A stretch of DNA of 64,000 bases from the NCBI RefSeq assembly GCF_001485215.1, contig NZ_BBWW01000001.1:1612001-1676000 (forward strand), written 5' to 3'. The notes beneath the pieces are model-generated. The model searched no databases. It had not been told where the DNA came from and saw only the letters and a list, made by a program, of their open reading frames with translations. How positions within the stretch are numbered: the stretch's first letter is position 1; each line of letters begins with the position of its first letter. Made by a program: the position numbers and the translations under genes. Source of the stretch: Leptolyngbya sp. NIES-2104. Its GTDB lineage: Bacteria > Cyanobacteriota > Cyanobacteriia > Leptolyngbyales > Leptolyngbyaceae. This document shows, in pieces, positions 1 to 64,000 of this stretch.

Positions 1-430
1 GACGATTCACCGCTCCAATAATGCCAATCTTCAAAGGACGCGGTGCAATCAGACTGACGGTAATCACCGGATTCTGCACATACTTCTGATATTGTTCTCT
101 CAAGCGCTCTGAAGCCTGCGCCAGCGTCAATCCTTGCACTGATACTCCACCCACCCAGGGCAAATTCAGCGCACCATCTAATAACACCGTGTATCGCGGC
201 TCCAGCGTTAACTCTGGAACATCAAAAATATCCAATCGGACTAAATCCCCTGCACCGAGCTTGTAGCTACTATCAACAGGTAAAGTTCCTGCTTCTGATA
301 GCTGCGGTTGCAATAAGGGGAGAGTACGCGAGGGCAGCATCGGAGTCTGTGCCCACACTAGAGTAGGTTGTACAGTCATAGTCAGGGCAAGACCAAGCCG
401 AAACGCTAGACGATTGAAAGCATCATTCAT
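1..430 (-). CDS. Polysaccharide export protein, Wza/OPX family (N-terminal part; gene runs off the left edge)
   Basis: The first 143 residues are visible. They begin with a signal peptide (MNDAFNRLAFRLGLALTMTV, then a likely cut after VWAQ). An SLBB/Poly_export-type domain follows, with the segment YKLGAGDLVRLDIFDVPEL, a repeat ending NLPWVGGVSVQGLTL, and VITVSLIAPRPLKIGIIGAVNR, the usual start of the first SLBB motif. Proteins of this family form the outer-membrane and periplasmic channel for exopolysaccharide. The gene is divergent from the Wzc-like kinase, and the 228 bp between them should hold both promoters. A Wza-Wzc pair is the standard partnership. The C-terminus is not in the window. 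Confidence 0.9.
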   Translation of the reverse strand, partial: MNDAFNRLAFRLGLALTMTVQPTLVWAQTPMLPSRTLPLLQPQLSEAGTLPVDSSYKLGAGDLVRLDIFDVPELTLEPRYTVLLDGALNLPWVGGVSVQGLTLAQASERLREQYQKYVQNPVITVSLIAPRPLKIGIIGAVNR

Positions 431-658
431 ACAAAAGGGAACCGAAATGATGTGCAGGCTGATTTAAGGTAAGCGATTCAGCAAAGTTCATACTCTGTGA
501 AATCTCTGGATTCTCAGTGTTTGCCGAGATTCAAGGTTCAGTACTCTTACGGACTCTCGAATAGAAAGGGCATGAAATACTGAGCGCAACTGCATGAAGT
601 TGTGTACGTGTCAGCAGATGTGCGCGAGTGACATCACGGATTACCCTTTCTAAGTCGC

Positions 659-2932
659 ATGAGTAATAATCCCTTATCAAAATTGTATCAATCCGAGCTA
701 AGTCAAGAGACGGGGAACTCCCTGCAATTTCTTAGGTTCAAAGGTGCAGAACATCGATCGGAGCTTGACCTGAAGAAACTGTGGGATGTGGTGCGACGGC
801 GGAAAATATTTGTCGGCACAGTCGCGCTCATTTTGTTCACAGCAACGATGGCTTGGTCAACCACTCGTAAGCCTGTCTATATGAGTACGTTTCGGTTACT
901 GATCGAACCGACCAAATCCAATGCGGGACAGCAACTCGCCCTACCCCTGAACGAACAAACAGTTGGCACAAATTACAACACCCTCATTCAAGTACTCAGA
1001 AGCGCTCAGATTCTAGAACCTGCGTTTAAGACACTGCAAAAACAGTATCCGTCTCTGACCTTTAATCAGTTTTTAATGAATCTCTCAGTGACGCGGCTGA
1101 AAGAAACTGAGATCATCGAGGTTAGCTATCTCGATAATGATGCAAATCAAGGCTTATCAGTGTCAGAAAAGCTGTCTGAAGCTTATCTGGAGTATGGTGA
1201 GCAACTGAGAAGCCGGAATTTACAGCAGGGCATTAAGTTTGTTGAGAAGCAGTTGCCGAATTTGTACAGTCGCGTTAATCAGATCCAGAGCCAGCTCGAA
1301 TCGTTTCGAGAGCAGAATCAGATTGTGAACCCTGAAGATCGGGCTGCTTATTTGATCAAGATGAGCGGAGAAATCGAGTCGCAACAAAAAGCAACTCAGG
1401 CGAGATTAGCAGAATCAAGAGCACTCTACGCGACGCTTAGACGGCAAGTGGGAAGTAGTCCTGAAGTTGCGATCGCATCTTCTGCCCTAAGCGAATCCAA
1501 AACGTTTCAAGCCCTACGCGAACAGCTTCAGCAAGTAGAAACCCAAATTTCAATTAATACTGAGCGATTGACTCCTGATGCTCCTCCGGTTCAAGCCTTA
1601 ATCAAACGCCGAGATGGGGTACTGGCTCAGATGCAGCGGGAAGCTAAACGCACGCTAAGCGCAACTGGAATTCAGCAAGCTCAGGGCAATTTAAGCGGCA
1701 CCCTGATCGAACTCAATCGCCAGCTTGTAACCGTTAGCAATGAAATTCAAGCCTTAGAAGCAAAAAATCAATCCTTGCTTGGAACGGCGCAGCAACTTCA
1801 ATCGAGTTTGACAACGATCCCCGCACTGGTACGTCAGAATGTGGACTTGCAGCGGGAATTGAAAGTCGCCAATGATAGTCTCGATCGCTTTCTCGCCAAT
1901 CGCGAAAGTCTACAAATCGAAGCGGCTCAAAATACTCAACCCTGGCAAATTATCGCGGCTCCTGCTCAACGTCCTGCGCCTGTGTTCCCGTCGATTCCTC
2001 AGAGTGCGGCTTTAGGATTGCTCGGTAGCTTATTTCTCGGTGTTCTGGCTGGCTTGCTAGTCGATAAGCTCGATGATGTTCTGTACTCTGCTGAAGACTT
2101 GAAGCACGATAGCAAGTTTCCACTGTTGAGCGTGATTCCGTTCTACAAGAACTTGAGCGAATTTAGCTTACCCGCAATGGCATCGTTGCGGAACTTACCC
2201 GCTGCTTCCGAAGGTTCGACGCAATCCGCTCAAACGTTCTCGATCGACTTAAGCGAAGATGCAGCTATTTTCCGAGAAGCGTTTCGCACCTTGAATCTCA
2301 GCTTATCGATGGCAAATTTGCAGAATCCCCTTCAATCGATCGTGGTGGCTTCGGCACTGGCAAGCGATGGTAAATCGACCGTTGCGCTAAATATGGGATT
2401 AGCTGCGGCGACAATGGGACAGCGAGTTTTAATCGTTGATGCTGATTTATATCGCTCTAAGCTGCATACCTATGCCAGAGTCACCAACGAGCAAGGATTA
2501 AGCCAGTATTTGACTTCTGATATTTCCGTTCATCACCTGATCCAACAATCGCCGATCGAGCAAAATGTGTTTGTGCTAACGGCTGGAAAACCTCAAATGG
2601 ATGCAAGTCGTTTGCTGTCTTCTAACAAGATGAAGAAAATGATGGAAGAACTAAAAGAACATTACGACTTGGTGATCTATGATGCGCCTCCGGTTCTGGG
2701 ATTTTCTGATAGTTTGATTTTGTCAGGTCAAACCGATGGAAGTGTTCTCGTTGTTGGTTTAGGAAACACCGGACGAACTGCGCTGCTTGAATCCCTCCGA
2801 GGTTTGCAAATGTCAGGCACCCCGGTTCTGGGAATCGTCGCAAACTGCCTCAAACCTGGAACTCACCTAGCGCACAAGTACCATGAGTATGTGCGACGAA
2901 ACTACAATTCGGACGTTGTGGAAACCGTGTAA
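659..2932 (+). CDS. Polysaccharide co-polymerase / BY-type tyrosine kinase (Wzc-like)
   Basis: The 757-residue protein has a Wzz-type N-terminal domain with a first membrane segment at about 50-68. A long coiled-coil periplasmic region (about 190-430) and a second membrane segment (about 450-470) follow. The cytoplasmic C-terminal part is a BY-kinase: Walker A ASDGKST near 568, Walker A' VLIVDADLYRS near 588, and Walker B LVIYDAPPV near 673. The extreme C-terminus carries tyrosines (HKYHEYVRRNY) that fit the autophosphorylated Tyr cluster. Such proteins control chain length and couple polymerisation to export through the Wza channel encoded divergently. The fused PCP2a arrangement is standard outside Firmicutes. 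It is the first gene of a plus-strand run of polysaccharide genes. Confidence 0.93.
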   Translation: MSNNPLSKLYQSELSQETGNSLQFLRFKGAEHRSELDLKKLWDVVRRRKIFVGTVALILFTATMAWSTTRKPVYMSTFRLLIEPTKSNAGQQLALPLNEQTVGTNYNTLIQVLRSAQILEPAFKTLQKQYPSLTFNQFLMNLSVTRLKETEIIEVSYLDNDANQGLSVSEKLSEAYLEYGEQLRSRNLQQGIKFVEKQLPNLYSRVNQIQSQLESFREQNQIVNPEDRAAYLIKMSGEIESQQKATQARLAESRALYATLRRQVGSSPEVAIASSALSESKTFQALREQLQQVETQISINTERLTPDAPPVQALIKRRDGVLAQMQREAKRTLSATGIQQAQGNLSGTLIELNRQLVTVSNEIQALEAKNQSLLGTAQQLQSSLTTIPALVRQNVDLQRELKVANDSLDRFLANRESLQIEAAQNTQPWQIIAAPAQRPAPVFPSIPQSAALGLLGSLFLGVLAGLLVDKLDDVLYSAEDLKHDSKFPLLSVIPFYKNLSEFSLPAMASLRNLPAASEGSTQSAQTFSIDLSEDAAIFREAFRTLNLSLSMANLQNPLQSIVVASALASDGKSTVALNMGLAAATMGQRVLIVDADLYRSKLHTYARVTNEQGLSQYLTSDISVHHLIQQSPIEQNVFVLTAGKPQMDASRLLSSNKMKKMMEELKEHYDLVIYDAPPVLGFSDSLILSGQTDGSVLVVGLGNTGRTALLESLRGLQMSGTPVLGIVANCLKPGTHLAHKYHEYVRRNYNSDVVETV

Positions 2933-2952
2933 TTTTTTGAGCGATCGCACTC

Positions 2953-3084
2953 ATGAACACGATGACTCGCGCAGAACAAAGTCTTAGAATCAGCAATGTC
3001 ATCATCAATGAAATGTTGCAGCGTGTGCTGGCTCAACTTGAAAGGAAAACTGCTTGGAATACACACTCTGAATCATTCACATGA
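2953..3084 (+). CDS. Possible 43-residue ORF translationally coupled to the FkbM gene
   Basis: The spacer between the Wzc-like and FkbM genes is open from an ATG, and its TGA overlaps the FkbM start as ATGA. The peptide begins MNTMTRAEQSLRISNVIINE and reads like an amphipathic helix with no recognisable domain. Several other junctions in this locus use the same ATGA overlap, which is the main reason to list it. No clear Shine-Dalgarno was seen. It may simply be a leader that couples translation, or a chance frame. Confidence 0.3.
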   Translation: MNTMTRAEQSLRISNVIINEMLQRVLAQLERKTAWNTHSESFT

Positions 3085-3983
3085 AACTATTGGGACTTCT
3101 CAAGCCTGAATACTACTATCAGCCTCACAAGCTACTCCAGAGATTGCAACATCGCCATCTTCAGACAGTAGACGAATGGATCAATGTTGTCCTTCCCTGG
3201 AAGATGCCGATTCGAGTTCGTGCTCACGAGGAACACGGTCGGATCTTAACAACTTTGGGAGTCGTTGATTTACCTGTGACTGAAACACTTTGGCGTTTGA
3301 CTGACCCAGGTGAGTGTGCAGTTGATGTGGGTGCGAATGTTGGATATATGACAGCTTTGCTTGCGGCTCGTGTTTCTGGAGCTTCAACCGGGAAAGTTTA
3401 TGCGTTTGAAGCTCATCCAGAAATTTTTTCAGAGCTTGAGTACAACATCCAACAATGGCATGATGTTCAAATTGAAGGGTGTGCGATCGCAGTATCTAAC
3501 CATTTAGGTAAAGTTACACTCGCGATCGATTCTGCTTTTGCCACGAATCGAGGATTAGCGGCTGTTATTTCAGAGAAAACGGTTTCTGATAAATCTTCTC
3601 AGTTCTCGGTCAAAGCGACGACTTTAGATGCTCATTTTTCTGAAGTCATTCATGTGTTAAAAGTCGATGTTGAAGGACATGAACTTCAAGTGTTTCAGGG
3701 AGCGGAACAGCTTCTACGAGAAAAACGAATTCGAGATTGTGTGTTTGAAGAACATCGAGCTTATCCGACACCTGTAACGGAATTTCTCGAAGCTCATGGC
3801 TATCAGATTTGGCGCATCGATCGACAATTTTGGCGACCTGCTTTAGTTGATCCTACTACTTCAGTTCCCCGGAGCAACTGGCTCCCGACAAGCTTTTTAG
3901 CAACTTGCGATCCAGAACGCGCTCAGCGACGTTTACAAAGTACGGGATGGCAGTGTTTAACACAAGAAAGGAGGCAGCGTTAA
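3081..3983 (+). CDS. FkbM family SAM-dependent methyltransferase
   Basis: The 300-residue protein has the SAM-binding glycine motif AVDVGANVGYMTALLA (about 77-92) and the FkbM hallmark VLKVDVEGHELQVFQGAEQLL (about 192-212). FkbM enzymes in polysaccharide loci usually O-methylate sugar residues, so a methylated repeat unit is likely (inference). The stop codon is followed at once by the ATG of the polymerase-like gene, so the two are probably translated together. The C-terminal ~90 residues are not conserved in any way I recognise. Confidence 0.88.
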   Translation: MKLLGLLKPEYYYQPHKLLQRLQHRHLQTVDEWINVVLPWKMPIRVRAHEEHGRILTTLGVVDLPVTETLWRLTDPGECAVDVGANVGYMTALLAARVSGASTGKVYAFEAHPEIFSELEYNIQQWHDVQIEGCAIAVSNHLGKVTLAIDSAFATNRGLAAVISEKTVSDKSSQFSVKATTLDAHFSEVIHVLKVDVEGHELQVFQGAEQLLREKRIRDCVFEEHRAYPTPVTEFLEAHGYQIWRIDRQFWRPALVDPTTSVPRSNWLPTSFLATCDPERAQRRLQSTGWQCLTQERRQR

Positions 3984-5336
3984 ATGCGATCGCTCCAGGC
4001 TCCCCAATCTTCTTGGCGGCTTCGCCTTCCTCAATTCTCATGGCTTCACGCTTTTGTTCTCGTACAATTTCTTCTGCAAATCTTACTGCTGTTTCCTGAG
4101 ATTTCAGGATTCAGAATTGTAATGAGAGCAGGTGCATTTGCATTGAGTTTGGGACTATTGTGGAAGGTTCCCAAAACGGGAATTCAACATCCGGCTAAAC
4201 CTTGGGCGATCGCAGTGCTTTGTATCATGCTGCTCCAGTTCTTTTGGCACCCTTATCTCAGCAGTCTTCCCGCAGGTTTCGCTCAGTGTTTGATGTATCT
4301 AGCGATTCTGGCTCCCTTATTTTGGGTCAGTCGTCTGAAGCTTAGCGACGAAGGATTCTACGGGTTGATTTATCTACTCTGGGGATTTCACACGCTGAGT
4401 TCGATCGTCGGTGTGCTTCAGGTTTACTATCCTGAAGTGTTTCAGTTTGCAGTTTCTTCTGTGATCGAGGAAGGACAGTACGGAGGTGATCAACTCAAAA
4501 TTACCCTTGCGAATGGTTCATATATCTACCGTCCAGCAGGATTGAGTGATACTCCGGGTAGTGCTGCAATCTCTGGATTTTATGCACTTCTGCTTGGAAC
4601 GGGAATTGCGCTGCAAGCTCGAAATTTAGTGATTCGGCTGATTAGTACGGCAAGTGTGCCGATCGGATTATTTTGTATCTATCTTTCTCAGGTTCGATCG
4701 ACATTGATTGTTTCGCTGATTTGCTTGCTGGTCATCGCGTTGGTGCTGATTCAACTAAAGCGATTTGGGCAAGTTGCAATAATGGCTGGAACAATGATTG
4801 TTCTTGCGATCGCGACAACACACTGGGCAGTGGGAATTGGGGGTGAAATGTTAAGCGATCGCTTTCTCAGCTTATTGGCAGAGTCTCCCGATACGGTGAT
4901 TTATCAAAACCGAGGTGTATTTCTTGAAGAAACGATCGTTGATCTAATCCCCAAGTATCCGTTCGGTGCAGGCTTGGGACGTTGGGGAATGATGAATGAT
5001 TACTTTGGTAATAACTACAATCCTCTTACGTATCCCCTATGGGCAGAGATTCAATGGACAGGTTGGGTATTCGATGGCGGTATTCCTTTAGTCGTTGCTT
5101 ATTCAGGAGCGATTATTGCTGCTTGTTGTGGAGTGTGGCGCGTGATTAGCGATCGCTTTTCCCCGCTTCAACTTTGGGCAGGAATTATCTTTGCGTATAA
5201 CATGGGTGCGATCGCAATTACTTTTGGCTATCCCTTGTTTATGAGTCAAGCAGGGATGGAGTTCTGGTTGATCAATACCGCATTGTTTGTAGCGGCACGT
5301 CGTTCTCATACTGTTCTTTCAAGCTGGGAAAAATGA
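3984..5336 (+). CDS. O-antigen ligase / Wzy-like polysaccharide polymerase, multi-pass membrane protein
   Basis: The 450-residue protein is strongly hydrophobic, with roughly ten to twelve membrane segments and a larger loop between the late helices. That loop contains RFLSLLAESPDTVIYQNRG and YPFGAGLGRWGMMN. Wzy/WaaL-type proteins share this layout, and the FGAGLGRWG segment resembles the G-x-G turn of the large periplasmic loop. Family sequences are poorly conserved, so the call rests on topology plus position inside a glycosyltransferase operon. The start abuts the FkbM stop. The end overlaps the next glycosyltransferase as ATGA. Confidence 0.8.
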   Translation: MRSLQAPQSSWRLRLPQFSWLHAFVLVQFLLQILLLFPEISGFRIVMRAGAFALSLGLLWKVPKTGIQHPAKPWAIAVLCIMLLQFFWHPYLSSLPAGFAQCLMYLAILAPLFWVSRLKLSDEGFYGLIYLLWGFHTLSSIVGVLQVYYPEVFQFAVSSVIEEGQYGGDQLKITLANGSYIYRPAGLSDTPGSAAISGFYALLLGTGIALQARNLVIRLISTASVPIGLFCIYLSQVRSTLIVSLICLLVIALVLIQLKRFGQVAIMAGTMIVLAIATTHWAVGIGGEMLSDRFLSLLAESPDTVIYQNRGVFLEETIVDLIPKYPFGAGLGRWGMMNDYFGNNYNPLTYPLWAEIQWTGWVFDGGIPLVVAYSGAIIAACCGVWRVISDRFSPLQLWAGIIFAYNMGAIAITFGYPLFMSQAGMEFWLINTALFVAARRSHTVLSSWEK

Positions 5337-6484
5337 AGCCTTTTCTCTTAGTTGCAGCCGATTTTATCAAAACTGGGGGCATGGATCGAGCAAACTATGC
5401 TCTAGCCGATTATCTGGCTCGTCAAGGGGCAGAAGTTCATTTAGTGTCTCACAGGATTGATATTGAACTTCAAACCTATCCGAATGTGGTGTGGCATCCG
5501 GTTCCTAAGGTTGCGAACTCGAATTTTCTGGGTGAGTTTTTCATTGATCGAGTAGGACAGTTCTGGGCGCGACAAATCACCCAGCGAGGAGGGCGAGTTC
5601 TAGTGAACGGTGGGAACTGCTCCTGGGGAGACGTGAACTGGGTGCATTACGTTCACGCAGCCTATCAGCCAGAATCGAAAGTCAGTACTTTGCAACGGGC
5701 AAAAATTGCAGTAACGCATCAATATTTTTGTCAGGCGGAACGGCGCAGTTTGCAGCAAGCACAATTGATCATTACGAATTCAGAGCGAACCCGAACGGAC
5801 TTAGTTCAACATCAGTTAGCGCCTGCTTCTAAAGTTCGATCGATCTACTACGGCATTGACCCAACTCTTTTTTACCCTGCCGCGCCTGAAGAAATCCGAT
5901 CGCTCAGACAGCAGTTAAATTTACCGCTTGATTGTCCGATCGTAGTTTTCATCGGTGCATTAAGCGATCGACGAAAAGGGTTTGATGTGCTATTTGAAGC
6001 ATGGAAACGGCTTTGTCAAACTCCAGCTTGGAAGGCTCAATTATTCGTCATTGGGCGTGGAGCAGAGTTACCGATTTGGAAGCAAAAACTGATGGATGCG
6101 AGCTTAGTTGATCGCATTCATTTTCTCGGTTTCCGCTCTGATGTCCCCGATTTGCTACGCGCCTCTGATTGTTTAGTTGCTCCAACTCGATATGAGGCTT
6201 ATGGATTAGGCGTTCATGAGGCTTTATGCTGTGGAATTCCAGCGATCGTGACTGAAACGGCTGGCGTTGCAGAACGTTATTCTTCAGAATGTCGCAATTT
6301 ATTGTTATCAGAAGTCACGGTTATTGAACTGGTGAAAAAACTATTGGATTGGAGCAATTCTCAAGATCATTATCAAGCGTTAATCCGATCGCAAATCACG
6401 CGCAAACTTCGACGCGAAACCTGGGATGAGATGGCAAAACAGATGCTTGATGCGATCGAAACTCCTACTTCTGTACTTGTTTAG
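5333..6484 (+). CDS. Glycosyltransferase family 4 (GT-B fold)
   Basis: The 383-residue protein opens with a GT-B N-domain containing the glycine-rich acceptor loop DFIKTGGMDRANYALADYL. The C-domain carries the GT4 donor-binding core: VVFIGALSDRRKGFDVLFEAW (about 202-222), then APTRYEAYGLGVHEALCCGIP, which is the E-x7-E motif that contacts the nucleotide sugar. It probably adds one sugar to a lipid-linked repeat unit at the inner membrane face. Donor and acceptor cannot be told from sequence. Its ATG overlaps the stop of the polymerase-like gene. Confidence 0.9.
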   Translation: MKPFLLVAADFIKTGGMDRANYALADYLARQGAEVHLVSHRIDIELQTYPNVVWHPVPKVANSNFLGEFFIDRVGQFWARQITQRGGRVLVNGGNCSWGDVNWVHYVHAAYQPESKVSTLQRAKIAVTHQYFCQAERRSLQQAQLIITNSERTRTDLVQHQLAPASKVRSIYYGIDPTLFYPAAPEEIRSLRQQLNLPLDCPIVVFIGALSDRRKGFDVLFEAWKRLCQTPAWKAQLFVIGRGAELPIWKQKLMDASLVDRIHFLGFRSDVPDLLRASDCLVAPTRYEAYGLGVHEALCCGIPAIVTETAGVAERYSSECRNLLLSEVTVIELVKKLLDWSNSQDHYQALIRSQITRKLRRETWDEMAKQMLDAIETPTSVLV

Positions 6485-6496
6485 AAGGAAACGATT

Positions 6497-7555
6497 ATGA
6501 GAAAAACAGTCGCTTGCTCTGCACCTTATGGCTCTGGCGGATTAGGACAGCACTTTTCATTCATTGTTGAAGAAGCGCGATCGCAAAACACGCTGGCTGA
6601 GTACTATACGCCTCGTCCGAAATTAGATGATTCGCTCGGTCGAAACGTTCAAGTCTCCCAGCGCAAACAACTTCTCATGCAATACTCACCGCTCCGGTAC
6701 GATCTAGGGTGGTTGACGTATTTCGCGAATGATTGGTTCGATCGTGCTGTCGCCGCAGTGCTTTCTCCGGGCGATGAACTCAACATTGTCGGTGCAGGAC
6801 AAGCGCTTCATTCCTTTCAACGCGCTCGTGAGCTAGAATACCGCATTCTCTCGCTCCAAGCTGATACAAGTCATATCAATCATGTTGCAATTCAGAACTT
6901 AAAAGCAATTCGAGCATTTGGAATTGAGCCAAGTTGGTTAAACAACGCACTACGCCGCAAAACGCTGCAAGCTTATGAAATGGCAGATTTGATTTATGTT
7001 ACTTCTGACTACTCATATCAATCATTTATTAGAGCAGGAATTCCAGAATCAAAGTTAAGAACGGTCAGCCTTCCGGTTCACTCACGATTTACGCCTGCAT
7101 CTACACATAACAAAGATGGCGTTTTTCGAGTCCTGTACTGCGGTAGCTTAACCGTTACTAAAGGAATCCCTGTATTACTTGAAGCATTCTCGCGTCTTCC
7201 AGGACGTAACTCCGAGCTAATTCTAGTCGGTGGATCGACGACTCACGGGATGCGAAAGTACCTTGAAGCTTGGAAACAGCGAGATTCACGCATTCGGATT
7301 GCTCCGGGTGATCCACTGCCTCATTTGCAGCGTGCCAGTGTTTATGTGCATCCTTCCTATCAAGATGGGTTCGCTTATGCACCGATGGAAGCTCTCGCTT
7401 GCGGAGTTCCTGTGGTCGTTACAGAAGACACAGGCATGAAAACCTTTGTGCAGGAAGGCAGAAATGGTTATGTTGTGCCCACTGGAGATTGGGAAGCCAT
7501 CCTCGATCGACTAAAACTTTATCAATCCTTGCATCAATCGGTAGCTACTTTATGA
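6497..7555 (+). CDS. Glycosyltransferase family 4 (GT-B fold)
   Basis: The 352-residue protein is led by a good ribosome site (GAAGGAAA about 6 bases before ATG). The C-domain shows FRVLYCGSLTVTKGIPVLLEAF, then VHPSYQDGFAYAPMEALACGVP, where the usual first Glu of E-x7-E is replaced by Asp (D-G-F-A-Y-A-P-M-E). The N-domain acceptor loop is APYGSGGLGQHFS. It belongs to the same plus-strand operon, and its stop overlaps the next start as ATGA. Specificity is unknown. Confidence 0.88.
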   Translation: MRKTVACSAPYGSGGLGQHFSFIVEEARSQNTLAEYYTPRPKLDDSLGRNVQVSQRKQLLMQYSPLRYDLGWLTYFANDWFDRAVAAVLSPGDELNIVGAGQALHSFQRARELEYRILSLQADTSHINHVAIQNLKAIRAFGIEPSWLNNALRRKTLQAYEMADLIYVTSDYSYQSFIRAGIPESKLRTVSLPVHSRFTPASTHNKDGVFRVLYCGSLTVTKGIPVLLEAFSRLPGRNSELILVGGSTTHGMRKYLEAWKQRDSRIRIAPGDPLPHLQRASVYVHPSYQDGFAYAPMEALACGVPVVVTEDTGMKTFVQEGRNGYVVPTGDWEAILDRLKLYQSLHQSVATL

Positions 7556-8715
7556 TCATTGGTCACTATGAGTCAGATATTTGGGCAGCGGGTGGACTCG
7601 CTGCTTATATTCGTCGCATCGGACAAGCCCAGCGATCGCTGGGGCACACAGTCTACTACTTCTCACAGAATGCCAGTGTTGGAATTGAGAATGAGCAGGT
7701 GCAGCCCATTTTAGTAAGCAGTGAGCCTGACTTATACGATCAAGCGAAACGCTTAAAGCTGGATATTCTGCATGTGCACGGTGAAGTGACAACGATACCG
7801 CCGCGTCAGTTTGCTACAGTTCGCACCCTTCAGGGACATCAACCTTACTGTCCCAGTGCAAGTAAGTTTCTAAAACAATCGAATCAGCCTTGTAATCGGT
7901 CTTATAGTGTACTGGGCTGCTTACAGGGACATTTGCTCGATCGCTGTGGTAGTATTCGCCCAAATCAACTGATTCAAAATTTTCAGGCGATCGCGAAAAT
8001 TCGACCAGTCTTATCACAGATGCCTGTGATCGTCGTGAGTCAGTTTCTCAAGGATCGGCTGGTTGAAGTGGGCTATGATGCTTCATCAATTCATGTTCTG
8101 CATCTGTTTGCTCCGAAAGTTTTTCAACCCAGTTCACCTCCAACGGTGGGAGTTCCTCGATTTGTGTTTTTGGGACGATTCACCCCTGAAAAAGGCTTGA
8201 GTTGGCTATTCAATGCGATTGCTCAAGTTTCTGTTCCGATTCATCTCGATGTGGCTGGACAGGGCAATCAAGCCGCACAAATTCAGCAGCAGATTGACAC
8301 CCTTGGATTGTGCGATCGCGTTACGCTGCACGGTTGGCTAAATGAAGCTCAAACTGAACAGTTAATCGCTCAAGCCCGCGCAGTCGTTTATCCTTCGCTC
8401 TGGCATGAACCTGGTGGAACAGTTGCGTTTGAAGCGATGGCGCAGGCGAGAGCACTGATTATGAGTCGTGTTGGTGGGATGCCTGAAGTTGTGCGAGATG
8501 GAGTCAATGGTCTGTTAGTTGAGCCGAATGACGTTGTACAACTTGCCCACAGTCTAGAGCGATTAGCAAAGGATTGGCAGTTAGCAAAACAACTCGGAGA
8601 AACTGGACAAGCGTACGCGATCGAGCAGTTTAGCCTCGATCATCACTTGACTCAATTGATGCACATCTATCAGCAAAATGTTCGATCGACTCAGGAATCT
8701 TTGAGCTGCATCTGA
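7552..8715 (+). CDS. Glycosyltransferase family 4 (GT-B fold)
   Basis: I chose the ATG that overlaps the previous stop (ATGA). A longer in-frame extension upstream only reads through the preceding gene in another frame. The resulting 387-residue protein starts MIIGHYESDIWAAGGLAAYI with the GT4 acceptor glycine loop. The C-domain has FVFLGRFTPEKGLSWLFNAI and VVYPSLWHEPGGTVAFEAMAQARAL with E-x7-E. A CNRSYSVLGCLQGHLLDRC segment (cysteines near 115-135) is typical of a subgroup of cyanobacterial and Gram-negative GT4 enzymes. Its 3' end overlaps the convergent GT2 gene by 25 bp. Confidence 0.9.
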   Translation: MIIGHYESDIWAAGGLAAYIRRIGQAQRSLGHTVYYFSQNASVGIENEQVQPILVSSEPDLYDQAKRLKLDILHVHGEVTTIPPRQFATVRTLQGHQPYCPSASKFLKQSNQPCNRSYSVLGCLQGHLLDRCGSIRPNQLIQNFQAIAKIRPVLSQMPVIVVSQFLKDRLVEVGYDASSIHVLHLFAPKVFQPSSPPTVGVPRFVFLGRFTPEKGLSWLFNAIAQVSVPIHLDVAGQGNQAAQIQQQIDTLGLCDRVTLHGWLNEAQTEQLIAQARAVVYPSLWHEPGGTVAFEAMAQARALIMSRVGGMPEVVRDGVNGLLVEPNDVVQLAHSLERLAKDWQLAKQLGETGQAYAIEQFSLDHHLTQLMHIYQQNVRSTQESLSCI

Positions 8716-9611
8716 GCGAGATCTCTCAGAGCTGCATCAATTCCGCGCTGAGCTGCATCGTGAAAACGACGCGATCGAGCATCCATGAACCATCGACGAG
8801 CATAGCCCGCGAATCGAGTCCGCCAAGTTCTAACCGGTAAATTTCCCCAGTTTGCCTGCATCACAATGCCAGAATAATACATCGCTTCTTGGAGTCGTAG
8901 CAAATAGTCTTCTTGAAGTCGGAATTTTGGAATGAGATGGGTCAACATCAACGCTTTGAAGACTCCGATTCCTAGTCCCATGTGACAGGCAGTAAAAGCA
9001 ATGTCTGTATCTCCACCAGACATCAATGATTTGCCCTTACGATCGAGCTGCATTCGCATCGATTGTGCTTGAACTAATTTGACATACTGTTGGGCAACCG
9101 ATCGACGCAAACACATTCCAGCTCCGCAAGGAAGAAATTCATTCTGCGGAATGTTGCCCCATCGATCTGCGTCTAACTCTTTTAGCGCTAAGTTTCCCCA
9201 GTAAGGTTTGATCCAGGCTTGTGATTGTTCCTCGAACTCTGGTAAAACTTGCCCACCCCAAGCCCCGATCATCGTCCATTGCTGGGAAAGGTCTCGTGCT
9301 GTTTCTAGATAGTTCGGTGCTAACACATTATCGTCATCGACCAAGATCAAAAGCTCAGCCTGTGATTCTCGAATTCCTCGCAATCGTGCAGGCGTTAATC
9401 CGAGTTGCTCTTCTCGAATGTGATGAGCTTGAAAATGCCAAGATAAATCAATCTCATCTGCCAGAACGCGATCGCTGGCATTATCGATCAACAACAGTTC
9501 CCATTGTTCTTGGCGTAACGTTTGCTGTTTCAGTGCTTCAAGAACGCGATCGAGATAATCTCGACGTGGATTGTGAGTACAGATGATGACACTAACAAGA
9601 AGTTGATTCAT
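8691..9611 (-). CDS. Glycosyltransferase family 2 (GT-A fold)
   Basis: The 306-residue protein has a GT-A nucleotide-sugar domain: VSVIICTHNPRRDYLDRVLEAL at the start, LLIDNAS near 41-46, and the metal-binding acidic cluster ILVDDDN (Asp92-94). A GT2 acceptor helix follows at about 195-200 (MSGGDTDIAF). The GGDTDI motif is the ED-type catalytic-base region seen in GT2 enzymes. There is no membrane segment, so it is a soluble or peripheral transferase. It starts a minus-strand group within the polysaccharide locus and overlaps the convergent GT4 gene at its 3' end. Confidence 0.88.
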   Translation of the reverse strand: MNQLLVSVIICTHNPRRDYLDRVLEALKQQTLRQEQWELLLIDNASDRVLADEIDLSWHFQAHHIREEQLGLTPARLRGIRESQAELLILVDDDNVLAPNYLETARDLSQQWTMIGAWGGQVLPEFEEQSQAWIKPYWGNLALKELDADRWGNIPQNEFLPCGAGMCLRRSVAQQYVKLVQAQSMRMQLDRKGKSLMSGGDTDIAFTACHMGLGIGVFKALMLTHLIPKFRLQEDYLLRLQEAMYYSGIVMQANWGNLPVRTWRTRFAGYARRWFMDARSRRFHDAAQRGIDAALRDLAQMQLKDS

Positions 9612-9644
9612 AGGTGATTATGTGAGGGAGCTAGAAATCTCTTG

Positions 9645-9677
9645 TCCCCTTTCCTGGGAGAGGGTTAGGGTGTGGGT
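9645..9677. repeat. Short CCCCTTTCC...GAGAGGG intergenic repeat fragment
   Basis: The spacer between the GT2 and HAD genes contains a pyrimidine run (CCCCTTTCC), then GGGAGAGGG and a G/T-rich tail (TTAGGGTGTGGG). It resembles the CCCTCTCC/GGAGAGGG hairpin repeats common in cyanobacterial spacers. Only one copy was seen here, so family membership is from memory. It could act as a weak hairpin between genes. Confidence 0.4.
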
Positions 9678-9711
9678 AGAAAAGCTACGCTGCAAAATCG
9701 GAATGCTCCCA

Positions 9712-11736
9712 TTATGCGATCGCTTGTGAAAAGGCGTACCAAACTCTGTGAACATACTTAGGAATTTCAGCCGCTCTAAATGATCCGTATCTGAAAAAGC
9801 GAACAATGGGCAACAAGAATTTCACCAGTCCTGAGCTTTGTGCCATGCTGACTGTTTGCCAACTCGACATCGGCAGGTAATCTGATCGGTGCCCGATTGC
9901 AAACTGGAACACATCAATCAAGCGAACTGGAGATGCCCAAGGTGTATAGTATTGTTCGTTCGGCTCATCGAAAAAGGGAAAACTACCCAATACAGTCATT
10001 TCCGCCTTTGAGGGATGATACCAAAATGCTGTAAACGAAGCTGCGATCGCTTCTCGATATAGCTTTGGATTCGATAGCTCGACGTTACTCTCAATCAAAG
10101 CGCGAGTGAAGTCAAGAACCGCTTCCTGTAAGACAGGTAATCCCCAATCATTCACGATCGTATTTGTGTGTTCTTTTAATCGAGGTGAGATGGATTGATC
10201 AATCATTCGTTGATAGCTCAGCGTGGTTCCATGTGTTCCCGCACAAAAGATTTCCATCATCGGAATCGCGCAATGAGTGATCGAGTAAAAGCCCGACTGA
10301 TTGAGATGATCAAAGAAGAATCCGTAGCTTTTACCTTGCAAGGGTGTCGTCTTTAAAAATCCAAAGTAATACCAGGTTGGGAAGTGAGATGTGATTGGTT
10401 GAAGTACTTTTTCCAATGCTGCTTGTAAGCTTCCTCGCCATCCCAAATCGACCATTCCACAGCGCTGAGTCGATAACACCCCTTCTTGAGTCAGGTAATC
10501 GTGTAGAATTGCCCGTTCTCGCTGAGCCGATTTTGAGATTGCAGTGATAATTTCTTGACAGCTTGAGAAATGCGATCGCATTTGCTCACGCTCTGCAACA
10601 GATAGATTTCTCTGCCAAGTCGATCTCCCAAATCCCCAGCTTGTTAGAACTGGTTCAAAGTCTTCGGGCTGTAGTCCTACGCGCAGCCAAATCGCTTCGA
10701 TCGTCAAAATCGTACTCGGCTCAAAAATCCAATCCAAAACAGTTTCGTTGATCTCGGTCATGGCTGGCAGTCGGAGCGCTTGACGACTCGCATAAAGGTA
10801 GCGCAACTCGATCGTTGGATTAATTTGAGGCGCTAATAAACGAGCAACTTTCAGTAAGATTTCTCCATCTCGCGCCAAAAAATACAGCCGTTCTAATCCT
10901 TCTTGCTGTGCAGATTGTAGAATCCAAGCAACATAAGCTACGATCGCAGGTGCAGCAATGCCAGCCGCAACTTCTCGAACGGTTTGACTATGGTTCGACG
11001 AAGCAGGATGAGCTAATCTTGCACATCGAGAAGCACCCGCCCAAAGTGGTGATTCTCCATCTGTACTTGCGCTTTGGTCTTGCAGAATTTGTTCAAATCG
11101 GTTCAGATTGGCATCAGGCTTAAAAACGGTTGCAACCTTCATCGCTTTTGCGGCTTGCACATCAGCGTGATAATTATTTCCGGTGTGAATCAGTTGTTCA
11201 GGATGAAGCTTCAGGTCTGACAGAACGACTTGAAACAGTTCTCCAGTAGACTTTGATTTTCTCACTTCACCAGAGACATACAATCGATCGTGCTCTTGCC
11301 AAAGTCTATACCGCTTGAGTTGCTCAACTAAGAAGGCTTTCGGTAGATACATATCCGAAGTAAAGACGATCGTAGATGCAATCTGACGAGTTTGTTCAAT
11401 CCATTCTTTGGCTCTAGGAACAGAAATGATTAGTTCTGCTTCGATTTCGAGTTCAAGCTTGAGTAACTGTTGGGTTTGGTCTCCTGATAGATTGAGCGAA
11501 TTTCTCAATTCACTGTAAATCTCAGTCAGCGTTACTTCTGCATTGTAAATCGTTCTTGCTCTCGATTCGGCAGCGACTCGTGCAGCTTGGAAAACACTGG
11601 AACTTACTTGAAGAAGTCCTCGATCGATTGCTCGATCGCCGCAGCGTTGAAACACAGTTTGAGGATCACCAACTTTTCGAGTCAGGACTGTATCAAAAAT
11701 ATCGAAGCTGTAAACCAGTGAATGAGTAAGCTGCAT
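9712..11736 (-). CDS. HAD-superfamily protein of the long COG5610-like type found in polysaccharide loci
   Basis: The 674-residue protein begins with HAD motif I written SFDIFDTVLTRK (Asp12 would be the nucleophile). Motif II follows as IVFTSDMYLPKAF (about 140-152), and motif IV as IHTGNNYHADVQAAKAMKV (about 190-208). The Asp two residues after the nucleophile is replaced by Phe, as in many FDxFDT proteins, so phosphatase activity is uncertain. The C-terminal ~430 residues form a separate domain (LYFLARDGEILLKVA, GMVDLGWRGSLQAAL) that recurs in long proteins of capsule and O-antigen clusters. Its role is not established; transferase or hydrolase action on a phosphorylated sugar is an inference. 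Confidence 0.72.
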   Translation of the reverse strand: MQLTHSLVYSFDIFDTVLTRKVGDPQTVFQRCGDRAIDRGLLQVSSSVFQAARVAAESRARTIYNAEVTLTEIYSELRNSLNLSGDQTQQLLKLELEIEAELIISVPRAKEWIEQTRQIASTIVFTSDMYLPKAFLVEQLKRYRLWQEHDRLYVSGEVRKSKSTGELFQVVLSDLKLHPEQLIHTGNNYHADVQAAKAMKVATVFKPDANLNRFEQILQDQSASTDGESPLWAGASRCARLAHPASSNHSQTVREVAAGIAAPAIVAYVAWILQSAQQEGLERLYFLARDGEILLKVARLLAPQINPTIELRYLYASRQALRLPAMTEINETVLDWIFEPSTILTIEAIWLRVGLQPEDFEPVLTSWGFGRSTWQRNLSVAEREQMRSHFSSCQEIITAISKSAQRERAILHDYLTQEGVLSTQRCGMVDLGWRGSLQAALEKVLQPITSHFPTWYYFGFLKTTPLQGKSYGFFFDHLNQSGFYSITHCAIPMMEIFCAGTHGTTLSYQRMIDQSISPRLKEHTNTIVNDWGLPVLQEAVLDFTRALIESNVELSNPKLYREAIAASFTAFWYHPSKAEMTVLGSFPFFDEPNEQYYTPWASPVRLIDVFQFAIGHRSDYLPMSSWQTVSMAQSSGLVKFLLPIVRFFRYGSFRAAEIPKYVHRVWYAFSQAIA

Positions 11737-11747
11737 AGTTCAATGAA

Positions 11748-12524
11748 TTACACCTGGGTAAGTTCTTTAAATGCGATCGCTCGAAGATTGATATCGATCG
11801 GAATCTGCTTAGCAGATTCTCCGAATTCTGCGGTTAAGACTTGCCGCCACAGTGCCCGAACTATTGATCGGTGTAGAAACTGAATCATTCTTTGGCGTGC
11901 GATTTGTTTCCAGAGTCTCAGCGACGGTCGCTTTGCTGGGTGTGCATCACCAATATCGACTTGGCTAAATCCACTGTTTAACAAGACAAATCGAAGGGAG
12001 TGCTCCGTAAACGTCGAACAATGCGTAAAGTCCATGTACCGAGTGCGGACACCCATCAACGAATTTGCATTTGGAACTTGCAAAATCAATTGCCCACCGG
12101 GTTTTAGTGAGGCATGAATTGATCGAATGACTGCAATCTGCTGCTTGACTGGAATATGTTCTAATACATCTAGCATTAGCACTAATCCAAACCGATTAGG
12201 AAATTGGTCAAGATACGCGATTGTATTACTCACCTGCTCAACGGCTAATCCTCGTTTTTTGCAAGCTTTGATCTGCTGGGTATCGGTATCAATTCCAGTC
12301 ACCGAAGTAAATCCCAGTTTTTGAAGCGCTAAGATTGCAAATCCCATGCCGCAACCAATGTCGATCGCGGGATCAGTCTGAGAAGCCTGAATTAAAGGCT
12401 GTAACTGATAGCAATGGGCGGCTGCCATTTGTTCTGCATATCGATCGCTCTCATCATGCCAATGTCTGTAGTACAAGCTATAGTCATACTCTGACTGCAT
12501 CGGAATTTGTACTGGATTCATCAC
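11748..12524 (-). CDS. Class I SAM-dependent methyltransferase
   Basis: The 258-residue protein has the SAM motif I AIDIGCGMGFAILAL (about 53-67), motif II acidic residue in VTGIDTD, and LVLMLDVLEHIPVKQQ (about 114-129), typical of UbiE/Methyltransf_11 folds. It may methylate a sugar or a chain terminus. The latter would fit its position beside a Wzt with a carbohydrate-binding tail, since methyl caps commonly end ABC-exported glycans (inference). The start is GTG, sharing its first base with the Wzt stop; an ATG immediately follows and could equally be used. Confidence 0.85.
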   Translation of the reverse strand: MMNPVQIPMQSEYDYSLYYRHWHDESDRYAEQMAAAHCYQLQPLIQASQTDPAIDIGCGMGFAILALQKLGFTSVTGIDTDTQQIKACKKRGLAVEQVSNTIAYLDQFPNRFGLVLMLDVLEHIPVKQQIAVIRSIHASLKPGGQLILQVPNANSLMGVRTRYMDFTHCSTFTEHSLRFVLLNSGFSQVDIGDAHPAKRPSLRLWKQIARQRMIQFLHRSIVRALWRQVLTAEFGESAKQIPIDINLRAIAFKELTQV

Positions 12525-13783
12525 TACGATACCTGTGTAACCTTTGGTGAATTAAATCGAATCGATCCCCATCCGGGTGTCCAAGTCGCACAGATTCCAT
12601 CATTGCTTTCAGGAGCCATCACTTCAAAGTGCAACACATCTAAAATCACATCAAAATCTGAATGTCCTATACCTGGATGACCCATACCTGTTGCCAGTCC
12701 CGCATGATATAAGCCCTGAACCAGTTTTAGATCATGGAGTTCTAGGCGAAATGTTGCTTCTTGCCCTTGTTGAATTGAGTGAATCTCAGAACTGAAAAAG
12801 CTGCCGACAGGTGATCCATCGGCGCGAAAGATTGTCATGCTAAATCGAAATGAATCGATCGATTCATTCCCTCGAACCGTAATCCGAATATGAATATCTG
12901 CATTAAAGGGAATGATTTTATTCGGATAGTTTTCAATCTCAAGCTGGACGAATTCAACATTGCGAGGCAGATCCAAATACTTTCGAGGAGCGCGATCGAC
13001 TTCATAAATTCGAGTCGATCGATCGATCGAGGTTTCTAAGTAACAGTGAATTGCTTCTTCACTAGTACCATAGAATGCCAAACGACCTTGATTCAGAACC
13101 ATCGAAGTCTTTGTCAATTGCTGAACGGCTCCCATATTGTGACTGACAAACAATACTGTCCGCCCTTCTCGCTTTGAAACATCTTCCATTTTCCCCAGAC
13201 ATTTTCTCTGAAACTGAGCATCTCCTACCGCTAAGACTTCATCAACAATCAAAATTTCTGGCTCTAAATGTGCGGCAACCGCGAACGCCAATCGAACATA
13301 CATTCCTGAAGAGTAGCGTTTCACAGGTGTATCTAGGAACTTCTCAACTTCAGCAAATGCAACAATCTCATCAAACTTGCGCTGAATCTCAGCTTTGCTC
13401 ATTCCTAAGATTGCACCATTGAGATAGATATTTTCTCGTCCGGTTAGCTCTGGATGAAACCCGGTTCCAACTTCTAATAAACTTGCGACTCGTCCCCTGA
13501 GCTGAATTCTACCTGTAGTTTGTCGCGTGATACGGCTTAGAACTTTGAGTAGCGTTGATTTTCCGGCACCATTGCGCCCGATAACGCCCACCCGATCGCC
13601 CGGTTGAATCTCGAACGATACATCTTTAAGCGCCCAAAATTCCTCTTGAGACTGCGATCGCGCTTCCCTCCGAAGACGGTTCATTATCACATCGCGCAAT
13701 GCTTTGTACTGCCGTCCCTGCTGTTGATGTTGCAGAGTATATTTTTTGCCTAAATTTTCAACTCGAATGACTGGATTAGACAT
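12524..13783 (-). CDS. wzt: Polysaccharide ABC exporter ATPase with C-terminal Wzt carbohydrate-binding domain
   Basis: The 419-residue protein contains an ABC ATPase (about 5-250): Walker [10 protein letters not shown] (69-77), signature [15 protein letters not shown], Walker [13 protein letters not shown], and H-loop [10 protein letters not shown]-terminal beta-sandwich of about 150 residues ([18 protein letters not shown]..., ending [11 protein letters not shown]) matches the Wzt C-domain that reads the glycan end before export. It is translated after the permease and before the methyltransferase. The combination indicates ABC-dependent export of a glycan whose non-reducing end is recognised by this tail. 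Confidence 0.92.
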
Positions 13784-13795
13784 ACAAGGAACTCC

Positions 13796-14620
13796 TTAGA
13801 TCACATCCGCAAAAGACTCTTCCATTTTGCGGAAGTACCAAATTCCACTCAAAAACAACAATAAAACGAGTGTGAGAGACAAAATAAATCCAGGAATGTT
13901 GATCGTCGTTTTTCCACCCAAGATCGCCCAGCGAAATCCATCAATCACGCTCACCATCGGATTAAGCGAATAGAGCCACCGCCATTGCTCAGGAACAATA
14001 CTGCTGCTAAATCCAACAGGCGAAACATAGAGACCAAACTGCACCAAGAACGGTACAACATAGCGAAAATCCCGATACTCGACATTCAATGCGGCGAGCC
14101 ATAATCCGGCTCCGATCGCAGCTCCAAATGCGATCGCAATAAACAACGGCAAGGTCAAAATTCGCCAATCTGGAACAAAATTATACCAAGCCATCAAGCC
14201 GAGCAGAATCATTCCAGAAATCATAAAATCAACAAAACTAACAATAATGCTACTAACCGGAACAATTAATCGAGGAAAATAAACTTTAGAAAGTAAGTTT
14301 GAGTTCGCAATCAGGCTACTGCTACAATCACTCAATGCACTTGCAAAAAACTGCCAGGGAAGCATCGCTGAGAACACTAAAATTGGATACGGTACACCTT
14401 CAGAGGGCAGCTTTGCTAATCCACCAAACAGCACCGAGAAAATCACCATCGTAAGAAACGGACGAATCAACGCCCAGGCAACCCCGATCGCGGTTTGCTT
14501 ATAACGAACTAAGATATCTCGCCAAGCCAGAAAATACATTAATTCTCTGTATCTCCAGAGGTCTTTCCAATACTGTCGATCAAGGCGACCCGCTTCAAGG
14601 GTAAGCTCTTTAGTGTTCAT
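13796..14620 (-). CDS. wzm: Polysaccharide ABC exporter permease (Wzm)
   Basis: I chose the ATG giving MNTKELTLEAGRLDRQYWKDLWRYRELMYFLAWRD, which matches the amphipathic interface helix at the start of ABC-2 type permeases. A GTG nine codons upstream is the alternative. The 274-residue protein has six membrane segments and the family segment RDILVRYKQTAIGVAWALIRP. It also has FPRLIVPVSSIIVSFVDF and a final LNPMVSVIDGFRWAILGG. It is paired with the Wzt-type ATPase 12 bp downstream. Together they should move an undecaprenyl-linked glycan across the inner membrane. Confidence 0.92.
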   Translation of the reverse strand: MNTKELTLEAGRLDRQYWKDLWRYRELMYFLAWRDILVRYKQTAIGVAWALIRPFLTMVIFSVLFGGLAKLPSEGVPYPILVFSAMLPWQFFASALSDCSSSLIANSNLLSKVYFPRLIVPVSSIIVSFVDFMISGMILLGLMAWYNFVPDWRILTLPLFIAIAFGAAIGAGLWLAALNVEYRDFRYVVPFLVQFGLYVSPVGFSSSIVPEQWRWLYSLNPMVSVIDGFRWAILGGKTTINIPGFILSLTLVLLLFLSGIWYFRKMEESFADVI

Positions 14621-14712
14621 GATGACAAAACTACGGAATCGAGTCACGAGCAGCTTAAAGCCGACTCCGTATAAAATCGCCAGTAAAATTACGGACTGAT
14701 TCCACAGGACAT

Positions 14713-15783
14713 TTAACAGTTGGGCAAGATTACCGAATTCATTTCAAAGCACTGAGCGAATTTTTCTGCGTGGACTTGGAGTGAATGCGTTAGATACCAG
14801 TTGTGTGCTGAAGTTGCGATCGCTTGAATCGATTCTGGAGCAGGCGACAGCATCCACCAGTAGTGATGATTTGCCTCTAATCTATCTTGATGATTCAAGT
14901 CCGATGAAATCACGATCGGCAGAACGCCATGCGAACAGTAAGCCGCAAAGATGCCTGATTTGGCTAGAAAAGCGGTTGGATAGCTCACAATTCCTGCGAT
15001 CGCATCGCTCAATATCGCGCTGATTTTCTCCGCAGGCAGCACACCTAGCGATTGAACTGAGATAGTTCCAAGCTGATTTAACTCAACACTGAGCGCGGCT
15101 CCAATATCAATAATGGTTTCAATCTTAAGCCTATGACAAATCTGTTCGAGCCTTGATTGCTGATAAATTTCCTGACGTGAGCGAGGACTACCAAAAATGA
15201 CGAGAGTGCGAGATCGAGCGGCTAGAGGCTTCGGGTACAAGCACTCTCCTACATTCGAGAATACAGGGAGCACGATCGCGGATTTTTGGCTGAGGTGATG
15301 AATCTTTTCAGCGTAAGATTGGCGGTTTGTGAAAGTGCGATCGCTCAAAGTCATTAGCTTCACTGCTAATCGTTTCTGAAAATGTCTGGTTAGCGTTGCG
15401 CTACTAAAAATCGGTCGAGTTGCATAAAGTTCGTGAAACATGGTGATTAAGCGACCTCCAGCCTTGCACCACTGTGTTAGCGCTTCTACGAGCCAGAGTG
15501 GACATCCTCGCTTTGCATATCCATGACCTGCATAATGCAGCAAGATCGGGGTATCTGTTGTGGGGAGTAATGTAACTAATGCTTCTGACGATCGCGCTGA
15601 AATGGAGCTGACCGAAGAGGCTCCAGACGACCTCCAACCTGGATCACCAACAATAAATCGAGTTTTCCAGCCGTAAGCCTGTTCAAGCTGTTGAGCAAGC
15701 TGAAATCCGTAATCTCCAAGACCATCGATCGCGGCTGGAAGTTTTGGAACAATCATGACGATCTCAGAAGATTGAGTTAGCAT
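14713..15783 (-). CDS. Glycosyltransferase-like protein, GT-B fold (degenerate GT4)
   Basis: The 356-residue protein opens with a GT-B N-domain (EIVMIVPKLPAAIDGLGDYGFQLAQQL), including the acceptor-loop glycine. The second half has LVIFGSPRSRQEIYQQSRLEQI and IVSYPTAFLAKSGIFAAYCSHGVLPIV in place of the usual E-x7-E block; the first Glu of that motif is missing. Similar short, divergent proteins occur in cyanobacterial polysaccharide loci. It could be an active GT with altered donor binding or a non-catalytic partner. It precedes the Wzm gene by about 90 bp. Confidence 0.7.
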   Translation of the reverse strand: MLTQSSEIVMIVPKLPAAIDGLGDYGFQLAQQLEQAYGWKTRFIVGDPGWRSSGASSVSSISARSSEALVTLLPTTDTPILLHYAGHGYAKRGCPLWLVEALTQWCKAGGRLITMFHELYATRPIFSSATLTRHFQKRLAVKLMTLSDRTFTNRQSYAEKIHHLSQKSAIVLPVFSNVGECLYPKPLAARSRTLVIFGSPRSRQEIYQQSRLEQICHRLKIETIIDIGAALSVELNQLGTISVQSLGVLPAEKISAILSDAIAGIVSYPTAFLAKSGIFAAYCSHGVLPIVISSDLNHQDRLEANHHYWWMLSPAPESIQAIATSAHNWYLTHSLQVHAEKFAQCFEMNSVILPNC

Positions 15784-16027
15784 CTGCGTAATCTCAGGTA
15801 GCTTGAATGTAGAAAAGTTCAGGTTTCCGTATTTTCACGTTTGGTAAAATTGCCCAAACCGAGGACAGTCTTAAAGACCGACTGGGATTGTTATATCTTA
15901 GCTTTACCGATCTGAGCGCCAATTCTGGAGAGAATGCTGCGTGGTCAGTTCTAGATTAGATTCCAAACTCGGTCTACAACTCTTGACTACACGATTTACT
16001 ACGATCGCTTATTTGCCTAAACAAGTC

Positions 16028-16780
16028 ATGAAGCAAACTACCCGTGGTCACTATTATCGCAAGCAGCTAGAATGCCAATCCTCAGTGATTTCCTGGTCAC
16101 ATCGATCGAGGTTTGAAGCCGCTGCAAAGCTGATTGGACAAGGACAGCATTTTGATCTTCTCGATTATGGTTGTGGTGATGGAACTTTTGTGACGATGAT
16201 TGCTCCTCGTTTTGCTCATGTTGTTGGAACAGACATTAATCGTCATCAGATTGAAGATTGCCAAGCTAGATTAAGTACGATCAACAATGCCCGTTTCTAT
16301 CTCACATCGGAGCTAAACACAGTGCGTCAATTGTTCGATCGCATTGTCTGCATGGAAACGTTAGAGCATTGTCCAGAACCTATTGTAGATGGGGTACTAC
16401 AGGATATTCAGCGATTGTGTAAGCCGCAAGGAAAAATCATCATTAGTGTCCCGATCGAAACGGGGCTAACGTTCTTGATTAAACTGGTGTTTCGGACTCT
16501 AGCAGCTTGGCGAGGACTGAGTGAGTACAAATATTATGAGTCTTACTCGCTATCAAATGCGCTGCGAATGATCTTTTCAACTGAAAACACTGTAGTTGAA
16601 CGTCCAATCTATGGATTGCCCGATTCACCTCAGCACTCACACTATGGCTTCAATTGGAAGCGTTGTCGATTGCAAGTTGAAAAGTATTTCACGATCGAGG
16701 AAGTTTGCTTTTCTCCGGTTAATCGATTGAACGGAATTGTGAGTAGTCAAGTTTGGTTTATCTGTTCTCAGAAGTCGTGA
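16028..16780 (+). CDS. Class I SAM-dependent methyltransferase
   Basis: The core has LLDYGCGDGTFVTMIAP (motif I), VVGTDINRHQIEDCQ (motif II) and DRIVCMETLEHCPEP, followed by a hydrophobic C-terminal helix FLIKLVFRTLAAW. I start at the ATG giving MKQTTRGHYYRKQLECQSSVISWSHRSRFE, because related proteins begin just before the HYYR...SWSHRSRFE segment. A GTG 29 codons upstream would give a 279-residue form. It lies divergent from the preceding minus-strand group and two bases before the next glycosyltransferase, so it opens a second plus-strand operon. Confidence 0.83.
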   Translation: MKQTTRGHYYRKQLECQSSVISWSHRSRFEAAAKLIGQGQHFDLLDYGCGDGTFVTMIAPRFAHVVGTDINRHQIEDCQARLSTINNARFYLTSELNTVRQLFDRIVCMETLEHCPEPIVDGVLQDIQRLCKPQGKIIISVPIETGLTFLIKLVFRTLAAWRGLSEYKYYESYSLSNALRMIFSTENTVVERPIYGLPDSPQHSHYGFNWKRCRLQVEKYFTIEEVCFSPVNRLNGIVSSQVWFICSQKS

Positions 16781-16781
16781 T

Positions 16782-17888
16782 ATGCAGGTTGCAGTTGTTT
16801 GTGATTATCCCGAAGAGCAGTGGCACAGTATGGATGTCTGTTCTCGAATGTTGATTGATCATTGGCAATTCAACGACCACTCTCAGCGTCATTCGATTTG
16901 TCCGAGCTTCCAGCATCGATTTACACGACTTCCTGTGATTGGAACTCGGAAAGCTGCATTTAATGGCGATCGCTTACTCAATCGATTCTGGGACTATCCG
17001 AACTATTTGAAAAAGATCTCGAATCAGTTCGATGTGTTTCATGTTTGTGATCATACTTATGCTCAATTAGTGCATGAATTACCTGCGGGTCGAACGGGTG
17101 TCTACTGTCATGATATTGATGCGTTTCGATCGCTGGTTGAACCTGAACGAGAACCCCGCCCGCACTGGTATCGAGCAATGTCACAGCGGATTCTCGATGG
17201 ATTGCAAAAAGCAGCGATCGTCTTTTATTCGACTCAAGCGGTTCGACAACAGTTAGAACACTATGGATTGGTCGATTGCAATCGCTTAATTCATGCACCT
17301 TACGGAATTTCGCCAGAGTTTTCGATCAAGCGTCATGGATTGCTGCCAAAAGCGATCCGATCGCCATTTATTCTGCATGTTGGAAGCTGTATTCCACGTA
17401 AACGGATTGATGTGCTGCTTGATGTATTTGCAGAGTTGAGCCAACATCATCCTGAATTGCAGTTAGTAAAAGTCAGTGGTGAGTGGACAGACGAGCAGAA
17501 TCAGCAACTCGATCGGTTAAATATTCGATCAAAAACCATTCATTTACAGAATCTTCCAACTTCTACGATCGCAGCTTTGTATCGTCGGGCGGAAGTTGTC
17601 TTACTAACCAGTGAAGCGGAAGGTTTCGGCTTGCCGCTGATCGAATCTTTGGCTTGTGGCGCGATCGTAGTTGTGAGTGATTTACCTGTGTTTCGAGAAG
17701 TGGCGCAAGATGCAGCGGTCTATTGTCCGGTTGCGGATATTTCAGCTTGGGTGAACGCGATCGAGACAGTACTGAATGATCCAAATCAAGCTCCAGCACG
17801 ATCGCGACGGCTAGAGATTGCGGGTCAGTATTCTTGGCAGAAACATGCTGAAACGATTCGGCAGGCTTATCTGCAATTGGGGAGCTAG
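16782..17888 (+). CDS. Glycosyltransferase family 4 (GT-B fold)
   Basis: The 368-residue protein has a GT-B N-domain with GVYCHDIDAFRSLVEP. The donor-binding half shows FILHVGSCIPRKRIDVLLDVF (about 192-212) and VLLTSEAEGFGLPLIESLACGAIVV, with the E-x7-E motif (EAEGFGLPLIE). It resembles mannosyl/glucosyl transferases of the GT4 group, but the sugar cannot be assigned. It starts one base after the methyltransferase stop, and the next GT4 begins three bases after its own stop, consistent with one transcript. Confidence 0.9.
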   Translation: MQVAVVCDYPEEQWHSMDVCSRMLIDHWQFNDHSQRHSICPSFQHRFTRLPVIGTRKAAFNGDRLLNRFWDYPNYLKKISNQFDVFHVCDHTYAQLVHELPAGRTGVYCHDIDAFRSLVEPEREPRPHWYRAMSQRILDGLQKAAIVFYSTQAVRQQLEHYGLVDCNRLIHAPYGISPEFSIKRHGLLPKAIRSPFILHVGSCIPRKRIDVLLDVFAELSQHHPELQLVKVSGEWTDEQNQQLDRLNIRSKTIHLQNLPTSTIAALYRRAEVVLLTSEAEGFGLPLIESLACGAIVVVSDLPVFREVAQDAAVYCPVADISAWVNAIETVLNDPNQAPARSRRLEIAGQYSWQKHAETIRQAYLQLGS

Positions 17889-17891
17889 ACG

Positions 17892-19289
17892 ATGAGACTT
17901 TTGTTTGTCAATGCAGTTGGCGCGATCGGAGGGGCAGAACGGGTACTGCTTACAATGATTGATAGTTTAAGAAAGCTCGATCGTCGATTAGAAATTTTTC
18001 TAATCGTTGGGACACATGGAGCATTGATTGAAGCGGCTGAAGCGCTCGGTGTAACGGTTGTTTGCTTGCCATTACCACAGCCGATTAATCGGTTTGGCGA
18101 TAGTGGAGCACGATCGCGCTTTTTGAAGTTCAAATTACTACTAAAAGTTGGATTCGCACTCCCGGAGTTTCTCGACTATCGAAAACGGTTCCATCGTCTG
18201 ATTCAGAAAATTCAACCTGACTTAATTCACTCGAACAGTATTAAAACGCATTTACTATTAGCTGCACTACCGCGAATTCAAGCTCCGATCGTGTGGCATA
18301 TTCATGATTTTTATCAATCTCGTCCCGTAGTTGCTCGGATTTTGCAGTGGGCACAATCTTCGGCGGTTTATGCGATAGCAGTTTCAAACGCAGTTGCGAA
18401 GGATGCAAAATCGTTACTGCCTCGTGTACCGATCGGGGTAGTTTACAATGCGGTTCCGCCTTGCTTGATTCGTTCCGTTGTACCGAATCCATCTGTGAAT
18501 GCTACAAATCCTCGCCCCCTAAATCCCCCATTCTGGGAGACTTTGAAACCTGTAACGGTTCTGACTTCCAAGGAGATTTTACACTCAAAGTCCCCCACTC
18601 GTGGGGAATTTAGGGGGCTACCAAGATCTGTGGCACTAAAAGATCAATCTGGTATTACACATTCAACAGTTCAGATTGGTCTAGTCGCAACCTTCGCACG
18701 TTGGAAGGGGCATGATGTCTTTTTGCGTGCGGCGGCTCAGGTGGTGCGTGAATTGCCTGGGGTTCCAATGCAGTTTTTGATTGTGGGTGCTCCGATTTAT
18801 CAAACTCAGGGATCACAGTACTCGATCGCGGAACTTCAGGCAGGAGTAGCGCGATTGGGACTCGATCGATTTGTTCAATTTATTGGGTTTCAGTCTGATC
18901 CTGCTGCTATTTATGAAGCTCTAGATATTGTTGTTCATGCGAGTACTCAGCCTGAACCGTTTGGGTTAGTGATTGCTGAGGCGATGTCTTTTGGAAAAGC
19001 GGTGATTGTTTCTTATGCGGGTGGGGCGGCGGAGTTAATCACCCCGGAATATGATGCGATCGCGGTTCTTCCAAAAGATGTGGATGCGATCGCACAAGCA
19101 ATGATTCGGTTGATTCAGAAGCCGGAGGAGCGGGAACGGTTGGGGCAAAATGCAAAACGAACTGCACTGGAGAGATTTAATAGCGATCGACTGGGAAGCG
19201 AACTATTAGAGGTTTATCGTCGGTGTGGTTTGGAAGAATGTTCGATTCGCTTCGTTGCTGACCCGCCCCGGAATGGAATTCGGGGCTGA
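17892..19289 (+). CDS. Glycosyltransferase family 4 carrying a repeat-encoded insert and a repeat-encoded C-terminus
   Basis: The 465-residue protein has the GT4 N-domain (LFVNAVGAIGGAERVLLTM) and the donor half VGLVATFARWKGHDVFLRAA, then VHASTQPEPFGLVIAEAMSFGKAVIV with E-x7-E. Between the two Rossmann domains, about residues 208-243 are not GT sequence: they are the translation of a 105 bp inverted-repeat element that keeps the frame (35 codons). The last dozen residues (ADPPRNGIRG) and the stop are encoded by a second hairpin repeat. Related GT4 proteins are nearer 380-400 residues, so both ends of the size excess are explained. The insert sits in the inter-domain linker, so activity may be retained. 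Confidence 0.87.
   Translation: MRLLFVNAVGAIGGAERVLLTMIDSLRKLDRRLEIFLIVGTHGALIEAAEALGVTVVCLPLPQPINRFGDSGARSRFLKFKLLLKVGFALPEFLDYRKRFHRLIQKIQPDLIHSNSIKTHLLLAALPRIQAPIVWHIHDFYQSRPVVARILQWAQSSAVYAIAVSNAVAKDAKSLLPRVPIGVVYNAVPPCLIRSVVPNPSVNATNPRPLNPPFWETLKPVTVLTSKEILHSKSPTRGEFRGLPRSVALKDQSGITHSTVQIGLVATFARWKGHDVFLRAAAQVVRELPGVPMQFLIVGAPIYQTQGSQYSIAELQAGVARLGLDRFVQFIGFQSDPAAIYEALDIVVHASTQPEPFGLVIAEAMSFGKAVIVSYAGGAAELITPEYDAIAVLPKDVDAIAQAMIRLIQKPEERERLGQNAKRTALERFNSDRLGSELLEVYRRCGLEECSIRFVADPPRNGIRG
18514..18618. repeat. 105 bp inverted-repeat element inserted in frame inside a glycosyltransferase gene
   Basis: The left arm starts GCCCCCTAAATCCCCCA and ends GACTTTGA. The right arm is its imperfect reverse complement, TCAAAGTCCCCCA...AATTTAGGGGGC; the arms are about 33 nt with a ~38 nt loop. 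CCCCCTAAATCCCCC hairpins of this kind are a widespread cyanobacterial spacer repeat, normally intergenic. Here the length is a multiple of three and contains no stop in the gene's frame. Confidence 0.8.
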
Positions 19290-19299
19290 CAGTGCGAAG
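19245..19299. repeat. CTTCGTTG / CCGCCCCGGAAT hairpin repeat at the end of a glycosyltransferase gene
   Basis: The segment holds CTTCGTTGC, then CCGCCCCGGAAT...ATTCGGGGC as a hairpin, then GCGAAG as the outer inverted arm. It has the same layout as the arms of the ~210 bp elements at 39.5, 42.1 and 44.7 kb and as the 34.6 kb palindrome. The TGA of the upstream gene lies inside it. Confidence 0.6.
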
Positions 19300-19328
19300 C
19301 CCGCTGAAGGGGGCTGAAGATGTATTGG

Positions 19329-20375
19329 CTACAAAACGTTGTTTAATGCTTTGATCAATCTGCGATTCTGTTCATCGGTTCCTACAGTAATTCTCAGTTT
19401 GTCGTCTAATCGGGATTGTTTGAAGTATCGAAGTAGGATGCCGCATTCTTTCAATGCAAGGTAAATCTTTTCTGCATTGCTAGAAGGTTGAGTCAGCAGA
19501 AAATTTGTTTGAGAGTCCCAAACCTTCCAGCCTAGCTGTCTGAGATCCAGTGCTAATGTTTTGCGCGATCGCTTCACTTTTTCTGCACATTCATTTTTAT
19601 AATCTTGATCCTGCATCGCAGCAGTTCCTACTAATGTCGCGATCGCATCAATGTTATAACTATCTTTGATTTTGAACAATCCGCTGAGTAATTGAGGTTG
19701 TGCGATCGCGAATCCAAGCCGCAATCCTGCTAGTGAATATCCCTTAGATAGGGTTCTCAAAATCAAAACATTCTCGAATTCATGCACTAATGCTAAAGCA
19801 GTTTCTTCAGCAAAATCGACATAAGCTTCATCAATGACGAGAACACCGGATAGTTTTGAGGCAAGATGTCTTAGATTTGAAAGTGCGATCGCATGACCAG
19901 AAGGACTATTTGGAGAAGCAACAAACGTAATTGCTCCTTGAGCGGCAATCAGTTCATCCATCGGAAATTCATAGTTCTCGCTGTAGGGAATTTCAACGCG
20001 ATCGGCAACTTGCATTTCGACCAAAGTCCGATACAGAACATAGGTCGGCATTGGATACACTACACTGCGTCCAGGTTCCGCACAAGCCCGCACAATCACA
20101 TTCAAAATATCATCGCTCCCATTCCCGACCATGATCCAATCTTTGGGAATGTTCAAGGCTTCGCTGGTGGCTTGTCGGAAGTCGTTAGCATAGGGATCAG
20201 GATAGCGTCGGAGCCATTCGGGATCGAGTTGGCGCAGAACTGCGATCGCGTTCGGTGACGGTGGATAGGGATTCTCATTGGTGTTGAGCTTGATGATTGG
20301 AGTTCCGGGTTTGGGTTGCTCACCTGGAATGTACCCGGTCATTGCATCAACACTGGAGCGGAAGTAAGACGGCAT
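19329..20375 (-). CDS. hisC: Histidinol-phosphate aminotransferase
   Basis: The 348-residue protein is a fold-type I PLP aminotransferase. It has LNTNENPYPPSP near the start, VGNGSDDILNVIVRA for cofactor binding, ASPNSPSGHAI, and IDEAYVDFAE with the ring-stacking Tyr. The Schiff-base lysine is in RTLSKGYSLAGLRLGFA (Lys211). This is the typical HisC pattern; it transfers an amino group from glutamate to imidazole-acetol phosphate in histidine synthesis. Length is normal. It is a core gene between the polysaccharide locus and the accessory island, convergent with the last glycosyltransferase. Confidence 0.93.
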   Translation of the reverse strand: MPSYFRSSVDAMTGYIPGEQPKPGTPIIKLNTNENPYPPSPNAIAVLRQLDPEWLRRYPDPYANDFRQATSEALNIPKDWIMVGNGSDDILNVIVRACAEPGRSVVYPMPTYVLYRTLVEMQVADRVEIPYSENYEFPMDELIAAQGAITFVASPNSPSGHAIALSNLRHLASKLSGVLVIDEAYVDFAEETALALVHEFENVLILRTLSKGYSLAGLRLGFAIAQPQLLSGLFKIKDSYNIDAIATLVGTAAMQDQDYKNECAEKVKRSRKTLALDLRQLGWKVWDSQTNFLLTQPSSNAEKIYLALKECGILLRYFKQSRLDDKLRITVGTDEQNRRLIKALNNVL

Positions 20376-20414
20376 GGGAAAATGAATTGAACAATCAGTT
20401 CTCAGCTTAGCGGT

Positions 20415-20828
20415 TTAAGTTGCTGGCGAAGACCATTCGCAAAAAACATCAATCCCGATGTGAAGAATGTAGAGCGCGATCGCGGTTGCAATCGCAGAAT
20501 CGATCGGTAACGGAACACCAGAGAGATTGACTAAAGCAGTAATAATTCCAGTCACTAGCGTTGCGTTTGCTGGGTTCTTTTTCGCGCCTTGAATTAAGCT
20601 GCGAAGACTGTCATTCTCACCGCAGACTTCTTGCTGGACGCGTTTGAGAAAGATGTGCCAGAGAGATTGTTTCTCGAAGCTGCGAGGTTCACCATAGCGA
20701 TCGCCATAAATCTGATCAAAGGTGGCTTCAAAGTCTTGGGATTGTTCTAAAAGCTGCAAGACTTCGGGATCAGCAGCAGGAGATTGACGGAACTGATTGA
20801 TCTCTTCGGGAGTGGGAAAGGTTGGCAT
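20415..20828 (-). CDS. Small protein with hydrophobic C-terminal segment, unrecognised; divergent from the CHAT gene
   Basis: The 137-residue protein has an acidic, polar N-terminal half (PEEINQFRQSPAADPEVLQLLEQSQDF). About 40 hydrophobic residues follow near the end (VTGIITALVNLSGVPLPIDSAIATAIALYILHIGIDVFCEW), enough for one or two membrane passes. I do not recognise the family. I have the impression that similar tail-anchored-looking proteins sit beside cyanobacterial effector and STAND-type genes, but I cannot verify that here. It is transcribed divergently from the CHAT-NB-ARC-TPR gene, whose start is under 90 bp away. Shared regulation or a partner role is an inference. Confidence 0.6.
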   Translation of the reverse strand: MPTFPTPEEINQFRQSPAADPEVLQLLEQSQDFEATFDQIYGDRYGEPRSFEKQSLWHIFLKRVQQEVCGENDSLRSLIQGAKKNPANATLVTGIITALVNLSGVPLPIDSAIATAIALYILHIGIDVFCEWSSPAT

Positions 20829-20915
20829 AAAGATTTTCTGACGATCGGAGTTTGTCTATCCGGAGATGCTAGAGGATGAGTGTAGCTTTTTACAAGGCTA
20901 TACTTGTTTGAAATT

Positions 20916-23900
20916 ATGCAGACGATCGAGATTCGGCAAACGACGGGATTTAATGCGATCGTGTCGATCGCGGGTTCACAGTTTGAGATTACAGTGAGCG
21001 ATCCGTTTGTGGAACAAGATGAGCAGCTTTTGGAATGGTACTTTGAGGAGTGGATTAAGTTTCCGTTTTCAGATAGCACGATCGCGAAGCGGGCGGCGGA
21101 CAGTGTGCGATCGTATGGGGAAGCGCTCTTTCGGCAGGTGTTCCGGGATGCGGATGCTTATGTGCTCTACAAAAGCTTGAAGCTGAGTGAATTGGAGATT
21201 GTGATTGCGGGAGATCCAGAGTTTCAGGGGTTGCACTGGGAAGCCATGCAAGATCCGAAAATGGCGCGTCCATTGTCGATCGATTGTGTGATGGTGAGAC
21301 AGCGACGGATTCGGGGCGCAGCGAATTTGATCCGGGTTGAGCCTTCAACGGTGCTGAATTTGTTGATTATGACGGCGCGACCGAATGAAGAAAATGATGT
21401 CGGATATCGGACGATTTCGCGACCGATGGTAGAGGCGATTCGGGATGCACAATTGGCGGTGAATGTGGAGATTGTGCGACCGGGGACGTATGAGGCGTTT
21501 GTGCGGCATTTGGAAGCGAAGCCGGAGGGGTTTTATCATGTCGTGCATTTTGATTTGCATGGCGGATTGATGAGTTATGAGGCGTTTCAGAGTTATTCGC
21601 ATGGGACGGAGAACTATACGTTTCAGCGGGGGTACGGGCTGGGAGATGTGGCAGCTTATGACGGGGTGAAGGCGTTTCTGTTTTTTGAGGGAGAAGCGGC
21701 GGGGCAGGCGGTTCCGGTGATGGCGGATGAGTTGGCTGAGCGGTTACAGGGGCGGGGAATTCCGGTGTGTATTTTGAATGCGTGTCAGTCGGGCAAGCAG
21801 GTACAGCAAGACCGAGTGGATGAACGCGAAACCAGTTTGGGGGCGCGGTTGATGGATGCGGGGATGCAGATGGTCGTGGCGATGGGGTATGGCGTCACGG
21901 TTGATGCGGCAAAGGTGCTGATGCAGCGGGTGTATCAGGAGATGTTTGCGGGGGAGAAATTGCCGATCGCACTTCGAGCGGGGCGGCGGGAGTTGTTCGA
22001 GCATAAAAAACGGCGGATGTATTTTAATCAGGAAGAGGATCTCGAAGATTGGTTGCTGCCTGTGGTGTATGGCAATCAGGCGATCGAGTTTCACCTGAGA
22101 GAAATGACGTTTGCGGAACAGGAGGCGTATTACGCTCGGCAGGCGACTCAGTATCGGTTTGCGGGGGTGACGTATGAGTTTGTGGGGCGGGATTTGGATA
22201 TTTTGAAGCTGGAGAAGGGGTTGCTGCGGCATGGGGTTGTGCTGGTTCAGGGAATGGGCGGCACTGGGAAGACGACGCTGCTGCGGTATTTGCAGGAATG
22301 GTGGGTGCAGACGAGTTTTGTCGATCGCGTGTTTTATTTTGGCTATGACACGCGGGCTTGGACGCTGGAGCAGATGAGTTTTGCGATCGCGGGTGAGATG
22401 TTGCCGGATGGGGAGATGCGGCAGTGGCAAGCGATGCGGGGAGAGGCGCGGATTGGGCGGCTGATTCAGGTGTTGCGATCGCGGCGGTGTGGGTTGATGT
22501 TGGATAATTTAGAGTCGGTGACGGGGGAGGCGTTGGCGATTCCGAATACGTTGCCGCTGGAGGAACAGGAGAAGATTCGGGAGTTTTTGGCGCGGATTGC
22601 GGGGGGTCGATCGATAGTGCTGCTGGGATCGCGGGGGCGGGAGGCGTGGTTGCAGTTGGTGTATCGCGATCGCTATGAGTTGCGCGGGTTGGATCAAGAG
22701 GCGCGATCTCAGTTGGCGAAGTTGGTGCTGGCGCGACAGGTTGTCGATCGGGTTAAACGTGAGGCGATTTTGGCGGATCGGGAGTTTAAGCGGTTGATGC
22801 GGCTGTTGGCGGGGTATCCGTTGGTGATCGAGGTGGTGCTGGCGAATTTGAAGCGTCAGACGGTAGCGGAGGTGTTGGCAGGTTTGGATTTTGGGGATGT
22901 GGGACTCGATCGGGTGGGGGGACGGACGGAGAGTATTTTGAAGTGTGTGGAGTATTCGCACAGCAATTTGTCGGAGGAGGCGCAGAAGTTGCTGTTGTGT
23001 TTGGCTCCGTTTAGTGGGTTTGTTCGTCGAGACGTGTTATGGAATTATGCTCAGGAGTTGCAGAAGCTCGAACCCTTTCAGAATTATCCGTTTGAGCAGT
23101 TTGATTCAGCAGTACAGGGAGCAATCAATTGGGGATTGTTGGCTTCGCTGTTTGAGAATGAACCGCGATTGCTTTCAATTCAGCCTATGTTTCCGTATTT
23201 TCTCAAAACGAGGTTAGCTGAGCAAGGTCAAGTAACTTGCGAGGCATTGCGTGAAGGATTTAAGAATCACTATCTAGGGTTGGCGGGTTTTTACTATCAG
23301 TTGATGAAGTCCAAAGATGCACAGGAGCGGCAGTTAGGAATCTTTTTCTGTCAATTGGAGTATGAGAATCTTTACAGCGCTTTGCAAATCTGTTTGAAGC
23401 AACAAGCAAGCATTTTGATTTTTGGTTGCTTAGATAAGTACTTTGAACTGATTCACAACGTTCAGAGCGCATTAGCACTTGCGGAAGAAGTTTCTCAGTC
23501 AATTGAACGATACCCACAACAATGGAAAACCGAGGCTGAAAATCGTGAATATATTGTTGCACTTAATCTGATTGCCTACTGCTATCTAAAAACGCGACGG
23601 TACGATCAAGCAAAGCAAAGCTATCTAAAAGAACTTCAAGCTAACCAAGCAATAGGTGACCGCTATTCACAAGCCCGTACATATGACCAGTTGGGAAGAG
23701 TTGCTCAGGAGTTACATGAATATGAGGAAGCGCGAAATAACTATCAGCAGGCGCTCCAAATTAAAATTGAATTCAATGATCGATATAGCCAGGCTAGTAC
23801 ACACCACAATTTAGGCAATGTTGCTCAGGAGTTACATGAGTATGAGGAAGCGCGAAACAATCTTCGGCAGGCACTAAAGATTTTTGTCGAATTCAATGAT

Positions 23901-24641
23901 CGATATAGCCAAGCTTGCACATATCATCACTTAGGTATCGTTGCCGAGATGCTATGTGAATATGAGGAAGCGCGAGGTAATCATCAACAAGCACTTCAAA
24001 TCAAAATTGAATTCAATGATCGATATAGCCAATCTAGTACATATCATCATCTAGGCAGAGTTGCTGAAGAGTTACGCGAGTATGAGGAAGCGCGAGGTAA
24101 TTATCAGCAAGCACTTCAAATCAAAATTGAATTCAATGATCGATATAGCCAATCTAGTACATATCATCATCTAGGCAGAGTTGCTGAAGAGTTACACGAG
24201 TATGAAGAAGCGCGGAACAATTATCAGCAAGCACTTCAAATCTGTGTTGAACACAACGATCGCTATAACCAAGCTGAGACGTATTATCAGTTAGGTATCA
24301 TCGCCGGAAAACTGCGGGAGTATGAGGAAGCCCGTATCAACTATCAACAAGCATTGCAAGTCTATGTGGAATACAACGATCGCTATTCGCAAGCCCGCAC
24401 GTATTACCAACTTGGCAAAGTTGCAGAATTAACAGGTGAACTTGAAGAAGCAAAAGCGAATTATATGCTTGACCTTGAGATTACTGCCGAGTTTAACGAT
24501 GAACATGGCTTGAGTATTGCCCTCCGTAACCTCGCTCAGTTCTACCAAACCACTCAAGATCCAGAGTTAGTTTCTACCGTTGCTCAACTCTTAAACGCAT
24601 CTGTTGAAGAAGTAGAAGACTTCTTTAATCAAACAGAATAA
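20916..24641 (+). CDS. CHAT-protease / NB-ARC ATPase / TPR protein (STAND-type signalling protein)
   Basis: From the ATG (a TTG four codons earlier is the alternative) this is a 1241-residue protein in three parts. The first is a CHAT caspase-like domain with the candidate dyad His215 (VVHFDLHGG) and Cys290 (LNACQSG). The second is an NB-ARC ATPase with Walker A GMGGTGKTTLL near 447-457, Walker B GLMLDNLES near 526, the arginine sensor LLGSRGREAW, and the GxPL-type motif AGYPLVIEVV near 631. The third is a C-terminal TPR array (about 890-1190) of 40-residue units ending DRYSQ...TYHHLG. Such proteins are thought to sense a ligand through repeats, oligomerise with ATP, and activate the protease. 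The first ~2 kb is strikingly G-rich compared with the TPR part and neighbours. Confidence 0.9.
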   Translation: MQTIEIRQTTGFNAIVSIAGSQFEITVSDPFVEQDEQLLEWYFEEWIKFPFSDSTIAKRAADSVRSYGEALFRQVFRDADAYVLYKSLKLSELEIVIAGDPEFQGLHWEAMQDPKMARPLSIDCVMVRQRRIRGAANLIRVEPSTVLNLLIMTARPNEENDVGYRTISRPMVEAIRDAQLAVNVEIVRPGTYEAFVRHLEAKPEGFYHVVHFDLHGGLMSYEAFQSYSHGTENYTFQRGYGLGDVAAYDGVKAFLFFEGEAAGQAVPVMADELAERLQGRGIPVCILNACQSGKQVQQDRVDERETSLGARLMDAGMQMVVAMGYGVTVDAAKVLMQRVYQEMFAGEKLPIALRAGRRELFEHKKRRMYFNQEEDLEDWLLPVVYGNQAIEFHLREMTFAEQEAYYARQATQYRFAGVTYEFVGRDLDILKLEKGLLRHGVVLVQGMGGTGKTTLLRYLQEWWVQTSFVDRVFYFGYDTRAWTLEQMSFAIAGEMLPDGEMRQWQAMRGEARIGRLIQVLRSRRCGLMLDNLESVTGEALAIPNTLPLEEQEKIREFLARIAGGRSIVLLGSRGREAWLQLVYRDRYELRGLDQEARSQLAKLVLARQVVDRVKREAILADREFKRLMRLLAGYPLVIEVVLANLKRQTVAEVLAGLDFGDVGLDRVGGRTESILKCVEYSHSNLSEEAQKLLLCLAPFSGFVRRDVLWNYAQELQKLEPFQNYPFEQFDSAVQGAINWGLLASLFENEPRLLSIQPMFPYFLKTRLAEQGQVTCEALREGFKNHYLGLAGFYYQLMKSKDAQERQLGIFFCQLEYENLYSALQICLKQQASILIFGCLDKYFELIHNVQSALALAEEVSQSIERYPQQWKTEAENREYIVALNLIAYCYLKTRRYDQAKQSYLKELQANQAIGDRYSQARTYDQLGRVAQELHEYEEARNNYQQALQIKIEFNDRYSQASTHHNLGNVAQELHEYEEARNNLRQALKIFVEFNDRYSQACTYHHLGIVAEMLCEYEEARGNHQQALQIKIEFNDRYSQSSTYHHLGRVAEELREYEEARGNYQQALQIKIEFNDRYSQSSTYHHLGRVAEELHEYEEARNNYQQALQICVEHNDRYNQAETYYQLGIIAGKLREYEEARINYQQALQVYVEYNDRYSQARTYYQLGKVAELTGELEEAKANYMLDLEITAEFNDEHGLSIALRNLAQFYQTTQDPELVSTVAQLLNASVEEVEDFFNQTE
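23641..24480 (+). repeat. Seven 120 bp tandem units encoding TPRs, two nearly identical
   Basis: The DNA repeats with a 120 bp period, each unit encoding one 40-residue TPR. The segments starting near 24001 and 24121 are identical over at least 60 bases, and their continuations differ at only a few positions. Outer units have diverged more. This indicates recent expansion or conversion inside the sensor array. The period and in-frame coding rule out CRISPR. Confidence 0.9.
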
Positions 24642-24650
24642 GGCACTGGT

Positions 24651-24718
24651 GCGATCGTACAGCGGACAAATGGAAATACGATCATAGGATTCAATCAGCG
24701 GATTGTGAAGTGCGATCG
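24651..24718. repeat. Dispersed ~70 bp repeat, copy A
   Basis: It begins GCGATCGTACAGCGGACAAA and ends GATTGTGAAGTGCGATCG. It sits ten bases after the CHAT gene stop. It shares most of its length with the copies near 25.5 and 26.9 kb, but lacks a short TTCGTTCAGCG duplication seen in those copies. No inverted termini are obvious beyond the HIP1-like ends. Confidence 0.75.
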
Positions 24719-24746
24719 ATCTCTTTGCGCTTCGTCCTAAACCGGA

Positions 24747-25133
24747 CTAATCGATCGCGTACTCGCTGAACCGCCGTAAACTCGGAGAATGCAATCCCAA
24801 CACAATATCTGACGCATCCACATCCCACTCTAAAAGCTCTTTCGCTAAGTCAATATCGGTCACATTTTCTTGAATCCAAATCTTGCCCTCTAGTAACTCT
24901 AGATGAATAATCGGCTGAAAGATGCGATTGCCAGATTCATCCCAGCCAATTTCCAAAATCTGATATTGGTTGTGAGCTTCATCAAAGACTGGAACAGTTC
25001 TTACCGAGTCTGTTGACTGGAATCGAGCCACAATTTCCTGCAACACACCCAAAATAATATTGCGATAACGTCGATCGCTCATCCACTGCTCAAGCGGATC
25101 TCCTGCGTCATTTATAGGGGTTCGGGTATCCAT
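24747..25133 (-). CDS. XisI family protein (partner of XisH)
   Basis: The 128-residue protein has the XisI signature layout: YQILEIGWDESGNRIFQPIIHLELLEGKIWIQENVTD, then DIDLAKELLEWDVDASDIVLGLHSPSLRRFSEYAID. XisI was named with XisH as a factor controlling excision of the fdxN element in Anabaena. The pair is also common away from that element, and its wider role is unknown. I chose the ATG preceded by GAGGTGAAGCA; the next ATG, 17 codons in, has no ribosome site. It overlaps the end of the XisH-like gene by 22 bp, the usual operon order. Confidence 0.85.
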   Translation of the reverse strand: MDTRTPINDAGDPLEQWMSDRRYRNIILGVLQEIVARFQSTDSVRTVPVFDEAHNQYQILEIGWDESGNRIFQPIIHLELLEGKIWIQENVTDIDLAKELLEWDVDASDIVLGLHSPSLRRFSEYAID

Positions 25134-25513
25134 TGCTTCACCTCTTCCAAATCTGGATCAACCAATAGCAATCGGACTTGATTCTCCTCTAGGCTATCGT
25201 GAAAAAACGGAGTCTGGAAAAAACGCTGATAAATTTCACTCGGTACTGCCAGATAAGGTTTTCGATCAGGCTGAATCTGCCTCAAGACCATCCGATAATG
25301 AATGTATTGCCCGATCGCTTGATGAAACTCATACACAACACTTGCTGCCGAAAAACTTTTCACCTCGATCGCAATTTGCACACTATCTTTTTGAGCCATC
25401 AGAACCCGCTCAGCACCTAAGTCAATTTCTAGCTTTGAGTATATTTCTTGTGAATGAAACGATTCACAACCAAAAATAGAAAATCGATCGCACAGTATTC
25501 GTTCAGCGAACAA
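25112..25513 (-). CDS. XisH family protein with abnormal N-terminus (PD-(D/E)XK-like fold); possibly defective
   Basis: The residues after about position 30 match XisH: IDLGAERVLMAQ, then IAIEVKSFSAASVVYEFHQAIGQYIHYR and PYLAVPSEIYQRFF. D...E-x-K in that stretch fits the restriction-endonuclease-like core of the family. The normal opening segment (a short helix followed by the D-G-W-x-I-T motif) is absent. Instead the frame runs into a dispersed repeat, and the only available start is TTG inside that repeat. It is therefore either a truncated gene kept in frame by the repeat or a pseudogene. XisI downstream looks intact. Confidence 0.65.
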   Translation of the reverse strand: MFAERILCDRFSIFGCESFHSQEIYSKLEIDLGAERVLMAQKDSVQIAIEVKSFSAASVVYEFHQAIGQYIHYRMVLRQIQPDRKPYLAVPSEIYQRFFQTPFFHDSLEENQVRLLLVDPDLEEVKQWIPEPL

Positions 25514-25560
25514 ACGGAAATACGATCATGGGATTCAATCAGTGGATTGTGAAGTGCGAT
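25487..25560. repeat. Dispersed ~70 bp repeat, copy B, overlapping the start of the XisH-like gene
   Basis: It contains TTCGTTCAGCGAACAAACGG, then AATACGATCATGGGATTCAATC and GATTGTGAAGTGCGAT, nearly identical to copies A and D in the same orientation. The TTG start and first codons of the XisH-like gene lie on its opposite strand, so the repeat has replaced the expected 5' end of that gene. Confidence 0.75.
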
Positions 25561-25678
25561 TCCATCAGATTATTAGAGAATTGGGGATGTGACCGCTTCT
25601 TGTTGATACTTGCGATCGCTTTAAAATCGCGTTGAGATTTATACTAAAAACGCGATTTCGCATCATCGTTAAATTTAC

Positions 25679-26185
25679 ATGGTCAAAAAACGTAGAACCA
25701 GACAGCACATCATTGCAGATCTCAGTGCCAATCACGTAGAACGCATAATCTTACAGTGCGGCTATTCCGTTGAGAGAATTGTTAATGATTATGGAACAGA
25801 TCTAATTATTTCCACATATAACATCGAAGGAGAAATCGAAAATGGATTCATCTATATTCAGCTAAAAGCAACTGATACAATTAATTTATTAAGTGACCAA
25901 GAAACAATCTCATTTACGGTAAAACGATCTGATTTAGAACTTTGGTTACAAGAACCAATGCCTTATATCCTGATTCTGTACAGTGCTCAGCAGGACATCG
26001 CCTACTGGCTGTATTTGCAAGCTTATTTTCAGCAGCAAGATATTGAACTTACAGGTATAGGAACAACCTACACCGTTCATTTCAAAAGGTGTAATATACT
26101 AAATAAAACTGCGATCGAGAAGTTTGCTGATTACAAAAGTGCAGTCCTCCAACAATGTCAGGAGATCATTCGTCATGAAACCTGA
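25679..26185 (+). CDS. DUF4365-like protein (putative nuclease fold)
   Basis: The 168-residue protein starts with a basic segment (MVKKRRTRQHIIADLSANHVERIILQ), then a DYGTDLIIST...GFIYIQLKAT arrangement. The D...Q-L-K residues correspond to the catalytic core of PD-(D/E)XK-like DUF4365 proteins. The second half (LELWLQEPMPYILILYSAQQDIAYWLYLQAYF) is also typical of the family. DUF4365 proteins are commonly found in accessory or defence-rich regions; a nuclease role is inferred from fold, not shown. Its 3' end overlaps the next small ORF by 11 bp, implying a two-gene unit. Confidence 0.75.
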   Translation: MVKKRRTRQHIIADLSANHVERIILQCGYSVERIVNDYGTDLIISTYNIEGEIENGFIYIQLKATDTINLLSDQETISFTVKRSDLELWLQEPMPYILILYSAQQDIAYWLYLQAYFQQQDIELTGIGTTYTVHFKRCNILNKTAIEKFADYKSAVLQQCQEIIRHET

Positions 26186-26432
26186 AATCATCACTTTTTC
26201 GGATCTAGAGAAGCTGCTTTTCCGATTGGGCTTTGTTTCGTGTGAAACTATAGGGACACAAAAAGTTTTTCAACATTCAGCATCTGATACCATTTTCATT
26301 TTTCCTGCCTATCAACTTCAAGAGCCGCTTCGAGCGATTCATCTAGCAAGCGTTCGGAAGACGCTAGTCGAAAAGGACTTAATCAGTTTGGCAGCATTTG
26401 AAGGCGCTCTAGAAAAGATCAATCCAGCTTGA
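26175..26432 (+). CDS. Small HicA/YcfA-like protein (tentative)
   Basis: The 85-residue protein reads FSDLEKLLFRLGFVSCETIGTQKVFQHSASDTIFIFPAY, then LRAIHLASVRKTLVEKDLISLAAFEGAL. The pattern of a helix, a hairpin where HicA toxins carry G-S-H, and a final helix matches the HicA/YcfA double-stranded-RNA-binding-like fold. However, the catalytic His is replaced (IGTQKVFQH). It overlaps the DUF4365-like gene, so it may be its partner or antitoxin-like regulator. I chose the ATG at the overlap; an upstream in-frame ATG reads back through the neighbour. Confidence 0.6.
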   Translation: MKPEIITFSDLEKLLFRLGFVSCETIGTQKVFQHSASDTIFIFPAYQLQEPLRAIHLASVRKTLVEKDLISLAAFEGALEKINPA

Positions 26433-26494
26433 TCAACTATATTCTCAATTTTAGCAATATGTGATCGAGTGTCGGATTCGATGAGCGCACGGCA

Positions 26495-26529
26495 TCCGTT
26501 CAGCGGACAGATGGAACTGTAATCGTCAC
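26495..26529. repeat. Dispersed ~70 bp repeat, partial copy C
   Basis: Only the central TCCGTTCAGCGGACAGATGG block and a decayed continuation are present. It lies just before the small gene that follows. It is the same orientation and family as copies A, B and D. Confidence 0.55.
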
Positions 26530-26561
26530 TTTTCATATGTTGGACGACTAGGAGAACTGTG

Positions 26562-26843
26562 ATGAATCCTCTACTCGAACAGTACACGGTGAGTACAGAA
26601 TTTCCAGAAGCGAGCGGTGCTGAACAACTAGAGATGTTACAGATGCGAGATCGCCTTTTAGCGGTAGAATCCACCCTCTCTGACCTAGAAAAGGAACAAC
26701 TCAGCCAAGCCGATCGCCGCCTGATTCAGCAAGCCCCCCAAGTGCTGCTAGAACTTTCGCAATTTGTAGATTTAGCCGCAATGCGACGAACCCAAGATAT
26801 TTCCGCAGAGCGGTGGTGGTGGTACTTAGATGTGTTGGCATAG
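26562..26843 (+). CDS. Small hypothetical protein, glutamate-rich
   Basis: The 93-residue acidic protein is mostly helical (EQLEMLQMRDRLLAVESTLSDLEKEQLSQADRRLIQ), with the ending ISAERWWWYLDVLA rich in Trp. An AGGAG site precedes an overlapping GTG-ATG start; I take the ATG. I do not recognise the family. Its size and place among XisHI and DUF4365 genes, bracketed by copies C and D of a short repeat, suggest an accessory-module component such as an antitoxin, but nothing in the sequence proves it. Confidence 0.6.
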   Translation: MNPLLEQYTVSTEFPEASGAEQLEMLQMRDRLLAVESTLSDLEKEQLSQADRRLIQQAPQVLLELSQFVDLAAMRRTQDISAERWWWYLDVLA

Positions 26844-26914
26844 ATTCAGGAAAACACCGCACTATCAACCGCGCTGACGTAATGTTTAACTCGTCGATCG
26901 CTTAGCAGAGTGAA

Positions 26915-26995
26915 TGCGATCGTACAGCGTTCGTTCAGCGGACAAATGGAAATGCGATCGTAGGATTCGATCAGCGATTTATGAATTGCGATCGC
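26915..26995. repeat. Dispersed ~70 bp repeat, copy D (longest)
   Basis: It begins GCGATCGTACAGCG, continues TTCGTTCAGCGGACAAATGG, and ends ATGAATTGCGATCGC. It combines the left end of copy A with the middle of copy B, so it may be closest to the ancestral form. It lies in a 244 bp gene-free spacer; nothing else was recognised there. Confidence 0.75.
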
Positions 26996-27087
26996 AAATT
27001 TTCAGTTATAAAAATCGCTGCGATTCACAGAACCACAGCGAAACGGGGCGAGTGAATAACGAAGCGAAAAGACGCATCACATTCACG

Positions 27088-29886
27088 TCAAATCACATCA
27101 GAGACACCAATCAGAGTTTCTTCAGTCGAAACGAAAGCACTTTGACGGAGTTGGTTGTCTTTTACCACTGTAAGACGATATTGAAACGATCGCTTAGTCC
27201 GATCCTTGAGCGCAAGGCGTAATGGAATGGGTGCGGTTGATGTTCCTGATAGTTCTAGACGTTCTTCACGATGATAGTGATTCACTGGATCGTCGTATCT
27301 CACATCGATGAACATCATGCGGAGTGAGCCAGGAGTAAACAGTGGAATAAATTGAATATCCAGTGCGCCTTCAAACGGATCATTTAGCGCGATTGCACTT
27401 GTTTCTGTAGTCTGTAGCTCAGATTCCTGCTTTGTTCCATCTTTGAGATGATAGATGAATCGATACTGATACGATCGAGCATTCGGATCATCTAATCGAA
27501 TCTTCCAAGCTTGAGCAGGCGAAGCAGAAGTAAACGTGAATGTTTTCGATTTGTTCCAGCCTGTCGGACTTTGGTAAGACAAGAGAGCATCGATCGAATC
27601 AATCACACCCCAATCAATTCGATTCGGAACAACACGCACTTCTAAAAAGCCAAGATGTTCAAAAGGATTGATTGCAAGAGTTCGATCGTCGGTCGGAATC
27701 GCAGGGATTTCATAAGAGTAAGCGCGTCCTTCCCAATCTGAACCTGGATCAAAGTGATACTGAACACTGTATCTGTAAGTTGTATCAGCGGTAGAGTTCA
27801 TGAACACCTCGAACTTCTGTTCGGCAGGCTCATCGGGTTCAAACACAAAATCAGCGTGTTTATGGTCGATCGCATTGTTTGGATTGCCATAGTCGATCGC
27901 GACTTGAGCGGACTTTAAGCCGATTCGATTAAAGTCGATCGAGCCATCTAACTGAACAGTAAAGACCCTGAAAAACGAATCATCTAAATCGACTTCGACA
28001 AAGTGTTTCCGCTTGTCTGCTAAGTCATTCAGCAGTAATCCAATCAATCCTTGAGGCGCATAAGTTCGTTGCACCGCTTCAGAGCGATTGTATTGTAAGG
28101 TAACTGTTTTTTGCTCCTCTTGGTGAATGAACTTGAGTTTTAGCGCGATCGCTGGATCTCCAGCAGTTGGTGTTGGGGTCGGTCTTGGTGTTGGGGTTGG
28201 TGTTGGCGTTGGAGTTGGGGTGATGGGAGCGGGACGGGAAAGTTTAGCTTCAATCTTGGCAGCAGGGGTTGAGATGACTTTTCCGGTGATTTCGGCAACG
28301 CGATCGCGAAAATCTCCGACTCTCTGAGGTTGAGCATCTCTAGCGCGAGTATGTCCGAAAGCTGTCTCAGTGGTGCTAGTGACAAGCGGTAAGATCAACC
28401 CTTTTGCAACTTGCGATCGTCGCTGAGATAGTTTGAGATTGAATTTTTGCTTTTCTGGTGAATCATCGTTCTCAAAGCTGGCATGAGCTTTTATCGTGAC
28501 ATCCTTGGGAACAGCAAGGCGATTTTGTACCCAATCTTTGAGCTGGTTGCCATCACCGGAAATGTGTGTCCCTGGAGTATCAGTGATGCCTTGACGCGAT
28601 GTTGTCGTTGAGAACTGTACATCCGGTGGATTTGGGTTGTTGTTCAGGTAGCTGAGATAGTTTTTTGAACTGGTAGACCAACCGGACTCGCGAGGTTTGT
28701 CGTAGTCAAAGAAGAGATGGAACGTTTCATCGGTGGTCGTTGCGGGATATTCGACCAGGATGTTTGCTTGGGAATTGTCGGCAATGTTGATCGTGATTTG
28801 ATTGTTGGCATCTAGCGATCGCACTTCTCCATTAATTCGCACAGTTGGATTGTTTCCACGAATCGTGAGCGTTTCAGTCGTTCCAGTGGATGCGGGAGAA
28901 TGTTCGATCGTATATCCATTGGGTGAAGGATTCGGATCGCGGCTAGTAATTTCAAGTGTTGCGGGCTGTCGCTCTGAAGTTGGAGCAGGTGGAGTTTCAG
29001 GTGTGGGTTCTGTTGGTGGATTGGTTGGAGTCGGTCGATTTGGTAGTTCAGGAGGTGTTACTTGACCGCCTGCGAGTTGACCGGGTGTTAATGTCGGCTC
29101 AAACCATTCCTTGAGTAGATTTTCTTTGAAGAAATCAAGCGCCCATTTTTCTTTTTCGGCTCGATCGTCTGCACTGGAATAGTTCGTTACTTCGATCTTA
29201 ATTGCCCCATTTTGCACTAAGCTTTCAAATGCAGCTTCGATTCCCACTTTGACAAAGTAGTATTGTCCGCTTAAGGCTGCACTGAAGTGGTTGTAAACGC
29301 GCTTGAGGTCTGCGGTAATCTTGACTTCGAGAGCGGGGCGCATTCCGGTGTATTTGAGGTTGTAGAGAACGCCGACGGGGGTTGTTCCCTGCTCAAAGGC
29401 TTGCTCTAAAATCGTTGCTCCCTCTTGGCTCAACACTAAGCTAAAAGTTGCAGAATTTGTTGCATCGAGAGAAGGAATGGTCGCACCGAGGATTTTTTCA
29501 ACGGCTTTGAATGTTCCATCGGGTGCGGTTGTGCCTCCAGATCCTTGTAAGTTCAGGGCAACACAGGCGACAGTTCCTTCATCGAATGACACCGCAGACA
29601 GTTTCGGTTGATCGGGAGCAATTCCTCTGAGTTTCCCTAAGATTCTCTGCTCGATCGCCGGATCTAACTGTAAGTCCACATCGAACATCAAATATCCGCC
29701 GCCTTTTGCCCCTCCTGCAACTGCTGCGGGTTTGTATTTGATGAAGGTGAAGCTGGCACGTTTATCTGCGCCTCTACGGGCGAATTTGACGGGTCTGGGT
29801 AAATACCAGAATTGATTCGGATCAGCGTGATCCGCGAAGATCGTTGTGTTCTCGATCGTTAAAGTTTTCGTTCCAAGTAACAGCAT
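27088..29886 (-). CDS. Six-gene operon protein F: conserved N-terminal domain, OmpA-like domain, PT-rich linkers, beta-rich modules
   Basis: I start at the ATG (MLLLGTKTLTIENTTIFADH); a TTG four codons earlier overlaps the upstream gene. The 932-residue protein has the operon's N-terminal domain (DHADPNQFWYLPRPVKF, FTFIKYKP, GGGYLMFDVDL, and SATFSLVLSQEGATILEQAF). A Pro/Thr linker follows at about 270-310. Next, near 385-530, is an OmpA/MotB-like domain (LFFDYDK, VTIKAHASFENDD, NLKLSQRRSQVAKGLI, FGHTRARD). A (PT)n linker (about 555-575), the PQG...VDLDDSFF motif (about 605-637) and three beta-rich modules complete it. There is no signal peptide or membrane segment. It is the last gene of its operon. 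Function is unknown; peptidoglycan or polymer binding is suggested only by the OmpA-like part. Confidence 0.82.
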   Translation of the reverse strand: MLLLGTKTLTIENTTIFADHADPNQFWYLPRPVKFARRGADKRASFTFIKYKPAAVAGGAKGGGYLMFDVDLQLDPAIEQRILGKLRGIAPDQPKLSAVSFDEGTVACVALNLQGSGGTTAPDGTFKAVEKILGATIPSLDATNSATFSLVLSQEGATILEQAFEQGTTPVGVLYNLKYTGMRPALEVKITADLKRVYNHFSAALSGQYYFVKVGIEAAFESLVQNGAIKIEVTNYSSADDRAEKEKWALDFFKENLLKEWFEPTLTPGQLAGGQVTPPELPNRPTPTNPPTEPTPETPPAPTSERQPATLEITSRDPNPSPNGYTIEHSPASTGTTETLTIRGNNPTVRINGEVRSLDANNQITINIADNSQANILVEYPATTTDETFHLFFDYDKPRESGWSTSSKNYLSYLNNNPNPPDVQFSTTTSRQGITDTPGTHISGDGNQLKDWVQNRLAVPKDVTIKAHASFENDDSPEKQKFNLKLSQRRSQVAKGLILPLVTSTTETAFGHTRARDAQPQRVGDFRDRVAEITGKVISTPAAKIEAKLSRPAPITPTPTPTPTPTPRPTPTPTAGDPAIALKLKFIHQEEQKTVTLQYNRSEAVQRTYAPQGLIGLLLNDLADKRKHFVEVDLDDSFFRVFTVQLDGSIDFNRIGLKSAQVAIDYGNPNNAIDHKHADFVFEPDEPAEQKFEVFMNSTADTTYRYSVQYHFDPGSDWEGRAYSYEIPAIPTDDRTLAINPFEHLGFLEVRVVPNRIDWGVIDSIDALLSYQSPTGWNKSKTFTFTSASPAQAWKIRLDDPNARSYQYRFIYHLKDGTKQESELQTTETSAIALNDPFEGALDIQFIPLFTPGSLRMMFIDVRYDDPVNHYHREERLELSGTSTAPIPLRLALKDRTKRSFQYRLTVVKDNQLRQSAFVSTEETLIGVSDVI

Positions 29887-29890
29887 AGTT

Positions 29891-32155
29891 CTAAGCAACA
29901 GGTAAAAGAAGCAAATCCGTATTTGTCGTCATCCAATCGAGCGATCGAGACAGTCCATTGAGGTAACGGTAAGTGATGCGGTAGCGATAGGCTGTCTTTT
30001 GATCATCTGCGTAGTCAAACTCGAACGTTGATCGATCGTTGTTTGATTCAAAGGTGAATAGGTCTGAAAAGCTCAAACCATTGTCTTCATCTTCATAGTT
30101 CAGTTCGACTTGAATTTCTGCGAGTCGTTTCAGAGCAAAGTCCGTTTTCTTCGGTTGTACGGTGACGATCCGATGACCTTGCATATCAGTACGGAGAATA
30201 ATTCGTCGATCGTTGGTCACAGAAGGCGGAATTTCGAGCGTTCTTCCACCTTTGAATAATAGGGTTACTTGATAAGCCACGGTTCGATAGTCAGGATTGA
30301 TCAGATCAACTTTGAAAACTTTAGAAGTGCTATCCTCTTTGTTAAATTCAAAGGATTGTTCTAGTAAGACATCATTCTTTGCATCGTCGTAGGTGAGATC
30401 GACAAAAGCGCGATCGACAAGATTCCAATCGAGACTGGGAACGACGGTTAGCGATCGCTTGTTCGGTCGTGGATCGCGTAGCGTAATTCGTTCATCCGTT
30501 GCATCTAAGAACGGTGTTTCGATATCACGATTGTTTGCAGCTCGATAGATGAGTTTGTACTGGAATTGAGTCAATTTCGGATCGCGAACAAACATTTTCC
30601 AGGTTTGCTCACTGTGTGCTTGATCAAGCAGGAAACTATCATCCATCCGAATACCGTTCTTTTCATCGGTATATTTCAGATGAACTTCAATCTGAGGATA
30701 GCGATCCCAGGGAAAACTTAGAGCCACGATCGGAATATGCACGATCGAATAAAGTTCACGCGGATTGATTTCTAGGTTGTCTCCATCACAAGTTAATGGT
30801 ACTGATTCGACCGCGATTGGTCTTTCGTTGCTATCAATTCCTTTGAAAGTGACTTTGTACTGAGCGGTTACATCGCGCTGCATGATTGAATCTTTGACAA
30901 TGCTTGCCCATTCCATCTGAGTTCGAGCATTGGAAGACTCTAGTAAAACATTATTGGGAGAAGTACCATAGTTCAGTCGAACGTTGATCGAACTAATCGA
31001 ATCTTCCTCGAAGTTCGCACGAGAAATGACCGCTAAGCGGCGACGTTCAAACCAGGGATCGTCTAAATCGACAGAGAGAATAAAATCTTTCAGATCTAGT
31101 CCTTGATCGGCAATCATTCGAGTAAGCCCGGTCAAATGACCTTGAGGATAGATGCTACGTTTAACAGTAGTTCGTTCGCTGATGTTGACATCGAGAGATT
31201 TACGATCGATGCGTGTGTAGTCTAGTCTTTTGTATGAGAACGTCCCCATCGAAGACCAGCCGCCTGTAGTTGCAATTTGAGAAGCCCGATTTGCAACATA
31301 CAACGCTTTATCCCAGCCATCTTTCTCTTCTTTGACTGGATCAATACTCGGTTTGAAAAACGCATCGGTGATCATATCGCGTACTTCATTCACCGCTTGA
31401 TCACGCCGTTCCAGAACTGCGCTTTCATCTTCGCCTTCTGGCACAAAAGTATCTGCCTCAATGACGATCGCACGATTTTCAATCAGTTCATCGACCGCTT
31501 TATCAATGTCGATCGACACAAACATCGCATCAATTCCAAAATGTTCATCTAAATGCTTCTGAACCCGATCCCAATCGACGCTAAGCTTGACAGAATAAGC
31601 AGGACGAAGAGCGAGGTAATCGAGCGAATAAACAATACCGATCGGAGACATTTCGCCCTGTAGCGCTTTCTCCATCACCGTGACACCATATTGATCTAGT
31701 GCAACTGAGAACGCTGCCTGATTGCTACCATACAGAGAAGGTTTCGCAGCTTGATCAATTTTGAGCACAAATTGAGGAGATGAACTATTGGGATTAGAGG
31801 TGTCGCCCGTCTGCTTGCCAAATAGTAAGAGTCGTACCGTTCCATCGATTAAGGGAACAGGAGCAAGGCGTGGAGTTTGTGATAGATTTGCAGCTTGCTC
31901 GAGTTTTTGACGAATTTTTTCTAAGGTTTCTTCTTCAACGCCAATGTTGACATCAAAGTTTAGAAAGCCGCCATTCCCCGCTCTACCGCGATATTTGATC
32001 AGTTGAATTTGGGGGATTTGTTGACCTGTGGTTTTATCCTCGATCGTGGTCAACTTCGGCATCAAGGGTAGATAGTAATATTGCAGCGGATCAGCATGAT
32101 CGCAAAAGAGAGAAACCCCTTCAATAATGTGAAAAGGTGGATTGAGATATAGCAT
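29891..32155 (-). CDS. Six-gene operon protein E: conserved N-terminal domain plus beta-rich modules
   Basis: I use the ATG giving MLYLNPPFHIIEGVSLFCDH, preceded by AAGGAAAC; a longer in-frame start 20 codons upstream lacks a site. The 754-residue protein has the shared N-domain: DHADPLQYYYLPLMPKL, IQLIKYRG, GGFLNFDVNI, and KPSLYGSNQAAFSVALDQYGVTVMEKAL. It then has YPQGHLTGLTRMI and VDLDDPWFERRRL (about 334-367). Four tandem ~90-residue beta-rich modules follow, each of the form VDLTYDD...F...W-x-V-x-L-x-D/N-P-x-x-x-x-x-Y-x-x. It has no signal peptide, membrane segment or recognised catalytic motif. It is a clear paralogue of proteins D and F. Confidence 0.82.
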   Translation of the reverse strand: MLYLNPPFHIIEGVSLFCDHADPLQYYYLPLMPKLTTIEDKTTGQQIPQIQLIKYRGRAGNGGFLNFDVNIGVEEETLEKIRQKLEQAANLSQTPRLAPVPLIDGTVRLLLFGKQTGDTSNPNSSSPQFVLKIDQAAKPSLYGSNQAAFSVALDQYGVTVMEKALQGEMSPIGIVYSLDYLALRPAYSVKLSVDWDRVQKHLDEHFGIDAMFVSIDIDKAVDELIENRAIVIEADTFVPEGEDESAVLERRDQAVNEVRDMITDAFFKPSIDPVKEEKDGWDKALYVANRASQIATTGGWSSMGTFSYKRLDYTRIDRKSLDVNISERTTVKRSIYPQGHLTGLTRMIADQGLDLKDFILSVDLDDPWFERRRLAVISRANFEEDSISSINVRLNYGTSPNNVLLESSNARTQMEWASIVKDSIMQRDVTAQYKVTFKGIDSNERPIAVESVPLTCDGDNLEINPRELYSIVHIPIVALSFPWDRYPQIEVHLKYTDEKNGIRMDDSFLLDQAHSEQTWKMFVRDPKLTQFQYKLIYRAANNRDIETPFLDATDERITLRDPRPNKRSLTVVPSLDWNLVDRAFVDLTYDDAKNDVLLEQSFEFNKEDSTSKVFKVDLINPDYRTVAYQVTLLFKGGRTLEIPPSVTNDRRIILRTDMQGHRIVTVQPKKTDFALKRLAEIQVELNYEDEDNGLSFSDLFTFESNNDRSTFEFDYADDQKTAYRYRITYRYLNGLSRSLDWMTTNTDLLLLPVA

Positions 32156-32229
32156 TGTTGTTTCCTTAACTTGAAGAGAAGAGAGATCCAATCTCTTAAC
32201 AAGATCGGATCTCAATTTAATTGATAGAA

Positions 32230-34464
32230 CTACACGCCGACAGGCATCCGCAGCGCCAATGTGAGCGAATCAGACAATTGAGGAGTCGCATTCATTTTGC
32301 GTTCAGAACCATCCGCCATGTAGAAGACAGCATTCCAGCTATACTTGTTCAAATGCTTGTCTTTCAACGGCACAGACCAAGTTTGAGGTGTTTTTGCAGT
32401 CGCATCAAAAGTCAAATCAGTCCGAGCAATGATGTCGTTCTTCAGATCCTCATAGCTCAGTGACACAACAACCAGCATCACTTTGTTAAAGTCAATTCCG
32501 ATCGGAACCACTTTAACGTTTAGCATATCTTCGATCTTGCGACCGACCATGATCGTGAGATCTGTTGTTTCAGTTTCGGGAATCTCTTCGATCTGACCAT
32601 TCTTAAGCTGAATGGTGCCTTTGTAGATCACCTTGCCACCCTCTTCGTCGATCGCTGGAAACGCCCAATCAAAGAACGGCTGAGATTTGCTCAGTGCAAC
32701 AGTCGTCGTCTTGGTGTAGTCGTTTTTCTCATCAATGTACTTCACATCGACAAAGATCGTTTGAATGTCTTTATCGAGATCGCCTGCTGCTCGTAAACTA
32801 ACCGTCTTAGTCGCATTGAACGGATCATTGATGTAGAGTTGTGGCGATCGAGAAGTTTTTTCACTCACTTGATACTCTTTGCCATCCGCCATAAAGTACT
32901 TCACAGTGTACCGATACGGCGTTTTTACAGGAGCAAAGACCACTTCTCTCAGAGTCGCTTTTGGATTGCTCTTATCAAGCAAGTATTCGTGCTCGATCTG
33001 ACCGACACCGCCTTCAGAAGCATCATAAGCAAGTTTGACCTGAGCTTGTGTAACCTGATTCCAGTTCAGATCGCCGGGGAGAACGTCGATCGCTAAAATT
33101 CCAGTTTCACCTACGTTGATCGTCAAGAACTTTTCATCAGTCGTTGCTTCTTGCGACTTGTAAGCCCGACTTTCGTTCTTGTAGTTCACCTGATACCAGT
33201 ACTTATAAGCCCACTTGCCGTTTTCGATGAAAGACTTGAACTTTTCTACTTTGTCAGGATTGTTGAAGCTAAACTCATCAATTTGGTGAACGGTTCCTTC
33301 TTGGTAGTCTAAGTGAACTTCAACACTATCGAGCGGCAAATCTTTGAAGTCCGCATTCACGCGAGTTGTCACTTGCAAAGTCTTGAAGAACGGATCATCG
33401 AGATCGACTGTCGTTGCATAGTCTTCCCACTTCAGCGGCTTACCCTCTTTATCGAGCAAGGTAGTAATCGGTTGCAGCATTCCTTGAGGAGCCATATTCC
33501 ATTCAACAGCTTGACTTTCTCGGTAGGAAGTATTGAAGCTATTAAACTTGTATTGGCTCAATCGCAGATGAAAATCCGTTGCATTCTCAGGAACTTTCTT
33601 CTGCTCTTCCGTAAACGGTTGTAGCTTATCCTCGTTAGAATTCTTGATTGCTTCTGCTAAAGAATTCATTGCCCAATCGCGGATTTTTTGCTTGACATCA
33701 TCAGAGGTTTTGAAGTCTTTGAAGTCAATTTCCACGCCGCCCCATTGATACTGACTTGCGTACTCAGTCACGGTTTTGTTGATGATGGTGCGATTGCGGT
33801 TTGATCCACCGAATAACCAGCGCCAGACTGTACCAAATGCACCTTGAGATTGTTCACGTCTGGTGAAATCTTCCACGAAGCTTTGGAACTTGCTGGAATC
33901 AAACCAGATCCGGGCTGTAATTGCAGGCAGTTTGACGACGCAGTAGAGATCGTACGCAACTTGAACAAATCCACCTTTGTTTTGCAGGGCTTGTTCAAAG
34001 AAGGTAGCACCGAGATCCGTTAGCTCGATCGTGAATGGCGTAATGTTGCGTCCGTACAGTGAAGGTTTACCAGGGTTGAAAACCGTTTCAACAAATTTGT
34101 CGCTAATGCTTTCAACGTTGAGTTTTGCGGTTCCTTTGGTGTAGGTGATAGTTCCGATCTTGACTTGAGGTTTCGGATTTTGACTTGGAAACAGTTGATC
34201 GACTTGTTCTTGAAGCTTTTTGACAATGAGTTGTTTCTTATCTTCAGGAACACTAAATTCAACATCACAAACCAAGAAGCCGCCGCCTTTGGTTTGATCT
34301 GCACGCTCGATCGGTAAACGATATTTGTAGAAGCTAAACGAAGGGCGACCATCTTCATTGACTCGAAAGCGAGGCAGATCAGGGACGAGATAGAACAATG
34401 TAGGGTCTTCGTCGCCATAGATAGTTACGCCTTCGATGACTTGCACTTTTTCAATTAACAACAT
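32230..34464 (-). CDS. Six-gene operon protein D: conserved N-terminal domain plus beta-rich modules
   Basis: The 744-residue protein begins MLLIEKVQVIEGVTIYGDEDPTLFYLV. Shared N-domain blocks are FSFYKYRLP, KGGGFLVCDVEF and KPSLYGRNITPFTIELTDLGATFFEQAL; a Trp/Gly insert (GTVWRWLFGGSN) follows. The APQGMLQPITTLL and VDLDDPFFKTLQV motifs are near 323-358. Three to four modules follow with the spacing ...VKYIDEKNDYTKTTTVAL...W... and ...LSYEDLKNDIIAR.... There is no signal peptide. It is separated from gene C by 191 bp holding a palindrome, and from gene E by 74 bp, so it may have its own promoter. Function unknown. Confidence 0.82.
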   Translation of the reverse strand: MLLIEKVQVIEGVTIYGDEDPTLFYLVPDLPRFRVNEDGRPSFSFYKYRLPIERADQTKGGGFLVCDVEFSVPEDKKQLIVKKLQEQVDQLFPSQNPKPQVKIGTITYTKGTAKLNVESISDKFVETVFNPGKPSLYGRNITPFTIELTDLGATFFEQALQNKGGFVQVAYDLYCVVKLPAITARIWFDSSKFQSFVEDFTRREQSQGAFGTVWRWLFGGSNRNRTIINKTVTEYASQYQWGGVEIDFKDFKTSDDVKQKIRDWAMNSLAEAIKNSNEDKLQPFTEEQKKVPENATDFHLRLSQYKFNSFNTSYRESQAVEWNMAPQGMLQPITTLLDKEGKPLKWEDYATTVDLDDPFFKTLQVTTRVNADFKDLPLDSVEVHLDYQEGTVHQIDEFSFNNPDKVEKFKSFIENGKWAYKYWYQVNYKNESRAYKSQEATTDEKFLTINVGETGILAIDVLPGDLNWNQVTQAQVKLAYDASEGGVGQIEHEYLLDKSNPKATLREVVFAPVKTPYRYTVKYFMADGKEYQVSEKTSRSPQLYINDPFNATKTVSLRAAGDLDKDIQTIFVDVKYIDEKNDYTKTTTVALSKSQPFFDWAFPAIDEEGGKVIYKGTIQLKNGQIEEIPETETTDLTIMVGRKIEDMLNVKVVPIGIDFNKVMLVVVSLSYEDLKNDIIARTDLTFDATAKTPQTWSVPLKDKHLNKYSWNAVFYMADGSERKMNATPQLSDSLTLALRMPVGV

Positions 34465-34584
34465 GAGTGATGTTCCTCATTGGTAAGCTGTTCGGTCTGT
34501 ATCAATTCTGCGAAATCAAGTAGGGAAGTGAGAGTAGCCGATCGGGGAATGTTTAAACCGACGAATTTGATGATTTTTCCCTCC

Positions 34585-34628
34585 GTTGTTCATCCGCCCC
34601 GAATTCTATTCCGGGGCGGATGAACAAC
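34585..34628. repeat. 44 bp palindrome between operon genes C and D
   Basis: The arms are GTTGTTCATCCGCCCCGAAT and its near-perfect reverse complement, separated by three bases. The outer GTTG/CAAC and inner CCGCCCCGAAT match the arm of the ~210 bp elements and the 19.2 kb repeat. As RNA it would form a very stable hairpin between the C stop and D start, so it could end or attenuate transcription inside the operon. Confidence 0.8.
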
Positions 34629-34655
34629 GAAGCAAAGAGATTCGTCAAGCTAACG

Positions 34656-35189
34656 TTAAATCGCTAGAATTTGCACGTAGTCCATCCCATTCCCGCCCGT
34701 AAACCAAGTGCTTACATCTGTCGATCGCTGAATTTCTGACTCTCCAAGCATCGCTCTGTAAGTAATGATTAACTGCTCTTTTCGCCCATTAAAAGCCGCG
34801 ATCGCTTGTGCTTTCTGATCGCCTTCAAGCTGAATACTAAATACGGTTGTAAACGGTGGATAGCCCGAAGATTTAGTAGATTGAAGGACTTCAAATTCAC
34901 CGCTGTTTGTTTTAACAGAGAGCGTTACGGATTCAACAGTGAGCGGCGCAGGATGTAATGAGACGGATTCAAGATTGAATTGTTTTGCGATCGCGCTTTC
35001 GAGTTCTTCCAGTTGTTGAGTCGGGACACTCCATTCACTGCTCAATTGCAACATCGCGACTCGATCAAGCACAATCAGCGAAGCGGCTGGATGACCTTGC
35101 GGAGTTGCTTGAGAAGTGGGAGCACCCGGAATGTAGTAGAAATAGGAACAATCGGCATAGTACTCAATGCCTTGATAGTTAAACATCAT
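34656..35189 (-). CDS. Six-gene operon protein C: stand-alone version of the shared domain
   Basis: The 177-residue protein appears to be the shared N-terminal domain with little else. It begins MMFNYQGIEYYADCSYFYYIPGAP (the YYLP-type motif). After a variable middle it has GYPPFTTVFSIQLEGDQKAQAIAAF and EQLIITYRAML, which align by eye with the SATFSLVLSQEGATILEQAF...VGVLYNLKY block of protein F. A single-domain member makes this a useful unit for fold prediction. Its first ATG overlaps the stop of gene B as ATGA, so translation is coupled. Function unknown. Confidence 0.78.
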   Translation of the reverse strand: MMFNYQGIEYYADCSYFYYIPGAPTSQATPQGHPAASLIVLDRVAMLQLSSEWSVPTQQLEELESAIAKQFNLESVSLHPAPLTVESVTLSVKTNSGEFEVLQSTKSSGYPPFTTVFSIQLEGDQKAQAIAAFNGRKEQLIITYRAMLGESEIQRSTDVSTWFTGGNGMDYVQILAI

Positions 35190-36925
35190 GTCAAATCACC
35201 TTGAATTTTAAGTGGGACAAATGGAGATTGCACCGCTGACCATTCCACAGCAGGATCACGACGGGGACGATAGCGATATCCAGCTTTGAACGGAGACTTT
35301 GCAAACCAACTCCAAACTTTTACAGGTTGAACAGGTGTGAAGAACAATACGTTGATGTCTGGGGAATCTTCAGGAAGAAGCTCGATCGCATAAATTTTCA
35401 AACCCTCGCTAAATTCACACTCGATGCTAATTTGGTGCGCTCCATACTCTCGAAATGAGTGCAGCCCGATCTGACAGTTTTTTGCTGGAAATGGAGCGAT
35501 TTTGAGTGTTTGAGAGCTATCGAGAGACTGAGCCGTTAGCTCGATCGTTGAATTTGTAGCAGTTTTTGGAAGTGCTAGTGTAAGTTCACCATCGAGATCA
35601 AACCATTGTGCATTCGATTTTTCGCCTTCTTGCCAGCGACAAATTCCTTGAACTTTAGCGATCGCTATTATCGATCGAGCAGCATCAAGCATGAGAAAGT
35701 TTACGGGGAACTGATTCGGTCGAATATACAAGCGATCGCCTGTGTGTGAAAAGTCTTCGCTGTTTAGCTGTTGAACTCCGTTGATATCCTGAATGACGAC
35801 TGTAGTTGAGAACGTATAGTTAAGCGGTTCATTGGGAGATAGTCTGAGGAGTAAGTTTGCAGAGTCATTCGGTGGTAAGAGTTCTGAGGAAATGACTCTT
35901 GCTTGAGGACGAAAGGGGAGAACGGGAGCCGCTTTGAGGCACACACTGATTGAAAGTACTCCAGGTCTACGATCGGGCAAATTTGCAGAAACCGCGATCG
36001 ACCAAGATCCGGTTGGAATTGGAGAAACGATCGCTTCTTGAAAAACTTCGCTCAATCCCTTCTCCTGAACTAATCGACGTGCAGACGCTAACGGATCAAG
36101 CGTTAGAATCACAGTTCGATAAGCTTGCAGCGGTTGAGACAAGTCCCACTCATAGTGACCAGAACTAACAGAGGCAAGCTTGATGTATGCTCTACCATCA
36201 TTGTTTGGAGACGGAATCAATGTTCCGAACTGGGCGCGAACCCAATCCGTCATCGTTTCCGCAAATTCAAGATTTGAACTATCTCCTATGATTTCAAGCG
36301 GTAGTAGATTGCTACGGAAGAATGTTGTAATCTCCTCACAAGCAATCTGCCGCTGTGCATCTCCGAGTGTCGCTAAACGATCGATTAAAACTGCCGGATC
36401 AAATCGAACCTGAATCGGTAAACGCGGTGCAACACCAATCATTTCCATTTCAGCCCGCGCCATGAGTTTTAGAACATTGTTTGTGAGTGCGCCTTTGAGT
36501 TCGATCGCAGTTAAATCCGAAACCGTCAAGCCATACCGCGCACTCGTTAAACCATTCCAGGCTAGAGGAATTGGCGCTTTCAGATCATTCGGGATCTCAT
36601 CTGCATACAATCGTAGAAATCCTGCTCTGAAAATTACAGGCTGTATGGTTGCATCAGATTGCTTAGTTCGGATTGCATCCAGAGCTTCAGTCAGTGGATA
36701 GTTAGTTCGCAATCGAAACTCTAATAGTCCATGTGGTTTGGGGGGTAGGATTGGATTTTGACCTCTGACTAAAATCAAGTTGAAATCAGGTTTATCGTTT
36801 GTGTTGCCAATGTCGATCGCATTCGGCAACACGAAACAATTCCCCGCATTTTCATATGGATAGAAGATCCATCCCTGCTCGAACTGAATGGGATTGTGAA
36901 AGTCAGGGAGTCCTTGAAGTGACAT
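35186..36925 (-). CDS. Six-gene operon protein B: divergent member of the shared-domain family
   Basis: The 579-residue protein opens MSLQGLPDFHNPIQFEQGWIFYPYENAGNCFVLPNAIDI. FNLILVRG and HGLLEFRLRTNYP follow, in the same order as the YYLP, IKYRG and GGFLNFDV blocks of protein E. MEMIGVAPRLPIQVRFDPAVLIDRL then matches the VVYSLDYLALRPAYSVKLSVDWDRV region. The second half is beta-rich and ends YRYRPRRDPAVEWSAVQSPF. There is no signal peptide, membrane span or catalytic motif. A GAGGT site lies eight bases before ATG, nine bases after the stop of gene A. Function unknown. Confidence 0.78.
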   Translation of the reverse strand: MSLQGLPDFHNPIQFEQGWIFYPYENAGNCFVLPNAIDIGNTNDKPDFNLILVRGQNPILPPKPHGLLEFRLRTNYPLTEALDAIRTKQSDATIQPVIFRAGFLRLYADEIPNDLKAPIPLAWNGLTSARYGLTVSDLTAIELKGALTNNVLKLMARAEMEMIGVAPRLPIQVRFDPAVLIDRLATLGDAQRQIACEEITTFFRSNLLPLEIIGDSSNLEFAETMTDWVRAQFGTLIPSPNNDGRAYIKLASVSSGHYEWDLSQPLQAYRTVILTLDPLASARRLVQEKGLSEVFQEAIVSPIPTGSWSIAVSANLPDRRPGVLSISVCLKAAPVLPFRPQARVISSELLPPNDSANLLLRLSPNEPLNYTFSTTVVIQDINGVQQLNSEDFSHTGDRLYIRPNQFPVNFLMLDAARSIIAIAKVQGICRWQEGEKSNAQWFDLDGELTLALPKTATNSTIELTAQSLDSSQTLKIAPFPAKNCQIGLHSFREYGAHQISIECEFSEGLKIYAIELLPEDSPDINVLFFTPVQPVKVWSWFAKSPFKAGYRYRPRRDPAVEWSAVQSPFVPLKIQGDLT

Positions 36926-36933
36926 TTCGACCT

Positions 36934-39465
36934 CTAGGGTAAAGGTGGCAGCTTATCAGTCGTAATCCACAACGGTTCTCGACTTTCCGATCGCCATTGT
37001 CCTGCTGGATCTTCAACGCTCGTTCCATTGCTCAAAATGACTTGCGATCGATAGTCATAACTTCCGGTATCAACTTTGTTCAAAATCCAATCTCGAACAG
37101 GTGTAATCAAATCAGTCTGAACAATTAAGCGATCCGGAGTTGCATCCCGTAAGAAGGTGATAGCAGTGCCTGATTTGAGATCGATGCTAATGGCTGCAAT
37201 ACGATCGCTAAAAATTCCGCTGACAGTTCTCACTTCAAGTTTGCGCTTGTATGTTGCAGTCGAATCGAGGCGCACAATCGAATTCCAGATTGCTTCTCGA
37301 TCGGCAAGAACATCCACACCACTAAAATCGAAAACAGCTTGAGAGCTATTGTTTAACGGAATCGAACTATTGACTGTGAGATTGATGGAAGCACCGGGAG
37401 CGAGATCGATCGGAAAAGCAGCACCCGTGATAGTAGTCTGAACTTGTAGGTTTGAGTTGATTCTGGCAGAAAGGGAATTGATGCGGACTGGACTTTCGAT
37501 CGCATTTTTCAGCGCGACTTGAATGGTTCCGGTGGTGATATCGATCGATTGAGTTACATCGAAGATTTCGCCGACCATATCATCGACCTGAGCAGTAAAG
37601 GGAATAATCTCAGTCTTACTATTTGGTAGACTGACTTTCACTTGACCTTGAAACAGTTGCGTTGCGGTAAATAATGCGTTGTAAATCTTCTGAAATGCTT
37701 TCATCGAGAGCGTGCAAGAATCTCTGAACCCGCTTCGCATCTCGACTAAAACATTTGGTCGATCGCGATAGTCAAGCGAACCATCTTCTTTCGGTAGTCC
37801 TAAGAACAATTGAGGCGAAGATTCAGTGACTAAAGGCTTAAACTCAACACCTGAAGGAGAGTATTGCTCTAAATCTTTTGCCGCCGCTGCGAGTCGAGCG
37901 GGATTCACAAACGGATAAGCCCAAAACTCGATCGATACCTGCATTTCCTCAGATCCTTCAACAGGTTGAAACTCGATCGACATCATTGGATAATGCGGAC
38001 TTTCTGGACGGCGCACCAGTTTGAAACTATCCGGTAGATAGTAAAACACATTGCGTTCAGCCGGATCTTGATAGTAGCTATAGCCATTCGACTGACGAAA
38101 ATCTAGCTTAAAGTTCGTATTGTTCGAGTCTCCGATATTGCGATAGATATATGGGTGCAAGCTTGGAGGAAATACAAACGGACGATAGTCACTTTGAATA
38201 TCTAACACCCGCGTTGCTTCTCGAAATTGAGGTTCAGCAGGTGGGCGATAAGTAACCCATTGAATTTTAATATTATAGCCATACTCAATCACTTGAACTT
38301 TCGCAAAATTCCCACTGTTCGTTCTCACTGCAAAAACGCTTCCATTCGTAAGCTGATTGCTGCGATTGGGTGCAGGATCATCAGAAATCACAATCGGCGG
38401 ACGTTTTACCGGAATGCGATCGACTGGAATCCGACCCACGACATCAATTGGACGAAGCTGATTGATTTCCGCTGCTTTCGGGCTAACTCGCTTAAATCGA
38501 TCCGGATCAACGCCCCGCAAAATATCTGGTTTTGTCACTCGATCGATGCGATCGACAATATCAATCGGAAGCCGTTTTCGCCAAATCACGATCGAGCCAT
38601 CAATCGGATTAGAACTGTAAGCAAGCGAGCGAAGTTCTTCCACTGCGATCGCATCAAAATCACGCGCTCCCAAGCTCACAATCTGAGCATTTCCCCGTGG
38701 AGTCATCTTTCGCAACACATCGGTTTCTTGTTGCCACCAAACATCGCCTTTATCTGTTTCTACGCCGGTATCAAAGTTAAAGAGCCAAGTCCCGCGAATC
38801 GTTCCGGTTCCAGAAGAAACAATCGAGGTCGCAGTTTGAGAGAGCGGAAGTCCGATTTTTGTCGATCGACGAACAATCAACACTGAAGCATAAGCCGTAT
38901 TCGTCAACGCTTGATAAACTAAGTCCCGCTCTGGCAGTGAAGCGAGTTGCAGTACTGCTTTGATACCTTCTGGCTCTGGTGTAATTTCTTGAAAAATTAG
39001 CTCTTTTTGTCCAGCATTCGGATCATTCGGATCAAGTCGGTGCTGCAAAATCACGCTGATAGAATGAGTTAATTCTTGAGCCGATCGTGCCTTATTTTGA
39101 AGTACTGGAGCCGGATATTTTTCTAGATGAATCGTTAAGCTCCAACCTTGAGGACTTTCTGCCATCAATATCTGAATCTGTTGATTACGCTCAGACACGC
39201 GATATCGCGGTAGATAGTACTTCGTTTCATCTGTCGGAGCTTCGTAGAGAATTTCATCGCTCACGGTGCCATCTGAACTGATCGGAACGGTGATTTGATT
39301 GCGAGGTACACCATTGATCGGTTCTCGGATTAAGGCAATCTTGTTTGCTAAATCAGGATTGATCCATTTCACTTGATCAAGCCTGACGGGAGTAGTGGCG
39401 ATTTCGATCGCTGAAATCGCTTGCGAAAGTTGTTGAGTTGTACGATCGCTAATGTTAGTCAACAC
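36934..39465 (-). CDS. Six-gene operon protein A: first gene, two divergent copies of the shared domain
   Basis: The start is GTG with an AGGAG site five bases upstream. The 843-residue protein seems to contain the shared domain twice. The first copy is KYYLPRYRV, IQILMAESPQGW, LTIHLEKYPAP near 80-125. The second is NVFYYLPDSFKL, MMSIEFQP, VSIEFWAYPFVN, and CTLSMKAFQKIYNALF...GQVKVSL (about 485-620). Between them is a basic, Arg/Pro-rich stretch (VDVVGRIPVDRIPVKRPPIVISDD). The tail is beta-rich. There is no signal peptide. One of the ~210 bp inverted-repeat elements ends 79 bp upstream, so the operon promoter must lie in or next to that element. Confidence 0.8.
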   Translation of the reverse strand: MLTNISDRTTQQLSQAISAIEIATTPVRLDQVKWINPDLANKIALIREPINGVPRNQITVPISSDGTVSDEILYEAPTDETKYYLPRYRVSERNQQIQILMAESPQGWSLTIHLEKYPAPVLQNKARSAQELTHSISVILQHRLDPNDPNAGQKELIFQEITPEPEGIKAVLQLASLPERDLVYQALTNTAYASVLIVRRSTKIGLPLSQTATSIVSSGTGTIRGTWLFNFDTGVETDKGDVWWQQETDVLRKMTPRGNAQIVSLGARDFDAIAVEELRSLAYSSNPIDGSIVIWRKRLPIDIVDRIDRVTKPDILRGVDPDRFKRVSPKAAEINQLRPIDVVGRIPVDRIPVKRPPIVISDDPAPNRSNQLTNGSVFAVRTNSGNFAKVQVIEYGYNIKIQWVTYRPPAEPQFREATRVLDIQSDYRPFVFPPSLHPYIYRNIGDSNNTNFKLDFRQSNGYSYYQDPAERNVFYYLPDSFKLVRRPESPHYPMMSIEFQPVEGSEEMQVSIEFWAYPFVNPARLAAAAKDLEQYSPSGVEFKPLVTESSPQLFLGLPKEDGSLDYRDRPNVLVEMRSGFRDSCTLSMKAFQKIYNALFTATQLFQGQVKVSLPNSKTEIIPFTAQVDDMVGEIFDVTQSIDITTGTIQVALKNAIESPVRINSLSARINSNLQVQTTITGAAFPIDLAPGASINLTVNSSIPLNNSSQAVFDFSGVDVLADREAIWNSIVRLDSTATYKRKLEVRTVSGIFSDRIAAISIDLKSGTAITFLRDATPDRLIVQTDLITPVRDWILNKVDTGSYDYRSQVILSNGTSVEDPAGQWRSESREPLWITTDKLPPLP

Positions 39466-39543
39466 GGGTGCTCCTGAATCGCGGCTTTATTTCCATAGTG
39501 GAAGGCACGATCTAAGGAAGGCAGTACCCATGTGGGGAGTTTT

Positions 39544-39750
39544 GGAGAATGTTTGAAGAGTATGGATAGTCTCTTCGCTCTCGTTGCACTCCCGCCCTGA
39601 AATGAATTTCGGGCTAACCGTGGAAAGTCTACTAAAGTAGACTAAAAACCAGTTTCAAGCTCTTAGTCCATTTCAATGGACTTGCGTCGATTAGCCCGAA
39701 ATTCATTTCAGGGCGGTTGATGCAACGAACGAAACCTTCTGAAACACTCT
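39544..39750. repeat. ~210 bp inverted-repeat (MITE-like) element, copy 1
   Basis: The outer ends are GGAGAATGTTTGAAGAG and GAAACACTCT. Inside are CTCGTTGCACTCCCGCCCTG, the arm CCGCCCTGAAATGAATTTCGGGCTA and its reverse complement. The centre has two small palindromes: AGTCTACT..AGTAGACT near 39626-39643 and AGTCCATT..AATGGACT near 39665-39682. The right end shares one base with the TAA of the oxidoreductase gene. There is no coding capacity; a full IS was not seen. It lies immediately upstream of the six-gene operon. Confidence 0.85.
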
Positions 39751-41060
39751 TATCGCAATGATGCCATCAAGACCTGTGCTGCAACTTTCGGTGAGAAAAA
39801 CTCAGCAGGTGACTTTAATTGATGAGCTACTTCCATCAACAATGTATTTAACGAAGCATTCGTGCTGGTTTGTTTGACTAACTGTTGCGTGTACCAACCT
39901 AAGACAGTTGCAAATCGATTCGAGGGTGTCCGACCTGCGGTCGTGAAAAACCGAGAATCCTGCCCAACTGCAACCGACCAAGGAAGCTGATTGTTTTTTG
40001 CTAATCGACGCTGAAACTCACTAGAACTTCGTCGATCGCTCTTTTTCAGCCAATCTCGCAGTACCATCGCTGCAAGTGCACTCACCGTCATTCCTTGACC
40101 ATATACCGGACACAACGCACAGACCGCATCTCCAAGCGCTACAAATCCATTTGGAACTTCGATCTTTTCGTAGTGATACCACCGATTTGCAGTCGCACGA
40201 TGAGCATAAATCGGAGAAATTGGAGTTGCAGACGCGATCGCATCATGAAACCTCGGACTTGCAAGACTCCGAGCAAAGTCTAAAAATCCTGCATCATCAA
40301 GCGGCGGAAAGTCCCGCCCATATCCACCGAGTGTTGCAATCCACTGATTGTTCTCAATCTTAGCTAAGTAGCCTAATCGAGTGTTATCGGGTGGCTGCTG
40401 CGGAACGAGCATCACTTTCCAATCTTGATCAATGTCATTAGAGGCTTGATAGCGACGAGTGGCATATCCCAAAAACGGATTGATCACAGTTGTTGTCGGT
40501 GCAGTGAATCCAGATTCAGCTAACCATTTCGGGGCGGCAGAACGACGACCACCAGCATCGACAACTAAAGCTGCTTCGAGATCGATCGACGATCGCGAAT
40601 TCGATTGTGCTTTCACGCCAACAATCTGCCGTTGTTGCTCGATAAATCCAGTGACACGATGCGAATTGAGCCATTGAATCGAGGAATTAGCCGGTAGTCG
40701 TTGTCGAATTGCCCATTCTAAAAGGGGGCGGGAGCAGGTGAAGGAAATGATTTGAGAGGGAGTACGATCGCATTGATTCCAAGCCCCAAAATCGAAATGC
40801 TGAAATTCACGTGCCCAATCAATCTTGAGCGCTCCTGCGGCTTCGAGATCCGTTCCAATTCCCGGAAATAACGCTTCTAAAATTTGATAGCCTTTGGCAA
40901 ACAATACATGAGGTTGTGGAGATTGCGGCACTCCTCGACGGGCTTCGGGCGTTTGAGGTAGTGCATCCGACTCGACGATCGTCACCGAGTCATAGAACTC
41001 GCTTAGAACACGAGCCGCTAACAATCCGGCAATGCTTCCTCCGATGACAACTGCTTGCAT
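39750..41060 (-). CDS. FAD-dependent oxidoreductase / monooxygenase-like protein
   Basis: The 436-residue protein starts with a Rossmann FAD site AVVIGGSIAGLLAARVLSEF, then ESDALPQTPEARRGVPQSPQPHVL, a segment typical of a flavin monooxygenase-like family. ALVVDAGGRRSAAPKWLAE (about 163-181) is the DG motif, and ALGDAVCALCPVYGQGMTVSALAA (about 305-328) is the second FAD-contact GD motif. The substrate cannot be told; relatives include geranylgeranyl-reductase-like and hydroxylase proteins. Its stop codon shares a base with an inverted-repeat element. Confidence 0.82.
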   Translation of the reverse strand: MQAVVIGGSIAGLLAARVLSEFYDSVTIVESDALPQTPEARRGVPQSPQPHVLFAKGYQILEALFPGIGTDLEAAGALKIDWAREFQHFDFGAWNQCDRTPSQIISFTCSRPLLEWAIRQRLPANSSIQWLNSHRVTGFIEQQRQIVGVKAQSNSRSSIDLEAALVVDAGGRRSAAPKWLAESGFTAPTTTVINPFLGYATRRYQASNDIDQDWKVMLVPQQPPDNTRLGYLAKIENNQWIATLGGYGRDFPPLDDAGFLDFARSLASPRFHDAIASATPISPIYAHRATANRWYHYEKIEVPNGFVALGDAVCALCPVYGQGMTVSALAAMVLRDWLKKSDRRSSSEFQRRLAKNNQLPWSVAVGQDSRFFTTAGRTPSNRFATVLGWYTQQLVKQTSTNASLNTLLMEVAHQLKSPAEFFSPKVAAQVLMASLR

Positions 41061-41152
41061 GATTCAGCCTGTGATAGTTTCATTGATCATAGTACTGCAC
41101 AGAAATTCTGCTCGATCGTCTACGATCGAACAATTCCCCCGTTGTTTCAGCT

Positions 41153-41374
41153 ATGAAAGTTCTGCTCATCGGATTGGTTAAAGGCTACCGAATTGCAATT
41201 TCGCCGCTCTTGATGCCGAGTTGTCGGTTTCATCCGACCTGTTCCCAATACGCGATCGAGGCGCTACAAACTCACGGCGCACTAAAAGGGAGCTGGCTGA
41301 GCGCTCGAAGAATTTGCCGCTGTCACCCCTTTAATCCGGGTGGTTATGATCCTGTTCCGAAAAAAGAAGCATGA
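41153..41374 (+). CDS. yidD: Membrane protein insertion efficiency factor YidD
   Basis: The 73-residue protein has the full YidD pattern: [34 protein letters not shown], then [18 protein letters not shown]. It includes the conserved cysteines and the F-x-P-T-C-S-Q-Y and C-x-P-x-x-x-G-G-x-D-P-V-P motifs. YidD is a small membrane-associated protein that assists YidC-dependent insertion. It is usually near rnpA/yidC; here it is instead coupled by an ATGA overlap to a D-Ala-D-Ala dipeptidase-like gene. Confidence 0.95.
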
Positions 41375-42060
41375 AACCGTATCAGAAAATCGCGATCGCA
41401 GAGTGCAATGAACCCTTAGTCGAGATTCCCAAAAAATTCGCAAGGGTGTCACCGCATCCTTACACCAAATTGGGCGCACCGTATGAAGATCGATCGCCCT
41501 TTTTTGTAAGGCAGGGAATTCTCGATCGCTTACTGATTGCCGATGCTCATCTTCAAACTCTTCAGCCTGGATGGAAGATTCAGATCTTCGATGCGTATCG
41601 TCCGGTTGCAGTTCAGCAATTCATGGTGGATTACACGCTAAAAGAATTAGTGAACGTGAATGGACTCGATTTAGAAACACTTTCTACAACACAGCGAGAA
41701 GAATTTCAGCAACAGGTTTATCAATTTTGGGCAATGCCAAATTTAAATCCTGCAACTCCGCCGCCTCATAGTACCGGAGCCGCGATCGATGTGACATTAA
41801 TCGATGAAACTGGAAGCGCGATCGACATGGGATCAGACATTGATGAAATCTCGCCTCGATCGTTTCCCAATCATTACGCTGATTCTGATTTACCGTATCA
41901 TCGACACCGCGAAATTCTTGCAAATAGCATGATCTCCGCAGGCTTTAAGCGCCACTGGAATGAATGGTGGCACTTTTCCTACGGAGATCAGATCTGGGCA
42001 TGGCTCACGAATCAGGATGAACCGGGAGCGAATGAGATCGCTAAATACGGCAGAGGTTAA
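41371..42060 (+). CDS. D-alanyl-D-alanine dipeptidase, VanX/DdpX-like (M15D)
   Basis: The 229-residue protein has the zinc ligands and catalytic residues of the VanX group. His133 and Asp140 are in [11 protein letters not shown], and Glu198 and His201 are in [24 protein letters not shown] supplies the substrate-binding Arg77. There is no signal peptide, so it should act in the cytoplasm on D-Ala-D-Ala, most likely for recycling rather than vancomycin resistance (no vanH/vanA neighbours). Its start overlaps the yidD stop as ATGA. The TAA is followed immediately by copy 2 of the inverted-repeat element. Confidence 0.9.
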
Positions 42061-42269
42061 AGAGACGTTTGAAACCGCTTCGTTGTTGGCACAGCCCGCC
42101 CTGAAATGAATTTCGGGCTAATCGGCGTAAGTCCATTGAAATGGACTAAGAAACTGAAACTTGCTCCTAGTCTACTTCAGTAGACTTTCGTCGGTTAGCC
42201 CGAAATTCATTTCAGGGCGGGAGCGCAACGAGAGCGAAGAAACTATCTATACTCTTTCAAACATCCTCT
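42061..42269. repeat. ~210 bp inverted-repeat (MITE-like) element, copy 2, inverted relative to copies 1 and 3
   Basis: The ends are AGAGACGTTTGAAACC and CTTTCAAACATCCTCT. Inside are the same CCGCCCTGAAATGAATTTCGGGCTA arms; the AGTCCATT palindrome comes first and the AGTCTACT palindrome second, the reverse of copies 1 and 3. It fills the whole space between two convergent genes, touching both stop codons. As RNA it could serve as a terminator in both directions. Confidence 0.88.
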
Positions 42270-42708
42270 AAGCTTCGATTTTCACCGATAAAATGCGATC
42301 GTTCCCCCGAATCGCATTCACCACATTCATATCGTCGGTCTTACCAAACACGGTATGAACACCATCCAAGTGAGGCTGGGGAGAATGGCAAATAAAGAAT
42401 TGGCTACCGCCCGTATTGCGTCCAGCATGAGCCATCGACAATGAGCCTGCTTGATGCTTATTCGGATTGATTTCGCAGTTGATTTTGTATCCAGGTCCGC
42501 CCGTTCCCGGCATTCCCGATGCGCCTTCACGAGTGTTCGGACAGCCGCCCTGAACCATAAAGTTTGGAATCACCCGGTGAAAAGCTAACCCGTCGTAAAA
42601 GCCTTTATTTGCTAAATCAACAAAGTTCTTTACGGTGTTCGGCGCATCCTTGTCGAATAGTTCTAGATGGATTGTGCCTTTGTCCGTTTCCATGATTGCG
42701 CGAGTCAT
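42268..42708 (-). CDS. Peptidyl-prolyl cis-trans isomerase, cyclophilin type
   Basis: The 146-residue protein is a minimal single-domain cyclophilin. It has [15 protein letters not shown] (with the catalytic Arg), [26 protein letters not shown], and [20 protein letters not shown]. There is no signal peptide, so it is cytoplasmic. A GGGAG ribosome site precedes the ATG. The TAG stop overlaps the last two bases of an inverted-repeat element, so the element may have fixed the end of the gene. Confidence 0.95.
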
Positions 42709-42769
42709 ATCAGCGCTCCCTCATATTTTCAGCTTTTCCATCCTATCAGGGTCTTCACGATCGCATCAT

Positions 42770-43900
42770 CTAAAAATCGACTCCGCGCTTGAGATCAATT
42801 CCTTTTTCCGCGTAATGTTTGTGACAGACCATCTCTGAGTGAACAGTTGCCAACTCAAAATATGCAGGCGGATTCTTACAGCGTCCGGTAATCACAATCT
42901 CCGTATCGCGTGGCTTTCTTAACAAAGCTTGCACGATCGGTTCTTCAGGCAGTAGTTCTAAATCAACCGTCGGATTTAATTCATCGAGAATAATGGTTTT
43001 ATACAATCCAGACGCGATCGCGGCTCGTGCAATTTCCCAACCCCGCTCTGCTTCGACGTAATCTAATTCTTGCTGTTGACCGCGCCACACGATCGCATCT
43101 CTTCCTGATCGCTGATGATCGACCAAGTTCGGGTAGCTTTGTCGCAGCGCATTAATCGCGGCATCCTCGGTATAACCCGTTCCACCTTTAAGCCATTGCA
43201 TAATCAAGACGCGATGGGATTTATCCTGACTAATTCCTTTCCCGATCGCTTGAAGTGCCTTTCCCAATGCGCTCGTCGATTTACCTTTTCCCGCCCCTGT
43301 GTAAATTTCGATGCCTGCAATTCCTTCCTCTTTTGCCACATGATAGTGAGGCTTCATTTCCGAGTGAAGATCGGCAATATCAATCAACGGTTGGGGTGCA
43401 GCCCGTCCCGTCACGATCACTTCCATGTGATCCGGTTTGTTCTTCAGGGTTCGGACGACTTCATCGACTGGAAGCAATCCGAGATCCAGCACAGGATTGA
43501 GTTCATCCATTACCACGACTGAATATAAGCCTGATGCGATCGCACCTCTTGCCACATCCCATCCACGCTGTGCTTCTTGTCGATCGAACTTCGTAATCTC
43601 ATCGGCTCCGAAGAATTCTCCGCGTCCAGTTCGCACTTGGTCGATCAAATGAGGAAATGCCCGCTGTAGTGCTTGAATCGAGGCATCTTCGTCATACGTG
43701 CGTCCGGGACCTTTGAGAAATCTCAGCAGTAACACCCGTGTTTGAGAAAGATTTTGAATTCCCAGCCCGATCGAGCGCAGCACCACACCGAGTGCCGCCT
43801 GAGACTTTCCTTTACCCGCCCCATCGTAGACGTGAATCTGTCCGGTCATGCGTTCTGATCGCGTTTGGGCGGTGCGAATACCAACGCCTGCTCTAGTCAT
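42770..43900 (-). CDS. Tandem-domain cob(I)alamin adenosyltransferase (CobO/BtuR type)
   Basis: The 376-residue protein is two CobO domains in one chain. The first has IHVYDGAGKGKSQAALG and VVMDELNPVLDLGLLP; the second has IEIYTGAGKGKSTSALG and IILDELNPTVDLELLP. Both keep the P-loop and the DELNP motif, and both keep the V-TGR-x-x-P/A segment, so both may bind ATP. CobO enzymes (~200 residues, active as dimers) adenosylate cobalamin or cobyrinic acid diamide. This form looks like a covalent dimer. It is about 60 bp upstream of the cyclophilin gene on the same strand. Confidence 0.88.
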   Translation of the reverse strand: MTRAGVGIRTAQTRSERMTGQIHVYDGAGKGKSQAALGVVLRSIGLGIQNLSQTRVLLLRFLKGPGRTYDEDASIQALQRAFPHLIDQVRTGRGEFFGADEITKFDRQEAQRGWDVARGAIASGLYSVVVMDELNPVLDLGLLPVDEVVRTLKNKPDHMEVIVTGRAAPQPLIDIADLHSEMKPHYHVAKEEGIAGIEIYTGAGKGKSTSALGKALQAIGKGISQDKSHRVLIMQWLKGGTGYTEDAAINALRQSYPNLVDHQRSGRDAIVWRGQQQELDYVEAERGWEIARAAIASGLYKTIILDELNPTVDLELLPEEPIVQALLRKPRDTEIVITGRCKNPPAYFELATVHSEMVCHKHYAEKGIDLKRGVDF

Positions 43901-44060
43901 ATCGATCGCCGTTTTAAATGCAGATTTACTCTAGCAGTTTTCTCGAAGCTGGAACATCAATCCTTGATGGAATCGATAAGCGACTCTGATGTAAAGTCAC
44001 TTGAAATATAAACTTCACTCAACTTAAAGTAGAACCAGTCTCACATCAAGGAGCGCCGAA

Positions 44061-44597
44061 ATGCAGGATTCGATGAAGCCAACGTTTACTCCAATGACTG
44101 ACTCCGATCGATGGTCTGCAAATTTCAGCCGAAATCATGTTGTTAAAGCACTGGAAACGGTTCAAGATTTGATTGTCGTCTCATTGTGCATTGGATTGTT
44201 CTGCGTGATGGTGATCCAATTGCGCGATATGTTTATTTCCCTGTTACCGCCGTTGAATTTTCATGATGTGACAGCGGATATTTTGTTCTTGCTGATTCTG
44301 GTTGAATTGTTTCGATTGTTAATTATCTATCTACAAGAGCAGCGAATCTCGATCGGGGTTGCGGTCGAAGTCGCGATCGTGTCGGTGCTGCGAGAAGTGC
44401 TGGTGCGCGGAATTTTAGAAGTACCTTGGACTCAAGTTCTGGCGACCTGTTCGTTTTTGATGGCGCTGGCGTTTTTGCTGGTGGTGCGCGTTTGGTTGCC
44501 GCCGACGTTTAAGGGGATTGACCCGGAGAAGCGGTATGCGATGCATTTTCACGATAAGGACTTTGAGAGGGTTCCGTTGAATGGGCAGGGGCATTAG
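44061..44597 (+). CDS. PsiE-family membrane protein
   Basis: The 178-residue protein has four hydrophobic segments (about 32-50, 70-92, 105-122 and 132-152). The family stretch is ADILFLLILVELFRLLIIYLQEQRISIGVAVEVAIVSVLREVLV, matching phosphate-starvation-inducible PsiE proteins. An AAGGAG site precedes the ATG. The biochemical role is unknown in the family. A hairpin follows the stop and then copy 3 of the inverted-repeat element. No phosphate-box could be identified upstream by eye. Confidence 0.85.
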   Translation: MQDSMKPTFTPMTDSDRWSANFSRNHVVKALETVQDLIVVSLCIGLFCVMVIQLRDMFISLLPPLNFHDVTADILFLLILVELFRLLIIYLQEQRISIGVAVEVAIVSVLREVLVRGILEVPWTQVLATCSFLMALAFLLVVRVWLPPTFKGIDPEKRYAMHFHDKDFERVPLNGQGH

Positions 44598-44606
44598 GGC
44601 GAGAAC

Positions 44607-44637
44607 GTTCCGCCCGATGAAACTGCTTGGGCGGAAC
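44607..44637 (+). terminator. Probable hairpin terminator after the PsiE gene
   Basis: GTTCCGCCC and GGGCGGAAC form a perfect nine-base-pair stem around a 13-base loop, starting about ten bases after the stop. The following ATTTCGATT is only weakly U-rich, so termination efficiency is uncertain. Confidence 0.6.
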
Positions 44638-44652
44638 ATTTCGATTGAGCTT

Positions 44653-44862
44653 AGAGGGTGCTTGAAAAGTATAGATAGTCTCTTCGCTTCGTTGCGCTCC
44701 CGCCCTGAAATGAATTTCGGGCTAGCCGACGAAAGTCTACTGAAGTAGACTCAGAGCTTGATTCAGGTTCTTAGTCCATTTCTAATGGACTTGCGCCGAT
44801 TAGCCCGAAATTGCATTTCAGGGCGGGGCGCTGCAATAAACGACACTTTTCAACCATCCTCT
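44653..44862. repeat. ~210 bp inverted-repeat (MITE-like) element, copy 3
   Basis: The ends AGAGGGTGCTTGAAAAGT and ACTTTTCAACCATCCTCT are near-perfect inverted repeats. The interior matches copy 1 in the same orientation, with AGTCTACT and AGTCCATT palindromes between CCGCCCTGAAATGAATTTCGGGCTA arms. It lies between convergent genes and its last base is the first (minus-strand last) base of the fruA stop codon. Confidence 0.88.
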
Positions 44863-46667
44863 TAATGGCTAGGCTGAGAAACCTGCTGTTGTCGATCGCT
44901 CTTTTTCGGTTGCCAACGTTTGAGTTGAGCCGCAACGATCGCGGTCACCAATGTTCCAACCGCGATCGCAACTACATAGAGTCCACCCTGACCAACCGCA
45001 TTCGGAATCGCTAAAACAAAGATGCCACCATGCGGAGCGCGAAGAGTACAACCGAATAGCATCGAGAGTCCACCTGCGATCGCAGATCCAGCAATACAAG
45101 CAGGTAACACTCGAATCGGATCTTCTGCGGCAAACGGAATTGCACCTTCTGTGATAAACGAGATTCCAAGAACTGACGCGACTTTTCCCGCTTGGCGTTC
45201 TTCTTGAGTAAAATGCCGTTTTGCCAGTAAAGTTGCTAGTGCTAATCCGAGGGGTGGAGTCATTCCGGCTGCCATCACTGCTGCCATCGGTTGGAAGATG
45301 TTGCTTGCAAGTAATCCAACTGCGAAGGTGTAAGCGGCTTTGTTCACAGGTCCGCCCATGTCGATCGCCATCATCCCACCCAGAATAAACCCTAGGATAA
45401 CTGCATTCGTTTGTCCCATTCCTTGTAAGAATGCGGTGAGTCCGTCTAGAATCGCTTTCACAGGTGTACCAAACACAAAGACTAGCAGCAATCCGACAGC
45501 TAAGGTAGAGAGTAATGGAATGACTAAGACAGGTTTTAAGCCTTCAAAGTTTTCGGGTAGGTTCACTTTGTCGCGCACGAACCGGGCAATGTAGCCTGCT
45601 AAGAAACCGGATAAGATGCCGCCGAGAAATCCCATTCCTAGATTAGAAGCCAACATTCCGCCGATTAAACCTGGAGCTAGACCGGGACGATCTGCGATCG
45701 AGAATGCAATAAATCCCGATAGTACCGGAACAATCAAAGCGAACGCTGATTTTCCACCAATCTGTAAGAGTGCATCTCCGAAGCTTCCCGGTTCAGGTTT
45801 GAGTCCGAACGCGAACGAGAGCGCAATGATCAAGCCCCCTGCAACAATTACAGGCAGCATATAAGAAACACCAGTTAGCAAATGGCGATATGCTCCTGTC
45901 CGCTTTGAGCTTTGGGATGCTTTCGCTTGTCGAACGGCAGTCGCGTAATCTTGTTCTGATTGTGCGGTTTGGGCTTGCGGTTCGGGTTGTGCGAGAGCAG
46001 TTTCAATCACCGATCGACCCGATTTCAAAGCCTGCTTGGTTGAAGTTTCATAGATGCGTTTGCCTTGAAAGCGAGATAGATCGACATACGTATCTGCTGC
46101 AATTACAACCGCGTCTGCTTGGTCGATGTCTTCAGGGGTCAGTTGGTTTTTAGCTCCTACTGATCCTTGAGTTTCGACTTTGATATTGTGTCCAAGTGCG
46201 GCGGCTCCTTTGCGGAGTGCTTCGGCTGCCATAAAAGTGTGAGCGATTCCAGTCGGGCAGGAAGTGACACCGACTAGATGTTTAATGGTCGAAGGTACGG
46301 TCGGAACAGGAATCGATTCGGTGCGATCGATTTGGGGCGGTGTTTCGAGTTGATCGACTTCTGCAATCGCGTTTTCGATCACGGTTCTTGTTTCTCGAAT
46401 TGCTCGACTGGTTGAGGTTGCATAAACGGTTTTATTGCCAAATCGAGCTAGATCGACGTGAATATCTGCGGCAACGATGACTAAATCGGCTTGGGCGATG
46501 TCTGCTTCGGTGAGTTGGGATTTCACGCCTTCTGCGCCTTGAGTTTCGACTTTGATGCGGTAGCCCATCATTTCAGCCATCTTTCTCAAAGCTTCGGCTG
46601 CCATAAAGGTATGAGCAATTCCAGTCGGACAAGCCGCGATCGCGACAATGTGATGAATCGGTTTCAT
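44862..46667 (-). CDS. fruA: Fructose PTS permease, EIIB-EIIB-EIIC (FruA)
   Basis: I start at [16 protein letters not shown], two bases after the fruK stop; a longer frame reads back into fruK. The 601-residue protein has two full EIIB domains, each with the phosphorylatable Cys in [15 protein letters not shown] (Cys13 and Cys137). The EIIC membrane domain starts near 260 ([22 protein letters not shown]), with [20 protein letters not shown] and [14 protein letters not shown]. In the enteric FruA the first B-like domain lacks the Cys, so two competent domains are unusual. It imports fructose as fructose 1-phosphate. Confidence 0.94.
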
Positions 46668-46669
46668 AG

Positions 46670-47623
46670 TTATCGATGAGTTTGTAAAAGAGATTTGATT
46701 TTGACTTGTGACATCCAAGATTCGATCGTGTCTCTGGGCGGTAGTCTGGGTCCAATTTGGCTCAGGGCTGCGATCGAACAAGTAGTCGCTAACTTTGCAC
46801 AGTCTGAGAGTGAGAAGTTTTGAAGCTTACCTACAATGAAACCCGCGACCATTGCATCACCTGCACCCACGGTACTGATAACTTCAACTTGAGGGGGGCG
46901 GGCATGAATGACTTCAGAGCGATCGACAAAAATCGCACCCTTTGCACCCATTGAGACAACTACACATTGAATTCCTTGATGGATCAGATCTTCAGCGGCT
47001 TGGATAATTGCTCGATCGTCGTCTAATGATCGACCAATGAGTTCCTGAAGCTCATTCACATTCGGTTTAATTGCATAAGGTGCAAATGGAATTGCTTGTT
47101 GTAAGCTTTCACCACTGGCATCGAGAACAACGGTTTTACCTTGGCGTTTTAGTCGATCGATTAACTTTCCATAGATATCCGCAGACATCCCCGTTGGAAT
47201 ACTTCCCGATAGAATAAACCAATCGCAATCTTTGATCAGACTATCAATCACTTGATCAAACGATGATAGATCTGTCTCAGTTGGCGTGAGTCCTGGAAAG
47301 TTAATATCTGTAACTTGATCTTGTGCTTCATCGACGATTTTGATGTTAACGCGAGTGTAGCCATCGACCATCACAAAGCGGTTATCGATCTGTTTCTCAG
47401 CAAAAAAGCGTTGAAATAAGTCGGCATTGTGTTGACCGAGAAAGCCACTCACACTGATTGGAACATCGAATCCTGATAGAAATGAGGCAACATTGATACC
47501 TTTTCCACCGGGATCAATTTGTTCCCATGTGACGCGGTTTACTTCGCCTGCGGTGAAATAGGGAATTGCAGCCGTATGATCGATCGCTGGATTGAGCGTA
47601 ATCGTTGCAACTTTCGTTTTCAT
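46670..47623 (-). CDS. fruK: 1-phosphofructokinase
   Basis: The chosen start [17 protein letters not shown] overlaps the upstream stop as ATGA; ten further codons upstream are in frame but unneeded. The 317-residue protein is a PfkB-family kinase: [14 protein letters not shown] near the N-terminus, [22 protein letters not shown], and the anion-hole/base motif [15 protein letters not shown]. It phosphorylates fructose 1-phosphate made by the PTS to fructose 1,6-bisphosphate. It lies between the EIIA-HPr-EI and EIIBBC genes, completing a classic fru operon. Confidence 0.94.
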
Positions 47624-50085
47624 AGCGCTCGAACTTCCTGTATCGATCGACATTGCAACGCCCGTTTTGCTAATTCCTGTGTTTCAGCAAACGAAAGACT
47701 CCGAAGTTTTGCCTTTATTGCCGCAACACTCGGAATGCTCACACTCAATTCTGCGACTCCTAGCCCGGTTAGAATTGCTGCACCTTTTGGATCACCCGCA
47801 ATACCACCACAAACCCCGACCCATTTTCCAGCAGTGTTCGCCGCTTTCACGGTTTGATCGATCAAGCGCAACACGACTGGATGTAAGCCATCTGCTTGTT
47901 TTGCAAGTGCGGGATGTCCTCGATCGATAGCCAGCGCATATTGGGTTAAATCATTCGTGCCGATCGAGAAGAAATCGACTTCCTGAGCTAACTCATGCGC
48001 CATAATCACCGCTGACGGAACCTCGATCATGATGCCGATGTCGATCGAATCTGCACCAACTTCTAATCGAACTTCTTCAGCGATCGATTTCGCTGCCTGC
48101 AAATCTTCCAGGGTCGCAATCATCGGAAACATCATTTTGATTGCTCCCGTTTGCGATGCTCGATAAATTGCTCTCAATTGAGGCTTAAATAGATCCGGTC
48201 GCTGCAAACAAAGTCGAATGCCTCGCACACCTAAAAACGGATTCGCTTCTGCGGGAAGATTGAGATAAGGAACTTCTTTATCTCCACCAATATCTAATGT
48301 CCGAACAATCAACGGCAATCCATTCAGAGCTTGTGTCATCTGAGAATAAGCTTTGAATTGTTCCTCTTCTGACGGTGGCTCAGTGCGATTTAAGAAGAGA
48401 AATTCCGTTCGCAGTAGTCCAATTCCTTCGGCTCCTGCATTCACCGCTTGTTCTGCTTCCTGAGCGGCTCCAATGTTGGCAACGACTTCTACGCGATGTC
48501 CATCAGTCATCAATGCGGGCTGATAGCAAGCGAGTTTTTCAGCTTCTCGAATCGTTTGTAAATCGCGCTGTGCTGTTTCTGCGATCGCTAAATCTTGCCG
48601 AGATGGATTCGGGTAGAGAGAACCGCGATCGCCATCTAACACACAAGGCGTTCCGTCGCTCAGATGTAGCACCGTTGGACCTGCACCGACGATCGCGGGA
48701 ATATCAAGCGATCGAGCAATGATCGCACTATGCGAAGTCGGACCGCCGTAAGCTGTACAAAATCCTGCAATCAAAGCCGGATCAAGGTTTGCGGTATCCG
48801 AAGGCGTGAGATCTTCTGCAATCAAGATCACAGAATGATCAGGCAAGCTCGGAGCCTCTTGAACATCGTCTGCAAGTAGCCGCAAGACTCGCTCTCCCAC
48901 ATCGCGCAAATCAGTTGCTCGACCTGCTAAAAGCGGATCAGAAAGCTTTTCTAAGGATTGAGCGCGTTGTTCATAGCTTTGTTTCCATGCTGATGCTGCA
49001 CTTTGTCCCCGATTCAATTGTGCAGACACTCCATGCAGCGAAGCTACCGCACTTTCGATTAGCTCTGGATCATCCAGAAACTCTTGATGCGCGAGGAAGA
49101 TTGCAGCTTGATTGTTCCCTGAGCGGCTTTTTACATCTTTGTAAAGGCTCTGAAGCTGTTGTTTTGCGGTTTCGACTGCTTGCCGTAAGCGCGTTGTTTC
49201 AGATTTTGAATCTTGAGCGGTTTCTGTGAAAATAATTTGACTGCGCTTGAACTGGAAAATTGGCGCGATCGCAAGTCCAGGAGATGCCATGATTCCCGAT
49301 ATTGCAGGCGTTTCAAAGTTCAAATCCGACGATCGATGCTGGACTGAAGTGTGCTCAGCTTCGTCTTCGAGACCGGATTCGATCGCGGTTTTTAGCGATC
49401 GTAATGCTGTATCTGCATCGACTCCATCAGCGATTAACTGAATTGTTTCTCCGCCTGAAACTCCAAGCTTTAACAATGAAATCAAACTCTTTGCATTCGC
49501 TGTTTCATTCTTGTAGCGAACTTGAATATTAGATTCAAATTGCTTTGCTAAATTGACTAAAGTGGTTGCTGGACGAGCATGAAGTCCTGCACCTTTTGAA
49601 ACAGTCACATCAACAGATTGACCGGAATTAGAAGCGATCGCTTGAGATGTGTCAGAGCTTCGATTCGTTAAACAAGCAACAATGTCATCAGAATTCGCAG
49701 TTTGAGACAGCCTTTGAATCGTTTGTTCATCATCGAGAACGTGTGTCAGATTCGACAAAATTTCGAGGTGTTCATCAGATTTTGCGGCAATTCCTACAAC
49801 GAGATGCACTCGTTCACCGGGGTTCCATTCCACACCTTGGGGAATTTGCACGACAGCAATTCCGGTTTGCAGAATTAAATCTCGATCGTTTGGAAGTCCA
49901 TGAGGAATTGCGATTCCATTACCGAGATAAGTATTCGCAACTTTCTCGCGTTCCATCATGCTGTCAATATAATCCGGTTTCATGTTGCCGTTCTCGACTA
50001 ACAAGAGTCCCGCTTGGCAAATTGCCTCGGCTTTATTCGAGGCGTTGGAATGGAGTTTGATGTGGTTACGATCGAGCGTAATCAT
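47620..50085 (-). CDS. Multiphosphoryl transfer protein EIIA(Fru)-HPr-EI
   Basis: The 821-residue protein fuses three PTS components. EIIA has His62 in GIAIPHGLPND. HPr has His169 in GAGLHARPATTLV and the regulatory-site Ser in NAKSLISLLKLGV. Enzyme I has the phosphohistidine domain YGGPTSHSAIIARSLDIPAIVG (His452), the PEP-binding barrel with LRTEFLFLNR and MIEVPSAV, and the catalytic Cys in VGVCGGIAGDP. One polypeptide therefore carries phosphate from PEP all the way to FruA. It is the first gene of the fru operon, divergent from ppsA. Confidence 0.95.
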   Translation of the reverse strand: MITLDRNHIKLHSNASNKAEAICQAGLLLVENGNMKPDYIDSMMEREKVANTYLGNGIAIPHGLPNDRDLILQTGIAVVQIPQGVEWNPGERVHLVVGIAAKSDEHLEILSNLTHVLDDEQTIQRLSQTANSDDIVACLTNRSSDTSQAIASNSGQSVDVTVSKGAGLHARPATTLVNLAKQFESNIQVRYKNETANAKSLISLLKLGVSGGETIQLIADGVDADTALRSLKTAIESGLEDEAEHTSVQHRSSDLNFETPAISGIMASPGLAIAPIFQFKRSQIIFTETAQDSKSETTRLRQAVETAKQQLQSLYKDVKSRSGNNQAAIFLAHQEFLDDPELIESAVASLHGVSAQLNRGQSAASAWKQSYEQRAQSLEKLSDPLLAGRATDLRDVGERVLRLLADDVQEAPSLPDHSVILIAEDLTPSDTANLDPALIAGFCTAYGGPTSHSAIIARSLDIPAIVGAGPTVLHLSDGTPCVLDGDRGSLYPNPSRQDLAIAETAQRDLQTIREAEKLACYQPALMTDGHRVEVVANIGAAQEAEQAVNAGAEGIGLLRTEFLFLNRTEPPSEEEQFKAYSQMTQALNGLPLIVRTLDIGGDKEVPYLNLPAEANPFLGVRGIRLCLQRPDLFKPQLRAIYRASQTGAIKMMFPMIATLEDLQAAKSIAEEVRLEVGADSIDIGIMIEVPSAVIMAHELAQEVDFFSIGTNDLTQYALAIDRGHPALAKQADGLHPVVLRLIDQTVKAANTAGKWVGVCGGIAGDPKGAAILTGLGVAELSVSIPSVAAIKAKLRSLSFAETQELAKRALQCRSIQEVRAL

Positions 50086-50381
50086 TTTTAAAAGAATATT
50101 GAACCTTGTTTATTATGAATTCTCTAAAACTGACCTGACATTTATCCGGGGATCATTGTTTTTCAGAATAAGTTGTGCCACGATCTAATCAACCGCAGCG
50201 CATTTTCTGTTAATAGAATAAAGGTTTAGGAATCTCAATACACGCCCGAATAAAGAGTGCGTTAGACTCGCAGAATGTAGGCATTTCAGAAATAACAAAG
50301 TGATCACTTCTGTTGTTCAAACGCACTTCAAAAACTTGTCTTTAGTTTTAACATTTCCACAATTTATTCGAGAATTATTCC
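50086..50381. promoter_or_regulatory. Divergent promoter region between the fru operon and ppsA, with a candidate operator palindrome
   Basis: The 296 bp AT-rich spacer has no credible gene. A perfect 12 bp palindrome AAGTGATCACTT lies at 50298-50309, about 75 bp before the ppsA start. No canonical FruR/Cra half-site pair was evident, and no regulator gene is adjacent. Coordinated control of the two units is an inference from the arrangement. Confidence 0.4.
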
Positions 50382-52859
50382 ATGTTTACAACGCATAAAC
50401 TAGAAATTTCTTCGCTCAATCAAGATGCTAAAGAAACCGAATTTGTTCTTTGGTTTGAGCAGGTTGGAATTGCAGATATCTCGATCGTGGGTGGCAAAAA
50501 TGCCTCTCTCGGAGAAATGATTCAGCAACTCACACCAAAAGGAGTGAATGTTCCGACAGGTTTCGCAACGACGGCTTATGCGTTTCGGTATTTCATGGAA
50601 AAGGCAGGGTTAGAAGCTCGATTGCGGCGATTATTTGCAGATTTGAACGTGGAAGATGTGAATAATTTGCGCGATCGAGGTCGTCAAGCCCGCCGATTGA
50701 TTTTAGATACACCCTTTCCAGCAGAGTTAGAATCTGCGATCGTAGAACATTACATTCAGCTATCACAACGCTATAACAGTCCAGTTGAGCAATTAGATTC
50801 AGATGATCTGAGTCGTCATAGTGGGGTTGATGTGGCGGTGCGTTCTAGCGCGACTGCGGAAGATCTTCCTGATGCAAGTTTTGCAGGACAACAAGAAACC
50901 TATTTGAATATTTATGGAATCAGGGACGTTCTCGAAGCTTGTCATAGTTGTTTTGCGTCGCTGTTTACCGATCGAGCAATCTCCTACCGTACGACTAAAG
51001 GGTTTGATCACTTTGATGTGGCATTGTCGGTTGGTGTGCAGAAAATGGTGCGATCGGATTTGGCGGCTTCGGGGGTGATGTTCTCGATCGATACTGAAAC
51101 CGGATTTAAAAATGCTGCCTTGATCACCGCTGCTTATGGACTAGGCGAAACAGTGGTTCAAGGGGTTGTGAATCCAGATGAATACATTGTTTTCAAACCC
51201 ACACTCAAACAAGGATTTCGTCCAATCTTAGATAAGCGATTGGGCAGTAAAGAAATCAAGATGATTTATGACCTTGGTGGTAGTAAACCAACGATGACTG
51301 TTCCCGTGGCGAAATCTGAACAAGCAGAATTCGCGCTGCAAAATGATGAGATTTTGCAGCTTGCTCGATGGACGTGCATCATTGAAGATCATTATTCTGA
51401 TGTTCGAGGCAGTGAAAGCCCGATGGACATTGAATGGGCAAAAGATGGCTCGACAGGTGAGCTATTCATTGTTCAAGCACGTCCTGAAACAGTCCATTCT
51501 CAGAAAACGAGTAATGTTCTAAAAACTTATAAGCTGAAGGTTAAGCCATCAGAACCGCTGCTAATCGGTCGGGCAGTGGGTGAAATGATCGGTCAAGGAA
51601 AAGTAAGAACGATCGTGGATTTAACCAAGCTCGATGAATTCCAAGAAGGTGAAGTTCTAGTCACTACGCGGACTGATCCAGATTGGGAACCGATCATGAA
51701 AAAAGCGAGTGCAGTGATCACCAATCAAGGCGGGCGAACTTGTCACGCGGCAATCATTGCACGAGAACTGGGACTTCCTGCGATCGTGGGTTGCGATCAT
51801 GCAACTGACCTCCTCAAAGACGGGCAAGAAGTAACCGTTTCTTGTGCTGAAGGAGAAGAAGGACATGTGTATGATGGCTTGCTGCCGTTTGAGATTGAAA
51901 CACTTGAATTTGACAATCTACCGCGCCCAAAAACCCAGATTTTGATGAATGTGGGCAATCCTCAAGAAGCTTTTCGACTATCTATGATTCCAAACGATGG
52001 TGTAGGGCTTGCTCGAACGGAGTTTATCATCGCGAATCAAATCAAAATTCATCCGTTAGCATTGCTGCACTTTGAGCAATTGAAAGATAAAGCTGCAAAG
52101 TGGGAGATTAGTCAGCTAACGGCACAGTACGAAACTTTAGCAGATTATTTTGTCGATCGACTTTCTTCCGGGATTGGAATGATTGCTGCTGCTTTCTATC
52201 CAAAACCAGTGATTGTGCGAATGTCAGACCTCAAGAGCAATGAATATGCCAATCTGATTGGAGGTCGGCAGTTTGAGCCAGTGGAAGAAAACCCAATGAT
52301 CGGCTGGCGTGGTGCATCCCGCTACTATGATCCGAAGTATGCGGAAGCGTATGGATTAGAGTGTCAAGCTTTCAAGCGAGTCCGGGAAGAGATGGGATTA
52401 ACGAATATGATTCCAATGATTCCGTTCTGTCGTACTCCGAACGAAGGGCGAAGAGTGCTCGAAGAAATGGCGAAACATGGATTAGTCAGAGGTGAAAATG
52501 GGCTGCAAGTGTATGTGATGTGTGAGTTGCCGAGCAATGTTGAGTTAGCCGATCGCTTTAGCGAAATTTTTGACGGTTTCTCGATCGGCTCGAATGATCT
52601 AACACAGCTTACATTAGGTATCGATCGAGATTCGGCTTTAGTGTCTCAGCTATTTGATGAACGCGATGAAGCGGTCAAACGCAAGCTCCAACGAGTGATC
52701 GCAACGGCAAAACAATTCGATCGTAAGATTGGAATTTGTGGTCAAGCTCCGAGCGATTATCCTGATGTTGCAAAATTCCTGGTCGAGCAGGGGATTGATT
52801 CGATTAGCTTGAATCCGGATTCTGTGTTGAAAACGCGATTAGCGATTAGCGAACTGTAA
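50382..52859 (+). CDS. ppsA: Phosphoenolpyruvate synthase
   Basis: The 825-residue protein has the ATP-grasp-like N-domain (VGGKNASLGEMI; VAVRSSATAEDLPDASFAGQQETYLN). The phosphohistidine swivel domain is GGRTCHAAIIARELGLPAIVGC. The C-terminal PEP barrel has GLARTEFIIANQIKIHPLA, IGSNDLTQLTLGIDRDS and the catalytic Cys in IGICGQAPSDYP. It makes PEP from pyruvate and ATP with release of AMP and phosphate. Placed head-to-head with a PEP-dependent PTS, it probably restores PEP during fructose uptake. The N-terminal ~25 residues are an extra leader compared with the usual start. Confidence 0.95.
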   Translation: MFTTHKLEISSLNQDAKETEFVLWFEQVGIADISIVGGKNASLGEMIQQLTPKGVNVPTGFATTAYAFRYFMEKAGLEARLRRLFADLNVEDVNNLRDRGRQARRLILDTPFPAELESAIVEHYIQLSQRYNSPVEQLDSDDLSRHSGVDVAVRSSATAEDLPDASFAGQQETYLNIYGIRDVLEACHSCFASLFTDRAISYRTTKGFDHFDVALSVGVQKMVRSDLAASGVMFSIDTETGFKNAALITAAYGLGETVVQGVVNPDEYIVFKPTLKQGFRPILDKRLGSKEIKMIYDLGGSKPTMTVPVAKSEQAEFALQNDEILQLARWTCIIEDHYSDVRGSESPMDIEWAKDGSTGELFIVQARPETVHSQKTSNVLKTYKLKVKPSEPLLIGRAVGEMIGQGKVRTIVDLTKLDEFQEGEVLVTTRTDPDWEPIMKKASAVITNQGGRTCHAAIIARELGLPAIVGCDHATDLLKDGQEVTVSCAEGEEGHVYDGLLPFEIETLEFDNLPRPKTQILMNVGNPQEAFRLSMIPNDGVGLARTEFIIANQIKIHPLALLHFEQLKDKAAKWEISQLTAQYETLADYFVDRLSSGIGMIAAAFYPKPVIVRMSDLKSNEYANLIGGRQFEPVEENPMIGWRGASRYYDPKYAEAYGLECQAFKRVREEMGLTNMIPMIPFCRTPNEGRRVLEEMAKHGLVRGENGLQVYVMCELPSNVELADRFSEIFDGFSIGSNDLTQLTLGIDRDSALVSQLFDERDEAVKRKLQRVIATAKQFDRKIGICGQAPSDYPDVAKFLVEQGIDSISLNPDSVLKTRLAISEL

Positions 52860-52920
52860 TCATTGATCGAGGCGTTGAAAGGCACTAGGATTGATCACAA
52901 AATGCGTTCAATTCCTTGTC

Positions 52921-53688
52921 ATGTCTGAAACGCCTCCGCTTCACACACTTGATCCTTTGAATCGATTCTCCGATCGCGCAACTGACTATCAAAAATACAG
53001 ACCTACCTATCCGCAAACTGCGATCGACAAGATCCTCTCCAATCTCGGCGATCCCGCTCAACTGATTGCCGCTGATATCGGTGCTGGAACTGGGATTTCA
53101 TCTCGGTTACTTAGCGATCGAGGTTTACAAGTTATCGCGATCGAACCCAATGCTGCAATGAGTTCTGAAGCAGAACCTTATCCGCGAATTGAATTCCGAC
53201 AAGCGATCGCAGAACAGACTGGGCTTTCTGATCAATCGGTTGATTTAGTCACTTGTTTTCAAGCCTTTCACTGGTTCAATGCTGATTCAGCCTTGCGCGA
53301 GTTCCGTCGCATTCTTAAGCCATCTGGACGACTTGCATTAGTGTGGAACACACGCGATCTAAATAACTCATTTACAGAGGAATATGGTGCATTGTTGCGA
53401 CAGGTTTCAGAAAAGCACCCGGCACTCGATCGATTATTTGGTCGTAAAGAAACCTTGCCAGAAAATCCCTATTTTCCAACCTTCGAGGAGCATCACTTTC
53501 CGTTAGAACACGCGCTTGATTTACCCGCATTGATCGGGAACTCGAAAAGTCGATCGTATGTTCCAAGTTCTGGTGAATTGCTCGATCGACTTCTAGCAGA
53601 TCTCGAAGCTTTGTATCAACGCAACAAAGATGATCAAGGATTGGTTTACATTAAGTACCTGACCAGAGTATTTATTGCTGGAGCCTAA
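52921..53688 (+). CDS. Class I SAM-dependent methyltransferase (Methyltransf_11)
   Basis: I take the ATG giving MSETPPLHTLDPLNRFSDRATDYQKYRPTYP, which matches the normal opening of this family; a TTG ten codons earlier is unlikely. The 255-residue protein has IAADIGAGTGISSRLL (motif I), VIAIEPNAAM, DLVTCFQAFHWFN and FRRILKPSGRLALVWN. These yeast-Crg1/Tmt1-like proteins act on small molecules; the substrate is unknown. The next methyltransferase starts three bases after its stop. Confidence 0.87.
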   Translation: MSETPPLHTLDPLNRFSDRATDYQKYRPTYPQTAIDKILSNLGDPAQLIAADIGAGTGISSRLLSDRGLQVIAIEPNAAMSSEAEPYPRIEFRQAIAEQTGLSDQSVDLVTCFQAFHWFNADSALREFRRILKPSGRLALVWNTRDLNNSFTEEYGALLRQVSEKHPALDRLFGRKETLPENPYFPTFEEHHFPLEHALDLPALIGNSKSRSYVPSSGELLDRLLADLEALYQRNKDDQGLVYIKYLTRVFIAGA

Positions 53689-53691
53689 CAG

Positions 53692-54378
53692 ATGGGATTG
53701 CGACTTGATCAGATTGTCCCTTGGGGTCGATCGCGCTCTGAGTACATTCAGATGTTTGATCTGACCGAAGCGGATTTGCAAAGGAAGATTCTTGATTGTG
53801 GTAGCGGTCCCGCCAGCTTTAATTTTGAAATGACACAGCTAGGACATTCAGTAATTTCTTGTGACCCGATCTATCAGTTTTCGACTGAGCAAATTCAGCA
53901 GCGGATTGATGAGACTTACGATGTGCTCCTGACTAAAGTAGAGGCGACACGAGAGAATTTTGTTTGGACAAACTTTCGATCGCCCGAAGATATGGCGCAA
54001 TCTCGCATGGCTTCGATGAAAAAATTTCTAGCTGATTTCGATTCAGGATTGCAGCAAAAACGCTATCGAACCGATGAACTACCGAATCTTCCGTTTGACG
54101 ATCAACAGTTCGATTTAGCTTTGTGTTCTCACTTGCTTTTTCTCTACTCTGACCAATTGAGCTTAGAGTTTCACCTAGCATCAATCTTTGAGATGTGTCG
54201 TGTCGCACCTGAAGTGAGAATTTTTCCACTGCTCCTCAACATGACGGGCGAAACTTCGCCATTCGTTGAACCTGTCATGCAAACCTTGAAAGAACAAGGC
54301 TATCAAGTCAATCTCCGACAAGTGCCCTATGAATTCCAGCGAGGCGGAAATCAGATGTTAGAAGTTAAAACGTTGTAG
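53692..54378 (+). CDS. SAM-dependent methyltransferase-like protein
   Basis: The 228-residue protein has a motif I-like segment ILDCGSGPASFNFEMTQLGHSVISCDPIY. FDLALCSHLLFLYSDQLSLEFHLASIFEMCRV is the motif IV/V helix region. The family is widespread in cyanobacteria but its substrate is not known. It is cotranscribed with the preceding methyltransferase and overlaps the convergent ferredoxin gene by 14 bp. Confidence 0.78.
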   Translation: MGLRLDQIVPWGRSRSEYIQMFDLTEADLQRKILDCGSGPASFNFEMTQLGHSVISCDPIYQFSTEQIQQRIDETYDVLLTKVEATRENFVWTNFRSPEDMAQSRMASMKKFLADFDSGLQQKRYRTDELPNLPFDDQQFDLALCSHLLFLYSDQLSLEFHLASIFEMCRVAPEVRIFPLLLNMTGETSPFVEPVMQTLKEQGYQVNLRQVPYEFQRGGNQMLEVKTL

Positions 54379-54793
54379 AAATCGCCTGCACTGGACAAGT
54401 TGGAATACATTGCTCACACACAATACAGCGCGATCGCGTAAACGATAATCGAAATGACTGCGGATCAAGCGTCAAGGCTTCCGTCGGACAAACCCCGGTA
54501 CACAGCCCACAATCGACGCAGACACTTTCATCGATCGTAATTTCGCGACTGGCAAACGAGACGTGAATGTCTTGCGATCGCATCCAATCGATCGACGCAT
54601 CCAATTGATCAATGTCACCCGACAATTCCACGACTAACTTACCGACCTGATTCGGAGCAACCTGAGCGCGAATAATATTTGCTGCTACATTAAAATCTTT
54701 CGCCAATCGATAAGTGACAGGCATCTGAACAGAGCGCTTCGGAAACGTTAGAGTGACTCGCTTTTTCACGGGGTTCGATCGCTTTTTCCTCAT
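54365..54793 (-). CDS. NIL-domain 2x[4Fe-4S] ferredoxin-like protein
   Basis: The start at MRKKRSNPVKKRVTLTF gives 142 residues. An N-terminal NIL domain (KRVTLTFPKRSVQMPVTYRLAKDFNVAANIIRAQV, about 11-80) is followed by two 4Fe-4S clusters, CVDCGLCTGVCP and CIVCEQCIPTCP. A further upstream ATG would add 25 residues, part of which are encoded by a hairpin repeat, so I reject it. NIL is the ligand domain first noted in methionine-transport ATPases. Cyanobacterial fusions with ferredoxin are common and of unknown electron partner. Confidence 0.92.
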   Translation of the reverse strand: MRKKRSNPVKKRVTLTFPKRSVQMPVTYRLAKDFNVAANIIRAQVAPNQVGKLVVELSGDIDQLDASIDWMRSQDIHVSFASREITIDESVCVDCGLCTGVCPTEALTLDPQSFRLSFTRSRCIVCEQCIPTCPVQAISTTF

Positions 54794-54800
54794 TCTAACG

Positions 54801-54829
54801 GTGGGGCGGGCATCTTGCCTGCCACCCCA
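54801..54829. repeat. GTGGGGCGGGCA hairpin repeat just upstream of the ferredoxin start
   Basis: GTGGGGCGGGCA, then TCT, then TGCCTGCCACCCCA form an imperfect hairpin. GGGGCGGGCATCTTGCC-type repeats are, as I recall, frequent in cyanobacterial spacers. It lies eight bases upstream of the chosen ferredoxin ATG, where it could affect translation. Confidence 0.6.
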
Positions 54830-55020
54830 ATTCCGTAATTCCACAGAGCGAACATATAAAGATTTCATGAAGCGCTTTGCGATCGATCCGCAATTCCGCC
54901 AGAATGCTTAGCAGTGTTAAGCAACACATCTGAACGCATTTACCCAAGCCCCAATTCGCTGAATTTCTCAGCACCGATCAGGGATACGTGCCTATTCACC
55001 TGAATTGGAGTCAAGTTTGG

Positions 55021-55734
55021 ATGACAACATTACAGCAGAATAAAAGAGTTTTCGCCGCAGTCACGATCGCGGTCAGCTTTAGCGCGATCGCATCTTTCAA
55101 AGTCGATGCTGCCATTATCACCGTGAACGATTCCGGTTCATGGATCAATGGCACAAATACGATCGCCAATCAAGGATTTAATCTAATTCCAGTTCCGAAT
55201 GGATCTGAGGCGCTCGGTTCAGATCTATCAACGCTCAGTTCACCGACCGGCAATATTGACTTTACGAACAGTGTCAACAAGCGACAAGTTGGAATTTTAG
55301 ATAAGAAGACTGGCTGGGAGAGTTGGAGTAATGGATATCAGGGCGAAGTCTACTACAGCGGGAAGGATGTTTTAACGCTCGATATCAAGCTACCGAACCT
55401 GAACGCCTTCGATTTTTACATTCAGCCTGATTTTCAAGAGATATCGACAATTTCGGTGATTGCTCAAAGTGGCACCCTTTCTGAGGTTCTGAGTCAAGAT
55501 GTCGTCAATGGACTCGGAGGAGCAAAGTACTTTGGCTTTTACTCCGATGATCCACTTGATTCGATTCAATCGATCCGGATTGAGGGACCCAAATCAGGTG
55601 GATTCGCGATCGGACAGCTACGCGGAGCCAACACCAAAACAGCTAGTGTTCCCACTCCAGTTTTACTACCTGGACTGATTGGACTCGGTTTAGGACTATG
55701 GCGAAAAGCACGAAACAGACAAAGTGAAAACTAA
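55021..55734 (+). CDS. Exported PTPA-CTERM surface protein
   Basis: The start MTTLQQNKRVFAAVTIAVSFSAIASF gives a clear signal peptide with cleavage near VDA-A; a GTG 11 codons upstream is the alternative. The 237-residue protein is mostly beta-rich (IITVNDSGSWINGTN, LTLDIKLPNLNAFDFYIQPDF). It ends in VPTPVLLPGLIGLGLGLWRKARN, a PTPA-CTERM sorting signal: P-T-P motif, hydrophobic helix, basic tail. Such proteins are thought to be processed by an exosortase-like system and often belong to exopolysaccharide-producing bacteria. The mature part belongs to no family I recognise. Confidence 0.87.
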   Translation: MTTLQQNKRVFAAVTIAVSFSAIASFKVDAAIITVNDSGSWINGTNTIANQGFNLIPVPNGSEALGSDLSTLSSPTGNIDFTNSVNKRQVGILDKKTGWESWSNGYQGEVYYSGKDVLTLDIKLPNLNAFDFYIQPDFQEISTISVIAQSGTLSEVLSQDVVNGLGGAKYFGFYSDDPLDSIQSIRIEGPKSGGFAIGQLRGANTKTASVPTPVLLPGLIGLGLGLWRKARNRQSEN

Positions 55735-55795
55735 GCCAACTTAACAAACGAGACTGGGCACTCTGAAAAAGATGATGTGCCCCTCTTCTCGTTGT

Positions 55796-56971
55796 ATGCC
55801 TCCAGTTCTGATTATTGAAGACGATCGATTAGTACGGAAATTGCTCAAAAAATTGCTTCAGCCTCAAGGCTTTGAAGTGGTGGAAGCAACCACCGGAGCA
55901 GAAGGTTTAACGCTCGTTTCATCAGTCCGTCCAGCATTGATCCTCTGTGATTGGAGCTTACCTGGAATTGATGGGCTGTCAGTGTGTCGCACGATTAAAG
56001 CGAATCCTGATTGGTCAGATGTTTACTTCATTTTGGTAGCGGCTTATAGTTCGCCGGAACATCATGTGAAAGCATTGGACAGTGGAGCCGATGACTTTCT
56101 CTGTAAGCGGATTAAGATTGAAGAACTCAGTGCTAGATTGAGAGCGGGTCTAAGAGTCTATCGCGCCTTTCAAGAACAGCGGCGACTTGCTCAAGAATTG
56201 AAGCTTCAGCAAGAACAATTAGAAACCGAAATGGCAGAGGCATCAGAATATGTCCGATCGCTATTACCCGCACCGATGAACGATCGCATTGTAGCGCGAT
56301 CGCAGTTTCTTCCGTCTCGACAGTTAGGCGGTGATTGTTTTGACTATCACTGGCTCGATTCTGAGTTCTTCGCGATGTATCTGTTAGATGTTTCTGGACA
56401 TGGATTAGGAGCCGCTTTAGTGTCGGTTACAATTCAGAACGTGCTACGCGCTCAGATTCTTCCGGGAACAAACTTTTATCAGCCTGGATTAGTCTTAACT
56501 GCACTGAACGAAGCCTTTTCATCAGAAACGGATTGGTTAAGTGAAGCACCGAGCGATCGCTATTTCACGATTTGGTATGGTGTGTATAACTATTCCAAAC
56601 AGTTACTGATGTATGCCAGTGCAGGACATCCACCCGCGATCGTGGTATCGGGACATTCTCCCAATCATCAAATTGATCAACTCCGCACACCTGGAACCCC
56701 GATCGGAATGTTTGCGGATTCAAAATACAAAACTCAGTTTTTCAAAGTTGAACAAGAGAGTACCTTGTATTTATTCAGTGATGGTATCTATGAAGTTCAG
56801 CAATCGGATGGAACCATTTGGAATTTAGATCAATTTGTGGATTTAATCGATCGACATCATCATTCAGAACAATTAGATAACTTAGAAACGATTGTTCGAG
56901 CGGTGAAAGATTTGAAATGCGATCGAGATTTTGACGATGATTGTTCGCTGTTGCAGATCAAATTGCGGTAG
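55796..56971 (+). CDS. Response regulator with PP2C (RsbU/SpoIIE-type) phosphatase output
   Basis: I start at MPPVLIIEDDRLVRK, the usual receiver opening; an ATG eight codons earlier is the alternative. The receiver has acceptor Asp52 (ALILCDWSLPGIDG) and the conserved Lys near 102. A coiled coil (QEQRRLAQELKLQQEQLETEMAE) links it to a PP2C domain with LGGDCFDYHWL, LLDVSGHGLGAALVS, LYLFSDGIYEV and the late FDDDCSLL Asp. In partner-switching systems such enzymes dephosphorylate STAS antagonists. Here a STAS protein, a STAS fusion and an RsbW-like kinase are encoded next to it. Confidence 0.93.
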   Translation: MPPVLIIEDDRLVRKLLKKLLQPQGFEVVEATTGAEGLTLVSSVRPALILCDWSLPGIDGLSVCRTIKANPDWSDVYFILVAAYSSPEHHVKALDSGADDFLCKRIKIEELSARLRAGLRVYRAFQEQRRLAQELKLQQEQLETEMAEASEYVRSLLPAPMNDRIVARSQFLPSRQLGGDCFDYHWLDSEFFAMYLLDVSGHGLGAALVSVTIQNVLRAQILPGTNFYQPGLVLTALNEAFSSETDWLSEAPSDRYFTIWYGVYNYSKQLLMYASAGHPPAIVVSGHSPNHQIDQLRTPGTPIGMFADSKYKTQFFKVEQESTLYLFSDGIYEVQQSDGTIWNLDQFVDLIDRHHHSEQLDNLETIVRAVKDLKCDRDFDDDCSLLQIKLR

Positions 56972-57026
56972 GTTGTTTGGATGGGTTGGATATCCGATTG
57001 AATTTGTCGTATCGCCATAAAATGCC

Positions 57027-57054
57027 GTAGAGACGCGATTAATCGCGTCTCTAC
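57027..57054. terminator. Perfect 28 bp palindrome between convergent genes, likely bidirectional terminator
   Basis: The arm GTAGAGACGCGATT is followed directly by its exact reverse complement. GTAGAGACGCGAT-type palindromes are a known recurring sequence in cyanobacterial spacers. It lies between the phosphatase gene and the convergent STAS gene, so it could stop transcription from both sides. Confidence 0.7.
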
Positions 57055-57122
57055 AATCGGTTGGATAAACGCATCATTCGTCGCGTGGGCACCCCATACC
57101 CATTACATCGATCGATTTTTTA

Positions 57123-57458
57123 TCAAACCATTGAACATCCTTCCCGCGCCCGATCGAATTCCAACTGATTCGCGAAAATCGGAAAAAACTGAATCACATC
57201 TGCAAGCTCTAGCAACATTCTAATTTCTTGCCCTAATGAACACAGCGCTAATGTTCCCTGTGCTGCCTTGACGACTTTTAACGAACTGACTAATGCACCT
57301 AATCCAGAACTATCCATAAACGTAGCCTGCTCAAAATCAACCAGAATTTGCACTGTCCCGGCTGCAATCACATCGAAAATATCTTGTTTGAACTGTTTTG
57401 CTTGAGTGTGACCCAGAATGCCACAAACCTTGACAACCTTCACAGGATGACTCATCAC
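57123..57458 (-). CDS. STAS-domain anti-sigma-factor antagonist
   Basis: The 111-residue protein is a single STAS domain (SpoIIAA/RsbV-like). The phosphorylation loop is FMDSSGLGALVSSLK, with Ser50/51 as the phosphorylatable site. ILVDFEQATF precedes it and LCSLGQEIRMLLELADV follows. It should be phosphorylated by the RsbW-like kinase and dephosphorylated by the PP2C regulator encoded next door (family knowledge plus context). It is transcribed towards the phosphatase gene. Confidence 0.93.
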   Translation of the reverse strand: MMSHPVKVVKVCGILGHTQAKQFKQDIFDVIAAGTVQILVDFEQATFMDSSGLGALVSSLKVVKAAQGTLALCSLGQEIRMLLELADVIQFFPIFANQLEFDRAREGCSMV

Positions 57459-57501
57459 AACTCACCTAAGTACTAGATCAACGAGCTTTGTGACTGCTTC
57501 A

Positions 57502-57729
57502 TCAAATAAACAGCCCTATCCCATAAAGCCCTGATATTTCTGAGAGTTCTTTATGTAAAATTTCAGATCTTTCAGCAATTTCTCGCGATCGCTAAACCAA
57601 GTCTTTCCGTAATTTCAACCTGTATGAATCGTGCTTAGAGGCAATATCTTTTGGCGTAAATTCAGGAACGTGCTCATCGAGTTCATCACCTAAAGTGTTA
57701 TCGATCGCATCAGCACAGGCACTCTGGTA
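57502..57729 (-). pseudogene. Possible gene remnant in the STAS/STAS-transferase spacer
   Basis: The 329 bp spacer contains a 76-codon frame with coding-like composition, broken once by TAG at 57592-57594 and lacking a start codon. It reads ACADAIDNTLGDELDEHVPEF and KDIASKHDSYRLKLRKDLV before the stop, then REIAERSEILHKELSEIS after it. No family was recognised. It may be chance; the rest of the spacer shows nothing beyond probable promoters. Confidence 0.25.
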
Positions 57730-57787
57730 TCAGTTAAGCCTCAATTTTGCTTGATTGTCCAATGCTGTCTAATCTTACGGGGTCAAC

Positions 57788-58768
57788 ATGATTCAACAGT
57801 CTTCGATCGCTTTTCCCGTCACGCAAACTGAAGAACTCTATCAAGTGCAGCTTCCGGCATTGTTAACCGTGACGGAGGCGATCGCATTTCGCGCAAAATG
57901 TCGAGAATTGATCGAAGCAAAACCGACTCCGACTAAAATTATTCTCGATTTTGCTCAAACGACCTTTATTGATAGCAGCGCGATTGGAGCATTAGTCATG
58001 TGTCTCAAAGCAGCTCGATCGCGTCAAATCGAACTAGTCCTATGGAGTGTTAAATCTGAAATTCTCACGATTCTAGAGTTAGCTGATCTCGGTCAACATT
58101 TCACGATCGAATCCAAGACGATCCCGCTCGAACCGCATCCCAAACCTCAGATCGAAGCGACTCACCCCTCAGTTCAATCAAAAACGAAACGAGCGATCGA
58201 CATTGTTGGTGCAATGGTCGGCTTAGGAATTACAGCCGTTGTGTTTATCCCGATTGCGATCGCGATTAAGCTCGATAATCCAGGTACAATTCTATTTTCT
58301 CAAACTCGTTGCGGTCACTTGGGGCAGCGGTTTCAAGTTTGGAAATTTCGCTCTATGGTGAGCAATGCTGAACAACTAAAAGCACAAGTAGAAAATCAGA
58401 ACGAAGGAGCATTTTTTAAGAATGAGAATGACCCACGAATTACAAGAGTCGGGCGATTTCTAAGAAAAACAAGTCTAGATGAGTTTCCGCAGTTTTGGAA
58501 TGTTCTACGGGGCGAAATGAGCTTAGTAGGAACTCGTCCGCCATTGCCTGAAGAAGTCGATCGCTATGAAATCGCAAATTGGCAACGGCTCAATGTTAAA
58601 CCGGGAATCACCGGAGAATGGCAGGTACATGGTCGATCGAAGATTCGCAATTTTGAGGAAGTGATTCAGTTAGATTTGCGGTACCAGGAGCGCTGGAGCT
58701 TGAAGTATGATCTACAGCTACTACTCAAAACCGTGATGGTTCTGTTCAGAAAAGATAGTGCATTTTAA
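57788..58768 (+). CDS. STAS domain fused to polyprenyl-phosphate sugar-1-phosphate transferase
   Basis: The 326-residue protein joins a STAS domain (about 10-120; [27 protein letters not shown], with Ser63/64 at the phospho-site) to a bacterial sugar transferase (about 137-326). The transferase has one membrane helix ([20 protein letters not shown]). Its family motifs are [52 protein letters not shown] and [15 protein letters not shown]. Such enzymes load the first sugar-phosphate onto undecaprenyl phosphate. The STAS fusion suggests that initiation of polysaccharide synthesis is controlled by the adjacent kinase/phosphatase pair; that is inference. Confidence 0.92.
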
Positions 58769-58789
58769 TCAGCCTAGGAGTGCATCACC

Positions 58790-59248
58790 ATGAACAATCT
58801 CGTATCAACAGAAGGTGTGATTCACTTCGATCGACTGATTGTTCAAACGGACTTGACCGTAATTCCGCAGATTCTATCGTGGTTTGAAGCGTTTCAGCGG
58901 TTTCCGGTTTCTCAAGTGGTTTGGCTGCAAGGACAAATTGCGTTGGTAGAAGGTTTTACCAATGCAGTCCGGCACGCTCATGCCCAATTCTCAAAATACA
59001 CTCCGATTGAGATTGAGGCGGGTATCTATCCGAATCGGCTCGAAATTCGAGTTTGGGATCAAGGTTCACCGTTTGATTTGGCGGAATTGATCGATCGAGT
59101 AGAGCAAGACTATCCAAATCCCCTAGAACACGAGGTACACTGGGGCGCAGCATTGTTCAAGAAGCTCAAAGATCAACACGGCTGGAATGTTGAATATTCC
59201 TGCTCTGGTGAGGGTCAGAACTGTTTGAGTTTGATCAAGTTTTACTAA
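58790..59248 (+). CDS. RsbW-like anti-sigma-factor serine kinase (HATPase_c_2)
   Basis: The 152-residue protein has the GHKL ATPase N-box VEGFTNAVRHAHAQF and the G1 box VWDQGSPFDL. EVHWGAALFKKLKDQHGWNVEYSCSGEGQNCLSLIKF is the G2-like C-terminal part, as in RsbW/SpoIIAB proteins. It starts 21 bp after the STAS-transferase fusion, so the two are probably cotranscribed. The natural substrate would be the serine in one or both neighbouring STAS domains. Its stop overlaps that of the convergent Uma2 gene. Confidence 0.9.
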   Translation: MNNLVSTEGVIHFDRLIVQTDLTVIPQILSWFEAFQRFPVSQVVWLQGQIALVEGFTNAVRHAHAQFSKYTPIEIEAGIYPNRLEIRVWDQGSPFDLAELIDRVEQDYPNPLEHEVHWGAALFKKLKDQHGWNVEYSCSGEGQNCLSLIKFY

Positions 59249-59940
59249 AGTGCATCTGGATCGATTCCGAGCGATCGTAGTCTTTCTGCCATTTGTTGCG
59301 ATCGCTGCCGTTCCTGTTCTAATTGTTGTTCTGCTTGCTCTGCTCGTTGGCGCTCTTGGTTGAGCATTTGATTAATCTCAGCGAACGAGAAAAAGGGTGT
59401 TCCGTCTGGTCGATACAACTCTAATTCTGCGTTCAACTCAAATCGAACACTCAAGCGGGGACTAACCCAACCCGACATCGATTCAATTTGATCGAGTAAT
59501 CTATCCTCATCGCGAATCCACCCGCTTAACTGAATGCGATCGGGATCGTAAACGTAATACTCTTCGACTCCGTAGGTGTGATAAAACAGCAACTTCCGAT
59601 CCATTTCAGGCTGTGTGTTCCCTGGAGATAAAATCTCAAATACGACTTGAGGCGGGAGATTATCTTCTCTCCACTGTTGATAAGAACCACGATCGCCTTT
59701 TGGTCTGCCAAATACGACCATTGTATCTGGAGCAGTACTTAACCGATTGTTGCCTTCTACCGGATACCAGAGTAAATCTCCCGCAACAAAAACATTGGGA
59801 TCGTCCGCAAATAGCCATTCTAGATTCTGCTCGATCACCACAATCCAGCGAAATTGCTTCGTATTGTCCGCCATCGGTTTGCCATCACTTTCTGGGTAAA
59901 AAACCTCGCGCTGATCGAGGTTCTGCGGCTGTGTCACCAT
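59245..59940 (-). CDS. Uma2 family (DUF820) putative endonuclease with C-terminal coiled coil
   Basis: I start at MVTQPQNLDQREVFYPESD; an in-frame ATG 19 codons upstream is not supported by the family. The 231-residue protein has the Uma2 core: VAGDLLWYPVEGNN, APDTMVVFGRPKGDRGSYQQW, VVFEILSPGNTQPEMDRKLLFY and VEEYYVYDPD. The PD...E-x-x residues make a PD-(D/E)XK-like site. The tail (NQERQRAEQAEQQLEQERQRSQQMAERLRSLGIDPD) is a coiled coil typical of cyanobacterial members. Function is unknown; these genes are highly duplicated in cyanobacteria. Confidence 0.9.
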   Translation of the reverse strand: MVTQPQNLDQREVFYPESDGKPMADNTKQFRWIVVIEQNLEWLFADDPNVFVAGDLLWYPVEGNNRLSTAPDTMVVFGRPKGDRGSYQQWREDNLPPQVVFEILSPGNTQPEMDRKLLFYHTYGVEEYYVYDPDRIQLSGWIRDEDRLLDQIESMSGWVSPRLSVRFELNAELELYRPDGTPFFSFAEINQMLNQERQRAEQAEQQLEQERQRSQQMAERLRSLGIDPDAL

Positions 59941-60056
59941 CGGGCGAAATCTCCTGCAACGATCTGCTTTCACATCAATATAGTACAGACGACTCAATTT
60001 TTCATCCGCACTAAAGAAATGCGAGAATAGACAACAGTGAAAAAAGGCACAACAAT

Positions 60057-60653
60057 ATGGTGAGTGAAGTTAAGACCGTGACAGGACGCGGAATTCCTTT
60101 AGTCGGAAATGACATTGATACCGATCGCATTATTCCAGCAAGATTTCTACGCTGTGTGACATTCGATGGTTTAGGAGCGCAAGTGTTCGCTGACGATCGC
60201 GTTCAGTTGCAAGGACAACATCCGTTTGATCTCCCTCAGTACCAAAGTGCAACCGTTCTGATTGTGAACGGAAATTTTGGCTGCGGATCGAGTCGGGAAC
60301 ATGCGCCACAAGCGATCGCGAAATGGGGGATTCAAGCGATCATTGGTGAGAGCTTTGCAGAAATTTTCTTTGGAAACTGTGTTGCGATCGGAATTCCTTG
60401 TATTACGGCTGATCCAAGTGTTACAAGCCAACTGCAAAAGCGAGTTGAAGCTGATCCACAGCTTGAGGTATTGATTAATCTAGAACAATTGAAAGTGCAG
60501 TGTGGATCATTTGAGGCTGAGATTACAATGCCATCGGGAGCACATCAAATGTTAACTTCTGGAACATGGGATGCGTGTGGTCAATTAGTTTCACAAGCTG
60601 ATCAAGTTCGAGCAACTGCGGCAAAGTTACCTTATGTGGCTTGGAGCCGATGA
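60057..60653 (+). CDS. leuD: 3-isopropylmalate dehydratase small subunit
   Basis: The 198-residue protein has the aconitase swivel domain: [15 protein letters not shown], then [42 protein letters not shown]. The [10 protein letters not shown] loop is the LeuD hallmark. With LeuC (not in this window) it isomerises 2- to 3-isopropylmalate in leucine synthesis. Length is normal. It is transcribed alone, convergent with the CYTH gene, four bases apart. Confidence 0.94.
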
Positions 60654-60657
60654 GCTT

Positions 60658-61119
60658 CTACCAAGTTGTGTAAGGATGCTGTGCAAGATTAGAATTGTAG
60701 TAGCACGGATCATGCGAAACATCTTCCCCGATCCATTCAGGAAGCTCGATCGCTTGATCCGCACTTTTTAGCTCAACTTCTGCGATCGTCAATCCCCGAT
60801 TTGCTCCTAAAAATTCATCGACTTCCCACACTAAACCATTCAATTCGATCTTATGGCGGTACTTTTCGATTAAAGGCGGCTTGCAAAGTTGATCCAGCAT
60901 CTGTGTTGCATCTTCAACAGGAATTTCATACTCAAACTCTGCACGGGAGATTCCTTGAGTCTTACCTTTAATCGTGAGGAAACCTCGATCGCGAATTACT
61001 CGAATTCTCACCGTACTTTCAAGCGTCGGAATGTAACCTTGCCGATAGAGTTCACCTTGAGCCAGATTTCGCCATTGATCACTTTTTACTAAAAACTTTC
61101 GCTCAATTTCAACACCCAT
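60658..61119 (-). CDS. CYTH-domain protein (inorganic triphosphatase-like)
   Basis: The start MGVEIERKFLVKSDQW is preceded by an excellent AGGAGGG site located at the end of the upstream kinase gene, which decides it over a longer frame. The 153-residue protein shows the E-I-E-R-K-F motif, VRIRVIRDRGFLTIKGKTQG, AEFEYEIPVEDA, and IELNGLVWEVDEFLG with the acidic tunnel residues. CYTH proteins of this short type hydrolyse tripolyphosphate. It is translated with the sugar kinase (five-base gap). Confidence 0.92.
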   Translation of the reverse strand: MGVEIERKFLVKSDQWRNLAQGELYRQGYIPTLESTVRIRVIRDRGFLTIKGKTQGISRAEFEYEIPVEDATQMLDQLCKPPLIEKYRHKIELNGLVWEVDEFLGANRGLTIAEVELKSADQAIELPEWIGEDVSHDPCYYNSNLAQHPYTTW

Positions 61120-61123
61120 AAAT

Positions 61124-62098
61124 TTAACCCTCCTGATCTTGTAGAAATAAGAACGCATCGACTTCTGCGCCCGTGGGTTGAGCATCGATCGCGCCTGCTC
61201 TCATGGTTGTTAGTGCGCCTGCTGCACTGGCATATCGCACAATGCGATCGGCATCTTGTTTTACTTCCGATAGTTGATGCTGGCAGAGTTGATGCACAAA
61301 TCCTGCTAAGAAGCTATCGCCCGCACCTGTGGTATCTTCAACCTCGATCGAGAATGCCGGAACTTTCCCTTCTTTCTGGCTCAAGCAGTAAGCACATCCT
61401 TTCTCTCCAGCCGTTACGAGCACACCTTCTAAGCTTTCCAGCCGATGAGCAATCACACCGGGATCAGTGGTATCGAACAACCATTCTGCTTCTTCTTCTG
61501 CCAGCTTTAGGTAATCTGCACGTTTGATCAAATTGTGAATCATTCTAGGAGCAATGCTTTGATCATTCCAGAACACAGGTCGCCAGTTCACATCGAGTAC
61601 AACCTTGACAAAAAATTGCTCACAGAGTTCAAGGGCACGTCCGATCGCGGCTCGACTTTCTGGATACGCTAGTAATAAGGTTCCAATCACTAAATAATCC
61701 GCGTGCTGAAACAATTTGACTGGAATGCGATCGCTCTTCAAATGTGTGTCTGCAAATTCGGTCGTATCCCGCTTGTCCCCAAATGCAACGAAACTACGAT
61801 CGCCCGTTTCCGATCGCAACACTAAAACCGTCCGCGTTGGTGCTGGATACGTCTGAACTCCGCTGGTATCGACCTGAATCGTCTTGAGCAAATCGATTAG
61901 CGATCGACCTAAATCATCCTCGCCCACACAGCCAATAAATGCGCTCGGTGTCCCTAATTTCGTCAGTGCACAGGCAACATTCGCGGGAGCACCTCCTGGA
62001 TACGAAGTCCAGGAAGACACGGCTTCGAGCGGCAATCCAGGCTGATTGGAAATACGATCGAATAAAATTTCACCTAAACAAATCACGCGGGGGTGCAT
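61124..62098 (-). CDS. PfkB-family carbohydrate kinase (fructokinase-like)
   Basis: From MHPRVICLGEILFDRI the protein is 324 residues. It has SYPGGAPANVACALTKLGTPSAFIGCVG (PfkB signature 1), DVNWRPVFW, and EDTTGAGDSFLAGFVHQL (signature 2, with the catalytic Asp in GAGD). The pattern fits fructokinases or related sugar kinases. A longer in-frame start reads into the divergent P450 leader. A fructokinase would use free fructose, complementing the PTS route at 45-50 kb, but specificity is not proven. Confidence 0.88.
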   Translation of the reverse strand: MHPRVICLGEILFDRISNQPGLPLEAVSSWTSYPGGAPANVACALTKLGTPSAFIGCVGEDDLGRSLIDLLKTIQVDTSGVQTYPAPTRTVLVLRSETGDRSFVAFGDKRDTTEFADTHLKSDRIPVKLFQHADYLVIGTLLLAYPESRAAIGRALELCEQFFVKVVLDVNWRPVFWNDQSIAPRMIHNLIKRADYLKLAEEEAEWLFDTTDPGVIAHRLESLEGVLVTAGEKGCAYCLSQKEGKVPAFSIEVEDTTGAGDSFLAGFVHQLCQHQLSEVKQDADRIVRYASAAGALTTMRAGAIDAQPTGAEVDAFLFLQDQEG

Positions 62099-62168
62099 TA
62101 CGGTTTCATCTTCGAGTGTTTCCTTTATAGTATTTACGATCGCTCTCTTCAAACCTAAAGAATTCACG

Positions 62169-63464
62169 ATGTCTCTTTTACCTCCCGGAAAATTTGGTTT
62201 ACCGTTTGTGGGTGAAACCTTCGAGTTTCTCCTTGATCCGCAGTTTGTCGAAAAGCGCTATCGCAAACATGGCGCAGTGTTCAAAAGTCGCATTCTCGGA
62301 AAGCCAGCGGTGTTTATGGTTGGAGCAGAAGCGGTTGAATTTTTGCTTTCAACGGGATTCGAGAATTTTACTTGGCGGGATGGGTATCCGGAGACGTTTC
62401 AGAAATTGTTAGGTCGATCGCTGTTTGTTCAAGAAGGCGAAGAACACCGCAGAAATCGCCGTTTGATCATGCCTGCATTTCATGGGGCAGCATTGGCGCG
62501 ATATTTTGACACGATGGATAAATTAATCAATAAGTACCTCGTGAAATGGGAACAGCAATATGAATTTAAATGGTTTGATGAATTCAAACAACTGACGTTT
62601 GAAATTGCAAGCCAGATTTTTTTAGGAACAGCGAACAGCGACGAAACGAAGCAACTGAGTGATTTATTTGCAACATTAACTGCCGGATTTTTCGCATTTC
62701 CAAAGCTACCAGGCAGTAAATTTCATCAGTCTATGAAAGCGCGTCAAGCACTGTTAGCGCATTTAGACCAAGTGATTGAAAGCCGCAGAGAGCACCCGAC
62801 CGATGATGCGCTGAGTTTGCTAATTCAAGCTGAAGATGAAAATGGCGATCGCTTAAGTCACACCGAAATTCGCGATCAAGCCTTGTTACTGTTATTTGCA
62901 GGACATGAAACGACCACAACAATGCTGACTTGGTTTGCGCTAGAACTCGCGCAGCATCCAGATGTATTAGAAAAAGCGCGATCGGAACAAAGCACCTTCG
63001 AGCATCCAATCACATTAGACCAACTCTCGAAAATGCCCTACCTCGATCAAATCTGGAATGAGGTAGAACGCCTGCATCCTCCAGTTCCAGGTGGTTTTCG
63101 AGGCGTGATCAAACCGTTTGAATTCAACGGTTATCGAATTCCTCAAGGTTGGATGGCGCAGTATTCGATCTATTTCACGCATCGATTACCCGAACTGTAT
63201 CCGAATCCTGATGTGTTTGATGTCGATCGCTGGAAAGATACCAAGCAAAAACCTTTTAGCTTAATCGGTTTCGGTGGCGGTTCTCGCATCTGTATCGGGC
63301 TTGCTTTTGCCAAACTCGAAATGAAACTAATCGCGGCTCATCTGTTGCGAAACTACACTTGGGAGCTTTTACCGAATCAAAGCCTTCAGCCTGTGTTTAT
63401 TCCCACAATCCGCCCGAAAGATGGATTAAAGGTAAGATTCCAGCGACAACAGGAGGGATTTTAG
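62169..63464 (+). CDS. Cytochrome P450, CYP120-like
   Basis: I start at MSLLPPGKFGLPFVGETFEF, the usual opening of the CYP120/CYP26-like group; an upstream in-frame ATG overlaps the divergent kinase. The 431-residue protein has I-helix LLLFAGHETTTTMLTW, the E-x-x-R motif in WNEVERLHPP and the heme loop FGGGSRICIGLAFAKLEM with ligand Cys375. Synechocystis CYP120A1 hydroxylates retinoic acid; a similar isoprenoid or retinoid substrate is likely but unproven. It has no membrane anchor. Confidence 0.92.
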   Translation: MSLLPPGKFGLPFVGETFEFLLDPQFVEKRYRKHGAVFKSRILGKPAVFMVGAEAVEFLLSTGFENFTWRDGYPETFQKLLGRSLFVQEGEEHRRNRRLIMPAFHGAALARYFDTMDKLINKYLVKWEQQYEFKWFDEFKQLTFEIASQIFLGTANSDETKQLSDLFATLTAGFFAFPKLPGSKFHQSMKARQALLAHLDQVIESRREHPTDDALSLLIQAEDENGDRLSHTEIRDQALLLLFAGHETTTTMLTWFALELAQHPDVLEKARSEQSTFEHPITLDQLSKMPYLDQIWNEVERLHPPVPGGFRGVIKPFEFNGYRIPQGWMAQYSIYFTHRLPELYPNPDVFDVDRWKDTKQKPFSLIGFGGGSRICIGLAFAKLEMKLIAAHLLRNYTWELLPNQSLQPVFIPTIRPKDGLKVRFQRQQEGF

Positions 63465-63650
63465 AATGACCAAAACAATAAAAGATTGTGAAAAGAATAG
63501 AAAATTCTCTGCAAATTGAGGAAGTGCGTAGTCTATGTTACTGTTCCGCTGAACCTGGTTCAATTCTGCGAAATAGATAAAGTCACGACAGAAATCCAAA
63601 CGAAACCCTCTAGAATGTATTGGATTTAGAGAAGAGAGCAGAGTGAGACT

Positions 63651-64000
63651 ATGCCCCGTCGCCAAGACCTCCACAAGATTCTGTTAATCGGTTCCGGTCC
63701 GATTGTGATCGGGCAAGCGTGTGAGTTCGATTATTCTGGAACTCAAGCCTGTAAAGCCCTGCGAGATGAAGGATTTGAAGTGATTTTGGTCAATTCTAAT
63801 CCAGCGACCATCATGACTGATCCAGAGACTGCCGATCGCACTTACATCGAGCCACTCACTCCCGAACTGGTCGAACAAATCATTATCAAAGAGCGTCCTG
63901 ATGCGTTGTTGCCGACGATGGGCGGTCAGACAGCGCTAAATTTGGCGGTGTCGCTGGCGAAAAGTGGCGTTTTAGAAAAGTACAACGTTGAACTGATCGG
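63651..64000 (+). CDS. carB: Carbamoyl-phosphate synthase large subunit (N-terminal part; runs off the right edge)
   Basis: The first 116 residues are [30 protein letters not shown]..., continuing [30 protein letters not shown] and [14 protein letters not shown]. These are the pre-ATP-grasp and first ATP-grasp opening of CarB. The enzyme makes carbamoyl phosphate for arginine and pyrimidine synthesis. The rest (about 960 residues) lies outside the window. The 186 bp before it, after the P450 gene, shows no gene. Confidence 0.95.

Follow-up and report, generated by a model that had tools for sequence, protein, structure and literature searches.

A conserved six-gene operon of related, unrecognized proteins and its association with DMATS-like prenyltransferase and caspase-like genes

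The described systems that come closest to the locus reported here are the NTP-dependent conflict systems (Kaur et al., 2020; eLife 9:e52696; PMC7159879), which, as presented in passages of that article, combine a constant core with exchangeable effectors, include caspase, trypsin or subtilase partners and display a patchy spread; its main text contains neither 'prenyltransferase' nor 'tyrosinase'. Taken together with its counterparts in other genomes, the locus resembles these systems in each of those respects. It is located in the window, that is, the whole stretch of 64,000 nucleotides that was analysed (G000:C1:1612001-1676000), and consists of six genes, denoted A to F in the order of transcription. 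We found no description of this gene combination in those parts of the literature that were covered, including the term-bearing passages of PMC8195603.

An earlier note on this DNA had proposed an operon, and the six co-directional ORFs are indeed present on the minus strand where it had placed them (see the table below). Consecutive ORFs are separated by 8 bp (A-B), 191 bp (C-D), 74 bp (D-E) and 4 bp (E-F), and B and C overlap by 4 bp, with gap sizes assuming that E starts at 32155 and F at 29886, the starts chosen because relatives begin there. The terminator-like hairpin found 3' of F is but a weak sign of the operon's end, given that 18 such sites were found against 13.6 expected. The G+C content of the operon (0.453) resembles that of its surroundings (0.460 for the window). 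An FAD oxidoreductase gene adjoins the operon, and a CHAT-NACHT-TPR gene lies on the opposite strand 2.4 kb past F (20904-24641); neither is present in the operon stretch of the close relative G004, which covers ~2.6 kb downstream of F.

Features of the operon in the window (coordinates refer to the window; aa, amino acids)
Feature	Coordinates	Strand	Description
Gene A, 843 aa	36934..39465	-	first gene of the operon; one shared-domain copy at ~residues 455-563
Gene A, additional regions			possible degenerate domain copy at ~residues 80-215; C-terminal end weakly resembles the E repeats
Shared domain of A, partial, residues 455-563	37777..38103	-	iterated HMM 6e-13; 91.7% versus F N-domain
Gene B, 579 aa	35186..36925	-	shared domain at residues 20-212; part resembling the D/E C-terminal repeats
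Gene C, 177 aa	34656..35189	-	shared domain only
Gene D, 744 aa	32230..34464	-	shared domain and C-terminal repeats
Gene E, 754 aa	29891..32155	-	shared domain and four predicted Ig-like domains; start at 32155, not 32215
Shared N-domain of E, residues 1-275	31331..32155	-	modelled alone, pLDDT 91.3, pTM 0.76
Gene F, 932 aa	27088..29886	-	shared domain, linker, OmpA-like insert, linker, C-terminal repeats
OmpA-like insert of F	28225..28725	-	proline/threonine-rich linkers on both sides
Terminator-like hairpin	27015..27041	-	12 pairs with a T tail, 3' of F

The motifs quoted in the earlier note are present in the translations of A-F, and the common domain that it had deduced from them is strongly supported in D, E and F, recognizable by profile in B and C, and weaker in A. 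Judging by whole-protein comparison, D, E and F are paralogous over their full length: the pairwise phmmer E-values of the window's proteins range from 2e-36 to 6e-60, and the N-domain and the C-terminal part match alike. An iterated profile of the N-domain, seeded with E- and F-type sequences, matched C (2e-29), A (6e-13, residues 455-563) and B (2e-7) but had absorbed relatives of A-C, so that the kinship was retested with separate class profiles (6 of the 36 rows being omitted by choice from that of A, and 3 of the 24 rows from that of B). Compared profile to profile, C matched the E N-domain at 98.9% (2e-17), B the F N-domain at 97.9% (4e-13) and A, through residues 420-620, the F N-domain at 91.7% (8e-7); B and C matched each other directly at 47% only, and all six controls with a column-reversed E profile remained below 1%. 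The kinship of C to the shared domain, which the earlier note had proposed to judge by predicted folds, is found here at the level of profiles. That note had also ranked B, C and A as progressively more divergent; A is indeed the most remote, but C is nearer than B and the order is therefore slightly different. Collectively, these comparisons demonstrate, as far as profiles reach, a common ancestry of A-F. A further, degenerate copy of the domain may be present in the N-terminal KYYLP region of A, which scores 75% versus the later copy in A itself and no more than 8% versus C-F. In the window's genome, the domain profile yielded four matches (C, D, E and F), every one of them inside this operon.

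The earlier note knew of no named family for these proteins, and this remains the case in the libraries searched (Pfam, NCBIfam, PHROGs, PADLOC and PDB). A-F produced nothing above cut-off against Pfam and NCBIfam, only two weak matches of unknown function against PHROGs (best 0.0024) and no match to any PADLOC model, and 50 E-type proteins gave but scattered single matches against Pfam. Searches against the PDB returned nothing for the sequence of E alone and nothing at a meaningful level for the profiles of E, the shared domain, A and B. A catalytic motif, which the earlier note had not seen, is likewise not apparent in A-F themselves, but enzyme genes adjoin the operon elsewhere, although none was found beside the window's copy; its statement that no signal peptide is visible agrees with our inspection of A-F, in which none is apparent by eye.

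The model of full-length E (50 sequences; pLDDT 81.3, pTM 0.44) contains four predicted Ig-like domains at ~residues 366-754, and homology indicates that D and F probably also carry such domains. In F, ~305 residues separate the N-domain from the repeats and comprise proline/threonine-rich linkers around an OmpA-like core. Neither the Ig-like C-terminal domains nor this insert featured in the earlier note. Because the Ig-like repeats filled the fold search with full-length E, its N-domain was folded separately, from an alignment in which near-identical rows and rows with X had been dropped and 110 of the longer, stronger domain matches kept, 100 of which were used for the model. The resulting model (pLDDT 91.3, pTM 0.76) displays a mixed beta/alpha fold, for which the best Foldseek E-values were 0.032 in the PDB and 0.0021 in BFVD, with nothing below 0.001, and the best VIA match had a Z score of 4.7 (6.6 Å over 105 residues). 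As modelled, the shared domain therefore appears to have no convincing fold match in the PDB or BFVD, which does not by itself prove a new fold. With a confidently predicted domain and no match among the families and folds searched, A-F constitute a large annotation gap.

One genome scan with a single degenerate pattern built from six sequences returned 70 loci, which represent a biased sample rather than a census and include close kin within groups (for example, six Lysobacter and seven Streptomyces). By their titles, these loci belong to Cyanobacteria, Chloroflexi, Proteobacteria, Actinobacteria, Paenibacillus, Cohnella and Bacteroidota, with further ones in Acidobacteria, Nitrospira, Aminicenantes and one archaeal (Methanosarcinales) bin; many come from bins, and single odd taxa are possibly mis-binned. 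A tblastn search with E matched three plasmid records and no phage record. E matches were found in 9 of 58 relatives of the window's genome, in three of the nine via the sister family only. Conservation at the level of the whole operon, as claimed earlier, is evident from class profiles: A-B-C-D-E-F follow each other in order on one strand at 36 of the 70 loci, and such conservation of a six-paralogue set extends over cyanobacteria, actinobacteria, Paenibacillus, Bacteroidota and the archaeal bin. Several of the remaining 34 loci are cut by contig ends or contain split ORFs (as in four contigs of Cohnella faecalis, one of which is nonetheless among the 36), and the rest are variants, including actinobacterial (a divergent pair plus C-D-E-F), rhizobial, Paracoccus and a few odd arrangements. 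In a tree of 223 N-domains, judged by leaf order and distances, D, E and F form separate clades for most loci, and the rhizobial and Paracoccus members are distant from those of the window. B and C are encoded by a single ORF at 13 of the 42 loci that have both.

A gene for a DMATS-like prenyltransferase is found downstream of F at 33 of the 70 loci, directly next to it at 31 and behind a caspase gene at two, and one or more caspase-like genes follow F at 12. Both enzymes are tightly linked to F: the profile-matched part of the prenyltransferase starts -13 to 115 bp from the F stop codon in 29 of 31 cases, and that of the caspase 10 to 42 bp from it in 10 of 12. The two caspase-like genes that were scanned match Peptidase_C14 (1.9e-23 and 1.5e-21), and when 20 stretches, some being fragments or variants, were searched roughly for motifs, SGHG turned up in 11 and the Cys motif in 12; from these motifs, the caspase-like partners are putative peptidases. 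The prenyltransferase family matches a DMATS of known structure (PDB 6zrx; E-value 2.7e-6 over positions 9-302 of 314) and retains Glu59 in 32 of 33 and the K-x-Y motif (Lys134 and Tyr136) in all 33 members, and 6 of 22 match Pfam Trp_DMAT at E-values up to 0.1 (best 0.012), below the curated cut-off. The partner gene probably belongs to the DMATS-type aromatic prenyltransferases and is predicted to act by prenyl transfer to an aromatic acceptor. A 304-aa protein encoded between E and F in rhizobia (cluster 33) was considered as a further prenyltransferase, an assignment that is unsupported (6.7%).

The linkage of the prenyltransferase to the operon was examined in scans that scored the best candidates per genome (at most 50; at most 11 and at most 12) and could have missed extra copies. 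Across 46 operon-bearing genomes, corresponding to 28 of the 33 prenyltransferase-adjacent loci (five being left out) and 18 loci without the gene, the profile matched 28 of the 28 genomes with the gene beside the operon and 0 of the 18 others; there was one place in each of 27 genomes, and the 28th had four further weak pieces on another contig. Wherever A also matched strongly (22 genomes), the prenyltransferase was on the contig of A. Within the family of one carrier (198 genomes), the same six genomes hold the operon and a close prenyltransferase, and two of the other 192 have a distant homologue only (4e-11 and 6e-11). The gene is absent from the 58 relatives of the window's genome (itself counted in), G004 included, and neither enzyme was detected by profile at the window's operon or at two further loci, L030 and L057; the enzymes thus appear to be unneeded for the core.

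The type of F correlates with the type of enzyme. The OmpA-like insert is present in 20 of 29 F genes that precede a prenyltransferase, nine lacking it, and in none of 10 that precede a caspase (Fisher p = 0.00015, which overstates the independence of the loci because of kinship within groups; F genes without a measurable insert, namely, the Cohnella fragments, L067 and L077, were omitted). At three loci (L031, L032 and L076), a short F, a caspase, a long F and a prenyltransferase succeed each other within one operon. Outside F genes, some of which were themselves negative, the OmpA-like profile matched a single ORF in the pooled sequences, adjacent to a split F. The data are consistent with A-F forming, as the earlier note had suggested, a hetero-oligomeric assembly, a reading strengthened by the B-C single ORFs and by the restriction of the domain profile to this operon in the window's genome. 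We give an even chance to the explanation that A-F build one hetero-oligomeric platform, with F as a variable adaptor for exchangeable enzymes. All six proteins would be subunits of a single assembly that use the same interaction domain, with D, E and F contributing stalks of Ig-like domains; outside the window's group, most lineages would couple the assembly to the enzyme encoded directly after F, the short F pairing with the caspase-like peptidase and the long, OmpA-bearing F mostly with the DMATS-like prenyltransferase. The platform might then carry the enzyme to its target, in the simplest case a subunit or a bound partner, and the window's cyanobacterial copy would represent a platform with a long F and neither enzyme adjoining. 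It is a long shot that A-F are a new kind of protein machine, in which the subunits themselves are the substrate of the prenyltransferase: Trp/Tyr side chains would be prenylated, and in some lineages processed further by the follow-on protein, so as to arm or anchor the complex, whereas in other lineages the same platform would be armed with a caspase. If true, proteins would be lipidated here in a way not known so far, and F would provide a slot for swappable effectors. The tie to a prenyltransferase or a caspase offers a concrete entry point, namely, the question of what the enzymes modify. Should the subunits prove to be the substrates, a new protein modification would be revealed, and otherwise a new defence or surface machine.

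The main rival to the platform is a conflict system, involved in defence or programmed death, in which the assembly, on sensing an invader or damage, would free a peptidase or another effector. We regard this as unlikely. It would fit the caspase-like genes at 12 loci, although more loci have a prenyltransferase than a peptidase. It would also fit the patchy distribution, with the window's own genome being the only positive among 386 evenly drawn genomes of its phylum (at most six candidates scored per genome), and the company that the operon keeps in Paracoccus. There, at L002, genes for a trypsin-like protein, an EAD1-bearing protein and a STAND-type ATPase overlap one another and lie upstream of the first shared-domain gene, stopping 129 bp short of it, and A is followed by genes for a weakly cyclase-like protein, a tyrosinase and a second trypsin-like protein; strain SMMA_5 carries the same upstream genes. 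EAD1 and STAND were, however, seen only in the two SMMA_5 plasmids, the upstream regions of L089 and L090 being different, and no conserved gene was seen by eye upstream of A in 24 stretches (last five ORFs each). At L059, a stretch upstream of A resembles, by eye, the final part of a subtilase. Subtilases also occur in a sister cassette, present in three related cyanobacteria (G006, G007 and G021), which joins a shared-domain protein (96.8% versus the E N-domain) to a ~213-aa protein and two subtilases of ~1290 and ~630 aa. Against this reading, PADLOC is silent, A-F contain no Pfam match above cut-off to an NTPase core component and none to an effector-associated domain, and EAD1 was confirmed only in the Paracoccus operon of the SMMA_5 type.

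A surface or extracellular structure, such as an adhesive fibre or a layer anchored in the envelope, would use the four Ig-like domains of E as stalks and the OmpA-like insert of F, with its low-complexity linkers, to hold on to peptidoglycan, but we consider it improbable. The OmpA-like profile does not match every F, the hosts include Gram-negative and Gram-positive bacteria as well as the archaeal bin, and A-F have no signal sequence apparent by eye. Residues of OmpA-like domains that bind peptidoglycan usually include an Asp; in the F insert, the N-x-x-L-S-x-R-R block keeps its Arg without exception, and the expected Asp position is not Asp in the consensus.

Equally doubtful, if not slightly more so, is a biosynthetic cluster, in which the prenyltransferase makes a prenylated aromatic compound that A-F scaffold, store or export. 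The nearly full-length match of the family to a solved DMATS would suit such a role, as would the gene found behind the prenyltransferase at 13 of 33 loci. These follow-on genes are of two types: L066 and L086 have one with matches to squalene-hopene cyclase models, above the Pfam cut-off in one case, and the other 11 form a family with a DxDDT/S motif, of which all five members that were examined matched nothing in Pfam, NCBIfam or the PDB. At the DxDD motif, 11 sequences read DxDDT/S and 3 read DxDST, and the commoner type has a profile similarity of only 21% to the cyclase-like one, which does not support kinship; on these grounds, a single 'terpene cyclase' identity was withdrawn at 11 of the 13 loci, which makes both the biosynthetic reading and the prenylation of the subunits somewhat less likely. 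The caspase-linked and bare versions of the operon have no such enzymes, and six large proteins without a recognized enzyme domain exceed what a pathway would need. That A-F are a part or payload of an extracellular contractile injection system (eCIS) can be dismissed as most improbable: in L065, F is followed after 3.8 kb by a Pvc16_N gene, and another is found ~18 kb from the prenyltransferase gene in the L060 genome, and Pvc16_N occurs in 25 of 46 operon-bearing genomes (24 above cut-off), but the window's genome has 0, no tail-type match exists among A-F, and the general link was rejected on the control of the relatives, 34 of 58 of which possess Pvc16_N, mostly without the operon.

The proposed platform with exchangeable enzymes can be compared with known systems part by part. 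The conflict systems described in passages of Kaur et al. (2020) are approached most closely by the Paracoccus plasmid type, whose core has EAD1 and a STAND-type ATPase as neighbours, and the window's operon differs from them in that NTPase and EAD are unmatched and the core consists of six paralogues of an unnamed domain. Strings of Ig-like domains are known from fibronectin type III, complement MG domains and teneurin, to which single domains of E align at ~2.7-3.5 Å over ~80 residues; the fold is common, and E has no sequence relative in the PDB. The F insert profile finds mostly OmpA-like chains as its best PDB matches (6jfw, 2k1s and YfiB among them), but these are weak (best E-values 0.0017 and 0.0027) and the host protein lacks an apparent signal sequence. 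Squalene-hopene cyclases are matched by the follow-on protein of L086 (Pfam SQHop_cyclase, 2e-10, above cut-off) and weakly by those of L066 and Paracoccus L002, although the L066 and L086 proteins are short (293-366 aa) and the five examined members of the commoner follow-on family match none of the databases searched. Finally, the partner enzyme resembles the DMATS-type prenyltransferases (PDB 6zrx and others) over nearly its full length, with Glu and K-x-Y kept, but falls below the Trp_DMAT cut-off, has E-x-Y as its second motif and is tied to an operon of non-enzymatic proteins.

At 11 loci, the gene directly following the DMATS-like prenyltransferase gene, which lies downstream of F in the operons of some other genomes, belongs to a family of proteins of ~260-310 aa with an invariant DxDDT/S motif; the five members examined had no matches in Pfam, NCBIfam or PDB. 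In the window, where no prenyltransferase gene accompanies the operon, the genes for a CHAT-NACHT-TPR protein, an XisI/XisH pair and a DUF4365 protein are found just past F, and the hairpin between D and E, possibly an attenuator, falls within the alternative upstream start of E.

Coordinates of features in the window and at related loci
Feature	Location	Strand	Remark
DxDDT/S family members	L031:17021-17800; L034:13968-14894; L042:13833-14738; L065:16155-17024; L079:14243-15100		plus 6 further loci
Paracoccus plasmid operon	L002:14984-40836		
Pvc16_N gene and protein weakly resembling carboxypeptidase regulatory domain	L065:18904-20147		downstream of archaeal-bin operon
Hairpin, 13 pairs, T-rich tail	window 32183-32213	-	between D and E
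CHAT-NACHT-TPR protein	window 20904-24641	+	
XisI/XisH pair	window 24747-25513	-	
DUF4365 gene	window 25679-26185	+	
Sister cassette	L107:9283-17791; L108:9140-17655; L109:5510-14212		three related cyanobacteria

The actinobacterial variant (loci L039, L047, L050, L054, L060, L069 and L071) consists of C-D-E-F preceded upstream by a divergent pair of shared-domain genes. Five genomes with this variant were searched using the profile of A: four gave no match and one gave a weak match. Separately, Streptomyces canus (genome G068) carries two A genes, one on contig C41 and the other on C50; its contig C21 holds fragments of an additional prenyltransferase. Operon genes are split on four Cohnella faecalis contigs (L078, L083, L091, L092), with some copies face to face, reflecting either decay or assembly errors. 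On the Paracoccus plasmid, the shared-domain proteins are surrounded by trypsin-like, EAD1 and STAND-type genes, a PLD-like protein, a tyrosinase and a second trypsin-like gene, and the operon also encodes a protein with weak cyclase likeness.

The products listed for the sister cassette are a ~213 aa protein, a shared-domain protein, a subtilase and a ~630 aa protein; the two subtilases scanned matched Peptidase_S8 (4.5e-30 and 5.3e-32).
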